A stretch of DNA of 59,404 nt from Streptomyces thinghirensis (lineage in GTDB: Bacteria > Actinomycetota > Actinomycetia > Streptomycetales > Streptomycetaceae). The notes below the pieces were generated by a model. That model saw only the letters and a list, made by a program, of their open reading frames with translations, was not told the DNA's origin and searched no databases. Below, in pieces: positions 1-59,404 of this stretch (position 1 is its first letter; the number at the start of each line of letters is the position of its first letter). A program made the position numbers and the translations under genes. The stretch is from positions 1-59,404 of the forward strand of contig JAKFGP010000049.1 in assembly GCA_021502835.1 (NCBI GenBank), written 5' to 3'.

Positions 1-105
1 CTTCGTTCCAGTTTTTCAGGTGGTGGCAACCCTTGTCCGGGAATTTATGTAACCTTGTTTCCGCATTTATCGTGAAACGCTTTCTCGTTTTCGTGCGCCG
101 CTTCA
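1..105. other. Nanopore rapid-barcoding adapter and barcode (not genomic)
   Basis: This AT-rich stretch is unlike the very GC-rich DNA that follows. Positions 57-105 match, with a few base-call errors, the transposase adapter of Oxford Nanopore rapid barcoding kits: GCATTTATCGTGAAACGC at 63-80 and CGTGCGCCGCTTCA at 92-105 are diagnostic pieces. Positions 32-56 resemble rapid barcode 05 as I remember it (CTTGTCC at 32-38 and TGTAACCTT at 48-56 agree). The first bases, CTTCGTTC, fit the motor adapter. Genomic sequence starts at about 106, so any open frame crossing this stretch is artificial. Recognition is from memory. Confidence 0.9.
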
Positions 106-874
106 TCACGCCGTTTCATTCGCCGTCCTCCCACGACGACATCGCTTCCGCCGGGGCGCTGGCCGTAGCGGTCCTCGTGACGGCCGCCGTCGCCGGGGCG
201 CTGGACCGGCTGGTGCTCCAGCGGGTCGGGGGGACCGACCCGCACGCCGCCCATGTCCAGACCATCGTCACCATCGGCATAGACATCGTCTGGTCACCGA
301 CCTGGCCCGGCGGATCGGCGGTGACCTGCTGCCGCTCGGCGACCCCTGGGGCAAGTACCGGGTGACCGACCTGGGCCCGGGTGACCGTCGCCGACAACCG
401 CATCGCCACCCGATCCTGGTGTCCGCCCTGGCCATCGCGGCGCCTTCGCCCCTTCCGGTTCACCCCCTGGAGATGTCGCTGCGTGCGGCGGCCGAGGACG
501 GTGAGGCCGCCGCCCTCGCTGGGCGTACAGCTGACCCGCGTACGCACCGTCGCCTGGTGCCTGGCCGGCGGACTCGCCGCGCTCGCCGCGGTCTTCTGAT
601 CGCCTTCCCGGCACCGGGACTGGAGCGCACCACCGGGCAGATCGCCGCGAAGGCGTTCCCCGGCGGCCATTCTCGGCGGCATGGCCTCCCGGTCCGGTGC
701 CCTGGTCGGCAGCATGCTGATCGGCCTCACCGAGGCCTTCGTCGCCGGCCACCAGTCGAACTGCACGTCCTCGGCGAGGGCTTCGACGACGTCGCCCCGT
801 ACGCCGTGATGGTGCTGGTCCTCCTGGTGCGCCCCCGCCGGACTCTTCGCGGCGAAGGAGCGGCACGTGTCTGA
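106..874 (+). CDS. livH: Branched-chain amino acid-type ABC transporter permease, LivH family (5' truncated)
   Basis: This is the C-terminal part of an inner-membrane permease of the LivH class, which with LivM forms the channel of a branched-chain amino acid or related small-molecule importer. The beginning is lost at the end of the read. Visible family blocks, in different frames because of indels, are HVQTIVTIGIDIV (about 250-290), TRVRTVAWCLAGGLAALA (about 535-590), GSMLIGLTEAF (about 705-740) and YAVMVLVLLVRP (about 800-835), all hydrophobic membrane segments in family order. The stop at 872-874 overlaps the livM start by eight bases, so the two are probably translationally coupled. The ATP-binding subunits are not here and presumably lie upstream. 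The substrate cannot be told from sequence. Confidence 0.8.
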
Positions 875-2026
875 CCTTCTCAAGAGGGCACCCTCCTCGG
901 GCGCGGCGGACTCCTCGAGCAGGTCCGGCTCCTGCTACCCGCCCTCCTCCTGTGCGCCCCTGCCCTTCTACCTGGACGCCTTCTGGCTGCGCATCGACCC
1001 TGTTCTCCATGGCCGCTGGCCATCGGCGCCGTCGGGCTCGGCCTGCTCAGCGGCACCGCGGACAGCTCTCCCTCGGGCACGCCTTCTTCCTCGCCGTCGG
1101 CGCCTACGGGTGACGCTATGGCTGGCGGGCGAGCCCGGACCAGGGCTGCCGCCGGCCGTCGCCGCCGTCCTCGCCGTGCTGCTCGCCGGAACCGCCGGCG
1201 GCCTGTTCAGCCCCGTCGCCGGCCGGGGTGAAGGGCATCTACCTCGGCGTGGCCACCTCGCCCCTGGTCTTCCTCGGCCACCACGTCCTGCTCACCGCCG
1301 ACTCCGTCACCGGCGGCTTCAACGGACGCTCGGTGCCGCCCCTGGAGATCGGCGGATTCACCTTCGCCGAGACCGACCCCGGAACTGGCGGTCCTGGGCG
1401 TGCCGTTCGGGGCCGAGGAACGGCTCTGGTACCTGGGACTCGTCCTGTCTGCGCTGACCTGGTTCACCGCGCGCGGACTGCTGCGCGGGCGCCCCGGACG
1501 CGCCCCTGGTGGCGCTGCGCGACAGCGAGACCGCGGCGTCCGTGATGGGCGTGCACGTGGCCCGGTACCGCTCGGCCGCGTTCGTCGTCTCCTCGATGTA
1601 CGCGGGCCTGGCCGGGGTCCTCCTCGCGCTCTCCTTCCGCCGCGTCGTGCCCGACTACTTCTCCTCCTCCTCTCCGTCGACTACCTCGCCACAATCGTCA
1701 TCGGCGGCCTCGGGTCGGTGGCGGGCGCCACCGCCGGCGCCGTCTTCGTCACCGCGCTGCCCCTGCTGATGACCCGCTACGCCGACCAGTTGCCGCTGGT
1801 GGCGACCCCGGGCTCCGGCGACGGCTCGATCGGCCCGACCGAGGCCTCCCGCTACCTCTACGGCGCGGCGATCGTCGTGATCCTGCTCTACGCCCCGGAC
1901 GGCCTGCACGGGCTGGCCCGCCGGACCCGCGCACGCCTGCGCCGCAAGTCACCCGACGCCGGGCCCACGTCCCGGCCTCCCGCCACCACCGCCAACGCCG
2001 CACGAACCAAGGAGCACACCCCGTGA
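867..2026 (+). CDS. livM: Branched-chain amino acid-type ABC transporter permease, LivM family
   Basis: This is the second membrane subunit of the Liv-type importer. The GTG start at 867 lies inside the end of livH. Segments typical of LivM appear in order: LSGTAGQLSLGHAFFLAVGAY-like sequence around 1050-1110, VKGIYLGVAT near 1230, a conserved cytoplasmic ALRDSETAASVMGV at about 1510-1555, then LLLSVDYLATIVIGGLGSV near 1660-1720 and a last hydrophobic segment GAAIVVILLYAPDGLHG near 1865-1910. The C-terminus is basic and disordered. At least four frame shifts interrupt the gene (near 1000, 1110, 1225 and 1390). Its TGA stop overlaps the next start as GTGA at 2023-2026, which indicates a tightly coupled operon with the binding protein. 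Confidence 0.88.
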
Positions 2027-3303
2027 ACGTCACGCACTCCAGGCCCCGCACCACCCGGACCGCCGCCCTGGCCGGCGCACTGGCCGCCGTGCTGCTCGCG
2101 GGCACCGCATGCAGCACGAAGGCGGACGGCGGGTCCACCGACGATGCCGCCGACGGCGTCAAGGCCGGCCCCGAGTCAGCGACAAGGCCATCGAGCTGGG
2201 CGCGCTGACCGACCTCACCGGCCCCTACGCCACCCTCGGCAAGAGCATCGTGCAGGCCCAGCAGATGTGGGCCGACGAGACCAACTTGCCGCGGGCGGCA
2301 TCTGCGGCCGCAAGGTCGAGATCGTCGTCAAGGACCACGGCTACGACGTGCAGAAGGCGGTCACCGCCTACGCCGACATCTCCCCGGACGTCGTCGCCCT
2401 GCCGCAGGTCATCGGCTCGCCGGTGGTCGCGGCCCTGCTCGACGACATCGAGCGGGACCACATGCTGACCTTCCCGCAGGCCTGGGCCGCCTCCCTGCTC
2501 GGGATGGACCCCGTCCAGGTCCTCGGCACCACCTACGACCTCGACATGATCGCCGCCGTCGACTTCCTCACCCGCACCAAGAAGATCGCCAAGGGCGACA
2601 CGATCGGCCACGTGTACTCGAGGGCGACTACGGCGCCAACGCGCTGGAGGGTTCCGGAGTGGGCCGCTGAGCAGGCCGGGATGAAGGTGGTGGGCCAGAA
2701 GATCAAGGCCACGGACACCGATCTGACCGCGCAGGTGTCGGCGCTGAGCAAGGCCGGGGTGAAGGCGATCCTGATCAGCGTGGGGCCCCGCCCAGACCGC
2801 ATCCTCGCCGGCGTGGCCGCCGCCCGGGCCTGAAGGTGCCGATCGTCAGCAGCGCTCCCGGATACTCCCGCAGCTGATGAAGACGCCCGCGGCGCCGGCG
2901 CTGGAGGCCGTGGTCCACGTGGTCAGCGCCGCACCGGCGGTCAGCTCCGACCTGCCGGGCGTCAAGAAGATGGTCGCCTCCTACAACAAGAAGTACCCGG
3001 GCGAGCCGGTCGGACTCCGGCGTGCTCTCGGGCTACAACGCCGCCCAGTTGATGGGCGCCGACCTGAAGAAGGCCTGCGAGGGCGGCAGCCTCACCCGAC
3101 AGGACGTGGTCAAGGCGCACCGCTCGCAGAAGAACGCCGACACCGGCCTCGGCACCCCGCAGAACTTCACCCTGGTGACCGAGCCGGCCAGCCGGTCCAC
3201 CTACGTGCTGAAGCCCGACGCCAAGGCGGCCGGCGGCCTGGTCGGCGTGGAGGAGGCCCACAAGGCGCCCGGCGTCGACGCGTACCTGGCCGGACGCGGC
3301 TGA
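2023..3303 (+). CDS. livK: Periplasmic-type substrate-binding lipoprotein of Liv-type ABC importer
   Basis: This is the extracellular receptor of the importer, a type I periplasmic-binding-fold protein (Leu/Ile/Val-binding family). The N-terminus has a basic stretch, a hydrophobic run and the lipobox LAGTAC, so it should be lipid-anchored after cleavage before Cys. Downstream are family blocks ALTDLTGPYATLGKSIVQA, GGICGRKVEIVVKDHGYD, VGQKIKATDTDLTAQVSAL and GVKAILISVGPAQ. The start is the GTG at 2023 that overlaps the livM stop. About 425 residues is normal for the family. Shifts lie near 2175, 2290, 2625, 2655, 2790, 2870 and 3010. A strong hairpin follows, so this is the operon's last gene. 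Ligand unknown. Confidence 0.9.
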
Positions 3304-3311
3304 CCGAGGTG

Positions 3312-3356
3312 GGTGGCCGTCAACTCGACTGTCCCGCAGTCGCCTTGACGGCCACC
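3312..3356 (+). terminator. Rho-independent-like terminator after the liv operon
   Basis: The arms 3312-3323 (GGTGGCCGTCAA) and 3345-3356 (TTGACGGCCACC) are exact inverse complements. The loop holds a second small stem (CGACT / AGTCG). There is no long T run, as is usual in high-GC actinobacteria. It lies nine bases after the stop of the binding protein. Confidence 0.75.
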
Positions 3357-3451
3357 TGATCCGCGCACTGGTTTCCCCTGACCGCCGGGTCTCTAGGATG
3401 TACTCTCGGTCATGCCGAGTGCAGTTGGCGCGGTACAGAGCTGGGGGAAAG

Positions 3452-4269
3452 ATGCAAGCCGACAAGCAGTTGTCCACGGAGATCGACGCCAACGTGCCAA
3501 CGGCAGCACGTATGTCCGACTACTACCTCGGCGGCAAGGACAACTACGCGGCCGACCGGGCGGCGGTCGGGAACTCGACAAGGTCGTCCCCAGCACCCGT
3601 CGGCTCGCGCTCAACAACCGGCGCTTCCTGCAGCGGGTCGTCAGGACCCTCGCGAGGACTACGGCATCCGCCAGTTCCTGGACCACGGCTCCGGCCTGCC
3701 CACGCAGGACAACGTCCACCAGGTCGCGCAGCCGATCGCCCCCGAGTCCCGTGTCGTCTACGTCGACAACGACCCGATGGTGCTGGTCCACGGCCGTGCG
3801 CTGCTCGACCAGAACGACCGGACCGCCGTCATCCACGCCGACATGCGTTCGACGGAGGAGATCTTCTCCCACCCGGACACGCAGCGCCTGATCGACTTCT
3901 CGCAGCCGGTGGCCGTGCTGTTCAACTCGGTCTTCCACTGCATCCCGGACAGCGACACCGACGGCCCGACGGCCGTGATCCGCCGCGTCACCGAGCGACT
4001 GGTGCCCGGGAGCTACGCCGTGATGTGCCAGCTGGTCAGTGACGACGCCGAGGTGCGGGAGTCTGTCACGGCCTTCATGAACCAGGCGACGCAGGGGCAC
4101 TGGGGCCGGGTCCCGCGAGCCCAAGGACGTCGAGGCCTACTTTGAGGGCATGGACATCCTGGAGCCGGGCCTGGTGGAGGTCTCCACCTGGCGTCCGGAC
4201 AGCGAGGTGGCTCCGCGCCAGCTCACCGACGAGTGGATCGAGTTCGGCGGTCCCGGCCGCATCCGCTAG
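3452..4269 (+). CDS. SAM-dependent methyltransferase, DUF574 (Methyltransf_19) family
   Basis: This is a member of a family very abundant in Streptomyces and assigned to SAM-dependent methyltransferases; physiological substrates are generally unknown. The N-terminal hallmark PTAARMSDYYLGGKDNYAAD is at about 3500-3555. Further blocks are RRFLQRVVR, the nucleotide-binding strand VVYVDNDPMVLVHGRALL (about 3745-3800), the FNSVFHCIPDSDT-like region and a C-terminal RQLTDEWIEFGGPGR just before the TAG at 4267-4269. The ATG at 3452 was chosen because GGGGGAAAG precedes it and the family starts about 20 residues before the PTAARM motif. Length (about 270 aa) is normal. Shifts lie near 3570, 3650, 3705 and 4110. 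It stands alone between two terminators. Confidence 0.88.
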
Positions 4270-4283
4270 CGGAGAGAGCATCC

Positions 4284-4316
4284 GGGCCGCGCGCTACGCG
4301 TGCGGCCCTTCTCTTT
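4284..4316. terminator. Bidirectional terminator between convergent genes
   Basis: Arms 4284-4293 and 4299-4308 (GGGCCGCGCG and CGTGCGGCCC) form a 10-bp stem with one G:T pair and a 5-base loop. It is followed on the + strand by TTCTCTTT. It separates the methyltransferase stop (4269) from the stop of the minus-strand regulator (4323). Confidence 0.75.
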
Positions 4317-4322
4317 CGCGCG

Positions 4323-5240
4323 CTACTTCTGGGCGTAGCGCTGCGCCATCGCCTCGCGCAGCAGTTCCAGTGACTCGCGCGGAGTGAGCGCCTCGTCGGC
4401 CAGTCGGTCCAGCGCGACCCGGTACTCCTCGGTCTCGTCGCGGTCCTCGAGGAAGTTGGCGCTCTTGATGTGCTCCAGGTAGACCACGTCGGGCAGGTCG
4501 ATGCCGCCGAAACGCAGATAGGTGACCGGGATCGCGGGTGCCGACGCGTTCGTCACGTCCAGCGGCACGATCTGCAGCGTCACGTGGGGCTGCCCGGCCA
4601 TCTCGACGAGGTGCGCGAGCTGTTCACGCATGACTTCGCGGCTGCCCAGGACCCGCAGCAGTACGGACTCGTCGATGATCGCCCACAACTGAGGCGCGTC
4701 TCCGCGGCGCAGCAACTCCGCGCGGCGCATACGTAGTTCGACACGCCGCTGGACCTCACCGGCAGGCGCGTTCGGCAGGCCCCGCTCGACCACGGCCCGG
4801 GTGTAGTCCGCGGTCTGGAGCAGGCCGGGCACGTACTGATCTCGAAGGTGCGGATGGTCGCCGCGGCCTCCTGGAGTCCGACCAGACGGTCGAACCACTC
4901 GGGCATGAGGCGCTTGTCGTACCGCTGCCACCAGCCCGGTTCGCCGGCCCGCTGCAACAGCTTGACCAGCACCGAGGCCTCGTAGGCGTCGGTGCCGTAC
5001 CGCTCCAGGATCGCGCGGACGTCCGTCTCCGTCGGAGGTTTGCGGCCCTTGCCCGACTCGATGGGGAGAGCTTCGCCGGGCTGAACCCGATGTCGCGTGC
5101 CGCCTGTTCCTGGGACAGGCCGGCGTCCTCGCGGAAGCCCGCCAGCTGAACACCGACGAGCATCTTCAGTAGAGTCGGGCCGGCTCGGCCCTGTCCAGAT
5201 AGGGTTCGAGACGGGAGAGGCGATGCGATGCGGCGGACAT
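4323..5240 (-). CDS. XRE-family regulator with C-terminal DUF5753 domain
   Basis: This is a DNA-binding protein of the Streptomyces XRE/DUF5753 family, whose members often pair with a DUF397 protein and affect development or antibiotic production. The helix-turn-helix is in the first third: VGVQLAGFREDAGLSQEQAA then RDIGFSPAKLS. The DUF5753 part has TADYTRAVVERGLPNAPAGE, RRVELRMRRAELLRR, LWAIIDESVLLRVLGS and a C-terminal ESLELLREAMAQRYAQK. I chose the ATG at 5238-5240 because the leader from there, RLSRLEPYLDRAEP, is typical and needs one shift (about 5170) to join the HTH. Other shifts are near 5065 and 4840. Length about 300 aa is usual. A DUF397 gene lies directly upstream on the same strand. 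Confidence 0.88.
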
Positions 5241-5397
5241 CCTGACTCCCAGCAGACCGGCAGACTTGAGAAACCACACTATCTCATCCCGCATGTGCCC
5301 GCCGCATCAGCCAGTGGGAAACGGGTAGTTGGCCTCCGCTTCACGAGGCCTCCGCTTACGATGGCCGCCCGCCTCGCCGGCCGCTCCCGGCCCCGCT

Positions 5398-5628
5398 TCA
5401 CCAGCAGGTGGTCGAACTCGCCCTCCTTCGCCCCGGCCAGGAAGGCGGCCACCTCCGCAGAGGTGTAGACGAGCGCGGGGCCGTCCGGATCACGGGAAGT
5501 TGCGCATCGCGATGCCTCCGTCCACGAGGGGCGACCTCGACGCAGTTGCCCTCGGCGTTGCTGTGCCGACTCTTCTTCCAGCAGGCGTCCAACAGGCTGG
5601 CCTGCACTCCGTTGCGCACTGGTGGCAC
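5398..5628 (-). CDS. DUF397-domain small protein
   Basis: This is a small acidic protein of the DUF397 family, partner of the neighbouring XRE/DUF5753 regulator. Family blocks are WKKSRHSNAEGNCVEVA at the N-terminus and, after a shift near 5500, RDPDGPALVYTSAEVAAFL with AGAKEGEFDHLL at the C-terminus. The GTG start at 5626-5628 is preceded by an excellent ribosome site, AAGGAGACC (5640-5632). The family normally ends soon after GEFD, which fits the stop at 5398; without the last shift the frame would run on to 5279. In this locus the DUF397 gene is transcribed before the regulator, the reverse of the commonest order. Confidence 0.85.
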   Translation of the reverse strand: MPPVRNGVQASLLDACWKKSRHSNAEGNCVEVAPRGRRHRDAQLPVIRTAPRSSTPLRRWPPSWPGRRRASSTTCW

Positions 5629-5713
5629 CGCGGTCTCCTTGCCGTTCGGGGGAGCGGACCGAGCCCCGTCCCGGTCCCCGTGCGCTCCCGTCCGATTTTT
5701 TCGCGCAATTTCT

Positions 5714-5750
5714 CGTGCAATTGCACGCGAGCGCTGTCAGCGTGGATAAT
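5714..5750 (+). promoter_or_regulatory. HrdB-like promoter overlapping a perfect 14-bp palindrome
   Basis: TTGCAC (5721-5726) and GATAAT (5745-5750) are separated by 18 bases, a good vegetative promoter reading toward the ATPase gene at 5811. The -35 lies in the perfect palindrome CGTGCAATTGCACG (5714-5727). Because this is the divergent region between the DUF397/XRE pair and the ATPase gene, the palindrome is a candidate operator for the XRE regulator. That role is inferred. Confidence 0.55.
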
Positions 5751-5810
5751 AGCCGTGGCGTCAACCCCTCGGTCGGCGCCCCCGTTCTGACGTCGCATCA
5801 GGGAGATGCC

Positions 5811-6390
5811 GTGTCGTCACCTGCGCATCCAACGCTCCGGTCGCCCGGCGAACCCGTGTCGGAGGCAGGCCCGGCAGAGCCGGTTCGGACAGCTCCGCGC
5901 GCGGCGCGACCGACCGCCGGCCGGGGCGAGTGGCCGTTCCCCGCTTCCCAGGCGAAGCACCACGCCCCAGGCGGCCCACCCGCATCCGCCGTGCTGCGCG
6001 TCGCGTGCAGCGGGGAGGGGTTCGCCCGGGCCCGGGTCTTCACGCGGGACACGTTGAGCGGCTGGTCCCTGGACCGGCACGCCGACGACGCGGTCCTCGT
6101 GATCACCGAGCTCGTCTCCAACGCCGTGAGGCACGCGGTGCCGTCGGCGGCGGCCGGCGCACCCGAGGTCAGGCTGGGGCTCGCCCTGGCCCCCGACCAC
6201 CTGACGCTGACCGTCTCCGACCCCAGGGACAACGCGCCGGTGTTCGCCCCGTCCGGGATCTCCGCCCTCCAGGAGCACGGACGCGGCCTGTGCATCGTCG
6301 ACGCCCTCGCCGAGGAATGGGGCTGGACCCCGGAGGCCCCCGGCGGGCAAGACCGTCTGGGTCAAGTTGTCGACCCGCCCCCTCACCTGA
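5811..6390 (+). CDS. RsbW-like ATP-binding protein (HATPase_c, anti-sigma kinase type)
   Basis: This is a stand-alone GHKL ATPase domain of the type that in Streptomyces acts as an anti-sigma factor serine kinase or related partner-switching protein. The N-box VLVITELVSNAVRHAV (about 6095-6140) carries the Mg-ATP binding Glu and Asn. VSDPRDNAPVF is the G1 box, and EHGRGLCIVDALAEEWGW with GKTVWVKL forms the ATP lid and final strand. The N-terminal 60 residues are Pro/Ala-rich and low complexity. The GTG start at 5811 has GGGAG just upstream. One shift near 6350 displaces the final strand. The target sigma factor is unknown. Confidence 0.85.
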
Positions 6391-6419
6391 CCCGACTGCC
6401 GCCGGAAGGGCCCCACACC

Positions 6420-6970
6420 ATGCGCAGCGCTCCGAAACCCGACCCGAGCACCCGGCGCACCGACCGTCAGACGCAGCCGCCCGGCTCGCCTCGGGCCGCC
6501 GGTCCCCTCGCGGGGCTGGACGGCGTGCCCCTGGAGCGAGATCCAGGACTCCAGCGGTTCCGCGGCGGCCATTCCCCGGCTGCTGCGCAAGGTCGCGTTG
6601 GGGGACGCCGAGACCGCCCGTGCCGCCCTCGGTGATCTGCGGAAACGCATCTGCCAGTACGGGTTCGTCGTCGAACAGGCCACCGCCGCGACCGTCCCCT
6701 CCTGTGGGAACTGGCGCAGCGGCCCCAGGTGAGCTGCCGGGCGCAGATCATCCAGCTGCTCAAGAACATCGCCGACGCCCGCCAGTGGGAGACCACCGCC
6801 ACCGCCTACCCGAAGCTGCTCAACCACCGGGAGAACCCCGTGGCATGGGAGCGCGCGGCGCGGCAGGCCGTCCGCGCCCGGCGGGACGGGCTGGAGCGGC
6901 GCTGCTGGCCGAGGGCGACAGCGAGATCGCGCGGGCCACGACCGAACTGGCCCGCACACTCGGAGACTGA
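6420..6970 (+). CDS. HEAT-repeat-like small protein
   Basis: This is a predicted cytoplasmic, helix-rich protein of about 180 aa. It resembles a Streptomyces family annotated as HEAT-repeat proteins, starting with a [24 protein letters not shown] motif. Visible helices include [57 protein letters not shown] and ARTLGD at the end. It starts at the ATG at 6420, thirty bases after the ATPase gene, and could be co-transcribed with it. Shifts lie near 6535, 6595, 6700 and 6895. No catalytic motif is visible. HEAT-like proteins commonly bind proteins, but no partner can be named. Confidence 0.7.
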
Positions 6971-7007
6971 GACCCGCGCCCTCCACGGGGGAGAAGGCGC
7001 GGGTCTC
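6969..7007 (+). terminator. Terminator overlapping the end of the HEAT-like gene
   Basis: Exact 12-base arms GAGACCCGCGCC (6969-6980) and GGCGCGGGTCTC (6996-7007) enclose a 15-base loop. The first arm overlaps the TGA stop at 6968-6970. Confidence 0.75.
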
Positions 7008-7160
7008 CCTCCGACGCACCGGCACACGGGCGGACGGGCCTACGGGTGTACGGCGCAGGGGCGTTCCGGCCTTCGGGACGGTGTGGCGTACTCCTCGGCG
7101 ACGGGGTAGGAAAGCGCGGGACGAGCGCTTGCCCCCTCGGTCACCAGGAGGACCACGCCG

Positions 7161-8932
7161 ATGGCGTCGCCGCTCGAAAAGCCACTCGATCACCGCTACC
7201 GGGGCGAACACCCGATACGCACGCTCGTCCTACCTGTTCCGCGCCGACCGCCGCCGTCTGGCGGGGGCCGTCGCGGTCTTCACCGTCAAGCACAGTCCCG
7301 TCTGGCTGCTGCCGCTCATCACCGCGTCGATCATCGACACCGTCGTCCAGCACGGACCGATCGGCGACCTGTGGACCAGTACCGGGATCATCATGTTCAT
7401 CCTGGTGGTCAACTACCCGCTGCACCTGCTGTACGTCCGCTCCTGTACGGCAGTGTGCGCCGCATGGAGCACCGCCCTGCGCTCCGCGCTGTGCACCCGC
7501 ATGCAGCAGCTCTCCATCGGCTACCACTCGCGGGTCAGCGCCGGCGTCCTGCAGGCCAAGGTCGTCCGGGACGTGGAGACGGTGGAGCAGATGGTGCAGC
7601 AGACCGCGGAGACAGGGCTGGGCGCGTTCACCGTCCTCACCGGCGGCCTGATCATCATCGCCGTGCGCACACCGGAGTTCCTGCCGGTCTTCCTCGTCGT
7701 CGTACCCGCCGCCTCCCTTCTCGTGGCCCGGCTCCGCGCCCGGCTGCGCAGCCGCAGCGAGCACTTCCGCCACGAGGTCGAGACCCTGTCCTCCAGGGTC
7801 ACGGAGATGACCCGGCTCATCCCGGTCACCCGCGCCCACGGCCTGGAGGGCAAGGCGCTGCGCCGCATGGACGGCACCCTGGACCGCCTGCTGACCTCCG
7901 GCAACCGCCTCGACCTGGTCAACGGCCGCTTCGGGTCGCTGTCCTGGGTCGTGCTCAACGTGGTCGGCGTACTGGTCCTCGCGGGCGCCGCGCTGGTCTC
8001 GTACCACGGCGTCTGGGGCGTCACCGCCGGCGACGTCGTCATGCTCAGCGCCTTCCTGACCACCCTCACCAGCTCCACGACAACGTTGGCGGGGCTGGCG
8101 CCGGTCATCACCAAGGGCCTGGAGTCCGTCCGTTCGGTCGGCGAGGTGCTCCAGGCCCCCGAACTGGAGGACAACGAGGGAAGGCGGAGCTCGCCTCGCT
8201 GCGCGGCGCCGTCACCTTCGAGGGCGTCGGGCACCTCTACGACGGCGACGGGCGGCCCGCCGTCAGCGACTCCACGCTCGCGGTCCGACCGGGCGAGACC
8301 ATCGCGCTGGTGGGCGCGTCCCGGGGCGGGCAAGTCCACCGTCCTCAACCTGGTCATCGGCTTCCTGCGGCCGACCGCGAGGCCGGCTGCTACTCGACGG
8401 CACCGATATGGACACCCTCGACCTGCGCACGTACCGGCGCTTCGTCTCGGTGGTGCCGCAGGAGTCCATCCTCTTCGACGGCACGATCCGGGAGAACGTC
8501 GCCTACGGCATGGAGGACGCCGACGAGGAGGCGGTGCGCGCGGCCCTGCGGGACGCCAACGCGCTGGAGTTCGTCGACCGGCTGCCGCAGGGCCTCGACA
8601 CCCTGGTCGGGAGCACGGCGCACGGCTCTCCGGAGGTCAGCGCCAGCGCCTGGCCATCGCCCGCGCGCTGATCCGGGACCCGAGGGTGCTCATCCTGGAC
8701 GAGGCCACCTCGGCGCTGGACACCCGCTCGGAGGCGCTCGTCCAGCAGGCGCTGGCCAGGCTCCTGCGCGGGCGCACCACGTTCGTCGTCGCGCACCGGC
8801 TGTCCACCGTGCGGGGTGCGGACCGGATCGTGGTGATGGGCGAGGGCCGGATCCAGGAGACCGGAACCCACGAGGAACTGCTGGGCAGGGGAAGGGGCGT
8901 ACGCGGCACTGCACAGCGGCCAGGCCGCCTGA
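7161..8932 (+). CDS. ABC exporter half-transporter (membrane domain fused to ATPase)
   Basis: This is a type I ABC exporter subunit that works as a dimer in the cytoplasmic membrane. The first half carries about six membrane helices (for example [65 protein letters not shown]). The ATPase half has a Walker A GASGAGKST-like stretch at about 8313-8340, broken by one extra base. The Q-loop region reads [18 protein letters not shown], the signature is [15 protein letters not shown], Walker B is [12 protein letters not shown] and the H-loop is [10 protein letters not shown]. The length (about 590 aa) is standard. The start is the ATG at 7161. Shifts fall near 7225, 8180, 8330, 8385, 8620 and 8892. 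The convergent TetR gene may not control it. Substrate unknown. Confidence 0.9.
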
Positions 8933-8960
8933 GCGGGTCCGGCGGCCAGTGCCCCGGACG

Positions 8961-9557
8961 TCAGGCCCCGGCCGGGCGTCGGCGCCCAGTACCTGGCCGG
9001 TGAAGTCCGCCAGTTGGGCCCGCATCCTCTCGCGCGGCACGCCCTCCGGGCCGGCCAGGTGCTCGACCAGGTCGGCCCGTACGGCGGCGAGCAGCGCGTG
9101 GGCGGCGAAGTCGCCGTCGGCGAGGCCGGGAACCTGCTCCAGCATGGTGCGCAGGAGGGTGTGCCAGCGCCCGTAGTGCGCCGCCCCGTAGGGAGCTGTC
9201 GCCGCCGGCGCCCTCCAGGACCAGGGCGAGGCGCCGGTTGTCGAGTTTGAAGCACAGGAGGGCGTCGAGCACGGCGGGGACGCGCTGCGGCGGGGAGTGC
9301 CGGGGCCCAGCGGTGGCGGACCCGTCGTGACGGCCTCCTCGATCGGCTCCAGCCGTGCCTCGTACAGCGCCTTGATCAGTCCGGTCCGGTCGCCGAAGGT
9401 CCGGAAGAGCGTCCCCTTGCCGACACCGGCCGCCGCCACGACGTCCGCCATGGTCACGTCGTCCGGGCGCGCGCAGCGGACGAAGAGGGTGTCGGCGGCC
9501 GCGAGAACGGCCGCCCGGTTGCGGGCCGCGTCCTTTGCGGGGCTTGCGCTCGGTCAC
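8961..9557 (-). CDS. TetR-family transcriptional regulator
   Basis: This is a repressor-type regulator with an N-terminal TetR helix-turn-helix: [20 protein letters not shown] then [19 protein letters not shown], followed by a ligand-binding helical domain ([21 protein letters not shown], [29 protein letters not shown] near the end). The GTG at 9557 is chosen because GAGGAG precedes it and TERKPRKD-type sequence leads into the HTH. The end is uncertain because of late shifts; 8961 is the stop nearest to the convergent ABC gene. About 195 aa is normal. Two palindromes in the divergent spacer (9599-9642) are its likely operators, so it probably represses the SnoaL-like/NmrA-like pair and itself. 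Confidence 0.85.
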
Positions 9558-9598
9558 AGGGGGTCTCCTCCCGTCGCGGGCTCGGTGCGTGTTGCGAA

Positions 9599-9642
9599 GC
9601 GGACCGCTGGTCCGTATCGTTCGAAGCGGACTGACGGTCCGC
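9599..9642. promoter_or_regulatory. Two operator-like palindromes in a divergent promoter
   Basis: GCGGACCGCTGGTCCGT at 9599-9615 and GCGGACTGACGGTCCGC at 9626-9642 share the design GCGGAC-N5-GTCCGC, with 27 bases between centres. They sit between the TetR gene and the SnoaL-like gene. This form and position are typical of autoregulated TetR operators. Binding itself is inferred. Confidence 0.75.
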
Positions 9643-9670
9643 ATTCTATGCGACGGAGGAGCACCCACCC

Positions 9671-10119
9671 ATGCCCACGCCCGCCCCGCCCACCGCGCCC
9701 CGCCCCGGCGGCGGACCTGTACCGCCACAGCCTCCGGCTCCTGCTGGACAAGGACATCGACGCCTGGGTCGGCCCAGCGGGCCGACGACGGGTCTTGGAA
9801 TTCCCCTTCGCCCCCGAGGACCGGCCCCGGCGGCTGGCGGGCCGGGGAGGCCGTCGCCGCCTACATGCGCCCCTATCCCGACCACATCGACCTGCACGAC
9901 TTTTCCCGACCTGCGGATCCACGAGACCACCGACCCGCCCGGACCGTCGTGGTGGAGATGCGCGGCGTGGGCCGGGTGGTGAAGACCAGCGCGCCCTTCG
10001 ACATGACGTACATCGCCGTCGTGACCGTCGAGGACGGGCGGTTCACCTCCTACCGCGACTACTGGAACCCGCTCACCCTCGAGGAGCCCGGCACCGACTT
10101 CACCGGGAGCGGACGATGA
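9671..10119 (+). CDS. SnoaL-like / nuclear transport factor 2 family protein
   Basis: This is a small alpha/beta-barrel protein of about 148 aa. Members include SnoaL-like cyclases, ketosteroid isomerase-like enzymes and many proteins of unknown activity. Typical features are LYRHSLRLLLDKDIDAWV near the N-terminus, EFPFAPEDRPRRLAGREAV, then TYIAVVTVEDGRFTSYRDYW and NPLTLEE at the end. The ATG at 9671 follows GGAGGAG (9656-9662). The stop overlaps the next gene's ATG (ATGA, 10116-10119), so the two are co-translated. Shifts lie near 9705, 9775, 9840, 9905 and 9945. It is probably repressed by the divergent TetR. The reaction cannot be inferred. Confidence 0.82.
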
Positions 10120-10962
10120 CCGGCACCGGGACCACGCTGGTCGTCGGAGCCACCGGCACGACGGGCGGCCGCACCGCCGGGCAACTGATCGCCGCGGGCC
10201 ACCGTGTGAAGGCCGCGAGCCGGCGCGCGACCCCGCTGGCCGGCGCGGAACCGGTCCGATTCGACTGGTACGACACCGCCACGCACGACGCGGCGCTCGA
10301 CGGCGCCGACCGCGTCTACCTCGTTCCGCCGCCGGGTGACTCGGACCCGGCCGCGGTCATGCTGCCCTTCCTGCGAAGGGCCCGCGCGCGGGCCTGCGGC
10401 GTGCGGTGCTGCTCAGCTCCCTCGGCCGTCCCCGAGGGGCGGCCCGGCGGTGGGCGCGGTGCACCGTGCCCTCCCCGGCCTGTTCGAGGAGTGGGCGGTG
10501 CTGCGGCCCTCCTGGTTCATGCAGAACTTCACCGGTACCCACGCCCACGCCGTCAGCGTCCGGGAGGACGGCACCATCCTGACCGCCGCCGGGAGCGGCC
10601 GCGTGGGCTTCGTCGACGCCGACGACATCGCCGCCGTCGCGGTGCGCGCCCTCACCGACGACGCGGCCCCCTGTGAGGATCCTGATCCTCACCGGTCCCG
10701 AGGCCCTCGACCACGATGACATCGCCGCGATCCTCACCCGGGCCGGCGGCCGCCTGTGGTCCACCGGCGCCTGACCCACGAGCAGTTGCGCGACCGCCTC
10801 GCGCAACTGGTGCCGCCGGATTTCGCCGCGATGCTGGTCGGCATGGACCAGGCCATCGCTCTGGGGGCCGAGGACCGCACCACCGACACCGTTCGGCGTG
10901 TCACCGGGCGTCCACCGCACGGATTTCGGGAGGTGCTGGAACGGGAGCTCGGTGTCCGGTGA
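10116..10962 (+). CDS. NAD(P)-binding NmrA-like oxidoreductase/sensor
   Basis: This is an atypical short-chain dehydrogenase of the NmrA/NAD(P)H-binding class. The dinucleotide motif LVVGATGTTGGRTAGQLIAA is at the very N-terminus, followed by GHRVKAASRR and DGADRVYLVPPPGDSDP. Further on are a RPSWFMQNF motif common in this class, GRVGFVDADDIAAVAVRAL and a C-terminal substrate-lid region. The length, about 282 aa, is standard. It overlaps the SnoaL-like gene by four bases and probably forms a two-gene operon under the TetR operators. Shifts lie near 10380, 10440, 10670 and 10745. NmrA-like proteins may act as quinone or nitro reductases or as redox sensors; the sequence does not decide this. 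Confidence 0.85.
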
Positions 10963-11148
10963 GTGACGTGCGAACGGGCGGGGGCGCCCACGCCCGTTCA
11001 GCCCCTTTTTCAACCAAGTCGTCGCTCGCTCGCGATAATGGTCGGACACGAAACGATGGATTCTCGTCAATTGCGAGCAGGACGCGCACGGTCTGATTGT
11101 TTCGGCCGGGTACGGGCATACGCAGCGAAACTCGAGAGGGGGCGCTTC

Positions 11149-11412
11149 GTGCTCGAACCGGACCCGAAGGTCGTCAGGGAGTTGCTGACGCGGTACGCGG
11201 CACTGCGGATCGCTCAGGCGGAGAGGGCAAGGCCGGCGACGGCGCGGGAGCTGGCGGACGTCAGCTACACGCTGTGCGTGATGACGGCGACGACCAGCAT
11301 TCACGACGCGGTGGCCAAGGCGGACGCGTTGCTGCTCGCCAAGGGACGGGCTCCGGACGCCGTCCGCGCGGCGGACCCCGACGGGGAGAGCGGCCTGTCG
11401 CTGGCCGTGTGA
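11149..11412 (+). CDS. DUF5133-domain small protein
   Basis: This is a small helical protein of the Streptomyces DUF5133 family, function unknown. Recognisable are EPDPKVVRELLTRYAALRIA and ARELADVSYTLCVMTATTSI, with a conserved Cys in SYTLCV, and a helix AVAKADALLLAKGR. I start it at the GTG at 11149 because GAGAGGGGG lies at the right distance upstream and the family begins a few residues before the PDPxVVRxLL motif; the open frame extends further up but without family similarity. No frame shift is seen in this gene. Confidence 0.78.
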   Translation: MLEPDPKVVRELLTRYAALRIAQAERARPATARELADVSYTLCVMTATTSIHDAVAKADALLLAKGRAPDAVRAADPDGESGLSLAV

Positions 11413-11465
11413 CACCGTCACGTCAGGGGCCCGTCTCGGACCGGAACAGCCGGGACGATCCGCGA

Positions 11466-11489
11466 GGCGGGCCCTACGCGGGGCCCGCC
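11466..11489. terminator. Bidirectional terminator between convergent genes
   Basis: Arms GGCGGGCCC (11466-11474) and GGGCCCGCC (11481-11489) form an exact 9-bp stem with loop TACGCG. It overlaps the stop codon of the minus-strand GlxA-type gene and follows the DUF5133 gene. Confidence 0.65.
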
Positions 11490-12445
11490 GACGCGGCAGG
11501 CTTCCCGTGGAACGCCGCGCGATAGGCGTACGGAGTGGTGCCGACCACCCGGCGGAACCGCCGCTCGCGGAAGGCGGTGGGGAGCCGAACCCGGCCTGCC
11601 GCGCGATCCGTTCGATCAGTGGTCGCCGTTCTCCAGCAGGTACTGGGCCCGCCGCACCCGCGCCCGCAGCAGCCACTGCAGCGGAGTGGTGCCCGTCTGT
11701 TCCCGGAACCGTCGGCTGAAGGTGCGCTCGCTCATGCCCGAGCGCGCCGCCATCGCCCCGAGGGTGACCTCCCCGCCAGGTTGTCCTCGATCCACTCCAG
11801 CAGCGGCTCCAGGTCCGAACCCGCGGCACGGGCGGGTGCTCGTGCACGATGAATGGGCCTGGCCGCCCTCCCGCTCCAGCGGCACGACACACATCCGGGC
11901 GGCGTGCGCGGCGACGGCCGACCCCAGATCACGGCGGATCATGTGCAGGCACATGTCCAGACCGGCGGCGGCGCCAGCGGAGGTGAGGATCTGCCCGTTG
12001 TCGACGTACAGCACGTCCGGCTGCACCTCCACGCGCGGGTAGCGGCGGGCCAGTTCCGCACGCGGCCATCCAGTGGGTGGTGGCCCGCAGCCCGTCCAGC
12101 AGCCCGGTCTCCGCGAGCACGAAGGCACCGACGCACACCGACGCGATCCGCGGTACCCGCACCGGCGGCCCGCCGCAGCGCCGCGAGGACGCGTTCCGAG
12201 GGCGGGCCGTGCTCCTCGGAGCGGCCCGGCACGATAATGATCGTGTCGGCGGTCTCCAGCGCCTCCAGGCCCAGGTCGATACGGAGGGTCAGCCCGTCCG
12301 TGCGCACCTCGGGTGACTCCGCGCACAGCCGGACCCGGTAGGGGCTGCGCCCGTCGGGCAGCCGCGTCCAGTCGAACGCCTGCATGGGCGCCGCCATGTC
12401 GAACGGCACCACGTCGTCGAGGACCAGGATCGCCACCGAGTGCAT
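11474..12445 (-). CDS. GlxA-family transcriptional regulator (DJ-1/PfpI domain plus AraC HTH)
   Basis: This is a cytoplasmic regulator with an N-terminal glutamine-amidotransferase-like DJ-1/PfpI domain and a C-terminal AraC DNA-binding domain. The N-terminal part shows [32 protein letters not shown] and the nucleophile-elbow region [21 protein letters not shown] later block is [20 protein letters not shown]. The HTH part shows [20 protein letters not shown] and [20 protein letters not shown]. About 320 aa is typical. The start is set at the ATG at 12445; a GTG at 12457 is an alternative. Shifts lie near 12165, 12060, 11870, 11840, 11780, 11630 and 11580. Ligand and targets are unknown. Confidence 0.88.
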
Positions 12446-12648
12446 GACCGCCACGATATGCGGATTCCCGCCATGGGCAGAACCCCCGTGCACGGCCCTC
12501 GCTCCACCTTGCCCTGCCGGATCTCTCCTGGTGAAGGCGTTGGCGAGATTCCGTTGGAAGCTGTCGTTTCAGCCCCTGTGCGATCACCCGCCGTCTTTCT
12601 AGCGTAGCTCCGACCGCATCGACCGAACTGCCTCCCGGGCCCCGACCG

Positions 12649-13139
12649 ATGACCAAGATCCTGCTGTCCCTCCACGTCCTGGCCGCCATCATCGCCATCG
12701 GGCCCGTCACCGTCGCGGCCAGCATGTTCCCGCCGGCCGTCCGACGTGCGGTGGTAGCCGGTGCCCGCGGGGGCCGGGGGCCGGAACGGACGCCGGGGAC
12801 GTGGGCACGGTACGGCTGCTGCACCGCATCTGCCGGGTCTACGCCGGTCTCGGCATCGCGGTTCCGGTCCTCGGCTTCGCCACCGCCGCGGCGATGGGTG
12901 TTCCTGGGGGACGCATGGCTCATCACGTCCATCGCGCGCTGACCGCGGCCGCCGCCGGCCTCCTGATCGCCTTCGTCCTGCCCCGCCAGGAGGAACTCCT
13001 GGAGCAGCTGACCGACCGGCAGCCCGTCGAGCGCGCCCGTACCGCCCGGCTCGCCATGTTCACCGGCCTGTTCAACCTGCTGTGGGCCACGGTCACGGTC
13101 CTCATGATCGTCCGGCCGGGCTCCACGACCGGCGCGTGA
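12649..13139 (+). CDS. Small integral membrane protein, DUF2269-like
   Basis: This is a protein of about 160 aa with four predicted membrane segments: ILLSLHVLAAIIAIGPVTVA, RVYAGLGIAVPVLGFATAAA, LTAAAAGLLIAFVLP and LAMFTGLFNLLWATVTVLMI. The first segment with its early His resembles DUF2269 and related four-helix membrane proteins. It starts at the ATG at 12649 and ends in GSTTGA. Shifts fall near 12765 and 12925. It is divergent from the GlxA-type regulator, so it could be that regulator's target, but no operator was found. Function unknown. Confidence 0.7.
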
Positions 13140-13245
13140 GCCGCCGTCACCTTGTGGGTGGAATGCGCACCACCGGGTGAACGGGCGCCTAGACTGCTGG
13201 GGTCGCGCCTCCGTACGGGGGCGGACGACACAGGCACGTTGACGG

Positions 13246-13460
13246 GTGTTCCAGGATTCCCCATCTACGACCGACTCGTCGCCGAACGCGGTGACGTCCC
13301 CGAGCAGGTGCGGCGGGACGCCGAGCGTGTGAGCAGGGAGCTGGAGGTTGTCATGCGCCCGCTGCGCTCACCCGGCCACCTGCCCGGCGCCGAACGGCAG
13401 CCGTCCCCGGGCGCCGGTTGGCAGCGCACCGCCCTGCTGCCCGGCCCCCGCCCGCACTAG
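13246..13460 (+). CDS. Small conserved hypothetical protein
   Basis: This is a short, charged reading frame of about 70 aa with the block FPIYDRLVAERGDVPEQVRR followed by DAERVSRELEVVM, which looks like a real amphipathic helical protein. A GTG at 13246 with one lost base just after it (VFQ then FPIYD) gives the most natural start. The C-terminus (PGAERQPSPGAGWQR) is Pro/Gly-rich and its frame is uncertain. It converges on the tgmB gene with only a few bases between. I do not recognise a function. Confidence 0.5.
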
Positions 13461-13487
13461 GGGCCGGCGAGGCGGGCGCACCGCACC

Positions 13488-14473
13488 TCACCCGACGACC
13501 GCCGTGCCGGGGCCGCCCGCGTCCACCGGGTCCTCCGGCCCGGGCCGGGCCAGCCACTCGGCGATGGTGCGGGCGATCGGCTGGCCCGTGTCCACCTCGA
13601 CGAAGCCGAACTGCCCCGACTGGTTGCACTCCAGGAACCACCAGGTGCCGTCGCCGTCCTCGGCGAAGTCGAGGGCACCGTAGGCCAGTCCCGCCGTGCG
13701 GAGGTAGGCGCGGACGGATTCGGCGACGCGCGGCGGCACCTCGGCGGGCCGCCACGGCTCGGCGGACGCCGTGAAGCGGACGTCCACCTCGTCGGGGTCC
13801 GAGCCCGCGAGGGTCGTCTTCCGCGCGGCCAGCAACTCGTCGCCGACGACGGTGAGGCGGACGTCGGCACGCTTGGCGAACCCGGCGCTGCAGCAGGGTC
13901 GGGCCGTGGGCGACGGCGGAGAAGTCGGCCTCGGGCGGAACCCTGCTGGTCGGCACCGCCGAGGGCGGGTCCTGCGGATGGGCGCCCGAGACGGGCTTGA
14001 CCACCAGGTCCGGGTAGCGCTCGGCGAACTCGCGTGCCGCCCGTGGGAACGTCGTGATCAGCGTGGCCGGCACGGGCAGCCCGCACTGCTGGGCGAGACG
14101 CAGCTGCCAGGGCTTGTACCGGGCCCGGTGCGCCGCGTCGGGCTGGTTCATCCAGCGCGCCCCGCAACCGCGGAGCATGCCGTAGAGCGCCTGCCCGGAC
14201 TCCTCGGTCAGCCACGCGGAGGGCTCGGCGGCCCGCGTGGCCGCGCCGCCCGGCCTGCGCACCCAGACGGACCGCAGTCCGCCGATGCTCACCAGGCGGC
14301 CCCCGAGGACAGATGGCCCCGGAACGAGCCGTGCACGAACTCACCGGAGAGCGCGACGGAGTCGGTCAGATCGGCGGGTCCAGGCGGACCACCGGGACTC
14401 CCGACGCGTTCAGGTGCACGACCACCGTGTCCGCGGTGACGTCCTCTTCACAGGTCAGGATCAAGACGGTCAT
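13488..14473 (-). CDS. tgmB: ATP-grasp peptide maturase of a graspetide locus (TgmB, SAV_5884 family)
   Basis: This is an ATP-grasp ligase that modifies the TgmA precursor by forming side-chain ester or amide links. The N-terminus TVLILTCEEDVTADTVVVHL with NASGVPVVRLDPADLT is characteristic of the family. The middle has RWMNQPDAAHRARYKPWQLR, LAQQCGLPVPATLITTFP and DLVVKPVSG, a nucleotide-binding lysine strand. The C-terminal catalytic block has YGALDFAEDGDGTWWFLECN then QSGQFGFVE, where the D, E and N match ATP-grasp metal ligands. The ATG at 14473 lies 16 bases after the precursor stop. About 328 aa is normal. Shifts lie near 14395, 14300, 13885 and elsewhere. No methyltransferase gene of the tgmC type follows. 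Confidence 0.9.
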
Positions 14474-14489
14474 TCTCGACGACCCGTGT

Positions 14490-14681
14490 TCAGTCGTCGA
14501 AGTGAGTCTTCGACCCCGCGGTGGAGGTCGTGGTCCCCAGTTCTCTCAGCAGCGCATGGTCACGGGCGGCCGCCCGCCCGTCCAGAAGCACGTTCAACTG
14601 CCGCCCGGAGTCGTAGACGTACGGAGTCGTGGCTTCCAACTCCACTGCCGGACGTGCGTAGTTGAGGGCGAACGGTTTCAT
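14490..14681 (-). CDS. tgmA: Graspetide precursor peptide (putative ATP-grasp-modified RiPP, TgmA)
   Basis: This is a 63-residue precursor, intact in one frame. The leader contains the family hallmark PFALNYARPAVELE followed by TTPYVYDSGRQLNVLLDGR. The core is the C-terminal end, ELGTTTSTAGSKTHFDD, rich in Thr/Ser/Lys nucleophiles and ending in two Asp acceptors, as expected for omega-ester or omega-amide ring formation by an ATP-grasp enzyme. The ATG at 14681 has GGGAGAG upstream. It is followed after 16 bases by tgmB, so it forms a two-gene unit. Where the leader is cleaved and which residues are linked cannot be read from sequence. Confidence 0.92.
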   Translation of the reverse strand: MKPFALNYARPAVELEATTPYVYDSGRQLNVLLDGRAAARDHALLRELGTTTSTAGSKTHFDD

Positions 14682-14769
14682 CGTCTCTCCCTGGTCGGTG
14701 CTGCGCCGAGCAGGCGATGGTCCCTTGCGCCGTCGCCTGGTCCGCCGACTGCCTTCGGCTTCCAGAGAC

Positions 14770-14799
14770 TTATACGAATCGAACGGGTGATTGGTTTCC
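14770..14799 (-). promoter_or_regulatory. Possible ECF-sigma-type promoter for tgmAB
   Basis: On the minus strand GGAAAC (14799-14794) is followed after 17 bases by CGTATAA (14776-14770), about 90 bases before the precursor start. A GGAAC-like -35 is typical of Streptomyces ECF sigma factors. The match is short and therefore tentative. Confidence 0.3.
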
Positions 14800-15125
14800 T
14801 TACGCAGCGTAGTCATGGGGCGGATCGGCGCCTTCACGCCGGTCCGCGGCGCCCCCGCAACGCCCGCCGAGAGAGCCGCGCGCCGATCGCAGGGCGAGCA
14901 GCAGTACACCGATGTCGTCCAGGTAGACGGGATCGGGCACCAGGTCGGTCGGCAGTACCGGTAGAGGACGGCGCCCCAGAAGACCCACCGCGGACCGGTG
15001 GGGAGACCGGCACGCCTGAGATCCCGTCGGGTGCGGACCAGCCGCACCAGGACGCCGACCGCCGTCGCGAGGACGACCGCCGCGAGCAACACCGCCGCGA
15101 CGATCACCACTGTGGTCGTATCCAC
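14800..15125 (-). CDS. DUF1232 (YkvA-like) small membrane protein
   Basis: This is a protein of about 108 aa. A membrane helix VVIVAAVLLAAVVLATAVGV is followed by a basic stretch (RLVRTRRDLRRAG) and the DUF1232 signature YLLPTDLVPDPVYLDDIGVL, which resembles a re-entrant or second membrane helix. The GTG start at 15125 has GAGGAGGGGG upstream. The signature is split by a shift near 14955. It lies just upstream of tgmA on the same strand with about 120 bases between, so read-through is possible but a separate promoter is likely. The molecular function of the family is not known. Confidence 0.8.
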
Positions 15126-15399
15126 CCCGCCCCCTCCTCATGGTGCGTGCTCGTGCTGCGCGGCACACGCCTTCTCTCCCCGGATGCCCGCTCAGGGGCG
15201 GCGACAAGTCCGCGGGCAAGGGTCTCTCATCCCCTGTGGCCCACTCCAGTGGCATGGTGCGGTGGACGTGCTTAGTAATGGTCAGCACAGAGCGCGAGTC
15301 GCATGTCGGGGACGCAGGGCGGCCGCACCCCCACCACACGGAGAGATCACGACTACCGGCTCTTCATCACCTCGTTCGCCCGAGTACGCCATATCCGCC

Positions 15400-16817
15400 G
15401 TGGACCTGCCCACCAGGGAGACGACCACGGCCACCGGCACGCACCCCGGTGCGTCCGCCGGCCGTGCAAGCCGACGCCGAGGCGTCAACCGTCCACCCCT
15501 CGGCCGCCCGTTCGCCCGCCCCTCAGCCGCCCGCACCCCAGCCGCCCGCACCCCAGCCGCCCGTCCTCCAGGAACCAGCACCCGCCCCGCACGACCCCGC
15601 ACCCGGCCTCCAGGAGCCCTTCCGCTCAGGAGCCCTCCGTCCAGGAGCCCTTCGTCCAGGATCCCGCCACCCACGAGGGAGCGGTGCACGAGTACGGCGA
15701 TCCCGTCGGCGACCTGGTGCGTGCCGCCGTGGCCGACCGGCCGCTGGAGGAGGTCGTCGACCTGATCACGATGCTGGAGGGGTCACCCCCAGTACGCGCA
15801 GGCCACGATCGACGCCCTGCGCGCGGTCGGCGTGAACCGCTCCGTGGAGGACGTCACTCGGCTGGTCGGCCTGCTGACCCGCCCGCCGCGCCATTCGGAC
15901 AGCGCGGACGAGGCGATCCGAGCCGCGGCGGAGTGCCGCTCGGTCGAGGACGTCACCCGCCTGATGGAACTGCTGCACCGCACCCCCCTGGAACCGCACT
16001 GCGGGCAGGAGGCCGTACGGGCCGCCGCCACCGGCCGACCCGTCGAGGAACTGGTTCAGCTGATCGGCCGGCTGGCCGAGGACGGGCGGGTGCGCCCGGA
16101 CCGCCCCCCGACGCCCGGCACCTGCGGGCGGCACTGGACGGGACCGGCGACGACGGCGAACCGGGACCCGACGACCGTCCGGCCGGACTGGCCGGCGCCT
16201 TCACCGCGGCGGACCGCCGCGGTCGCGAGCGCTCGCAGGACACCGCGCCTGGGCCGCCGGGGACGTGACCGGGACCAGAGCGCGCCTCGCGTGGGCGCGA
16301 GCAGGACCCCGAGTCGCACGACCGGGACCGTGCGTCCCGTGACCGGCGGCCGTGCGTCCGGTGACCGCGACCGTGCGGCCCGCCGGTCCGCCCGGGGCGC
16401 GGCCTGGCCGGCCTGGCTCACCGTCGCCGTCCTGGCCGGGTGCGGGGTGGCCTACTTCCCGCTGCACCAGGGCGACGCCTCCGCCCGCGCCTACGGGGTG
16501 CAGCCCTCGGCCTGTCGGCGCTCTGCCTGGTGCTGGCCCTGCTGCTCACCGTGAGGCCCGCCGTACCGCTGCTCGCCGTGGCGGTCGTGGGGCCGGCGGT
16601 GCTAGCCGCGCCGTGCTGTACGGCAGTGTGACCCCGTCGGCTCGGGTGTCCCCGGCCGTGGACTCACCCTTCGGCGCCCACTCTGGATCGCCGTCGTGGT
16701 CGCCGTACTGGCGTCGCTGGTCGCGCTCCTGGCGCTGTGCGTACGGGTGGCCTCGCAGGCGCCCGCGAGGCGCTGGTCGGCCCGCCCGATGGCCGGCGTG
16801 AGCCGTGCCGCGACTGA
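15400..16817 (+). CDS. Repeat-containing membrane protein with Pro-rich N-terminus
   Basis: I do not recognise a named family. Three regions are visible. The N-terminal 100 residues are Pro/Gln/Glu-rich (QPPAPQPPAPQPPVLQEPAP, then SAQEPSVQEPFVQDP). Next come four helical repeats of about 34 residues built on the pattern RPxEExxxLIxxL: ADRPLEEVVDLITML, NRSVEDVTRLVGLL, CRSVEDVTRLMELL and GRPVEELVQLIGRL, spaced by AAA/AIRA helices. The C-terminal third carries about four membrane helices (WLTVAVLAGCGVAYF, LSALCLVLALLLTVRP, LLAVAVVGPAVLAAAVLYG, LWIAVVVAVLASLVALLALC). The GTG at 15400 is a guess. Shifts lie near 15465, 15620, 15785, 16050, 16510, 16610 and 16680. A strong terminator follows. Confidence 0.65.
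15524..15563 (+). repeat. Short tandem 15-bp repeats encoding Pro-rich segment
   Basis: A unit close to CCAGCCGCCCGCACC is repeated almost three times in a row and encodes the repeated five-residue unit QPPAP. Being in frame and a multiple of three, it can expand or shrink without breaking the gene. Confidence 0.75.
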
Positions 16818-16833
16818 CCGCCCGGCCGCCGCA

Positions 16834-16881
16834 CGCGGCATGTGGTCCGCGCCGGACTTCCGGTGCGGACTACATGCCGCG
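16834..16881. terminator. Very strong bidirectional terminator hairpin
   Basis: Arms 16834-16855 and 16860-16881 are 22 bases long with only two non-Watson-Crick positions and a four-base loop ACTT. It separates the membrane repeat protein (stop at 16817) from the converging molybdenum oxidoreductase operon, whose last codons (stop at 16870) lie in the second arm. Confidence 0.8.
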
Positions 16882-19028
16882 TTCACGTGCCCAGCGTGCC
16901 CAGGCGGGTGCTTCCGTGTTCGGCGTTATGTCGGTGAGCACCCGGTCCTGGGGGTGAGCGGCAGTTCCCGGAAGCGGATGCCCGTGGCGTGGTGGGACTG
17001 CGTTGCCTATTGCCGTGTCGAGCCGACGATGCCGGGATCTCCCCGATCCCCTTGCTGCTCCATGGGGTTGAGGTGGGCGTCCTCCCCGTCGACCCAGTGC
17101 GCCTCCACCGCCGCCACGTCGGCGTGCGCTGGCACGTGGATAAGAGGCCGAGGGTCGGACTCGGCGAAGTCGCCGAACGCGGAGTCCACCGTGCTGTCCT
17201 CGGTCAGCGCCATGCCCAGGCCCATCGTCATGCCCCCGATGAACTGCGAGCGGGCCGGGCCGGGCGTTGAGGATGCGCTCCGCCGCGAAGACGCCGAGCA
17301 GCCGCGTCACTCTTACCTCACCGGTGACCGTGTCCACGGTCACCTCGGCGAAGTGCGTCGCACAGCGTCGCGTGGCGTAGGGGCTCTCGGCGTCGGCGGT
17401 CCCGGAGGTGTCGGCGTCGGCCGCGACGCCCTCGTCGGGCAGCGCGAGCAGCTCGGCCAGCCGGCCGGTCAGCTGCACGCACGCCTCGTGCACGGCCCAA
17501 CCCCATGAGGCGGTGCCTCGAGGAGCCGCCGGCCATCGGCGCGAAACCGATGTCGCTGTCGGCGACTTCGATACGGACCCGGTCCAGCGGGACACCGAGG
17601 CGTCGGCCGCGACCCGGCGCAGACCGTCCGGGCGCCGTCCCGATGTCGGTCGCGTTGACGCGCACCACGAAACCGCCGTCGGGCAGGGGCCCGCGCGGAC
17701 GCCGCGCACGGCGACACCAGGACCGGATACGGCGGCCGCGGCCACCCCGCTGCCGATGAGCAGCGGTCCGGCAGCGCGGAGCACGGGCGCGGATCGCGGC
17801 CCTCCCACCCGAAGCGGCGGGCACCCTCGCGCAGGCACTCCACCAGATGCCTGCTGCTGAACGGCTCGCCGCTGTCGGGCTCGGTCTCCGGCTCGTTGCG
17901 GATCCGCAGCTCCACCGGGTCCATGCCGAGTTCCACGGCCAGTTCGTCCACGCGGACTCCAGCGCGTACATGCCGGGGCACTCGCCGGGCGCGCGCATCC
18001 AGGACGGGCGTGGGCACATCGAGCCGCACCACTCGGTGGGCCGTGCGCAGGGGCGGGGGCGGCGTACATGACGCGCGCCGGAACGCCGCCTGTTCCACGA
18101 ACTCCCTTCACCCGGAGGTGCTCGCGTGTCACCTGACGGAAATAGAGGGACGTGAGCCGGCCGTCCGCGTCGGCGCCGAGGCGCAGCCGGTGCAGGGTCG
18201 GCGCGCGGTGGCCGATGACGGCGGGCAGGTAGCGGCGCGGCAGCGCGACGGTGACCGGCCGGCCGGTCTCGCGTGCCGCCATCGCGGCCAGCACCACCTC
18301 GGGGCGGGCGTGCGCCCTTCGACCCGAAGCCGCCGCCCACGTGCTCGGCGAGCACCGTGATCCGGTCCTCGGCACCTCGAACATCCTGGCGAGTTCCGTG
18401 CGCATGGCGCTGGTCCCCTGGCTGGAGGAGTGCACGGTCAGCCGGTCGCCGTCCCACTGCGCCGTGCTGGTGTGCGGTTCCATCGGGTGGTTGTGCAGTG
18501 GCGGTATCCGGTACTCGACGTCGACGCGCGTCGCCGACGAGGCGAAGGCGCCCTCGGGGTCGCCGTGTTCGGTGACGGCCGGAAGCCGCCGTTGGCGGAC
18601 TCGGGGACGTACGCCTCGGATGCGCCGCGGTGAGCGTCACGTCGTGGCCCTCCGCCTCGTACGTGACACGGACGGCGGCGGCACCGGCGCGGGCCCCCCC
18701 GCCTCCAGCGTCTCCGGCTACCACCAGGCCGACGAACCAGCCCCGGTGCGGTACGTCGGGCTCTGCAGCAGGGCCAGGGTGGGGTCGTCCGGGTCCCCGA
18801 GCCGGGGCGCGTTCTCGTGCGTGAGCACCGCGAGTACGCCGGGCACGGCGAGCGCGGGGCAGGGTCGACGCCGGTCACCCGGCCCCGCGCGACCGCCGCC
18901 GGCACGGGCCAGCCCTGGGCGCGGCCCGGGAGTCGTACTCGGCGGCGTACCGGGCGGTGCCGGTGACCTTCTCCCGCCCCCTCCCGGCGCTCGACCGGAG
19001 CGCCCAGGACGGTTTCGGTGCCGGTCAT
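16870..19028 (-). CDS. paoC: Molybdenum-binding subunit of an aldehyde/xanthine-type oxidoreductase (PaoC-like)
   Basis: This is the large catalytic subunit of a molybdenum-cofactor hydroxylase, of the XdhA/CoxL/PaoC class. Family blocks in order are [90 protein letters not shown], the [11 protein letters not shown] block and [38 protein letters not shown] and a final IGEIGIVGST with the cofactor-side Glu complete the set. The ATG at 19028 gives [20 protein letters not shown]. Length about 720 aa agrees with PaoC. There are many shifts, so residue-level conclusions are unsafe. It is the last gene of a three-gene minus-strand operon. The substrate may be an aromatic aldehyde or purine; sequence alone does not decide. 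Confidence 0.87.
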
Positions 19029-19053
19029 GGGGTCCTCCTCGTGGACGCCGGGT

Positions 19054-20047
19054 TCAGGTGGTGGCGGGCGGCGCGAGGCGGCCCAGTACGTCCAGGGACA
19101 GCCGGCGGGCCAGCGGCACCTGTAGGCGTTGTCCCGCAGCGGCTCAGCGGCGGCCAGCTTCCAGGTCGACGGCGTGCTCGAACGCCGCCGTGGTGGGCGC
19201 CGCGCCCACCAGCGCGTCCTCGGCCCGCCGCGCCCTCCAGGGCCGGTGCGCCAGGGCTCCGAAGGCGATGCCGGCGCGGTCCTACCACCCTTCCCGCATG
19301 TGCAGGACGACGGCGACGGAGGCCAGGGCGAAGGCGTACGACGCCCGGTCGCGGGCCTTGCGGTACGCCGACGGCAGCCCGGCCGTGGCGGACGGCAGGA
19401 CCACCCCGGTGATCAGCTCGCCGGGATGGATCTCCGTGTCCCGCTCCGGGTGCGGGCCCGGCAGCCGGTGGAAGTCGGCGGCGGGCACACTGCGCGTGCC
19501 CGCGGGGCCGTGCAGCTCCACGCGCGCGTCCAGGGCGACAGAGCGCCACCGCCATGTCCGAGGGGTGGGTGGCGATGCACTGCTCGGGTGGCCGAGCACC
19601 GCGTGGTCGCGGTGCACGCCCTCCAGCGCGCCGCAGCCGGTGCCGGGCTCTGCGCTTGTTGCACGGCTTGGACAGGTCCTGGAAATAGGGGCAGCGGGTG
19701 CGCTGCAGCAGGTTGCCGCCCGTGGTGGCGGCGTTGCGCAGTTGTCCCGAGGCGCCCGCCAGCAGGGCCTGGGACAGCGCCGGGTAGCGGTCGCGGACGG
19801 CGGGGTGCGCCGCGAGGTCGCTGTTGCGGACCATCGCGCCGACCCGCACGCGCGCCGTCGGGCAGCTCCTCCACCGCGTCCAGCGGGAGGCGGGTGATGT
19901 CGACGAGGGCGGCGGGCGTCTCCACGCCGAGCTTCATCAGGTCGAAAGGTTGGTGCCGCCGCCGAGATAGCGGGCGCCGGGGTGGGCGGCGAACGCGTCG
20001 GTGGCCTCCTCGACGCTGCCGGCCCGTACGTAGGCGAAGGGCTTCAC
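19054..20047 (-). CDS. paoB: FAD-binding subunit of the molybdenum oxidoreductase (PaoB-like)
   Basis: This is the middle electron-transfer subunit of the complex. It has the FAD-binding motif [20 protein letters not shown], then [20 protein letters not shown] and [20 protein letters not shown] with KPCNKR. The Cys in RCPYF and PCNKR resembles the [4Fe-4S] insert of PaoB-type enzymes. Later blocks are [30 protein letters not shown] and [20 protein letters not shown]. The GTG start at 20047 overlaps the stop of paoA (GTGA at 20044-20047). Shifts lie near 19950, 19850, 19650, 19595 and 19545; the in-frame stop near 19285 is probably also an error. About 330 aa matches the family. Confidence 0.87.
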
Positions 20048-20606
20048 GGGATCACGTCCTCGACGGCGTCGGCGATGCGCGGATACGCACCGCACCGGCA
20101 GATGTTTCCGCTCAGCCGCTCGCGGATCTCGTCCCGGACCAGCGGAACGGGCTCACCGGAGGCGCCGCCGGGTCGGTGACGTGGGACGGGTGTCCGGCCG
20201 CGGCTTCGGCGAGCACTCCGACCGCGGAGCAGATCTGGCCCGGCGTGCAGTACCCGCACTGGAAGGCGTCGCGCTCCAGGAACGCCCGCTGCATCGGATG
20301 CAGTTCCTCCCCGTCCCCGGCGAGCCCCTCGACGGTGGTGATCTCGCAGCCGTCCAGGGCGACGGCGAACAGCAAGCAGCTGTTGACCCGCCGCCCGTCC
20401 ACCAGGACCGTACAGGCGCCGCACTGCCCGTGGTCGCAGCCCTTCTTGGCGCCCGCGAGGCCTGAGATCCTCCCGCAACAGGTCCAGCAGGACCCGGCGG
20501 TGGTCGACGGTGAGGGTGTGCGGTTTGCCGTTGACGCGGAGCCTGGTCTCCGATCGGGACGTCTGAGGTGGGGAAGCGGGGCGGTGCCCTCGTGCTGGCT
20601 GTCCAT
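20044..20606 (-). CDS. paoA: 2Fe-2S subunit of the molybdenum oxidoreductase (PaoA-like)
   Basis: This is the small iron-sulfur subunit that passes electrons from the molybdenum site to FAD. It carries the plant-ferredoxin-type cluster motif GCDHGQCGACTVLVDGRRVN with later Cys in NSCLL. The C-terminal cluster domain has AFQCGYCTPGQICSA and SGNICRCGAYPRIADAVED. The leader TRLRVNGKPHTLTVDHRRVL is typical. I place the start at the ATG at 20606; a longer N-terminus with an export signal, as in some PaoA proteins, cannot be excluded. Shifts lie near 20550, 20465 and 20160. It is first in the operon and is coupled to paoB by GTGA. No molybdenum insertion chaperone gene is in this window. Confidence 0.88.
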
Positions 20607-20720
20607 GGCGTCGATGACCTTCCGGGACGGGCCGTGCTGCCGTTCCGTCCGCGTATCCACGTCGGGCCGGCTGACACGTGAGGGTGCCCTCAGTCGGCGG
20701 GCCCGTCCTAGGGTGGCGCC

Positions 20721-21421
20721 ATGACCACGGGATCCGCGGAACGCCCACATCCGGCTCACGTCGTGCGCGACGCCTACGAAGCCTCTCGCGGCGGTGGTCC
20801 GCCCGCTGGGGGAGGACGACTCGTGGCTGCCGACCCACTGCACCGGATGGGCGGTCCGCGATCTGGTGTTCCACCTGCTCGCGGACGCCCAGCGGCCCTT
20901 TTTTTGGTGGCCCCTGCACACGCCCACCGGTGACCCCCTCTGACCGGGACGCCGTCACCTACTGGCGGGACTGGACGCCCGATACCGACGGCGCGGTCCA
21001 GGAGCGCGCGCTGGAACCGGGTCTGCGCCGGCATGATCCCCGAATTCGGCCAGTTGAAAGACCTGTATCTGGAGACGGCGGCGGCCGCGGTCACGGCCGC
21101 GTCGGCGGCCGAGCCCCGGAGCCGCGTGGGCACCCAGGGACCGCCGTCCTGACCGTCGCCGACCTGCTCACGACCCTCGGCGTCGAGGCGACCGTCCACC
21201 ACCTCGATCTGACCGTGGCGCTGCCCACCGCACCGGGACCGTCCCTCGCCGGGCTGACCGCCGTCCGCGCCACACTCGACGGACTCCTGGGCCGCCCGGG
21301 TGCCGCTGGATTGGAGCGACGAGCACTACGCCCCGCGCCGCCACCGGCCGCACACCGCCTCACCGAGAGCGAACGGCACGCCCTGGGACCCGACGCGGAC
21401 CGCGTCCCGCTCTTCGGCTGA
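20721..21421 (+). CDS. Maleylpyruvate isomerase-family (mycothiol-linked, DinB-like) protein
   Basis: This is a four-helix DinB-like protein of the mycothiol-dependent maleylpyruvate isomerase family. The N-terminal domain shows VVRPLGEDDSWLPTHCTGWA then VRDLVFHLLADAQR, where the His in FHLLAD is the usual first metal ligand. The middle shows FGQLKDLYLETAAAAVTAAS. The block LLTTLGVEATVHHLDLTVAL carries the HHLDL motif with further metal-binding His. The C-terminus has LDWSDEHYA. The ATG at 20721 lies on the strand opposite to paoA with a divergent spacer of about 115 bases. Shifts lie near 20790, 20900, 21035, 21110, 21300 and 21345. Substrate unknown; the family covers many detoxifying or uncharacterised proteins. 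Confidence 0.78.
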
Positions 21422-21475
21422 CCGAGCCGCCCGGCCGGCGGCCCGGACGGCGCCGCCCGCCGGGCCCGGCGGCGG

Positions 21476-22609
21476 TCAGTCCCTCGCGTGCGGCGCTCTG
21501 CCGCGCGGTGCCCGGCTCGCCGGCCTCGGCACGCGGTGTCCGGCCCGGGCCTCTGAACCTCTCCAGCGTGCGGGTCAGACTCCGCAGCGGCGACACCTGG
21601 GGCGCCTCGGCCGGCGGGGGACCGGTGGGGGCGGACGCGGCGGACTCCGGTACGCGGCCAGGGCCTCGGCCGCGCGTTCGGCCGCCTCCCGGTACAGGTC
21701 CCGGGACTGCGTCATGGCCTCCAGCGCCTCGGCGTACATGGCCACCAGCTTGCGCTCGCGGTCCAGTTCCTCCGCCATGGTCAGCAGCCGCCAGTCCTCC
21801 CGCAGCGCGGTGAGGGCCTCCTCCGCGCCGTCCGGCAGCGGCCTCGGCAGCGCGGCGAAGGACGTCACCGCCGCGATCAGGGCGGTGGGCTCGGAGCCGT
21901 CCAGGAAGACGGAGCGGACGGAGAAGTCCCCGGCCTCGTAGTCCGCCGGGACCGGGAAGCCGGGCAGCACCACGGCGCCGCCGCGCGCGGCACCTGGACG
22001 CCGAAGTCCTCCAGGGCCCCAGTTGACCACCCGCAGTTGCTGCGGCGCGGCGCGGTGCTCGACGGCACGCGGTGCCGCAGGCCGGAGGCAACCGGTCCGC
22101 CAGCGGCACCCGGCCGCGATGGTCGGGGGTCATCGCCTCGTGCACGACGACGTGGATGTTCCACGGGCTGCGCCCGGCCGCCTTGAGCAGCCGGCGCAGG
22201 GTCTTGTCGTCGTCGGGCAGGGTGTTGATGCCCCGCAGCCGCAGCCCTGGCGGCGTCGCGGTCCCAGGTGACGTCCGGGTCGTCGGGCCAGAACATCGTG
22301 GCGGGGGGAGGCCAGGCGGGGATCCCAGGCCTCCTCGGCCTCCGCGAGCAGGGTCCACTCCTGCCCGCCGGCCGAACCGGGCGCCAGGACCAGTCTGGCC
22401 CGCACCGTGACGGCGCCCGCGCCTTCCAGCGCGCCTCGAAGATCCGAGGGCCGACGGCCTCGCCGTCCGGCTGCTCCTCGGCGGGCAGTTCCAGGAAGTC
22501 GTCGATGACGCGGCTGTCCCTTGAGCCGCTGCAGGGTGTGCCGGACGGTGTCCTCCGCCGAGGATCCGACGTGGCGGCCGCGAGCGGGCCACACCGTGGG
22601 CGGAGTCAT
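21476..22609 (-). CDS. Unrecognised protein with coiled-coil C-terminus
   Basis: I do not recognise this family. The reconstructed frames give about 370 aa: an N-terminal ARGRHVGSSAEDTVRHTLQR, then IDDFLELPAEEQPDGEAVGP, ARLVLAPGSAGGQEWTLLAE, DDKTLRRLLKAAGRSPWNIH with VVVHEAMTPDHRGR and GGAVVLPGFPVPADYEAGDF. A long helical part follows, LLTMAEELDRERKLVAMYAE and MTQSRDLYREAAERAAEALA, suggesting a coiled coil. The C-terminus is Pro-rich and disordered. The helical part is conserved-looking in codon usage and is certainly coding. Start (22609) and end (21476) are estimates. It converges on the isomerase-family gene and diverges from the SDR gene. A role as a structural or signalling protein is only a guess. 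Confidence 0.55.
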
Positions 22610-22837
22610 GGGGCGGGCGGTGGCAGAGGTCGGGCATGAGTCCATCGGGAGGCAGAAGGGGGGCACGGACACGCCGCAAGTATCGTCGCCGCAGGTCAGC
22701 GGAGAGCACCTGGGGGTCCGCCGAGCGGGCGGGGCGCGGCACCGTTCGCGGTGCGGTGGGCGGCGCACGAGGTGCGCCATGGGCGAGGGTGGACAGGAGT
22801 ACTGCGACCGACCGTACGGCACGAGAAGGAGCGACCG

Positions 22838-23634
22838 ATGAACCTCGACCTCGGCGGACGAACCGCGCTGGTGGACCGGATCCTCGCAGGGCATCGGAGC
22901 GGCGATCGCCGCCGGCCTGGCCCGGGCCGGCGCCACCGTGGGCGTCAACGGACGCGACGCCGGCCGCCTGGAGGAGAGCGTCGGAAAACTGCGCGCCGAG
23001 GTGCCGGACGGGGAGTTCGTGCCGGTCGCGGGCGGACCTCGGCACCGCGGAGGGCGCCGAGCGGGCCTTGGAGACGCTGCCCGACGTGGACATCCTCGTG
23101 AACAACCTCGGCGTTTTCGGTGCGGTGCCAGCACTGGAGATCAGCGACGACGAGTGGCGCCGCTACTTCGAGATCAACGTCCTCGCGGGCGTCAGGCTGA
23201 CGCGCGCCCATCTCCCCCGGATGAGGGAACGGGGCTGGGGCCGGGTGCTGTACATCGCGAGTGACTCGGCCGTCGTCGTCCCGGCCGAGATGATCCACTA
23301 CGGGGTCTCCAAGACGGCACTGCTCGCGGTGAGCCGTGGCTTCGCTAAGGAGGCGGCGGGCAGCGGTGTCACGGTGAACTCCGTCATCGCCGGACCCACC
23401 CACACCGAGGGGCGTCGAGGACTTCGTGTACCAGCTGGTCGACCGGGAGCTGCCCTGGGACGAGGCCCAGCGCGCCTTCATGCGCGAGCACCGCCCGCAG
23501 TCGCTGCTCCAGCGGCTGATCGAGCCCGAGGAGATCGCCAACCTCGTGGTGTACCTGAGCTCGCCCAGGCATCCGCCACGACCGGCGCGGCCGTCCGCGT
23601 CGACGGGGGCTACGTCGACTCGATCCTCCCGTAG
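22838..23634 (+). CDS. Short-chain dehydrogenase/reductase (SDR)
   Basis: This is a classical SDR of about 265 aa, a cytoplasmic NAD(P)-dependent oxidoreductase. The Rossmann start LGGRTALV is followed by a glycine motif damaged by shifts near 22890 (GIGAAIAAGLARAGATVGVN is still readable). Next come DVDILVNNLGVFG (the NNxG motif), GRVLYIASDSAVVVPAEMIH with the catalytic Ser, and YGVSKTALLAVSRGFAKEAA with the YxxxK pair. PEEIANLVVYLSSP and GAAVRVDGGYVDSILP close the gene. The ATG at 22838 has AAGGAG upstream. Note the Asn-Asn-Leu-Gly in place of NNAG. Specificity is unknown. Confidence 0.9.
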
Positions 23635-23654
23635 TCACTCTCCCGGGCCCGTGG

Positions 23655-24716
23655 TCACTCTCCCGGTGCCGCGCGCCGCCGGTCCGTCTCGTCCCAGGCC
23701 CGGGTGTCGCGCGGCTCCACGTACGGCTCCTCCTCGGGCGGGTGGCCGCCGTCGATCACACGCTGCCGGGGCAGTTCGGCGTCGAACTCGAGGCCGAGCA
23801 GGATGGCCAGGTTCGTCACCCACAGCCACACCAGGAAGATGATGACACCGGCCAGAGTGCCGTACGTCTTGTTGTACGAGCCGAGAAGTTGGCCACCAGA
23901 ACGCGAAGCCGGCGGAGGCGAGCAGCCAGATCAGCAGGGCGACGACGCTGCCCGGCGAGATCCATCGAGCCCTTGACCCGGGCGTTCGGGATGGCCCGGT
24001 CCGGCGATCGCGATCATGAACGTGACGAGCACGACCAGCACCGGCCACTGGCGATCGACCACACCGTGCGTGGCGGTGTCGCCGACGCCGAGCGCGGTGC
24101 CCACCTGCTGGGCCAGACCGCCGGTAGGAACACGACGATCAGCGCGCTGACCACGGCGAGCACCAGCAGCACCACGGTCAGGGCCACCCGCAGCAGCAGC
24201 ACCTTCCACACCGGGCGCCCTTCGGGCATGTCGTAGACCGCGTTGGCCGAGCGGATGAACGCGGCCACATAGCCGGACGCCGACCAGATGGCACCGACCA
24301 GGCCGACCACCGCCAGCACGGAGCCCAGACCGGCCTTGGCCTGCAACTGCTCCACCGCGTTGGTGATGACGTCCCGTGCGGCCCCGGGCGCCAGCTGCTG
24401 GATGTTGTCCAGCACCTCCTGGGTGACGGACTGCCCGGCGATCCCCCAGCAGCGAGACCAGCACCAGCAGGGCCGGGAACAGCGACAGAATCCCGTAGTA
24501 GGTGAGAGCGGCGGCGCGGTCGGTCAGCTCGTCGTCCTTGAACTCGGCGACCACGCGCCGCAGCAGCGAGGACCACGAGCGCTTCGGCAGATCGGTGGGG
24601 GAGTCGGGAGCGGCGCGCTCGCTGGAGGAGCCCGGACCGTAGTCCTCGGGCGCCGTCTCGTCCGTGGTGTCGTCCTTCGGGTGCTTCCCGCGATGGGGAA
24701 GATGCAGTCGGGCCAT
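23655..24716 (-). CDS. YihY/BrkB-family inner-membrane protein
   Basis: This is a membrane protein of about 350 aa of the YihY family, whose members are often misnamed ribonuclease BN; transport or envelope roles are suspected. The hallmark DDELTDRAAALTYYGILSLF is followed by PALLVLVSLLG. Membrane segments SVLAVVGLVGAIWSASGYVA, ALTVVLLVLAVVSALIVVFP, SVVALLIWLLASAGFAFWV and GVIIFLVWLWVTNLAILLGL follow in family order, then EFDAELPRQR. Both the N-terminus (Glu/Asp/Pro-rich) and the C-terminus (EEEPYVEPRDTRAWDETDRR) are charged and cytoplasmic. The start is the ATG at 24716. Shifts lie near 24450, 24120, 24000, 23965 and 23900. Confidence 0.88.
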
Positions 24717-25055
24717 GGGCCCCGGGTTGCCAGTCTCGGCGTGTCCACGCACCCGTGCGCGGGAAGCGCGCCGGGTGTGCGGCCGCCACCCGGAACCGCG
24801 TCGTTCACCCGTGGTCCGGGACGGCCCGCCGTCCCACAATGGTCGGCGCGGACAGGTCCGCCCGTCATCCGCTCCAGGGGCGGGCCTGCCCGCGCCACCC
24901 CTCGCCCGACGGGCCCTCGCACGGCCGAAATACCGCAGTATGCCGGAGCGCGCGCACGTTCCTCTGGAAAATGCCAAAGCGCTCACCAGATGCGTGCACT
25001 TTCCGTAGTCTCGGCGTCACGTTCGCGGTACAGCCGTGCGGGGAGAGGATCCGGC
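24717..25055. other. Divergent intergenic region
   Basis: This spacer of about 340 bases lies between the YihY-family gene (leftward) and the Roadblock module (rightward). It has no convincing coding frame of its own. It becomes locally AT-richer at 24955-25015, as expected for promoters. GGGGAGAGG at 25040-25048 is the ribosome site of the first module gene. I saw no clear operator or structured RNA. Confidence 0.6.
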
Positions 25056-25445
25056 GTGCCCGGAATCGACGAAAGTCTGCTGGAAGCCATGCGGCTGCCC
25101 GGCGCACGGGGCGCGTCGCTGGTCGACTGGATCAGCGGGCTCGCCCTGGGCGCCGTGGGCGAGGCGCCGGGCGGCGACTGGGAGGCGACCGCGGCGGGAG
25201 ACCGCGGAACTGGCCCGGCACGTAGCGGAGAGCGGCTCCCTGGCAGCGGCCGTCGCGCCGGAGAAGGAACCGCCGGTCGAGGACATGATCGCACCACCGC
25301 CGACGCCTACCACCTGCTCAGGTTCGTCAGCACTCCGTTCGACAGCACCGTCTTCCTCCACCTGTGGCTGGATCGCAACGACGGAAACCTCGCCCTGGCC
25401 CGCATCAGGCTGTCCGAGATGGCGGATCGACTGGTGCTCGGATGA
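25056..25445 (+). CDS. Roadblock/LC7-like small protein (first of module)
   Basis: This protein of about 128 aa is related in layout to the protein at 26846-27219. The key stretch RGASLVDWISGLALGAVGEA parallels [20 protein letters not shown] there. Later DAYHLLRFVSTPFDSTVFLH and LALARIRLSEMADRLVLG parallel [20 protein letters not shown] and [15 protein letters not shown]. Both fit the Roadblock/MglB fold. It starts at the GTG at 25056 after GGGGAGAGG. Two compensating shifts (near 25195 and 25295) alter the middle only. It is followed four bases later by the DUF4388-like gene. Roadblock proteins usually regulate small GTPases or scaffold polarity complexes; no GTPase gene is adjacent. Confidence 0.72.
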   Translation: MPGIDESLLEAMRLPGARGASLVDWISGLALGAVGEAPGGDWEATAAGDRGTGPARSGERLPGSGRRAGEGTAGRGHDRTTADAYHLLRFVSTPFDSTVFLHLWLDRNDGNLALARIRLSEMADRLVLG

Positions 25446-25449
25446 CCAG

Positions 25450-26220
25450 GTGACGACCACCTGGACCACGCACGAAACGACGTCGGCGGCTCTCGGCGCA
25501 CTCGCGGCCGAAGGGCGACCGGCGCCCTGTCGGGGAGCGGGGCATCGTCTACCTCGCGGCGGGCCGGGTCGTACACGTCGAGTCCGCCTTCACCCCGGAC
25601 CCTCGGAGCGCTGCTCACCTGCAGCGGCGCCGTCGCGCCCGACGGCTGGTGGGACGCGGTCGACCACGGCGGCAGGCAGGCCCGGGTCGGACACCGGCTC
25701 GTGGAGCGGCCGGCTCGCCGCCGGGGCGCTGGAGGTCTGCCACCCGGGCGCGCTGTTCGACGCCGCGTACTTCGTCCTCGCCCACGACACGCGCGACACC
25801 GCTTCCGGCCCGGCGGCGGTGCACTGGCTCGGCGCGGTCCGGTCCGTACCGGTGGACGTCGTCGTCCGCGAGTCGGACGCCGGTAGCGCCCTGCTGGACC
25901 GGATCTGGCCGGACCCCGACATCGACACCGTCCCCCTCACGCGGGTGCCCGACGCGGGTGGGCGCCCTGCCGGTGCGGCGCGGCCGGACCCTCACCAGGT
26001 CGACGGTGTCCGCACGGCGGCGGAGATCGCCTCGGCGCTCGCCTGCCGCACGTACCACACCCTCGTCGAACTGCGCCGCCTGGCCGCAGACGGCCTCGCT
26101 CACCGCCGCGCCGCCCGCTCCCGCCCCCGTCACGCCGGGCCCGAGCCCCCGCGACGTGGTGTGGGACGACCGGACACGGCCCTGCTGCGACGGCTTCGAG
26201 ACGCCTTGGAGGCCCTGTGA
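25450..26220 (+). CDS. DUF4388-like regulatory protein with C-terminal winged-helix-like region
   Basis: The N-terminal part has an effector-like sequence, ALSGERGIVYLAAGRVVHVE with ESAFTPDLGALL. This resembles the DUF4388/PATAN pattern of a short domain in which the peptide expresses a GxIYFxxGxIVHA motif, followed by VGHRLVERGRLAAGALEV. Then come AAYFVLAHD and PDPDIDTVPLTRVP. The last 80 residues, QVDGVRTAAEIASALACRTY with HTLVELRRLAADGL, look like a winged helix or the usual DUF4388-associated bacterial domain. The start is the GTG at 25450. Shifts lie near 25535, 25600, 25690 and 25960. It sits between two Roadblock-like genes, so it probably works with them. PATAN/DUF4388 proteins take part in polarity or motility control elsewhere. 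Confidence 0.55.
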   Translation: MTTTWTTHETTSAALGALAAEGRPAPCRGAGHRLPRGGPGRTRRVRLHPGPSERCSPAAAPSRPTAGGTRSTTAAGRPGSDTGSWSGRLAAGALEVCHPGALFDAAYFVLAHDTRDTASGPAAVHWLGAVRSVPVDVVVRESDAGSALLDRIWPDPDIDTVPLTRVPDAGGRPAGAARPDPHQVDGVRTAAEIASALACRTYHTLVELRRLAADGLAHRRAARSRPRHAGPEPPRRGVGRPDTALLRRLRDALEAL

Positions 26221-26258
26221 TACGCGCGCGTCCGACAGCGTGCCGAAGGAGACTGCTC

Positions 26259-26794
26259 ATGGCCGTCGAGAGCGACGTCCTGGACGAACTGCACCGACTG
26301 CGCAACCGCGTACCCCAGTTGACCGGATCGCTCGCGGCCACCGTCGACGGGCTCGTGCTGGCCCACGACGCACCGGGCACCGAACCCGAGGGCCTCGCCG
26401 CGCTCACCGCCGCCGCCCTGGGGGTCGCGCACCGCATGGCCGACGCCACCGCGCGCGGCGGGTTCCGCGAACTGCTGCTGCGCGGGGCCGACGGCTACGT
26501 CGCCACCTACGCGGCCGGTCCGGCCGCCGTGCTCCACGCTGCTCGCCGACGGCCGGGTCAACGTGGGCCGGCTGCACCTGGAGGGCCGGCGCAGCGGCGC
26601 CCGGATCGGGGAGCTGGTCGTCGACCGCATCGGCCAGGGACCGGGGCCGCTCCCCGGCCGCGGAAGCCGTCGAACACGTCACGGCGCCCGCCGGGGAAAC
26701 GGCCCGCCCCATCGGCACCCTGCCGGTGCGCACCCCGCAGCGGCCCACACACCAACCGAGTCCCCAGATCGGCGGCCAACGCCGGCCGACCTGA
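26259..26794 (+). CDS. Roadblock/LC7-domain protein (second of module)
   Basis: This is a clear Roadblock/LC7 protein of about 178 aa. [20 protein letters not shown] then [20 protein letters not shown] is the family's first helix and beta hairpin. [20 protein letters not shown] and [20 protein letters not shown] follow, and [20 protein letters not shown] matches the last strand and helix. The C-terminal 50 residues are Pro/Thr-rich and probably disordered. The ATG at 26259 has AAGGAG nearby. Shifts lie near 26535 and 26650. It belongs to the same rightward group as its neighbours, with about 40 bases to the preceding stop. The usual partner would be a Ras-like GTPase, absent here. Confidence 0.8.
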
Positions 26795-26845
26795 TCGACG
26801 GCACTACCGATCCCGTACCGATCACGTCCGGAAAGGAACCCACGC

Positions 26846-27219
26846 ATGGCCAACCTGGAGACCTCACTCAAGAATGCCTCAGCTCCATCGACGGAGCCAA
26901 AGCCGCCGCGCTGGTCGACTACACCAGCGGGATGGCCCTCGGCACGCTGGGCGGCACCAAGGACTTCAACCTGGAGGTCGCCGCCGCCGGCAACACCGAC
27001 GTGGTGCGGTCCAAGCTGCGCACCATGGAGCACCTCGGTCTCAAGGAGGAGATCGAGGACATCCTGATCACCCTGAACACCAGTACCACATGATCCGCCT
27101 GCTCAAGGGCCGGTGGCGGCAACGGGCTGTTCCTCTACCTGGTGCTCGACGCGAGCCGCGCCAACCTGGCGATGGCCCGCCACCAGCTGCGCCGGATCGA
27201 GACCGAGCTGGAGGTCTGA
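26846..27219 (+). CDS. Roadblock-like small protein (third of module)
   Basis: This protein of about 123 aa is of a Streptomyces Roadblock-like family. [20 protein letters not shown] then [20 protein letters not shown] give the beta-hairpin core, [20 protein letters not shown] is the long helix, [17 protein letters not shown] the next strand and [20 protein letters not shown] the final strand and helix. The ATG at 26846 has GGAAAGG upstream. Shifts lie near 26885, 27080 and 27115. It is followed by a long terminator hairpin, so it closes the module. Its similarity to the first protein (25056) points to an old duplication. Confidence 0.8.
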
Positions 27220-27240
27220 ACCGGCCGACCGCACAACCGG

Positions 27241-27280
27241 GCGCGGGCCCGGCGGGAGAAGCTCCCCGCCGGGCCCGCGC
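27241..27280. terminator. Perfect bidirectional terminator
   Basis: Exact 16-base arms at 27241-27256 and 27265-27280 (GCGCGGGCCCGGCGGG and its complement) flank an 8-base loop AGAAGCTC. It lies between the last Roadblock gene and the converging fprA gene. Confidence 0.88.
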
Positions 27281-27293
27281 CGGTCACCGAGGT

Positions 27294-28660
27294 TCAGGCG
27301 CCGCTCTCCCCGGAGCATGTCCTCGCGCTCGACGAGCTTCACGCGCTCACGGCCCTGCGGCTCGCCCAGCGCCTTCTCCGCGGCGTCGAGCCGGTACCAG
27401 CCGTCCCAGGTGGTGAAGCGGACGTTCCGCTCGGCGAGGAAGGCGTCCACGGCCTCCGGAGCGGGCGAGGCGGGCGTCTGCAGCCTGCCGTTCGCGAAGT
27501 CGTCCAGCAGGTTGGACACCGTCTCGTTGGCGTCGCCCTTGGTGTGCCCGATCAGACCGACCGGACCGCGCCGGATCCAGCCGGTGACGTGCGTCGACTG
27601 CAGGTGCTCGCCGGACTCCTGGATCACCCGGCCGCCCTTGTCCGGGACCGTGCCCGGAGTCGATGTCCCAGGGCAGCTTGGGCAGCTGGTCGGACAGGTA
27701 GCCGACGGCCCGGTAGACCGCCTGGACGTCCCAGTCCTTGAACTCGCCGGTGCCCTTGACGTTGCCGGTGCCGTCCAGCTCGGTGCGCTCGGTGCGCAGG
27801 CCGACGACCTTGCCGTCCTCGCCGAGGATCTCCGAGGGCGACTCGAAGAAGTGCAGGAACAGCTTGTGCGGCCGGTCGCCGACGTCGCGGATCGCCCAGT
27901 TCTCCAGGGTCTTGGCGACCATGTCGGCCTGCTTGTTGCCGCGCCGGGTGGCGATCGAGCCCTCGTCGTAGTCGATGTCCTCGGGGTCGACGATGACCTC
28001 GATGTTGGGGGAGTGGTCCAGCTCCCGCAGCTCCATCGGGCTGAACTTCGCCTGCGCCGGGCCGCGGCGGCCGAAGACGTGGACCTCCAGCGCCTTGTTG
28101 GCCTTCAGGCCCTCGTAGACGTTCGGCGGGATCTCGGTCGGCAGCAGCTCGTCCGCCGTCTTGGCGAGGACGCGCGCGATGTCCAGGGCGACGTTGCCGA
28201 CGCCGAGTACGGCGACCTTCTCCGCCTCCAGCGGCCAGGTGCGCGGGGAAGTCGGGGTGACCGTCGTACCAGGCGACGAAGTCGGCGGCCCCGTACGAGC
28301 CGTCGAGCTCGATGCCGGGGACGGAGAGCGCCCGGTCCGCCGGGCGCCGGTGGCGAAGATCACACCGTCGTAGAAGGCGCGCAGATCGTCCAGGTTGATG
28401 TCGGTCGGGTAGTCCACGTTGCCGAAGAGTCGGATCTGCGGCTTGTCGAGTACCTGGTGCAGGGCCGTGATGATGCCTTTGATCCGCGGGTGGTCGGGGG
28501 CGACGCCGTAACGGATCAGTCCGAACGGGGCGGGCATGCGCTCGAAGATGTCTATGGACACACCGGGGTCGGCGGCCACTTCGGACTTGAGCAGGGCGTC
28601 GGCGGCGTAGATGCCGGCCGGGCCCGATCCGACGATGGCTACCCGCAGAGGGCGGGGCAT
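27294..28660 (-). CDS. fprA: Ferredoxin/adrenodoxin-type NADP reductase (FprA family)
   Basis: This is a soluble flavoprotein that moves electrons between NADPH and ferredoxins, of the adrenodoxin-reductase-like class. The N-terminal FAD motif is RVAIVGSGPAGIYAADALL. The sequences DIFERMPAPFGLIRYGVAPD and HPRIKGIITALHQVLDKPQI are hallmarks. The NADP motif is VAVLGVGNVALDIARVLA. VHVFGRRGPAQAKFSPMELR is conserved, and GWIRRGPVGLIGHTKGDANE with TVSNLLDD lies near the C-terminus. The ATG at 28660 is the family start. About 455 aa is normal. Shifts lie near 28350, 28240, 27650 and 27310. A candidate iron box just upstream (28702-28727) suggests induction by iron limitation through the DmdR/IdeR repressor. 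It is monocistronic. Confidence 0.93.
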
Positions 28661-28701
28661 GTTCAGGTTCCCTTCGAGCGGTGATAGATCGACTCGTGGG
28701 G

Positions 28702-28727
28702 AAGCCTAAGCTAAGGCAAGCCTAAGT
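28702..28727 (-). promoter_or_regulatory. Candidate iron box (DmdR/IdeR-type) upstream of fprA
   Basis: On the minus strand the run TTAGGCTTGCCTTAGCTTA, followed by GGCTT, has the TTAGGnnnGCCTnAGnTTA-like half-sites of actinobacterial iron boxes and lies about 45-65 bases before the fprA start. It matches the remembered consensus at roughly two thirds of positions. It is made of two or three AAGCCTAAG-type repeats. Confidence 0.6.
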
Positions 28728-28753
28728 CGGTACGCGGGTCCGGTCTATGAGGG

Positions 28754-28770
28754 CATAAGGGCAGCTTATG
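28754..28770. promoter_or_regulatory. Palindrome CATAAG-N5-CTTATG in the fprA/MFS spacer
   Basis: The perfect 6-bp arms CATAAG (28754-28759) and CTTATG (28765-28770) lie in an AT-richer part of the divergent spacer, about 135 bases before the MFS gene. Its spacing suits a MarR- or TetR-like dimer. No matching regulator gene adjoins it. Confidence 0.4.
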
Positions 28771-28903
28771 GGTTTTCATGGCTTGGCTTTGTGGCCGGTT
28801 CTGCGCCCCGGTTCTGTGACCGGGTTTGGGCCCCCGGCCACGGGTGACGCAGGCGTGGGAAGCGGTCACCGCGTCCCACGTCCACCTCGCGAGGGGAGTC
28901 TGC

Positions 28904-30371
28904 GTGCACCGTCCGGACGACCACCCGGACCCGAACCGGTGGCGGGCCCTCTGGGTGACCCTGGTCGCCGGTTTCATGACCCTGCTGGACGTGACGATCG
29001 TCGCCGTCGCCCTGCCGTCCATGCAGCAGGGCCTGCACGCCTCCGCCGCGTCCGTGCAGTGGGTCGTGTCCGGCTACGCCCTCACGTTCGCCCTGACGCT
29101 GGTGACGGCGGGCCGGATCGGCGACGCGTTCGGCAGGCGCCGCGTCTTCCTCGCCGCGCTGGCCGCCTTCGTGCTCTGCAGCGCGGCCGCCGGGGCCGCA
29201 CCGGGTATCAAACTGCTGGTGGTCGCCCGGCTCGCCCAGGGAAGTCGCCGCGGGCTGCATCGCGCCGCAGAACTCGGCACTGATCCAGCAGATGTTCCGG
29301 GGCGCCGAACGCGGGCGCGCGTTCGGTCTGTTCGGTGCCACCGTGGGTGTCTCCAGCGCAGTGGGCCGGTCGTCGGCGGTCTGATCCTGGCACTGGCCGG
29401 CCCAGAGGGCTGGCGGTGGATCTTCTACGTCCAACGTGCCGGTCGGCGCTCTCGCCCTCCTGCTCGGCTTCCGTCTGCTGCCCCGGGCCGCCCCCGGCGG
29501 CCGGGGACATCTGGACCCGGTGGGCGTGCTGCTCCTCGGCACCGGAATCCTGGCCCTGATGCTGCCGCTCGTCCTCGCCGAGGGCGGCGGAGTGAGCGGG
29601 GGTGTGGTGGCTCTTCCGGCGGGGTGCTCGTCCTGTTCGCCTTCGCGCGGTGGGAGCGCCGCGTCGCCCCCGCGGCGGGCATCCACTGCTGGAACCCGGC
29701 CTCCTCACCGAGACCCCGCGGCTACGTCACGGGCGCGGGTCTGGCCGCCCTGCACTTCGTCGGGTTCAGCGGGGTGTGGCTCGTCTTCGCGCTCTTCTTC
29801 CAGAACGGGCTGGGCTTCTCACCCTCATGTCCGGCCTGGCGGTGACCCCGTTCGCCGTGGGCTCGGCCACCGGCGGCCGTGGCGGGGCGGCTGGTCGACC
29901 GGCTGGGCGGCTGCTGACCGTCTGGGGACTCGTCGCCGTCATGCTGGGACTCGGCACGACCGCGCTGGTGCTCTGGCTCGCGCCCTCCGACCGGGCCGCC
30001 TGGATCGCGGCCCCGGCGCTGCTGGTCGGCGGGCTCGGCAGTGGCTGCTGTGATCTCCCCGAACATCACGATGACGCTGCGGGACGTCCCGGTGCGGATG
30101 GCGGGCGCCGCCGGGGGCGCCCTGCAGACGGGACAGCGCCTCGGCGCGCCGTGGGCACCGCCGCGCTGCCGGGGGCTCTATTACCCTGACGCTGAACGCG
30201 ACCCACGACGACTACCACGAGGCCGTGGCCCTGTCGGTCGGCTCGGGGGTCGCCGCCATGCTGTGCGCGCTGACCGTCGCGGTCCTCGACTGGCGACGGG
30301 ACCGCTCCGAGAGCGCCGGACGCTGCCCGCCGGAGACGACCCACAGCCACACCCACGCGGGTCAGGGCTGA
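28904..30371 (+). CDS. MFS drug-exporter-like transporter, 14-helix (DHA2) type
   Basis: This is a cytoplasmic-membrane proton antiporter of the EmrB/QacA class, probably exporting small molecules. The first helix has ALWVTLVAGFMTLLDVTIVA then VALPSMQQGLH, the DHA2 motif with Asp in the membrane. Next are VQWVVSGYALTFALTLVTAG, GRIGDAFGRRRVFLAALAAF (the loop motif between helices 2 and 3), AFGLFGATVGVSSAVGPVVG, LILALAGPEGWRWIFYVNVP and later SGLAVTPFAVGSATGG. The GTG at 28904 follows GAGGGGAG and opens with HRPDDHPDPNRWRALW. Length about 490 aa is usual. Shifts lie near 29240, 29365, 29435, 29605, 29680, 29875, 29900, 30040 and 30150. Confidence 0.9.
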
Positions 30372-30409
30372 GACGCTCCCCGACGCGGCGGCGAACCGGC
30401 CCGGCACGC

Positions 30410-30561
30410 TCAGCGGCGCTTGCCGAACTTCCCCCCGGAGCATCTCCTGCGCCTGCGCACGGCGGCGGGGGTCCGAGGCGGCCCGGCGTACCCTGCTCCG
30501 TCGCCCGGCGGCCCTGCGAGCTGCGCGCGAAGCGCTTGATCCGGTCCAGCATTCCGGCCAT
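30410..30561 (-). CDS. Small basic conserved protein
   Basis: This is a short, Arg-rich protein of about 50 aa: AGMLDRIKRFARSSQGRRAT then EQGRRAASDPRRRAQAQEML and a terminal GKFGKRR, joined by one shift near 30490. Very similar small proteins (starting AGxLDRIKRFxRSPQGRR) are found in many Streptomyces genomes and have no known function. The ATG is at 30561 and the stop at 30410. It converges on the MFS gene and is divergent from the CsbD gene. Confidence 0.72.
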
Positions 30562-30718
30562 GACGTTCCTCCGAGTCGACGACGGACGTGCTTGTCCGTC
30601 CTCCTACCCCGCGACCCCGCGCTCACCCCGGCGGCCGTCGCCGGGTTTGACCCCGCCGTCACGGGCGACCCGCAGGGCGGGACATCGGAAGCGAACGAAC
30701 GCCGTGAGGTGAGCAGCC

Positions 30719-30889
30719 GTGGCCGGCAACCAGAGATCAAGGCCAGATGGAACAGGCCAAGGGAAAGGCCTAGGAAGCGGCCGGCCGGGCCGTCGGCAAC
30801 GAACGGATGACGGCCGAGGGCCGCGCCGAGCAGTCCAAGGGCGACGCCCGGCAGGCCAAGGAGAAGGGCAGGACACGTTCCGGCACTGA
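30719..30889 (+). CDS. CsbD-family stress protein
   Basis: This is a small hydrophilic protein of about 56 aa of the CsbD family, commonly induced by general stress. Family blocks are EQAKGKA and EAAGRAVGNERMTAEGRAEQ, then SKGDARQAKEK and DTFRH at the end. It starts at the GTG at 30719 (AGNQ then, after a shift, the conserved segment). The codon at 30771-30773 reads TAG where the family has a lysine AAG; given the error rate of the read, this is probably a miscall. The function is unknown; the protein may be intrinsically flexible. Confidence 0.78.
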   Translation: MAGNQRSRPDGTGQGKGLGSGRPGRRQRTDDGRGPRRAVQGRRPAGQGEGQDTFRH

Positions 30890-31012
30890 CACCGGAACCG
30901 GCACTGGGCACTGCCACCGGAACCGATGGCGGCACACGGCCGCGGAACCCGGCACCCGCCCGGTTCCGCGGCCCGCGCCGTGCCGGTGGGGCCGCTCGCG
31001 GGGGTGTGGCGG

Positions 31013-31860
31013 TCAGCCGATGTGGTAGGCGTCCCCGTACACGTGCCAGTCCAGCGGCGGGTCGAGGTCCAGGTTGCCCTCGCGCAGGAAGACGCGCTGT
31101 GCCGTGTCGACCCGGCCGGTAGTCAGCTGTGCGCCTCCTCCTGCTTCATGGCCTACACCCGCGCGTCGAGGAAGGCGTGCAGGTACGCCACCTCGCCGCC
31201 GCCCCGCGCCGGCGGCCGGGCCCGGCCGAGGGCCCGTGCCCGGATACTGCCGAAGCTCGCGGAGTCGCCGCCGTCGCCGTGCATGACGATCAGCGTCGTA
31301 GTACGCGAACTGCCCGAGCGTCCGCAGCCCGTCCGCCTTCGCCCGCCGTACGGCCGGACCGGAAGTAGACGCGGTCGCGCTCGTGGTCCCTGTGCCCGGC
31401 GGAACTCCGGGTCACCGGCCGCCCGGCGCCAGTCGCCGGGGAAGCCGGGGTCGAGCCCCTCGTGCGAGTCGGAGCCGTCGACCTCGCGCAGCGCCGGCAG
31501 ATAGAGCGCGAGCACGGTGCCGGGGCCGCGGTCGGTGTAGTGCTCCACCAGGTCGAGCATGTCGCCGGTGCCTGAGCAGAAGCCGATGATGCCGGCGGTG
31601 TAGCCGCGGCCGTCACCGATGTTCCTCGATGTACTCGTACTGCGCCTTCCAGTCGAGCGAGGAGTTCTCCGCGCTCGACACCAGCCGCATGGCGATGTCC
31701 TTCCTCGCCGGGTCGTCGAGCCCCGCCGCGCGCTCGGTCGCCGCCGCGGCGGGCGACGGGGTGATGAGGGGACTGCCGCCAGGGACGCACATGCCATGGC
31801 GAGCACGGTACGGCGCGAGGTGCCTGCCGGGTGGGCCGGGTCGGGATACGGGTGCCTCAC
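31013..31860 (-). CDS. csn: Chitosanase, glycoside hydrolase family 46 (secreted)
   Basis: This is a secreted endo-chitosanase that cleaves beta-1,4 links in partly deacetylated chitosan. The N-terminus has a twin-arginine type signal, TSRRTVLAMACASLAAV, with an Ala-rich cleavage area. The GH46 catalytic region is VSSAENSSLDWKAQYEYIED then IGDGRGYTAGIIGFCSGTGD, carrying the acid Glu (SAENS) and the base Asp (IGDGRG). Later blocks are LALYLPALREVDGSDSHEGL, GQFAYYDTLIVMHGDGGDS and DPPLDWHVYGDAYHIG at the end. The GTG start is at 31860. About 280 aa is standard. Shifts lie near 31760, 31715, 31620, 31355, 31300 and 31120. It follows the SpoIIE-type gene by about 40 bases. Confidence 0.93.
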
Positions 31861-31900
31861 GGAATCTCCAGGTACGGACCGAGGGGGGAGCCCGAGCCCG

Positions 31901-34536
31901 TCAGGACACCCCGGTTGCTCCGCCCAGATGACCTTGCCCCCCGGCGTATAGCGGGTGCCCCAGCGCTCCGCCAGCTGCGCGACGAGGAACAGCCCGCGCC
32001 CGCCCCTCGTCCGTCATGGCCGCGTAGCGCAGATGGGGCGAGGTGCTGCTGCTGTCGAAGACCTCGCAGATCAGGCTGCGGTCGCGCAGCACCCGGACAT
32101 GGACGGTCTCGCCGCCGTAGCGGATCGCGTTGGTGACCAGCTCGCTCAGGATCAGCCCGTCGTGAACGTCAGCTCGTCCAGCCCCCACTCGGCCAGCCGC
32201 CGGGTGACCTGGGCGCGTACCTCGCCGACCGCGGCCGGGTCGTTCGGCACCTGCCACTCGGCGACCCGGTCCGGACCGAGCGCGCGGGTGCGGGCGACGA
32301 GCAGGGCGATGTCGTCGCCCGGCCGTTCCGGAAGCCGGGCGTCCAGGACGGTCCGGCAGGTCTCCTCGGGCGACTCGCCGGCCGTCTCCAGCGCCTGGCG
32401 CAACTGTTCGAGGCCGACGTCGATGTCGTGCTCCCGGTCCTCGATGAGCTCGTCGGTGTAGCAGGACCAGCCGGCTGCCCTCCGCCAGGCGCAGCTCGGT
32501 CGTCTCGAACGGAAGGCCGCCCAGGCCCAGCGGGGGGCCGGCGGGCACCTCCGGGAACTCCACAGCCCCGTCCGGCCCGATCAGCGCGGGCGGCGGGTGG
32601 CCCGCCCGCGCGATCACGCAGGTGCTGGAGACCGGGTCGTAGATAGCGTAGAGGCAGGTCGCGCCGGTGACCGGGGCGGTGCCGTCGTCGGCCGCCTCGT
32701 CCTGGTCGATGCGGCCGGACCAGCTCGTCCAGCAGACCGAGCAGCTCGTCGGGCGGCAGGTCGAGGGCGGTGAAGTTGTGCACCGCCGTCCGCAGCCGCC
32801 CCCATGGTGGCCGCCCCGGCGTGCAGCCCGTGACCGACGATGTCGCCGACCACGAGCGCCACCCGGGCCCCCGACAGCGGCAGCACGTCGAACCAGTCCC
32901 CGCCGACCCCGGCCTGCGCGGGCAGGTACCGGTAGGCGATGTCCAGGGCGTTCTGCTCGGGCATCCTGCGGGGCAGCAGACTGCGCTGGAGGGTCACCGC
33001 CATGCTGTGCTCGCGGGTGTAGCGGCGCGCGTTGTCGATGGAGACCGCGGCGCGCGCGACCAGCTCCTCGGCGAGCGTCATCTCGTCCTCGTCGAACGGC
33101 TCGGGTTTCTCCGACCGCCAGAAGCTGACCACCCCGAGCACCAGGGTGCCCGAGCGCAGCGGCACGGTGATCAGCGAGTGGACGCCGTACTCCACCACCT
33201 GCGCCGAACGTTCGAGGTCCTGCGCCTGCCAGCCCCGGGCCTCGCGGAGGCGGGGCGCCAGTACGGGCCGGCCGGTCTGCAGGGAGCGACCCTGCGGGGA
33301 GGAGGTTACGAACGGATCTGCCGGCCCACCGGGTAGAGCGGGACCTCCTCGCGGATACCGCTGAGCGCGGCGCGGCGCAGCGGGTCACGCCTCCCGGCTG
33401 GCCGCCGGCCAGCACGGTGTCGAACAGGTCCACGCTGACGTAGTCCGCGAACCGGGCACGGCCAGCTCCGCCAGTTCCTCGGCGGTACGGGCGACGTCCA
33501 GGCTGGTGCCGATGCCCACGCCGGCGGCGTACAGGATGTCCAGGCGTTCCCGGGCGGTCTCGGCCCGGCCGGACAGGGCCCGCAGCTCCGTGGAGTCGCG
33601 GAGCGTGGCGACGCTGCCGGCCGGGCCGCCCCGTACGTCCGTGGGCCGCTGGTTGACCGCCAGCAACCGGTCCTTGACCAGGTGCACCTCGTCGGTGGCG
33701 ACCCGCCCGGAGGCCAGCAGCTCCGCCGTGTCGTCCGGCAGCCCGAGGCCGAGGACGCGTGCCGTCCCTCCGCGTCGTCGGGGAGGTCGAGCAGGCGCTG
33801 TGCCTCGTCGTTGGCGAGCAGCAGCCCGCCCTCCCCGCCGACGATGAGCACGCCCTCCCGGACGCTGTGCAGAACCGCGTCGTGGTGTTCGTACATCCGG
33901 GTCATCTCGTGTGGTCCCAGGCCGTGCGTCTGCCGCAGCAGCCGCCTGCTGACGAGCGCCGTGCCCGCCGTCGCCAGGGCCAGTCCGACGCCCGCCACGA
34001 TCAGCACCAGCGGCAGCTGCCGTTCGGCGGCGCCACCCACGTTCTCCGTGGTGATGCCGGCCGAGACCAGGCCCACGACGGTCCCGTCGGGCGCCTCGAC
34101 GGGCACGACGGCCTGGACCAGCGGGCCGATGGTCCCTCGATCTCCTCGGTCACCGTCTCCCCGGCCAGCGCGGGGGCGATGTTCCCCACGAACTCCTTGC
34201 CGATGCGGTCGGGTCTGGGATGGGTGTAGCGGATGCCGTCGGTGTTCATGACGACGATGAAGTCCACAGCCCGTGGCCCTGCGAGCCGCCTCGGCCCGGG
34301 GCTGGAGCACCGCCGTGGGTCGGGACTGCGCAGCGCCTCGCGGATGCCGGGGGAGTTGGCGAACGTCGCGGCCACGGCGACGGACGGCCGGTGGCCCCGA
34401 CCGTGCTGTCGTGGCGTACCTGGAGCACCAGCGCGACGGCCGCGGCCACCACGAGCAGCAGCACGATGACCACGTTCATGGCGAAGACCTGGCCGGCGAC
34501 ACTGCGTCCGGACATGGCCGAGCGAGTGCCGCGCAC
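31901..34536 (-). CDS. Membrane sensor SpoIIE-type phosphatase with kinase-like ATPase domain
   Basis: This is a multi-domain signalling protein of about 870 aa. The N-terminus has a membrane helix (AMNVVIVLLLVVAAAVALVL) and an extracellular single-Cache sensor with VDFIVVMNTDGIRYTHPRPD, IGKEFVGNIAPALAGETVTE and GLVSAGITTENV. A second helix (LPLVLIVAGVGLALATAGTA), a PAS domain (HSVREGVLIVGGEGGLLLAN) and a GAF domain (HSLITVPLRSGTLVLGVVSF) follow. The PP2C/SpoIIE domain has GVGGDWFDVLPLSGARVALV, VGDIVGHGLHAGAATM and ERPGDDIALLVART. The C-terminal HATPase has LILSELVTNAIRYGG and GRGLFLVAQLAERWGTRYTP. It is likely to control a STAS/anti-sigma pair. The start may be 34536 or 34515. Confidence 0.88.
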
Positions 34537-34642
34537 GCCGCCGCCGTCCCGCGTCCGCCCCCGCCGTGACCGGTCCGCGTCTCGCCGGTACCGGGCGAGC
34601 GGCCGCTGGGACGACGGGGTGACCGCTCTCCCGATCGACCCA

Positions 34643-37293
34643 TCAGTCGGACCATGTGCCCATGTCTACACTGCCGGGCCCGAGGAGGCGAGGGCACCCC
34701 TGGTGGAGGAGTGGCCCGCCGGGGCCCGGTCCCGGCGCGGTCCTCACCGCGGCCCCGCGCCGGTGGCGGCGCGTGGCGAGCAGCAGGGCGATGTCGTCGG
34801 GGCGGTCGTGGCGTGGCGGGCGGGTGACGACGATCCGTCGGCGACGCCCGCCAGCGAACTGGCTGCCCGGCCGTGCGGCGGGCCGCACCGGACCTGGCCA
34901 GGGCCAGCCGCAGGGCGGTGATGCCGTCGTCGATGTCGGTGCCGGGCCGCTCCACCAGCCCGTCCGTGTAGAGGGCGAGGACGGCACCGGCTCGACGTGG
35001 AACTCCGTCAGCGGGTACGGCGCGCCGGGTACACGCCGAGCACCACCCCGCCGGGCAGGTCCAGTGCCTCGGTGCGTCCGTCCGGGTGGCGAAGGAGCGG
35101 CGGCGGGTGTCCCGCGCGGGCCGCGCACGCCCGTCCGGTGGCCGGGTCGAGCCGGATGTAGCAGCAGCTCGCGAACAGACCCGGGTCGAGATCGGTCAGC
35201 AGGTGGTTGACGCCGCTCAGCACCTCGTCGAGGCGGACGGTCGCCGAGGGCGAAGGCGCGTACGGCGCTGCGCAGTTGCCCCATCGTGGCCGCCGCCTGC
35301 ACGCCGTGCCCCTGCACGTCGCCGATGACCAGGGCCATGCCGTCCCCCGAGGCGATGACGTCGTACCAGTCGCCGCCCACGTCCATGCCCTGGGTCCCCG
35401 GCAGATAGCGCCCCGCCGTCTCCAGCAGGGGGTGCGCGGGCAGCCGGCGCGGCAGCAGGCCCGCTGGAGTCCGCGGGCGAGCGCGGTCTCGGTCTCGTAG
35501 CGCCGCGCCTTCTCCATGGCGTGGGCGATCACGCCGGCGAGGGCGGTGAGGACCGCGCGTTCCTCGGTGCCGAAGCCGCGGGCACGGTCGAAGCCGAGGA
35601 TGCAGGAGCCGACCGGCGCCCGGAGGCGATCAGCGGCAGGAAGGCGCGGCGCCCTCCGTGGCGTCCAGCGGATGTTCCGGGTACGCGGCGGCTAGCGCCT
35701 GCATCGAGTCGAAGAAGAGCGGTCGGCCGCTGGTCAGCGTCTCGACCCCGGGCAGCCGGGCATCCAGGGCTACCCTCGAAGGGCGCGAGGAAGCCTGCGG
35801 GAAGCCGGTCTCCCACGCCAGGTACAGATGCCGGTCCTGGAGCAGGTAGATGGCGAGCCGGCGGCGCCGAACGCCGGCAGCAGTTCGCGCACGACCACGG
35901 CGGACACCTGGCGGGCGGTGACCGCCTCGGTGAGGGCCATGGCCAGGAGGATGGGGCGGTACACGGGTGCTGCGTCGTGGCGACGAGGGCCGGGCCCGGG
36001 TCGCCGGTGCCGGACGCCGTCCCCGCTGCGCCGTGCTCCGGGCGTGAGGCCGGCGGACGCGTCCGCCACCCGGTTGGCGGGGCGGAGCGTGCCCGTCAGG
36101 AGGTCCGGCCCGGGGTCTGCGGAGACGGCGAGCCAGTCCCCCCTCGTAGGGCTGCGGCGTGGTCCGCAGGCTGCCGTCGGGCGGGCGCCGGACATGGAAG
36201 TGGACCGGCTCGGGGGACAGCAGCGCACCGCGGAGATGATCCTCGTAGGCCGCCTGGTCCAGCCAGGGCACGGCCTCCCACGGAGTGGCCGAGCAGCCGC
36301 GCCCGTGGCTGCCCCAGCAGCCGCGGCGGCGCGCGGATTCGCGTAGACGATCGTGCCCAGCCGGTCCACGCAGAACACACCGTCCGGAAGCAGGTCGGCG
36401 CGGCGTCCGCCACGGCACCGGCGGACGTGTCGCGTACGACGCCGCGCACCGGGCCGTCGACGAGCGGCGCGGCCTGCGGTCTCCACAGCTCCACCAGGAG
36501 CAGCCCACCGTCGGCGGCACGCACGTACAGGGGCAGCGGAGGAGGCCGGCCGGCGGCCGTCTGCCGCAGCGCCAGCGGCGATCCGGTGCCCCTCGTCGGG
36601 CGCCAGGGCGGCGGTGAGTGTGCCGAGCGAGGCGCCGACGGGTCCGCCGGTGGCCGCGCCACGCCGAGCAGGGCGCACAGCGGCTCGTCGACGGTGACGG
36701 CACCGGTGCCCGGGTCCCAGGCGAAACTCCCGGTGCGCGGCGCGTGCCGTCCGGTCGGGGGCGGCCGGAGAGCACAGCGGCCCGCTGTCCCACGCGACCG
36801 GCGGGGCGTTCCGGTCCTCGTCCAGCCGGTCCAGGGCCGAGCCGAGTTCCCGCGCCAGCCGCTCCATCCGGTCGAGAGGCCGTCCAGCGCCTCGGCGGTG
36901 TCGGAGGCGGAGGGCGCAGGACGGTCAGGACCCCGTACGTGCGCGCCGCGCCGGCGGACGGGCACGTACAGGGATCCGAACGGGAAGGGCAGGCCTGCCG
37001 CGAACTGCGGGTACCGGCGCATCGTCTCCGTCGCGTTGGGAAGCACCACCCGGACGCCCAGCCGGTAGGCGTCGGCGACCGGGAAGGGCTGTCGGCGTGC
37101 AGCCGCCACCAGGGCCGGCGTGGCCCGGGCAGTCCGGCGAGGACGGCCAGTCGCAGCAGGCCGGGGTGCGGGAGCGCAGGTAGACCCCGCCCGCATGGCC
37201 GCCGGACGCGCCGATGGCCTGGGCGCAGGCGTCGATCAGCAGCGCCGTCAGCCGCCCGGGCATGCGGTCTGCGTCCTCGGCGCCTGCACTCAT
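34643..37293 (-). CDS. Cytoplasmic GAF/PAS SpoIIE-type phosphatase
   Basis: This is a second large regulatory phosphatase of about 880 aa without membrane helices. The N-terminus ALLIDACAQAIGASGGHAGG begins a GAF-like domain (ALVAAARRQPFPVADAYRLG, LPFPFGSLYVPVRR). A PAS-like region follows (ELGSALDRLDED, TGSFAWDPGTGAVTVDEPLC and FCVDRLGTIVYANPRAAAAA). Next is another GAF region (LGFDRARGFGTEERAVLTAL). The catalytic PP2C/SpoIIE part has DVGGDWYDVIASGDGMALVI, GDVQGHGVQAAATMGQLRSA, ARAGHPPPLLRHPDGRTEAL and RPDDIALLLATRR near the end. The start is the ATG at 37293. It is heavily broken by shifts and its end is approximate. It sits directly upstream of the first phosphatase on the same strand. Confidence 0.82.
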
Positions 37294-37449
37294 CGGCCCC
37301 ACCGTCCGTGCGCCGTCACGCGGCGACACAGCAAGAATGCGCCACGACACCCGGATCGCGCACCCGGTCAGGCCGCACGGGTGACCGCGACGGGCGTTGA
37401 CCCCGCGGACCGGAGTCCGTAACCCTCCGCGACATTCGGAAATCCTTCC

Positions 37450-37460
37450 GGAAACTTTCG
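37450..37460 (+). promoter_or_regulatory. Candidate xylanase-type operator
   Basis: GGAAACTTTCG at 37450-37460 differs by one base from CGAAACTTTCG, a palindrome reported upstream of several actinobacterial xylanase and related sugar-utilisation genes (remembered, not searched). It is embedded in GAAA/TTTC-rich sequence about 55 bases before the xylanase start. Confidence 0.5.
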
Positions 37461-37514
37461 GAGTTTCCTGCCCTTCCGAACGGCTCCGCACACCGATTCA
37501 AGGAACGGGATGAC

Positions 37515-38849
<1,335 letters not shown>

Positions 38850-39133
38850 GCCTGCACCGCCTCCTGACCCGCGTCCGGCGCACCGGGTCGCCCCGGGGGT
38901 CTCGCGAGGAGTCGGGGCGTAGCGCACGCGCCTCGTCGCGAGGCCCGGCCGTGCCCGTCGCCGACCGGGACGTCGCCCTTTCCGGCGCACTGGGCCCGGG
39001 CCTGTCCCAAAACGGCGCGTCCGGCGGGAAGTTGGGGCAAAGAGATCGTGGAAACCGCGCCGGTGAGTATCGTGAAGGACCGGGGGCATGTGCTTCCCCC
39101 CTACTCGGCTCCCGACCGGACGGTGAGGGCTCT

Positions 39134-39561
39134 ATGACCTCCGGCGCACAGACCCGATGCCGCAGACGCCTCGGTCGTGTCCACGGTGGTGGAGTTCAGG
39201 GGCGGATCGGCGATGATCTGGCCTCCCGGGACGTCGTGCACGGCTTCGTCGCGGGACTGGGCGAGAAGGGCGTGGACCTGGCCGACACCTCCTGGACGCC
39301 GCCCGCCTGGTCGCCAGCGAGCTGGTGACGAACGCGCTCCGTCACGCGCCCGGCCCTGCCGCCTGGAACTCGACCCTCCTGGACGACGCGGTGGAGATCG
39401 CGGTGTCGGACACGGGGACGCGTTCCCCACGTTCCTGCCCTGCGATCCCCTGCCAGACCGGCCGGCACGGTCTGGAGATCGTGACGCGCCTGTGCGACGA
39501 GGTCATCACCAAGCCGCACGCGACGGGGAAGACGGTGTACGCGCGCCTGCCGCTGCGCTGA
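39134..39561 (+). CDS. RsbW-like ATP-binding protein (anti-sigma kinase type)
   Basis: This is a stand-alone GHKL ATPase of about 140 aa. After a leader (DAADASVVSTVVEFRGGSAM) come IDLASRDVVHGFVAGLGEKG, the N-box LVASELVTNALRHAP with its Glu and Asn, and VEIAVSDTGT. The lid region RHGLEIVTRLCDEVITKPHA and the last strand GKTVYARLPLR complete the fold. The ATG at 39134 with GAGGG upstream needs one shift near 39150. Without it, the GTG at 39177 would be the start. Its stop overlaps the end of the convergent STAS gene. This pairing of an ATPase and a STAS protein is the standard arrangement of a sigma-factor partner-switching pair. Confidence 0.85.
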
Positions 39562-39942
39562 CCCCGCGGCCGCGGCCGCGAGGGCCTGTTCGACGGTCGG
39601 GTAGCAGGCGATGAGTGTGTCCACGCCGACGAGTTGCAGCACGCGCTCGACGGCGTGCTGCGGGTGCGGCGAGCCGCAACCAGACCTGCGCGGGACTCGA
39701 TAAGCCCGGTGCGCGGAGATGAGCACGTTTGTGCCGCTGGAGTCCAGGAAGACCACTCGCCGGGAAGTCGACCACCGTGCCCGGCGCCGTCTGCGCAGGA
39801 CGGGCAGCAGGACGTCGCGGAGCTGACTGCTGCCGTCGAGATCGACTTCTCCGGCGAGCAGGACGAGGCTGACGCCGTCGCCCGTGGTGGTACGGGTGAT
39901 CGGCAGCCGCTCCGGTACCGCCGCTCCCTCGATGTCCTCCAC
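39560..39942 (-). CDS. STAS-domain anti-sigma factor antagonist (RsbV-like)
   Basis: This is a small antagonist of about 125 aa that, when dephosphorylated, binds the anti-sigma kinase and frees a sigma factor. Features are RLPITRTTTGDGVSLVLLAG, EVDLDGSSQLRDVLLPVL and the phosphorylation loop VVFLDSSGTNVLISAHRA, where the serine pair after Asp is the usual target, then LAAPQHAVERVLQLVGVDTL. The GTG start at 39942 has GAGGAAGC upstream. Shifts lie near 39780, 39760 and 39695. It converges on the ATPase gene, and the two SpoIIE-type phosphatases 2-5 kb away could act on it. The exact stop is uncertain because the frame runs into the neighbour's end. Confidence 0.86.
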
Positions 39943-40078
39943 GCTTCCTCACTTCTCGCATATGCCCGGCCGTCCTCGGTGGCTTGATGTTATGGCTCTG
40001 GGGGCCCGCGTGGGCCCACTGCGCAGACGGTGGCGGCGGACCGGCGGCCAAGGGCTCGACGCGCGCGACGGCGCTCCT

Positions 40079-40094
40079 CTCGACTACGGTCGAG
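40079..40094 (+). promoter_or_regulatory. Inverted repeat ending at a start codon
   Basis: CTCGAC-TACG-GTCGAG occupies 40079-40094 and the ATG of the next gene begins at 40095. It could be an operator or a small RNA hairpin over the ribosome site. No good ribosome-binding sequence is visible, so a leaderless start is possible. Confidence 0.4.
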
Positions 40095-40331
40095 ATGTGG
40101 TGGCTCACTACATTCGAAGAGCTCGTCCTGAGCGTCGCGCGGCGGACCCTGGCTCGGCACCGGGTCGAGGAGCTGCGGGACTCGGACGCAGGCCTCCTAC
40201 GCAGCATCGTGACCCAGCGGCAGTCCCACACGTACGAGACCGCCGTTCGGGCCTGGCGCGACCTGGACCGGGACGCGCAGTCCGCGATGACGGAGTACGT
40301 CAAGGAGGGGGTCAGTCCCGGCACAAGTTGA
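40095..40331 (+). CDS. Small conserved hypothetical protein
   Basis: This is a protein of 78 aa, uninterrupted in one frame. It is strongly helical and charged: LTTFEELVLSVARRTLARHR, VEELRDSDAGLLRSIVTQRQ, TYETAVRAWRDLDRDAQSAM and TEYVKEGVSPGTS. I do not recognise a family. The ATG at 40095 follows the small inverted repeat directly. It lies between the partner-switching genes and the converging glpD, and no domain indicates its role. Reading is clean, which supports it being a true gene. Confidence 0.6.
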   Translation: MWWLTTFEELVLSVARRTLARHRVEELRDSDAGLLRSIVTQRQSHTYETAVRAWRDLDRDAQSAMTEYVKEGVSPGTS

Positions 40332-40418
40332 GGCGAAGGTGCGCAAGGCCGTCCAGGACGGGGGCAGGGCACCTGACCGGCCCCGGCGGGGCCGGCACCG
40401 GACGGGTTTCGACCGGTC

Positions 40419-42012
40419 TCAGTCCCGCCGGGTGGCCGTGACCTCGCCGACGAGGCCGCGTACGGTCGCCAGCGCCGCCGCCCGGTCCTCGGGCACCAGC
40501 CCGATGCGGGTGCGGCGGTCGAGCAGGTCGGCCTCGTCCAGGGCCCCCTCGTGGCGCAGTGCCCAGATCAGCTCGGCCCCGGTGACGGGGTGGTCCGGCA
40601 GGACCCGCTCGCCGAGCCGGGGGTCCCCTGATCGGCGAGTGCCCGCACGGCCGGTGTGCCTCGGTGCCGTAGCGCTGCACCAGGCGGCGCGGCGCCCGCA
40701 ACGCGGCCAGGGCGTGCGGCGTGGCGGCGCCGACCCGCAGCGGCAGCGCGGCGGTGGGGGACGGGCCGGCGCCGAGGCGGCGGGCGGCGACGGCGGCGTC
40801 CACGGCGTCCTCGGCCATGCGCCGGTACGTGGTGAGTTTTCCGCCGACCACGGTGATCACGCCCTCCGGACGAGGTGAGCACGGCGTGCCTGCGTGAGAC
40901 GTCCGCCGTGCGGGCCCCGCTGCCGGGCCGGTCCGGCGGACGTGGTGTCCAGCAGGGGGCGCAGGCCCGCGAAGGCGCCGACCACGTCCTCGCGGTGGAC
41001 CGGGACGTCCAGCACGGAGCCGAGCACGTCGAGCAGGAAACCGACGTCGGTCTCGCACCTCCGGGCACGTCCGGGATCTCCCCGTCGACGGGCTCGTCGG
41101 TCAGTCCGACGTAGACGCGGCCGTCGCCCTGGGGCAGGACCAGGACGAAGCGGTTGGTCTCCCGGGGATCGGCACGTGCAGGCCGGCGGGGAGCGGGCCG
41201 AGCCGGTCGGAGCGCAGGACCAGGTGGTGCCCCGGGAGGGTCGACGCGGATGCCGTCGACCAGGTCCCCGGCCCACACACCGGAGGCGTTGACCACCGCG
41301 CGGGCGCGGATCACGCCCTCCTCCCCGGTGAGCTCGTCGCGTATCCGGGCGCCGGACGAGGTCAGTTCCAGGACCCCGACCCGGGGTCAGATCCGGGCGG
41401 CGCGCGGCGCAGTCCGGCGAGCGCGGTCACCAGCCGGCGTCGTCGGTGAGCCGGCCGTCCCAGGAGAGCAGGCCGCCGCGCGGCCGGTCGGGCGCAGTGC
41501 CGGCGCGAGGTGGCGCGCGGTCTCCACGGCGGACAGCCGGCGCGGGCGCGGGCAGCGTGGCCCGAGCGGTGCGCGCCGCCAGCCGCAGCGCGTCGCCGGC
41601 CTCGAACCCGGCCCAGGCCAGGGCGGCCTGACCAGGGAGACCACGGGCGTCAGCGGCAGCACGAACGGCTGCGCGCGCACCAGATGGGGCGCCGTGCGCT
41701 CCATCAGCACACCGCGCTCCACCGCGCTCTCGTGGGCGACGTCGAGCTGGGCGGAGGCGAGGGAGCGCTAGCCGCCGTGATGAGCTTGAGCTCCAGCGTG
41801 AGGTGCCGAAGGCCAGGTCGTGGGCGTCCACGGCGACGACGCTCAGGCCGCGGGCCGAGGCGTCCAGGGCGGCGCCGGCCCCGGTCGCGCCGAGACCGAC
41901 GACCAGGACGTCCACGACGGGGCCGCCGACGGCGTCGGTCAGCTCGCGCGCGAGCCGCCGCCCGGCGGACAGCGAGGCCCCGGCGGCGGGGTGCCGTTGC
42001 TGATGGGCTCAT
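40419..42012 (-). CDS. glpD: FAD-dependent glycerol-3-phosphate dehydrogenase
   Basis: This is a membrane-associated flavoenzyme that oxidises sn-glycerol 3-phosphate to dihydroxyacetone phosphate. The FAD motif is VVDVLVVGLGATGAGAALDA then SARGLSVVAVDAHDLAFGTS. Family blocks are IHGGLRYLASAQ, GLRGGLLSWDGRLTDDARLV, RARAVVNASGVWAGDLVDGI, TNRFVLVLPQGDGRVYVGLT and the C-terminal GGVITVVGGKLTTYRRMAED. The end RGLVGEVTATRRD at 40419 is typical. The ATG at 42012 overlaps the stop of the upstream TetR gene (ATGA 42009-42012). Length about 530 aa is normal. Many shifts occur. Its position next to an alkyl-DHAP-synthase-like gene suggests a role in supplying or removing DHAP for lipids. Confidence 0.87.
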
Positions 42013-42634
42013 GGCGTGAGGGTCCTCTCCAGGATTTGGTGCGCAGCTCCGCGAGGAAGGCCGCGGGTCTGGCTCGAGCGTCGTCCTCGTCGGTCATGGT
42101 CCGCAGCGACAGGGCGACGGACTTGACGATCAGCAGCACGGAGTTGTGCCTGCCGCCCGGTGTGTCGCCCGGGTGCACCGTTCCAGTTGGCGTGGCCTCG
42201 CCGAGCGCGTCGGCCAGCAGCCCCAGCGGAGGGCTCTTGCTGCTCCCGGCGCCGGTCGAGGACGTAGGGCAGGAGCAGCTCGGGGTCGACGTCGACGATC
42301 TTCCGGAAGAGCGGGTGGGCGCGGAACGCTCCTCGACCCCGGTCACGAGTCCCTCGACGATGCGCGCGCGGTGCCCAGGCCCGGCCGGGGCTCGGGGATG
42401 GCGCCGGTGGCCACCGCGATCCACTCGCGGGTCATCAGGTCGCCGACCAGGGACGCGTACTCGTCCCGGGATAGCGCCGGTACAGCGTCATCTCGGGAGA
42501 CGGCGCGGCGGGCGACGTCGGTCATCGTCGTACGGCGGACCCCGAGGTCAGTACGCAGTCGCGCACGGCGTCCAGCAGCGCGTCGTTGTCCAGGTGTCTG
42601 GTCGGCCCGAGTTGTTGTGACGATTAGGCGTCAC
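42009..42634 (-). CDS. TetR-family transcriptional regulator
   Basis: The DNA-binding part shows NDALLDAVRDCVLTSGVRRT then TMTDVARRAAVSRMTLYRRY, a full TetR helix-turn-helix. The effector part includes YASLVGDLMTREWIAVATGA, IPEPRPGLGTARARIVEGL, VTGVEAFRAHPLFRKIVDVD and PELLLPYVLDR. The end, QILERTLTP, uses a stop that overlaps the glpD start, so regulator and glpD are co-translated. The start is uncertain; a GTG at 42634 is used because the upstream sequence stays compatible. Shifts lie near 42590, 42490, 42480, 42370, 42325, 42230 and 42050. Repeats in the divergent spacer are its likely operator, so it should control both sides of the cluster. Confidence 0.78.
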
Positions 42635-42650
42635 AGTGTAACAGTGTAAC
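42634..42650. promoter_or_regulatory. Tandem CAGTGTAA repeats in a divergent promoter
   Basis: The unit CAGTGTAA occurs twice in succession (about 42634-42649) and is preceded by TCA, so GTTACACTGTTACACTG reads on the other strand. It lies in the short spacer between the TetR-glpD pair and the FAD oxidase gene. It is a likely TetR operator or part of the overlapping promoters. Confidence 0.45.
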
Positions 42651-42742
42651 GCCAGTGGGGCCGTGCGGACCGCATCCCGACCGCATCCCGGCGGCGTCCC
42701 GAAGGCACCTCTCCCGAACCGACCGTGAGGACGACAGGCAAA

Positions 42743-44372
42743 ATGGACATGCTGGAACGGCTGGGGCGACCCGGCCTGGCCGCGACGCCGCTGCCCTCGA
42801 CACGGTGACCGGGTTGCTGCGCGAACTGCTCGGCGTCAAGCCCCGCGACGCCGCGTCCGTCCCGCCGACGGAGATCGACGTACCCGCCTCGCTGCTGGAC
42901 GAGTGCCGCCCGCCGCGCGCTGGAGGCGGGCCGCCGTCGGCGACCGCGCGGACGGCGTGCGCACGGACGCGGAGACCCCATACGCCACACCCGCCGCAAG
43001 TCCACCCCCCGACCTGCTGCGGATGCGGACCGGCGACACCGCCGGCACCCCGGCCGCCGTCGTCCTGCCGGACAGCCACGACGGCGTGCTCGCCGTACTC
43101 GAGGCCTCGCGCCGGGCAATGGCCTGGCTCCTCGTCCCGTTCGGCGGCGGCACCTCCGTCGTCGGCGTACCCTCGCTCCCCGGCCGCGACGGCACCTTCG
43201 TCGCTCCCCCGACCTGCGCCGCATGAACTGCCTGCTCGACCCTCGACGAGGGTCTCCCGACCGCCACTCCCCGCAACCCGGCCTGCGCGCCCCCGAGCGT
43301 CGAGGCGCTCCTCGCCGAGCACGGGTACACCGGCCACTTCCCCAGTCCTACGAGTGGGCCACCATCTGGTGCTCTCGCCGCGACCCGCTCCAGCGGCCAG
43401 GCCTCCCCGGCTACGGTCGTGCTCGACGAGATGGACTCTGGGCTCCACCCTCGCCACCCCCGGGAGGGCACCTCCTCGACACGGGCCGCGCCCCGCGCTC
43501 GGCGGCCGGTCCCGACCTGCGCCAGCTCGTACTGGGCTCGGAGGGTGCCTTCGGCGTCATCACGTCCGGTCACCGTGCGGGTGAGGCCCGTGCCGAAGGT
43601 CTGCCGCTACTGAGGGCTGGCGCTTCGCCCTCCTTCGACGAGGGCGCCGCGCCCCGCGCCGGCTCGCCCAGGACGGCCCGCGCCCGACGGTGCTGCGGCT
43701 CTCCGACGAGACGGAGACACTGATCGGCCTCGCGCAGCCCGACGCCATCGGCGCCTCACCCGCCCGGCAGGACGCCGGATGCTCCTGGCCGTCGTCGGCT
43801 TCGAGGGCACACCGAGGAGGACACCGCCCACCGCCGCGACGGCGCCGCCGCCGTACTGCGCGAGGGCGGCGGCACTCCTTCGCCGGCGAGGAACCGGGGA
43901 GCGCTGGGCCCACGGCCGGTACTCGGCGCCCTACCTGCGCGACTCCCTGCTGGACGCCGGGGCGCTCGCCGAGACCCTGGAGACGGCGACCTACTGGTCC
44001 CGCCTCCCCGCGCTGTACGCCGCCGTCCGTGACGCGCTCCACCGGCACCCTCACCGAAGCCGGCACCCCGCCGCTGGTCATGTGCCACATCTCGCACGTC
44101 TACGAGAACGGTGCTCTCCCTGTACTTCACCGTCGTCTCCGCCCAGGGCGACGACGCCCTGGCGCACTGGGACCGGGCCAAGCACGCCGCCAACGAGGCG
44201 ATCCTCGCCGCGGGCGGCACCATCACCCACCACCACGGCGTCGGCACCGACCACCGCGACTGGTACGTCCGGGAGGGCGGGCTCCCTCGGCGTCGAGGCC
44301 CTGCGCGCCGTCAAGCGGAGTCTCGACCCCGCCGGACTGCTCAGCCCCGGCGTCCTCCTGCCCGAGGACTGA
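42743..44372 (+). CDS. FAD-binding oxidase similar to alkyl-dihydroxyacetonephosphate synthase
   Basis: This is a flavoprotein of about 540 aa of the vanillyl-alcohol-oxidase fold (FAD_binding_4 plus FAD-linked oxidase C-terminal domain). Key parts are TAGTPAAVVLPDSHDGVLAV, VVPFGGGTSVVGG (the FAD pyrophosphate motif), GHFPQSYEWATIGGFAATRS and SGQASPGYGRFDEMVLGSTL. RQLVLGSEGAFGVITSVTVR and HISHVYENGASLYFTVVSAQ follow, with AILAAGGTITHHHGVGTDHR carrying the His triplet and then SLDPAGLLSPGVLLPED. These, especially the SYEWATIGG and THHHGVG blocks, fit alkyl-DHAP synthase and relatives, which make ether lipids. The start is the ATG at 42743. It is followed by a diacylglycerol-kinase gene. An ordinary hydroxyacid oxidase is the alternative. 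Confidence 0.83.
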
Positions 44373-44442
44373 CCCCGCACAGCAGCTCGCCCGACCCTGT
44401 GAGACAACAGTCCGGCACCACCCGTCAGTCCGAGGCACATCG

Positions 44443-45299
44443 ATGCGACAGTTCACCGCCGTCGTCAACCCCACCGCGGCGGCGCCACCTCGGCCGCCGC
44501 GCTGCTCGGGGTGGCCCGGCTGCTGCGGGAGGCGGGGGCGGAGCTGGAGACGAGTACAGCCGCAGCCTCGCGCACGCACGGGATCTCGCCCGGCGGGCCG
44601 GGGAGCGGGGCCGGGTGGTGCTCGCCGTCGGCGGCGACGGGATGGCCGGCGGGATCGGCGGCGCCCCGGCGGCACCGGGGCCCTCCTCGGCCTCGTCCCG
44701 GCGGGCCGCGCAACGACTTCGCCCGCGCCCTGGAGCTGCCCACCGAGCCCGCCGCCCTAGCCGAGGTGCTGCTGCGGGGCGAGCCGCGCCCCATCGACAC
44801 CATCGAGGTCACCTCGGCCGTCCACGACCGCACCGTCGTGCTCGGCAGCGTCTACGCCGGCGTCGACGCGCTCGCCAACCACCACGCCAACCGGGCGCGC
44901 CTGCTGCGCGGCACCGCCTCCTACTACGCCAGGCGCTGCGCGCGATCGTCACCCTGGCGCGCGACGCGCTACCGCGTCACCGTCGACGGCGAGGAGCACG
45001 CGTTCACCGGCTACACCGCCGTGGCCGCCAACTCCGGCTACTACGGGTCCAACCGTCTCATCGCGCCGTCCGCCCGGGTGGACGACGGCCTGCTGGAGGT
45101 CGTGATGATCCCACGACACAGCGGCGGCTGTTCTTCGCCCGCATGAACGAACTCGGTTCGCGCCACGTCCGCAGGCCGCAGGTGCGTCCTGCGCGGCCGG
45201 GAGGTCCGCATCGAGGCCGACCGGGCGATACCCTACGGCGCCGACGGCGAGGTCGAGGCCGTCGTCCCCGTCACGGCGAGAGTGCTCCCGGGGCGCTGA
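44443..45299 (+). CDS. Diacylglycerol/lipid kinase family protein
   Basis: This is a cytoplasmic or membrane-bound lipid kinase of the DAGK catalytic family (about 285 aa). The N-terminal motif is FTAVVNPTAGGATSAAALLG. The glycine-rich nucleotide motif is VVLAVGGDGMAGGIGGALAG, followed by LLGLVPAGRGNDFARALELP with the conserved GxNDFAR. Later blocks are PRPIDTIEVTSAVHDRTVVL, GSVYAGVDALANHHANRAR, SYYARALRAIVTLAR and APSARVDDGLLEVVMI. The classical GGDGT reads GGDGM here. The ATG is at 44443, about 70 bases after the FAD oxidase stop, so it is probably in the same operon. Shifts lie near 44485, 44555, 44665, 44700, 44935, 44965 and 45120. Confidence 0.87.
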
Positions 45300-45318
45300 A
45301 CGTCCTGTGCTGAACACG

Positions 45319-45358
45319 CCGCCGGGCCGGCCACCGACATCGGTGACCGGCCCGGCGG
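45319..45358. terminator. Strong bidirectional terminator
   Basis: Nineteen-base arms 45319-45337 and 45340-45358 (starting CCGCCGGGCCGG and ending CCGGCCCGGCGG) pair with a single mismatch. It separates the diacylglycerol kinase gene from the converging catalase gene. Confidence 0.8.
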
Positions 45359-45367
45359 GTACGCGGA

Positions 45368-47645
<2,278 letters not shown>

Positions 47646-47781
47646 CAGCCTCTTCTCCGTTCTGGGCGGACCGCTGCACGCGGCCGGTCGTGTTCGAGTA
47701 CCGACTGCCGTGGTGGGCCGTGACCGCGTACCCAGCGAGCGGGACTCAAGGCATGGGCGCGTGGGAACGGAAACCGCCGTC

Positions 47782-48013
47782 TCAGGTGACGCGGACTCCC
47801 CGTCGTGGGTGCCGCCTGACAGCGCTTCGTGAAGGAGCCGTCCCCGACGACCCGTCCACCGAGATGATGATCACTCCGCCGCCCTGGATGCACTCGGTCG
47901 CCGTCACGTCGACCGGAAGGTGCGCGGCGCGGGTCACGGCGGCCTCCGCCGGAGCGGCGGACAGTACCGACAGGGCCGCGGGCCGCGACCACGGCCCACG
48001 ACGACTTGCGCAT
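47782..48013 (-). CDS. Small secreted protein with a Cys pair
   Basis: This is a secreted protein of about 75 aa. It has a signal peptide (RKSSWAVVAAAL then SVLSAAPAEA) followed by a short mature part: VTRAAHLPVDVTATECIQGG, GVIIISVDG, GDGSFTKRC and QGGTHDGES. Two Cys could form one disulfide. It belongs to a group of very small Streptomyces secreted proteins with the TECIQGGGVII motif; function unknown. The ATG at 48013 has GAGGGAG upstream. Shifts lie near 47965, 47845 and 47785. It lies upstream of katE but is separated by about 135 bases. Confidence 0.72.
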
Positions 48014-48100
48014 GGGGCACTCCCTCTTCCACCGGTGCCGTACCAGCGTCACCGGGCCGGGGGCGCCGCGCCACCGGAGGCGCGCGCACGGGGGAGGGCT

Positions 48101-48126
48101 CCCGACCGGCGGAGTTCCCGGTCGGG
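48101..48126. terminator. Terminator after the sugar-import operon
   Basis: CCCGACCG (48101-48108) and CGGTCGGG (48119-48126) form an 8-bp stem with a 10-base loop, about 20 bases beyond the stop of the DUF2264 gene. The surroundings contain further GC-rich inverted repeats. Confidence 0.5.
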
Positions 48127-48148
48127 GCCCTCGGGGAGCCGGGAGGCT

Positions 48149-50049
48149 CTAGCTCACCTCGTGCGTCACCCGCACCGGTTCGAACGAGACCCGGTGCGCC
48201 CGCCGCCGTCCGCCCAGACCACCCTCGACGCCGGTGTCACCGGCCACGACCTCCGTGACCGCCTCGCGAGTGGACCGGGACCGGGCTCCCCCGTGAGCGC
48301 GGCCAGGCAGACGTGCATGGAGGTGCCGCCCGCGTCGCCGGACAGCCGGGGCAGCTCGGCCCACGGAGCGTAGGCGGTGCCTGCGGGGCGCGGACGGTCT
48401 CCGGCTCGGGGTGCCAGCCGTGCAGGCCGTGCAGCGCCGAGACCAGCGGCTCCTCCGGGCCGGTGGCCCACCCCGGTGTGCGTGAGGCGGGCCTTGGCCG
48501 GCGCCCCGACCACCCGGTGCACCCGCAGCTCGTACGGCCCCCTTGCCACCGTCACGCTCTCCACCCGCAGCCCCGGCACCATCGGGGGCCCGCCGGCGAA
48601 GGCGGGCCGGTGCTAGCGATCGCCGCCCAGCCCCAGCCGTCGCCGTGTCCCGCGCCGAGCGGGTGGATCCGACGTTGCACGCCGCGCCGGCCGTTCACCC
48701 TCCACCGACAGGTGGTTGTCGGCGACGTTCCCGGACGCCGTGGGGCCGGTACGGGTGGAGTAGAGGTCTGCCGCCCGATAGTGCGGGTCGTCCTCGCGGC
48801 CGACTCGCCCTCGTGCGGCCGGGACACGGTCCGCTGCCGTGATTGTGCAGCCGCACGATCCGTCGCCGCGCGTCGCCTGCGCCAGCAGCGCCCGGCGCGG
48901 GCAGGGCCGGGCACCCGGTCGGCCTTCTCCACCGGCGCGGCCTCCTCGCGGCCGTCCACAGCGGTGGCCGGCGGGGGCGAGGAGGGACACGAACGCCTTC
49001 GACGCCCAGTGGGGGAGGCGGGACCGGAGTACGACTGAGGGGTGGCCTCGTGCGGTCCGTGCCACCCCAGGCTCAACAGCCCGTCGTCGGTCAGCGCGCC
49101 GCGTTCCATGAAGTAGCGCAGACCGCCGCTCGCCAGCCGCCGCGAGGTGCCCGGCGTCAGCTGGCGTATTGTGCCCGGTGACCGCGCCGGGCCACGGCGG
49201 CACCGGCGGCGAACCGGTACGACGAACGGCCGTAGTGCAGCGGAGCGCCGTCCTTGTTTGACACCGCGCGAAGCCTTCGAGGTGCGCGCGCAGCGTTCCT
49301 CGTACCGGGCGGCCTGACCGGTGTCGCCGCCGAGGTGGGCGTCCAGCACCGGGTACAGGTGCAGCGCCCAGCCGTTGTAGTGGTCGAAGGCGCGTCCGTC
49401 GCCGTCCGTACCAGCCCCCGCGCACCCGGTACCTGCCTCCATCAGCTCCAGCGTCCGGCGTCCGGGCAGCGGCAGGTCTCGGCGTCGCCGCGTCCGACCG
49501 ACTCCAGGAACCCGGCGACCGTGTACGGGAACAGGTACCAGTTGTTCGGCGCCGGCAATTTGCCGCAGCGCCCCGCGCAGCCACTCCTCCACCCGGTCCT
49601 GGACCCCGGCGTCGAGGTTCTTCCATTGGCCACGGCGCGGTGAGCCGCAGCCCGAGCGCGACCGACGCCGACTCGACCATGGGCTGGCCCTGCACGTCGT
49701 GGTCGAGGATCAGCGGCCAGGACTCGGTGTCGTCGCGGCCGGGGGTGAGGGTGCCCGAGGCTGTGGCCGCGCGCGTAGCGCTCCAGCCAGCCGTGCGGGT
49801 CCGCGCCGTCGGCGCCCGCGACGCGGAAGGCCGCGGCGAGGCACGTCGGGCGAACCTCCAGCCCGTCGGAGCGCACGCCCGAGCGCGGGGGCGCCCCGGC
49901 AGGTCGAGCAGGGCGCAGCCGGGGGTGCTCCAGCGCCACGCGGCCCACAAGCAGCCCGACCGCGACGGCTTCCCAGTGGTTCCGGGTGTAACCGGTGCAG
50001 CGCGGCTCAGCGCACGGTCCTCGGTGGGCAGTTCGAACGGGATACTCAT
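48149..50049 (-). CDS. DUF2264-domain protein (GH154-like glycoside hydrolase candidate)
   Basis: This is a cytoplasmic protein of about 630 aa with the DUF2264 domain in its N-terminal two thirds. That domain was, as I recall, recently linked to glycoside hydrolase family 154 (beta-glucuronidases). Features are YTRNHWEAVAVGLLVGAWRW, RSDGLEGFARTCLAAAFRVA, ARGLSLGTRTPGRDDTESWP, DHDVQGQPMVESASVALGLR, NNWYLFPYTVAGFLESVGRG and DHYNGWALHLYPVLDAHLGG. FMERGALTDDGLLSLGWHGP then QSYSGPASPYWASKAFVSLL complete the barrel. The C-terminal third is beta-rich (ESVTVARGPYELRVHRVVG). The ATG at 50049 overlaps the stop of the dehydrogenase gene (ATGA). It is the last gene of the ABC operon and probably breaks down the imported sugar. 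Confidence 0.85.
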
Positions 50050-51044
50050 GCCAGGAACGCCAGCCTTTCGCGTCGTACGGGATGGAGGAAACCGGCACCG
50101 GACGCCCAGCGGGTCGTCTCGGCGAGCGCGAGGGTCGGTTGCGGCGGCGCCACTCGTTGCCCCTCCGGAGCCGGCGAGGTGCGGGGTGATCAGCGCGTTC
50201 CTCCACTCCCACAGCGGATGGTCCGGCGGCAGCACCTCGGGGTCGGTGACGTCCAGCACCGCCCGGATCCGCCCCTCCCGGACCGCGTCGGTGAGCGCCT
50301 CCTGCTCGACGACCGCCCGGCGTGGAGGTGTTGATCGCACGGCGTCCGCCCGGGCATGGCGTCGATCAGGGCACGGCGCCACCAGCCCGCGCGTCGTGGG
50401 CAGCAGCGGGGTGTGCACGCTGACGGTGTCGCAGCGCGCGAACAACTCCGGCAGCTCGACGCGTTCCACACCCAGCTCCGCCGGCGTCCGCGTCGCTGAC
50501 GTACGGGTCGTGCAGCAGGACGTCGATGTCGTGCGGCCGCAGCAGCTCGACGACCCGGCGGCCGATCAGCGAGGCCGACAGGATGCCCACCGTGCGGCGG
50601 TAGTTGCCGACGCCGCGCGGGGTGCGCAGCCAGTTGCCGCGCGTCCGGGACACCCGGGAAGTCGCGGGCCCGCTCCAGCACCCGCTTGCCGGTGAGCAGG
50701 ATCATCCCGAGCGTGTACTCGGCCACCGGCGGCGCGTTGGCCGCGGCGGCCGAGGAGACCTCGATCCCCGCTCCCAGCACGCGTCGGTGACATGCTCCGG
50801 CGGACACTGCCCGCCGTGTGCGCCACCACCGCCCGCAGTCTCGGTGCCGACCACCCAGCACTTCCCGCGCCCAGCGGGGGGCAGCCCCCAACCGGTGATC
50901 AACAGGTCCACGTCCGCCAGTACGGACTCGGCCCGCCCGGTGCGGTGAGGTCGTCAAGCATCGGGAACGGCGCCAGGTCGCAGACCCGGCGGAACGCGCC
51001 GAGGACTGGGGGTCGAGGACGGCCGATGCGGCGTCCGGGGACAT
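50046..51044 (-). CDS. D-isomer-specific 2-hydroxyacid dehydrogenase
   Basis: This is an NAD(P)-dependent dehydrogenase of about 330 aa, of the phosphoglycerate-dehydrogenase-like class. Blocks are AFRRVCDLAPFPMLDDLTAP, DVDLLITGWGLPPL and IEVSSAAAANAPPVAEYTLG with MILLTGKRVLERARDF. The coenzyme-binding start is TVGILSASLIGRRVVELLRP, a variant of the usual GxGxxG that may reflect a miscall. Next are HDIDVLLHDPYVSDADAAEL, CDTVSVHTPLLPTTRGLV and DVTDPEVLPPDHPLWEWRNA then LITPHLAGS with the catalytic His. The ATG at 51044 is the likely start. It is coupled to the DUF2264 gene by an ATGA overlap. The substrate is unknown but probably comes from the same sugar. Confidence 0.87.
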
Positions 51045-51099
51045 GCCACGGCGGCACGGGCCGGGACCCCACAGCCGGGGGTGTCGGGGGCGTACAGGG

Positions 51100-51978
51100 T
51101 CACCTTGACGGCTCCGGCGGTCAGCCCGCTCCGCCAGAAGCGCTGGAGCAGGACGAAGGCGAGGATGAGCGGCAGTACGGCGAGGGCAGCGAACCCGTGA
51201 TCACCACGGGGTAGTACTCCGGCGAGACGGACGCCGCGCTGTTCCACTCGTACAGGCCGAGACTGACGGGGTGTTGCGGTCCTGGTCGGACAGCATCACC
51301 ATGGGCAGGAAGAAGTTGTTCCAGATCGCGGTCAGCTGGAGAGGAAGACGGTGATCAGGCCGGGTCCGAGCATCCGGAGCGCCACCCGGGCGTACGTGGT
51401 CAGCTCGCCCGCCCCGTCCACGCGCGGCCGCCTCCAGCACCCCTCGTCGGGCACGTAGCCCCGCGCGAAGATACGGCCGAGGTAGACGCCGAACTGGGTT
51501 GAACAGCACCGGGATGAACACCGCCCAGAAGGTGTTGACCAGACCGGCCCTGGGGAGGCCATCAGTACAGCGGGCAGCGGCACGAGGACCGTCTGCGGCA
51601 CCATGACCGCCGCCAGCACCAGGCCGAACAGCTTCTCCTTGTGCCGGAAGCGGTACTTAGTCGAAGGCGTAGCCGCAGGCCACGCTCACCAGCGCGCCGA
51701 CGGCGGCAGCCCACCACCGCGTACAGCAGGCTGTTGACGTACCAGCGGCCGTACAGTCCGCCGTCCATGGCGAACAGGTCCGTGAGGTTCTGTCCGAAGG
51801 AGAAGTCGCTCAGGGAGAGCAGGTCGCTGCTGAACAGCGCGTCCCGGGTCTTCGTGGAGGCGAGCACCAGCCGCAGCACCGGCAGCAGCGTGTAGAGGAC
51901 GGAGATCGCGACGACCACGTTGACCGTCGCCCGGCCCAGCAGCCTCGGGCGGAGCAGGGAGCTGTCGGTGGCGCTCAT
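51100..51978 (-). CDS. Sugar ABC transporter permease, MalG/AraQ type
   Basis: This is the second membrane subunit of a sugar importer (carbohydrate uptake family 1). It has membrane segments VNVVVAISVLYTLLPVLRLV, YVNSLLYAVVGAAVGALVSV, GLVLAAVMVPQTVLVPLP, GLVNTFWAVFIPVLFNPFGV and LLAVLPLILAFVLLQRFW. The EAA loop that docks on the ATPase reads EVLEAARVDGAGELTTYARV with ALRMLGPGLIT. The ATG at 51978 overlaps the stop of the other permease. About 290 aa is normal. Shifts lie near 51700, 51655, 51560, 51500, 51445, 51425, 51340 and 51270. No ATPase gene is in the operon, as usual in Streptomyces where MsiK serves many importers. Confidence 0.9.
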
Positions 51979-52960
51979 CGGGCCTCCCTCGGAGTCGGCG
52001 CGGCTGGTGAAGCGGGTGACGCCGTAGGACAGGGCGATGGTGCACACCAGCAGGACCACCGAGGCGGCCGCCGCGGGGCTGTAGTTGTTTCGGGTGAAGG
52101 CCGCGTCGTAGATGTACATGCTCGGCGAGAAACGGGAGCTGACCATGGGGGAGGACTGGTTGAGCAGCATCGGCTCCGTGAACAGCTGAAGCGCCCAGAT
52201 CAGGGTGAAGATGGCGACCATGACGATCGAGGCCCGCACCAGAGGGTTTTCACCTGGAGCGCCGTGCGCACCGGCCCCGCACCGTCGACCACGGACGCCT
52301 CGATCACCTCGCGGGGAACGGCCTGCAGGGCGGCATAGAAGACCACCATGTTGTAGCCGAGGTTGCTCCACACGGCGATGTTCACGATGGACGGGACGAC
52401 CGTGGCACGCCCAGGAAGTCGATCGTGATGTCGCCCTGGGCGAAGAGTTCGATGACCGGGCTGATGCCGGGCGTGTACAGGTACAGCCAGATCAGCGCGG
52501 CGATGATGCCGGGCACCGCGTGCGGCAGGAACAGCGCGAGCTGGGCGAAGGCGCGCAGTCGGACCACGCCGGAGTCCAGCAGCAGGGCGAGGGCGAGCGC
52601 GCCCACGACCATCAGCGGGATGTAGATCAGGCAGTACAGCGCGACCGTGCCGAGCCCGCCGAGGAAGGTCGGGTCGGTGAGCACGGCCGCGTAGGAGCGC
52701 AGTCCGACGAAGACCTGGCGCTCGGGGCCGAAGCCGAGGGCCGGGCTGGTCGTCACTGAAGAAGCTCAGGTAGACGGCCGTGCCGACGGGGATCAGGAAG
52801 ACGGTGACCAAGCAGGGCGAAGAACGGCGTCATCAGGACGCCGGCGGCGGTCAGTTGCCGCCGCTTCGCCATCGCGGGCGCGCAGGCCGGACGCGGAGGG
52901 CGCCGGGGCGGTGGCGCGGGACGCGCCGGTCGGCACCCGGGGCTGGGTGGTCGTGGTCAT
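51975..52960 (-). CDS. Sugar ABC transporter permease, MalF/UgpA type
   Basis: This is the first membrane subunit of the sugar importer, about 325 aa. The N-terminus is Thr/Pro-rich (TTTTQPRVPTGASRATAPAP). Segments are VTVFLIPVGTAVYLSFFSDD, VALYCLIYIPLMVVGALALA, LALFLPHAVPGIIAALIWLY, VNIAVWSNLGYNMVVFYAAL and IVMVAIFTLIWALQLFTEPM. The EAA loop reads REVIEASVVDGAGPVRTALQ. RNNYSPAAAASVVLLVCTIA is the typical last helix region. The ATG at 52960 is the likely start, and the end shares ATGA with the next permease. Shifts lie near 52900, 52815, 52750, 52410 and 52240. Confidence 0.9.
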
Positions 52961-52986
52961 GGGGTGTCACCCTGCCTTTCGTCGGC

Positions 52987-54314
52987 TCAGGTGCTGTGCT
53001 GGGTGGTGGACAGGCCGAGGGCCTTGAGGTCGGGCATGGTGCCCCTCCTGCGCGGTGCGCAGCGACTCGACGAGGGACCCTGGCCCGCGCCGACGCGGGC
53101 GAAGGAGTCCTGCATGACCTTCTGGGTGGCGCTCATCCGCGGCCCCCACAGCCACTGCTCGCCGATCTTCTCGGCCTCCCGCTCGAACAGGGTGTAGATG
53201 TCCTGCCCGCCGTAGTACGACCGGTCGAAGGCGTCGCGGCCCACGGAGACCAGGCCGGGAGCGGCCGGGTACTGGCTGCTGGTGCCGCTGGAGAGCCGGG
53301 CGCGCAGGGCGTCGGGGTGGGACACCTGCCACTCGATGAACTCCATCGCGGCCTCGGGGTGGCGGTTGTCCTTGGTGACCGCGAAGGTCGAACCGCCGTG
53401 CGTGCCGACGGACGGGCTGCCGGTGTCCCACTGGGGCAGCGGCGCGATCCGCCACTGGCCCTTCTGCCCGGGCCGCGCGTTCATCTGGGCGCCGGCGTCC
53501 CAGGCGCCGCTGAGCCGGGTGAGGACCAGCCCGTTGCCGATCTGCGCGTCGGACTGCCTGCTCTCGACAGCGTTCACGAAGACGTCGTCCCGGTCGATGA
53601 GCCCCTGCCAGTAGTCCGCGACCCTCCGGGAGGAAGCGTCGGCGAGTGACACGTTCCAGGCGCCGCGCGAGGTGTCGAACCACTGGGCGCCCGCCTGCCA
53701 GGCGTAGCAGGCGAACTGCGTCATCCGTCGGTGGGGAACAGCACCAGCCGCCGGTCGGGCGCCTCGCGGCGCACGGTCGCGGCCTGCTCGGCGAACTCGT
53801 CCCAGGTGCGCGCGACCCTCAGCCCGTACTGGTCGAACAGGTCGGCGCGGTAGTGCATCACCATGGGCTCGACGTCCAGCGGTACGGCGAACACCCGGTC
53901 CTCCAAGGTGGTCAGCCCGAGCGCCCGAGGCAGCAGCTTCCGGCGCAGCCCGTCGCTGACGAGGTCGGTGATGTCACGGGCGACGCCGTCGATGGCGTAC
54001 CCCGGCACCTGCGGATACTCGATGGTGGCGACGTCGGGCGCGTTGCCCGCCCGGGCGGCGTTGCTGAGCTTGGCGTAACCGCCCTGCCCGGCCGGAGGAT
54101 CTGCTGGAAGTCCCCCGGATGTTCCGGTGGGTGCGGTTGAACGCGTCGACCACCTCCTGGCTGCCGCGCAGGGCGGACCAGAGGTGACGCGCGTGGTCGT
54201 GCTCGTGCGGGCCGACGAGGCGCCGTTCCCCCGCTGCGAGGCGCTCACGGCTCCTGTCGGGGGTACGGCGGCCATCGCGGCGAGCACGGACCGACGGCTG
54301 GGTCGTCCGGGCAT
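52987..54314 (-). CDS. Extracellular sugar-binding protein of the ABC importer
   Basis: This is the receptor of the sugar importer, a solute-binding protein family 1 member of about 435 aa. The N-terminus RPSRRSVLAAMAAVPPTGAV carries a twin-arginine-like export signal. Blocks are GGYAKLSNAARAGNAPDVAT, IEYPQVPGYAIDGVARDITD, DRVFAVPLDVEPMVMHYRAD, LFDQYGLRVARTWDEFAEQA, GNGLVLTRLSGAWDAGAQMN and GQWRIAPLPQWDTG. HGGSTFAVTKDNRHPEAAME then FIEWQVSHPDALRARLSSGT follow, with SATQKVMQDSFARVGAGQ near the end. It is the first gene of the operon. A palindromic AT-rich spacer separates it from the regulator gene. Shifts lie near 54245, 54105, 53720, 53080 and 53045. Confidence 0.9.
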
Positions 54315-54392
54315 GGCGCCTCCCGCGGCTCCTGCGGGTCCGCGTGGGTGCGGACGCGACTGTTCGGGACACGGGAATCCTGAACGCTCCGC

Positions 54393-54439
54393 CTCAAACG
54401 GTCAATAGATCGATCAGAAGAAAATAAAGCGATCAAACG
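54393..54439. promoter_or_regulatory. Repeated TCAAACG motifs around the sugar operon promoter
   Basis: CTCAAACG at 54393-54400 and ATCAAACG at 54432-54439 flank an AT-rich core (AGAAGAAAATAAAG) upstream of the binding-protein gene. A third copy lies in opposite orientation (CGTTTGAG at 55574-55581) just upstream of the regulator gene itself. Their placement suggests operator sites of the DeoR/LacI-type regulator encoded between them. Confidence 0.55.
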
Positions 54440-54440
54440 C

Positions 54441-55549
54441 TCACACGGTCGGGCGGTCGGTCGGACGGTCCGTCGATCCGCGCACCATCGGCCGCGGCAG
54501 CAACTCCACCCGCCGGCCCGGCCGGCTGCCGGGCACCTCGGACAGCCGCTGGAGCAGTAATTCCGCGGCCGTGCGCCCGACCTCGGTCTTCGGCGGCGAC
54601 ACGGCCGTCAGCGGCGACGAGCCCAGCCCGGCCACGACATCGTCGTACGCCACGACCGAGCAGTCCTCCGGCACCCGTACCGCTTCCTCCGCCAGCCGCT
54701 GGACGATCATCTAGCGCGTCCGTCGCCGTGCAGCACCGTGGCCGTCGCGCCCACCTTGCGCATCAGCGCCGGCAACTCGGCCGTCTCGTCCGCCGCGTAC
54801 GGCCCGTCGGCCCCGCGCGCCCGGCGCGACGAGCGTCCACGCCCACTGCTCCACCAGCGGATGCGCCTCGGCTATCTCGGCGAGGCGGCACGCAGCGAGC
54901 GCGCGGTGGGGGTTGTCGTGGCAGCGTGGCGAACACGATGCGCCGGTGACCGAGCCCCACCAGGTGCTCCACGGCCAGCTGCGCGCCGTACCAGTGGTCC
55001 GAGCACACGAGTCCAGCGCGCAGCGCGCCGCCGCGCCACGGGCGGCGCTCCATCAGCACCGTCGGCACCCCGAGCGCGGCGAGCCACTCGTGGTCGGCCT
55101 CCTCCTCGGCCCGGCCGCGCCAGCGGGGGCGACCAGCAGTCCGTGCGCCCGTCCGCCAGTGCCCGCTCCACCAGCGGGCGTTCGGCGCCGGACGCCTGCG
55201 CGAGGTGCGCAGGGCTACGCGCACCCCGGCGTCCTCCAGGACGGTGCGGCGCCGTGCAGCGCCTCGGTGAGGTAACAGGCGCCGCACCGGGACCACCACG
55301 GCCACCCGGTCCCCGGCCGCCGCAGCCGACGCGGCCGTGTCGGGAGGATGCCTCCTCGGCGGCCAGGGCGGACCGGACGACACCGTGGCCGCCGCTCAGC
55401 CTGCCCTCCCGCGTCAGCTCCTCCACGTCACGGTGCACCGTCACCACGGAGACCTGCAGCTCGTCGGCGAGATCGCGCACCCGCGCGGTACCGCGCGCCT
55501 GGACTGCCGCCAGAATTCGTCGGCGCCCGAGATCGACCGGCTCCCGCAT
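54441..55549 (-). CDS. Transcriptional regulator: DeoR-type HTH with LacI-type sugar-binding domain
   Basis: This is a regulator of about 365 aa. The N-terminal domain is a DeoR/GntR-like winged helix: EPVDLGRRRILAAVQARGTA, RVRDLADELQVSVVTVHRDV and EELTREGRLSGGHGVVRS, not the LacI HTH. The remainder is a LacI-family periplasmic-binding-like effector domain, with WYGAQLAVEHLVGLGHRRIV, VPEDCSVVAYDDVVAGLGSS and PLTAVSPPKTEVGRTAAELL then LQRLSEVPGSRPGRRVELLP. Such hybrids are common in Streptomyces next to sugar ABC operons. The ATG at 55549 is clear; the stop is at 54441. It is upstream of and on the same strand as the operon, and probably represses it until a sugar ligand binds. Confidence 0.85.
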
Positions 55550-55647
55550 CAGGCCTCCCCACCCGAGAATGTTCGTTTGAGCGATTCGCTGTCATCATAG
55601 CGATCGCTCGTCTCGGGTGCGCTCCGCCTTCCGGCCCGGGCAGGTGG

Positions 55648-55980
55648 TCAATACGGTTCCGGTCCGCGAGGAGCGGTCCCAGGGGGCCCAGATTGAGGTT
55701 CAGGTCGAGCAGCCCAGGGCCGTGCTGTGCGCACAGGTCGTCCATGCGCTCGTCGAGCAGCATGAGCCGTGCCGAGCCGGTCCTCCTGCTCCGTGCTCAG
55801 CGTGCCCTCGTCGAAGCGGCGCACCGCCTGGCGTTCCATGAGCTGGCGAAGCAACTCCACGACGGTGAGGACCAGGCGGCTAGGCCGTCGTGACCCGTTC
55901 GGGGTCCAGGTTGAGGGCGTGCCCGGGGCGCGGCCGCAGCCCTCCGCTGTCCGGCCAGGGGCGGGCACCCGCTCGTTCAC
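55648..55980 (-). CDS. gvpK: Gas vesicle protein GvpK
   Basis: This is a small helical gas-vesicle accessory protein of about 110 aa. Its blocks are GLRPRPGHALNLDPERV, KLVLTVVELLRQLMERQAVR with RFDEGTLSTEQEDRLGTAL, then MLLDERMDDLCAQHGLALED and LNLDLGPLGPLL at the end, as in GvpK of other actinobacteria. The start is the GTG at 55980 overlapping the gvpS stop, and the end at 55648 needs one shift. Shifts lie near 55965, 55885, 55770 and 55705. It is the last gene of the operon, facing the regulator gene across about 100 bases. Confidence 0.88.
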   Translation of the reverse strand: MNERVPAPGRTAEGCGRAPGTPSTWTPNGSRRPSRLVLTVVELLRQLMERQAVRRFDEGTLSTEQEDRLGTAHAARRAHGRPVRTARPWAARPEPQSGPPGTAPRGPEPY

Positions 55981-56200
55981 CGACGACAGCAGGGCCTGCA
56001 GGGAGATCCGCACCAGCGGCACGTCGGCGATCGCCAGAACCAGGTCGCCGCCGACGACGACACCGGTCGCCAACACCCGGTCGAGGAGGTCGACCAGGGG
56101 CACCCCCACCGGTGCGTACGGTTCCGGTCCGCCCCAGGCACGGGGGCCGGGCCCGGCGTACGGGTGTCCGGGGAGGTCCTGAGCGGGCCTCCCTTTTCAT
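55977..56200 (-). CDS. gvpS: GvpA-fold small gas vesicle protein (GvpS type)
   Basis: This is a protein of about 75 aa with a short variable N-terminus (YAGPGPRAWGGPEPYAPVG), then the GvpA-family core VPLVDLLDRVLATGVVVGGD with LVLAIADVPLVRISLQALL, which differs from GvpJ in lacking the NLADILERVLDKG form. In Streptomyces gvp clusters this second GvpA-like gene is called gvpS. It starts at the ATG at 56200, overlapping the gvpL stop (ATGA), and ends at a GTGA overlap with gvpK. Shifts lie near 56165 and 55990. Such GvpA-like proteins probably form or cap the vesicle tip. Confidence 0.82.
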
Positions 56201-57062
56201 GGGGCGCTGTTCCGTGCGGTTCGGTTCCGTGACGTCCGGGGTCAGCGGCGTCCGCCGGGCCTCGTCCCAGCGGGCGAAGGAGTACGGGATCCACGCCTCG
56301 AGGCGCTGACCTCGACGCCGTGTGCCGCTGTCGGCGGTGAGCTGGGCCAGGGCGTGCTTGAAGGCGGCGCTCTCCGCGTCCTCCACCAGGTAGGCGATAT
56401 TGATCAGTTGGTGGGCGCGCTCGGCCTTGTCAGCCCCCTGCCTGCGGGCGGTGCCGCGTCGTCGACGGCGTACCGCCGCAGCTCCGCGTCGACGGCCTTC
56501 GCCTCGGCCAGGCCTCCCGTGCGCGTCCTGCCGGTCATGCCGCCGTGCGCTGGCCCGGCTGAGGTAGGCCGCCCACGCGCGCCCGCGCCGGTACCGGAGT
56601 CGGCAGGGTGGCCGTGGGGGCGGTGGCGTTCGCCGCGCCGTCGGCGGCGTGTACCTTCACCGCCCATTCCGTACGGCCCCGGAGACGGTCGAGCAGCGCG
56701 CTCAGCACCGCTTCCCGGGCGGTGACGGCCTGCTCAAGGCCCGGTCGCCGCGTAGAGCAGGGTCGCCATCGGCAGCGGAACGACCAGGCCTCGCCGGCCG
56801 CGGCTCGACGCCCCGGTGATGGGCACGGGCGCAGCGTTCGAGGTCGTCGGGCCGGTTGGCTGCTCCGCCAGCGCCTCCTCGTCGAACAGCGCCGCGGGGA
56901 CGTCCTGGACGACCAGGCACAGGCCGCCCGCGCGCAGCATCGCGCAGCGGACTGCTCTCTCGTGGCCGGTCGCCGCCGCCACGCGGCGAGGTCCGGCGGA
57001 GTGCGGGTGACGGCGAACGCGCAGACGAGGACGGGGCCGCCGGTCCGGCAGGGAACGTTCAC
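56197..57062 (-). CDS. gvpL: Gas vesicle protein GvpL/GvpF family
   Basis: This is a gas-vesicle accessory protein of the GvpL/F family, about 285 aa, thought to chaperone GvpA assembly. The start GTG at 57062 overlaps the gvpJ stop (GTGA). Segments are LVCAFAVTRTPPDLAA, GGLCLVVQDVPAALFDEEAL, VVPLPMATLLYAATG, QAVTAREAVLSALLDRLRGR and TEWAVKVHAADGAANATAPT. A C-terminal conserved region is LINIAYLVEDAESAAFKHAL with AQLTADSGTR and WIPYSFA near the end. The ending closely matches the family's GPWxPYSFA pattern. Shifts lie near 56950, 56860, 56740, 56555, 56430 and 56305. It lies in a fully coupled gvpJ-L-S-K tail. Confidence 0.83.
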
Positions 57063-57399
57063 CGGGCGTACCCTGCGTCCTCGGCGGTCCTCCAGGGCGT
57101 CCAGCCGCGCCCGCAACCGTCTGCTCTCGGTGGCGCGGCCTCGCAGCGGCCCTGACGAAAGCGGGCGCCGGGTCGGTCTCCCCCACCAGCCGATGCCCGC
57201 CTTCTTCTGCGTCCACCGAGGCGATGAACAGGCGCAGGCGGATGGTGAGCAGTTCGATGTCGAGCAGGTCGGACCTTGATGTCGTCGGTGATGACGATGC
57301 CTTGTCGAGGACCCGTTCGAGCAGGTCGGCGAGGTTGCCGGTGACAGGCGCGTACGGCTGTGTCTCCGGGCTCGCGAACCGGTGGTCGACGTCTGTCAC
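57059..57399 (-). CDS. gvpJ: GvpA-fold gas vesicle protein GvpJ
   Basis: This is a protein of about 113 aa with the gas-vesicle core GNLADLLERVLDKGIVITDD then IKVDLLDIELLTIRLRLFIA and SVD. This is very close to GvpA but with longer flanks, as in GvpJ. A C-terminal helix, NRRLRARLDALED, is added. The GTG start at 57399 follows GGGAGTG. Shifts lie near 57300, 57275, 57200 and 57150. It ends with a GTGA overlap to gvpL. GvpJ is a minor structural protein, probably forming the nucleation cone. Confidence 0.85.
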
Positions 57400-57417
57400 T
57401 GCACACTCCCGGCCGCG

Positions 57418-58350
57418 TCAGCGATGCGGGCGGGCACGTTCGTCGTCCTCATACGCCTCGTCCTCGTCGTCGTACTCACCGTCCTCGTCCTCGTCGTCGT
57501 ACTCGGAGCCTTCCTCGCCGTCTTCGTACTGGCGTCGTCGTCCTCATCGGCGTCCTCGGGAGCCTTGATGTCGTCGTCGAGGCGTTCTCCCCCTCCAGTG
57601 CTTCCTCGTGGCTGGTACGACCTCGCCGTCGCGGATCTCGCCGCGGCCAGCCCTCCACCTCTCGTCGCCCAACAGGGTCACGGCGCGCGAAGTGCTCAGA
57701 TCAAGCCGCAGCCGCCTGGGTGGCGCAGAGGTTGCCGGTCTCTCGAAGAAGCCCGCCGGGTAGTACTCGACGACCAAGACGACCCGGGTGAGCCGGGGCG
57801 CTGGGGCCCGTGGAACGACCGCTCCCGCCGGTACTGCCCTTGGCGCTCCCTGGAGGTCCAGACGATCTGGCCACTGTCGGGAACCCAAGGTTCCTGGACG
57901 GTCGCCTTCCAACTGCGGCTCGAAGGACTGACCTTGACGTTCCAGTCGGACGTCACCTCGTCGTTGGTGCTGAGCGCTGCGAACGCCCTTGGTGAAGCCA
58001 CTGAAGTCCCGAGCTGCGTCCAGTGGTCGTAGACGGTGCGCAGGGGGACGCCGATGTCGACGGTCTCCATGATGTGCGTCGCCTTGACACCGCCGCTGCT
58101 GCTCCCGGAGCCCCCCCGACCGCCGGAACCACCCCCACCGCCTGAGCCACCGCCACCGTCGGAATCACCCCACCGCCGGAGCCACCGCCCTCGGCGGATT
58201 CGGGTCAGGCGGCCCGTCAGGCCCCCGGATGCGTTCCCCGCCTTGCCGACGAGGCTGCGCCCCCGTGGCGGAGAGTGCAGCTGCCGAGAGTGTCCTTGAG
58301 ATCGCCGAAGGGTTAGGGTCCGGGTCGTCGCCCTGCCGGTCGGGGGTCAT
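57418..58350 (-). CDS. SRPBCC-family protein of the gas-vesicle cluster
   Basis: This is a protein of about 310 aa found in Streptomyces gas-vesicle clusters (possibly the gene called gvpZ; unchecked). An N-terminal region (DDPDPNP, LKDTLGSCTLRHGGA) is followed by a Gly/Ser-rich linker around 58090-58170. Then comes a SRPBCC (START-like) domain, HIMETVDIGVPLRTVYDHWT with QLGDFSGFTKGVRS, NDEVTSDWNVKV, RVVLVVEYYPAGFFE and VTLLGDEEVEGW. The tail is an extremely acidic stretch (DEDEDGEYDDEDEAYEDDER). The START fold binds hydrophobic ligands; here it may act in membrane or vesicle remodelling. The start ATG at 58350 overlaps the stop of the previous gene. Shifts lie near 58185, 57985, 57940, 57870, 57820 and 57575. 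Confidence 0.78.
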
Positions 58351-58914
58351 CCGCGCTCACCCCGGGCCGGCCCGAGCCCATGGTCTTCTTCGAAGCGGCA
58401 TCGGTCTTCTTGGCTGTCTTCTTCGCGGTCTTCGCGGTCTTCTTCGCAGCCCTTGGGGGAGGTGCCGCCTTGCGCGGGGAGCCTTCTCGGCCGTCTTCCG
58501 GGCGGCGCCGGCGCGGGCCGCCGCCGCGCCTCCTTCCAGCCCTCCTCGTCGAAGTAGGCGTCCCCGTCCGGCCCCGTGGTCCCCGTCGCTCCCTCGTAGC
58601 CGCCGTCGTCCCGTCGGCCCGCGCCGGTGAGCGCGTCGGTCCGGCTCTTAGGGTGTCCCCTGTAGGCCGGTGATTCTGCTCGCCGCGGCGGTGACGGCGT
58701 GCGCCCGGCGGTCAGCAACTCGCCGCGCACCTGGTCCGTCAGCTCCTGGAGCTGCGGTGCTCTCCGCTGGAGACCGGCCAGGCCCTGGGACAGCACCTGG
58801 CCGGGGGACAGGGCCGATGCGCCGGCCCATGAGGTACGAAGCCCACCACGAAGGCGAGTTTCGCTCTTCTTCGTGCGGCCCAGGAGATACCCAGTTCGCC
58901 ACGGTTGCCGCCAT
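58347..58914 (-). CDS. Gas-vesicle accessory protein with Lys/Ala-rich tail (GvpY-like)
   Basis: This is a protein of about 185 aa that resembles a gene present in Streptomyces gvp clusters, sometimes wrongly called DNA primase. The N-terminus has a short hydrophobic stretch around GYLLGRTKK and LAFVVGF. The middle has GQVLSQGLAGLQR, PQLQELTDQVRGELLTAGR and a disordered Gly/Asp-rich part (YEGATGTTGPDGDAYFDEEG). The C-terminus is a Lys/Ala-rich repeat (KTAEKAPRKA, AAKKTAKTAKKTAKK), reminiscent of nucleic-acid or membrane-binding tails. The ATG at 58914 is the best start; shifts lie near 58880, 58830, 58660, 58620 and 58500. The stop overlaps the SRPBCC gene start (ATGA). Confidence 0.72.
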
Positions 58915-59204
58915 GGTCGCCTTGCGGTCCGAAGTACGTGCCCTTCTGCGCTCGATCCACGGTTGGGTGGTGCGGCCAGGCCGGTACGGTTGTTCGAGGA
59001 TGGTGAGCAGGCGCTGGCCCTCCCGTTCGAAGGCCGCCCGTCGATGGCGCCTCGTCCAGGGTTCTGCTGAGGTGCGGCCAGACGCGCCTGGACGGCGCGC
59101 GGGTCGCAGGTCTGGCGCCTGGCCTCCTGGAGCAGGTGGTCGGCGATCCACGCCGTGCCGCGCACCGGGGCCAGGGCAGACAGGAGACCGCTCACGATGC
59201 CCAC
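58915..59204 (-). CDS. gvpG: Gas vesicle protein GvpG
   Basis: This is a small helical accessory protein of about 85-95 aa. The N-terminus GIVSGLLSALAPVRGTAWIA then DHLLQEARRQTCDPRAVQAR is the GvpG hallmark (GLxSGLLxxPLAPVRGxxWxA). A helix RAAFEREGQRLLTILEQPY forms the second part. It starts at the GTG at 59204, which overlaps the end of gvpF. The exact end is unclear because of shifts near 59070 and 59045, and no in-frame stop is seen before the next start at 58914. GvpG interacts with GvpF/L-type proteins during vesicle assembly. Confidence 0.75.
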
Positions 59205-59376
59205 CGCGTCACCGCCCGGCCGGCGTGGGACGGGGTCGACTGGCCGTAGCACGGCAGGGGCCCAGTGACGCTGAGTGCCAGCCGGTCCCCGCAGTCACGT
59301 GCCCCTGTACGTCCACCCGCTTGCCGCAATCGCCGCTCGTCGGTGGAGCGCAGCAGGAACGACGCGCTCAGCACCT
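59192..59376 (-). CDS. gvpF: Gas vesicle protein GvpF, C-terminal fragment (cut by read end)
   Basis: This is the last 60 residues of a GvpF/L-type protein: LSASFLLRSTDERRLRQAVD, a shifted middle, then DCGDRLALSVTGPLPCYGQS. The final block matches the GPLPPYSF-like ending of GvpF. The fragment stops where adapter sequence begins (59377). The upstream genes of the cluster, including the main shell gene gvpA and gvpO, would lie beyond this end. It overlaps the start of gvpG by about a dozen bases. Confidence 0.7.
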
Positions 59377-59404
59377 AGCAATACGTAACTGAAACGAAGT
59401 ACGC
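59377..59404. other. Nanopore sequencing adapter (not genomic)
   Basis: AGCAATACGTAACTGAA at 59377-59393 and ACGAAGT at 59394-59400 equal the complement of the Oxford Nanopore sequencing adapter (as remembered), apart from one inserted A. It marks the end of the insert and breaks gvpF. Its AT-rich makeup is foreign to the surrounding DNA. Confidence 0.92.

Follow-up and report, generated by a model that had tools for sequence, protein, structure and literature searches.

Described Systems Closest to the Locus

Strep_pep (PF14404) is one of the Pfam families that emerged from a 2009 survey (PMC8939145). Precursors of the PF14404/TIGR04186 kind are found with synthetases of the TIGR04187 family, and the pair described here, which lies in a stretch of 59,404 nucleotides (the window), is another copy of this arrangement that differs in nothing essential, save that its synthetase frame is broken in the sequence as given. 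Most of the NCBI-named relatives among those listed carry the title "putative ATP-grasp-modified RiPP." The group 13 graspetides (fuscimiditide, amycolimiditide, albusimiditide, and SsfA) are likewise made by ATP-grasp graspetide synthetases. In graspimiditides, ester links join Thr and Asp (PMC13001092), and the co-occurrence of a methyltransferase with group 13 graspetides and graspimiditides is said to be almost always observed (PMC13097080; PMC13001092). In the four characterized graspimiditides, this methyltransferase acts on a loop Asp of the cross-linked peptide with Gly next to it in every case, and followers other than Gly are thought possible (PMC13001092). The window locus differs from group 13 in both respects, having neither a PIMT-type methyltransferase gene in the cluster nor an Asp in the core loop.

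We take the product of the locus to be, probably, prunipeptin (Streptomyces prunicolor; MIBiG BGC0002725) or its twin. Prunipeptin is reportedly encoded by a two-gene cluster of precursor and ATP-grasp ligase only, and its 2021 abstract is said to describe a peptide with two rings, closed by one ester and one isopeptide bond; a variant was reportedly named 15HW. The reported two-gene layout matches the pair-only layout found here, and the window core contains a Lys. For comparison with the 15HW variant, the fifteenth of the last 18 residues of the window precursor is His. The prunipeptin gene cluster family has 3,589 members, 99.53% of them in Streptomyces (PMC11888242), numbers that would fit a peptide as widespread as PF14404. 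The core strings had no match in the literature searched.

A solved enzyme very close to the PF14404 branch is available in the form of PDB 9bou_A ("MvdD-like pre-ATP grasp domain-containing protein"), to which a 307-residue stretch of the synthetase of G001, the nearest genome compared, matches end to end at 652 bits. Weaker structure matches for the same stretch were 5ig8, AMdnB (7m4s), CdnC (7mgv), and 5ig9, while none of the solved chains matches the precursor and no paper in the literature searched names 9BOU. This structure, together with co-expression in E. coli, would ease study of the peptide.

A Two-Gene Locus of the PF14404 Type

The locus lies on the minus strand, where a 63-aa precursor gene (14681-14490) is followed by an ATP-grasp gene (14473-13488) whose ATG lies at 14473, 16 nt past the precursor stop. 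Its features are as follows.

14685..14691, minus strand: purine-rich stretch resembling a ribosome-binding site, ahead of the precursor start (read from the sequence)
14490..14681, minus strand: intact 63-aa precursor gene of tgmA type, in PF14404 (Strep_pep) (profile matches; 62 of 63 residues as in G001)
14474..14489, minus strand: gap of 16 nt from precursor stop to synthetase start (read from the sequence)
13488..14473, minus strand: ATP-grasp graspetide synthetase gene, tgmB type, TIGR04187, in three frames as given (profile matches; open in G001)

The 63-aa ORF matches PF14404 over its full length with 128.8 bits (E 8.4e-38) and TIGR04186 with 48.3 bits (E 8e-13), each against a cut-off of 25. 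The Pfam E-value leaves no room for a match by chance, which we therefore discarded as an explanation. All but one of the 63 residues are identical in G001, a genome that shares 23% of sampled 31-letter words with the window. The 16-nt gap is the commonest length in relatives, found in 49 of 79 named loci and 32 of 84 other places, and the ten bases directly 5' of the precursor start are strongly conserved in an ungapped alignment of 80 loci. The sequence-only reading had called a tgmA-tgmB type graspetide locus in which a 63-aa precursor is followed after 16 bases by an ATP-grasp ligase; the coordinates agree with this description, and the call is borne out by a precursor that scores over the PF14404 and TIGR04186 cut-offs and by synthetase pieces that fit TIGR04187. 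The locus is thus an ordinary, already recognized two-gene graspetide pair, and we put the probability that it is a complete locus of the PF14404 (Strep_pep) type at about 85%.

To place the pair among its relatives, we used two sets: 80 named loci, all of them titled Streptomyces, and a sample of 150 genomes of the genus of G001, taken to be Streptomyces. The PF14404 table for the sample held 92 rows, of which six were dropped (one covering residues 1-46 and five covering residues 30-57 inside long frames). The remaining 86 full-length places lie in 75 of the 150 genomes.

The Synthetase Gene Is Split into Three Frames in the Window

The synthetase of G001 is a single open frame that scores 383.8 bits against TIGR04187 (cut-off 350). 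In the window, the gene is not one ORF: three pieces in three frames match TIGR04187 positions 1-31, 62-201, and 205-311, in order, with 39.1, 141, and 136.3 bits (family cut-off 350), and the C-terminal piece is 98% identical to the G001 copy over 131 columns. The ATP-grasp ligase that the sequence-only reading placed after the precursor is therefore present as a gene but not as one ORF, and its breaks had gone unmentioned. Judged by its frames, the gene as it stands in the window would not yield a complete enzyme. Among relatives, all 86 HMM-found PF14404 places have a downstream ORF of over 280 aa, and 79 of 80 named loci have one longer than 250 aa; the exception, L099, lacks an open synthetase ORF where the search was made.

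A Near-Invariant Core Peptide

14493..14534, minus strand: predicted core, last 14 codons, TTTSTAGSKTHFDD, with putative hydroxyl and Lys donors and two putative C-terminal Asp acceptors (predicted boundary and roles)

All 80 named loci share an identical core, although they were picked by precursor similarity with a search word inside the core, so that this identity is biased. Core variation is more fairly judged from the 86 HMM-found places; in these, the core TTTSTAGSKTHFDD is identical in 51, and the other PF14404 cores vary solely at core positions 1, 3, 5, and 9. Across 83 sequences of 63 aa, pN/pS was 0.069 in core residues 50-63 versus 0.525 and 0.399 in the two parts of the leader. 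The peptide is thus almost invariant across half of the sampled Streptomyces genomes, a pattern more suggestive of a single conserved target or receptor than of an antibiotic under diversification; the literature found gives no biological role for it.

Lys58 is absent in 20 of the 86 cores, where it is replaced by Gln (9) or Ala (11). An amide from Lys58 is therefore not obligatory in the family, and the linkage type cannot match across all members. Two of the Ala58 cores, in G031 (L163) and G154 (L152), carry Lys at residue 54, hinting that link donors may swap place. If the amide donor is indeed optional, the ring system would in some species be closed by esters alone. Eleven of the 75 PF14404 genomes have two PF14404 pairs each, ten of them with one Lys-type and one Ala- or Gln-type pair, and G027 with two Lys-type pairs.

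The likely product, as predicted from the core, is a small graspetide linked through its C-terminal Asp-Asp. With two acidic residues in the core, at most two side-chain links would be expected. By analogy with the family, the leader would dock on the synthetase via its conserved PF.L.YA stretch and its QLNVL.DGR.A segment, and the synthetase would use ATP to activate both C-terminal Asp side chains. The activated Asp residues would then be joined to the side chains of core Thr/Ser and, where present, Lys, with the loss of up to two waters, yielding a small, at most bicyclic peptide; leader removal and export would fall to proteins encoded elsewhere. No aspartimide would be expected from a PF14404 pair, because the enzyme is lacking and the core has no internal Asp. 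The expected product is unmethylated and ester- and/or amide-linked, which agrees with what the sequence-only reading had predicted for a tgmA-tgmB type locus without tgmC.

Absence of a Methyltransferase Is the Family Rule

The sequence-only reading was correct that the locus has no methyltransferase gene: seven TIGR04188-family queries (six TgmC-type and one from G001) gave no tblastn match to a TgmC-type methyltransferase at E<=1e-3 in all 59,404 bases of the window. With the same seven queries, none was found in the 80 named loci (up to 8 kb per side, some shorter) or in 11 longer PF14404 loci, while matches were obtained in 21 of 23 control loci, a set in which three are places fetched twice and six are sources of the queries. 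In the 150 genus genomes, a TIGR04188 gene among the matches listed lies within 50 kb of none of the 86 PF14404 places, and one lies within 3 kb of 85 of the 95 non-PF14404 TIGR04187 genes listed; these counts cover stronger genes only, the synthetase being among the listed TIGR04187 matches for only 55 of the 86 PF14404 places. Of the remaining ten of the 95, six proved to have a methyltransferase match no more than about 5 kb away, and the other four have none in the 12-15 kb examined.

The synthetases and cores point the same way. In a synthetase tree, a quick search with very long branches and no outside root, the 86 PF14404 sequences and the window piece are separated from 20 control rows by a branch with an SH-aLRT of 100. 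Within the last 14 residues, all 86 PF14404 cores contain no D, E, or N apart from the two C-terminal Asp. By contrast, Asp-Gly occurs within the last 40 residues of 16 of 17 control precursors (15 distinct); six of the 23 control loci were excluded because they yielded no precursor. Absence of a methyltransferase is the rule among the PF14404 relatives examined. The sequence-only reading described the locus as being without its usual methyltransferase, a description that fails because such a gene is usual in neither set of relatives (0 of 86 by listed TIGR04188 matches within 50 kb; 0 of 80 named loci by tblastn). Nor is it supported that the gene has gone missing, given that the PF14404 synthetases occupy their own side of the tree and that none of the 86 cores has D, E, or N ahead of its terminal Asp-Asp. 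As a finding, a missing methyltransferase matters little where absence is the rule of the family.

Alternative Readings of the Locus

The three breaks within about 1 kb of synthetase could be real, marking a decaying pseudogene pair, and L099, one of the 80 named relatives, also lacks an open ORF at the place searched. We consider this unlikely, because the surroundings carry more breaks per kb than the synthetase does: aligned to G001 within 5097-23514, the window shows 95% identity and 201 indels in 18,240 bases. The precursor is moreover intact and nearly identical to that of G001, and every HMM-found relative keeps an open frame of more than 280 aa. Since 193 of the 201 indels are not multiples of three, the frame breaks look like errors; they are most likely sequencing or assembly errors rather than decay, although sequence alone is no proof of this.

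Two further readings concern the methyltransferase. A TIGR04188-type enzyme encoded elsewhere might modify the precursor in trans, and G001 does have one TIGR04188 gene over the cut-off (L139, on G001:C47) with no listed TIGR04187 gene within 3 kb and, using one query, no ATP-grasp match in the 17.5 kb around it, though the start of this gene partly reads N and is not fully seen. Over-cut-off TIGR04188 genes occur somewhere in 32 of the 75 PF14404 genomes, but also in 28 of the 75 others (Fisher p 0.62, a value that ignores the relatedness of genomes), and they are absent from the other 43 PF14404 genomes, while generic PIMT-like matches below the cut-off are present in 150 of 150. No core among the 86 offers an internal Asp, and modification in trans is in our judgment very improbable. 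The sequence-only reading had named a methyltransferase gene elsewhere, acting on this precursor, as what would overturn its view; the genome comparison bears on this indirectly and finds PF14404 genomes no richer in such genes. The L139 enzyme could instead serve a different kind of peptide, of a methyltransferase-first type. The locus might also derive from group 13 graspimiditides through recent loss of the methyltransferase: its precursor and synthetase fall in the same broad families (TIGR04186 and TIGR04187), and other-kind loci without a methyltransferase do exist (4 of 95 among the matches listed). We find this scarcely credible, however, given the separate tree side of the PF14404 synthetases, a core that differs from that of group 13, and the lack of a listed methyltransferase near any of the 86 relatives. 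A complete two-gene pair of the PF14404 type thus remains our preferred reading.

Neighboring Genes Are Not Part of the Conserved Unit

As the sequence-only reading had noted, the downstream neighbors of the pair are a convergent small gene (13152-13460, plus strand) and, beyond it, overlapping ORFs (12649-13139, plus strand) that look by eye like a membrane protein and match no family over the cut-off. The convergent small gene, which has no Pfam family over the cut-off, recurs in 57 of the 80 named loci, of which 77 have at least 4 kb of downstream and 74 of upstream flank; across other branches, 53 of the 86 fetched stretches are too short to show it. A DUF1232 gene lies 300-518 nt upstream in 68 of the 80 named loci. 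It is found at 35 of 66 Lys-type and 0 of 20 Ala/Gln-type places (2 of the 86 cut by a contig end), and we rejected it as a third component because it reflects the local synteny of one branch. Across 11 loci from different branches, no neighbor is common beyond close relatives, and the pair itself, a precursor and a ligase, is all that these diverse loci share.

Several genes within 5097-23514, identified by eye as those for an ABC transporter, an AraC-type regulator, and the upstream DUF1232 protein, also appear frame-broken. The window has about 11 indels per kb there relative to G001, and ORFs read in this indel-rich region need care.

A Conserved 27-bp Element Upstream of the Precursor

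14773..14799, minus strand: conserved non-coding 27-bp element, promoter- or operator-like, beginning 118 nt before the precursor start (alignment, genome scans)

This element lies 117-130 or 59-61 nt ahead of the precursor start in most Lys-type loci. A loose pattern found it in 46 of 66 Lys-type places (one a shifted match), against a background of 24 in 2,082 segments; the pattern also matched 3 of 20 Ala/Gln-type places, there with unrelated sequence. Allowing up to three mismatches, the element occurs exactly once in each of 12 carrier genomes (L209-L220) and in none of eight genomes without PF14404; the 12 were chosen because it had already been found there, so that the informative parts are the single copy and the absence from the eight. 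Its halves (GGAAAC, 17 nt, CGTA) make it a candidate ECF-type promoter.

Other identities were considered for the element and set aside. An ORF does cover it in the window, but its frame agrees with that of the precursor in no more than 15 of 43 sequences, and the element shows no common start or stop and no sign of translation. The inverted repeat that might have marked a palindromic operator in the window recurs in just 5 of the 66 Lys-type places and 2 of the 20 others. No known RNA was matched in Rfam up to E 1 across 13300-15300.

Viewed jointly, the core and the element would fit a genus-wide peptide that serves in signaling or housekeeping and not as a weapon, is regulated through a dedicated 27-bp element, and has an optional amide donor; we offer this reading tentatively, doubting it more than we believe it. 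It is the near-invariant peptide and its private cis-element, not a missing gene, that deserve attention.

Loci of Other Kinds in the Sample

For TIGR04187 loci, a working rule is that the methyltransferase accompanies a core Asp-Gly, with two exceptions: L009, which has an adjacent methyltransferase yet no Asp-Gly, and L157 (G027:C7:155000-167000), where Asp-Gly is present yet no methyltransferase was matched. Three loci without a methyltransferase match in 12-15 kb, L221, L222, and L223 (G017, G018, and G027 contig 2), have similar Ser/Asp-rich cores that contain Asp-Ser but no Asp-Gly. At L157, the precursor is not of the PF14404 type and has Asp-Gly close to its end; it stands with a TIGR04187 synthetase and no TgmC match in 12 kb, which makes this locus a real candidate for a missing methyltransferase, the kind of case that the sequence-only reading had in mind.
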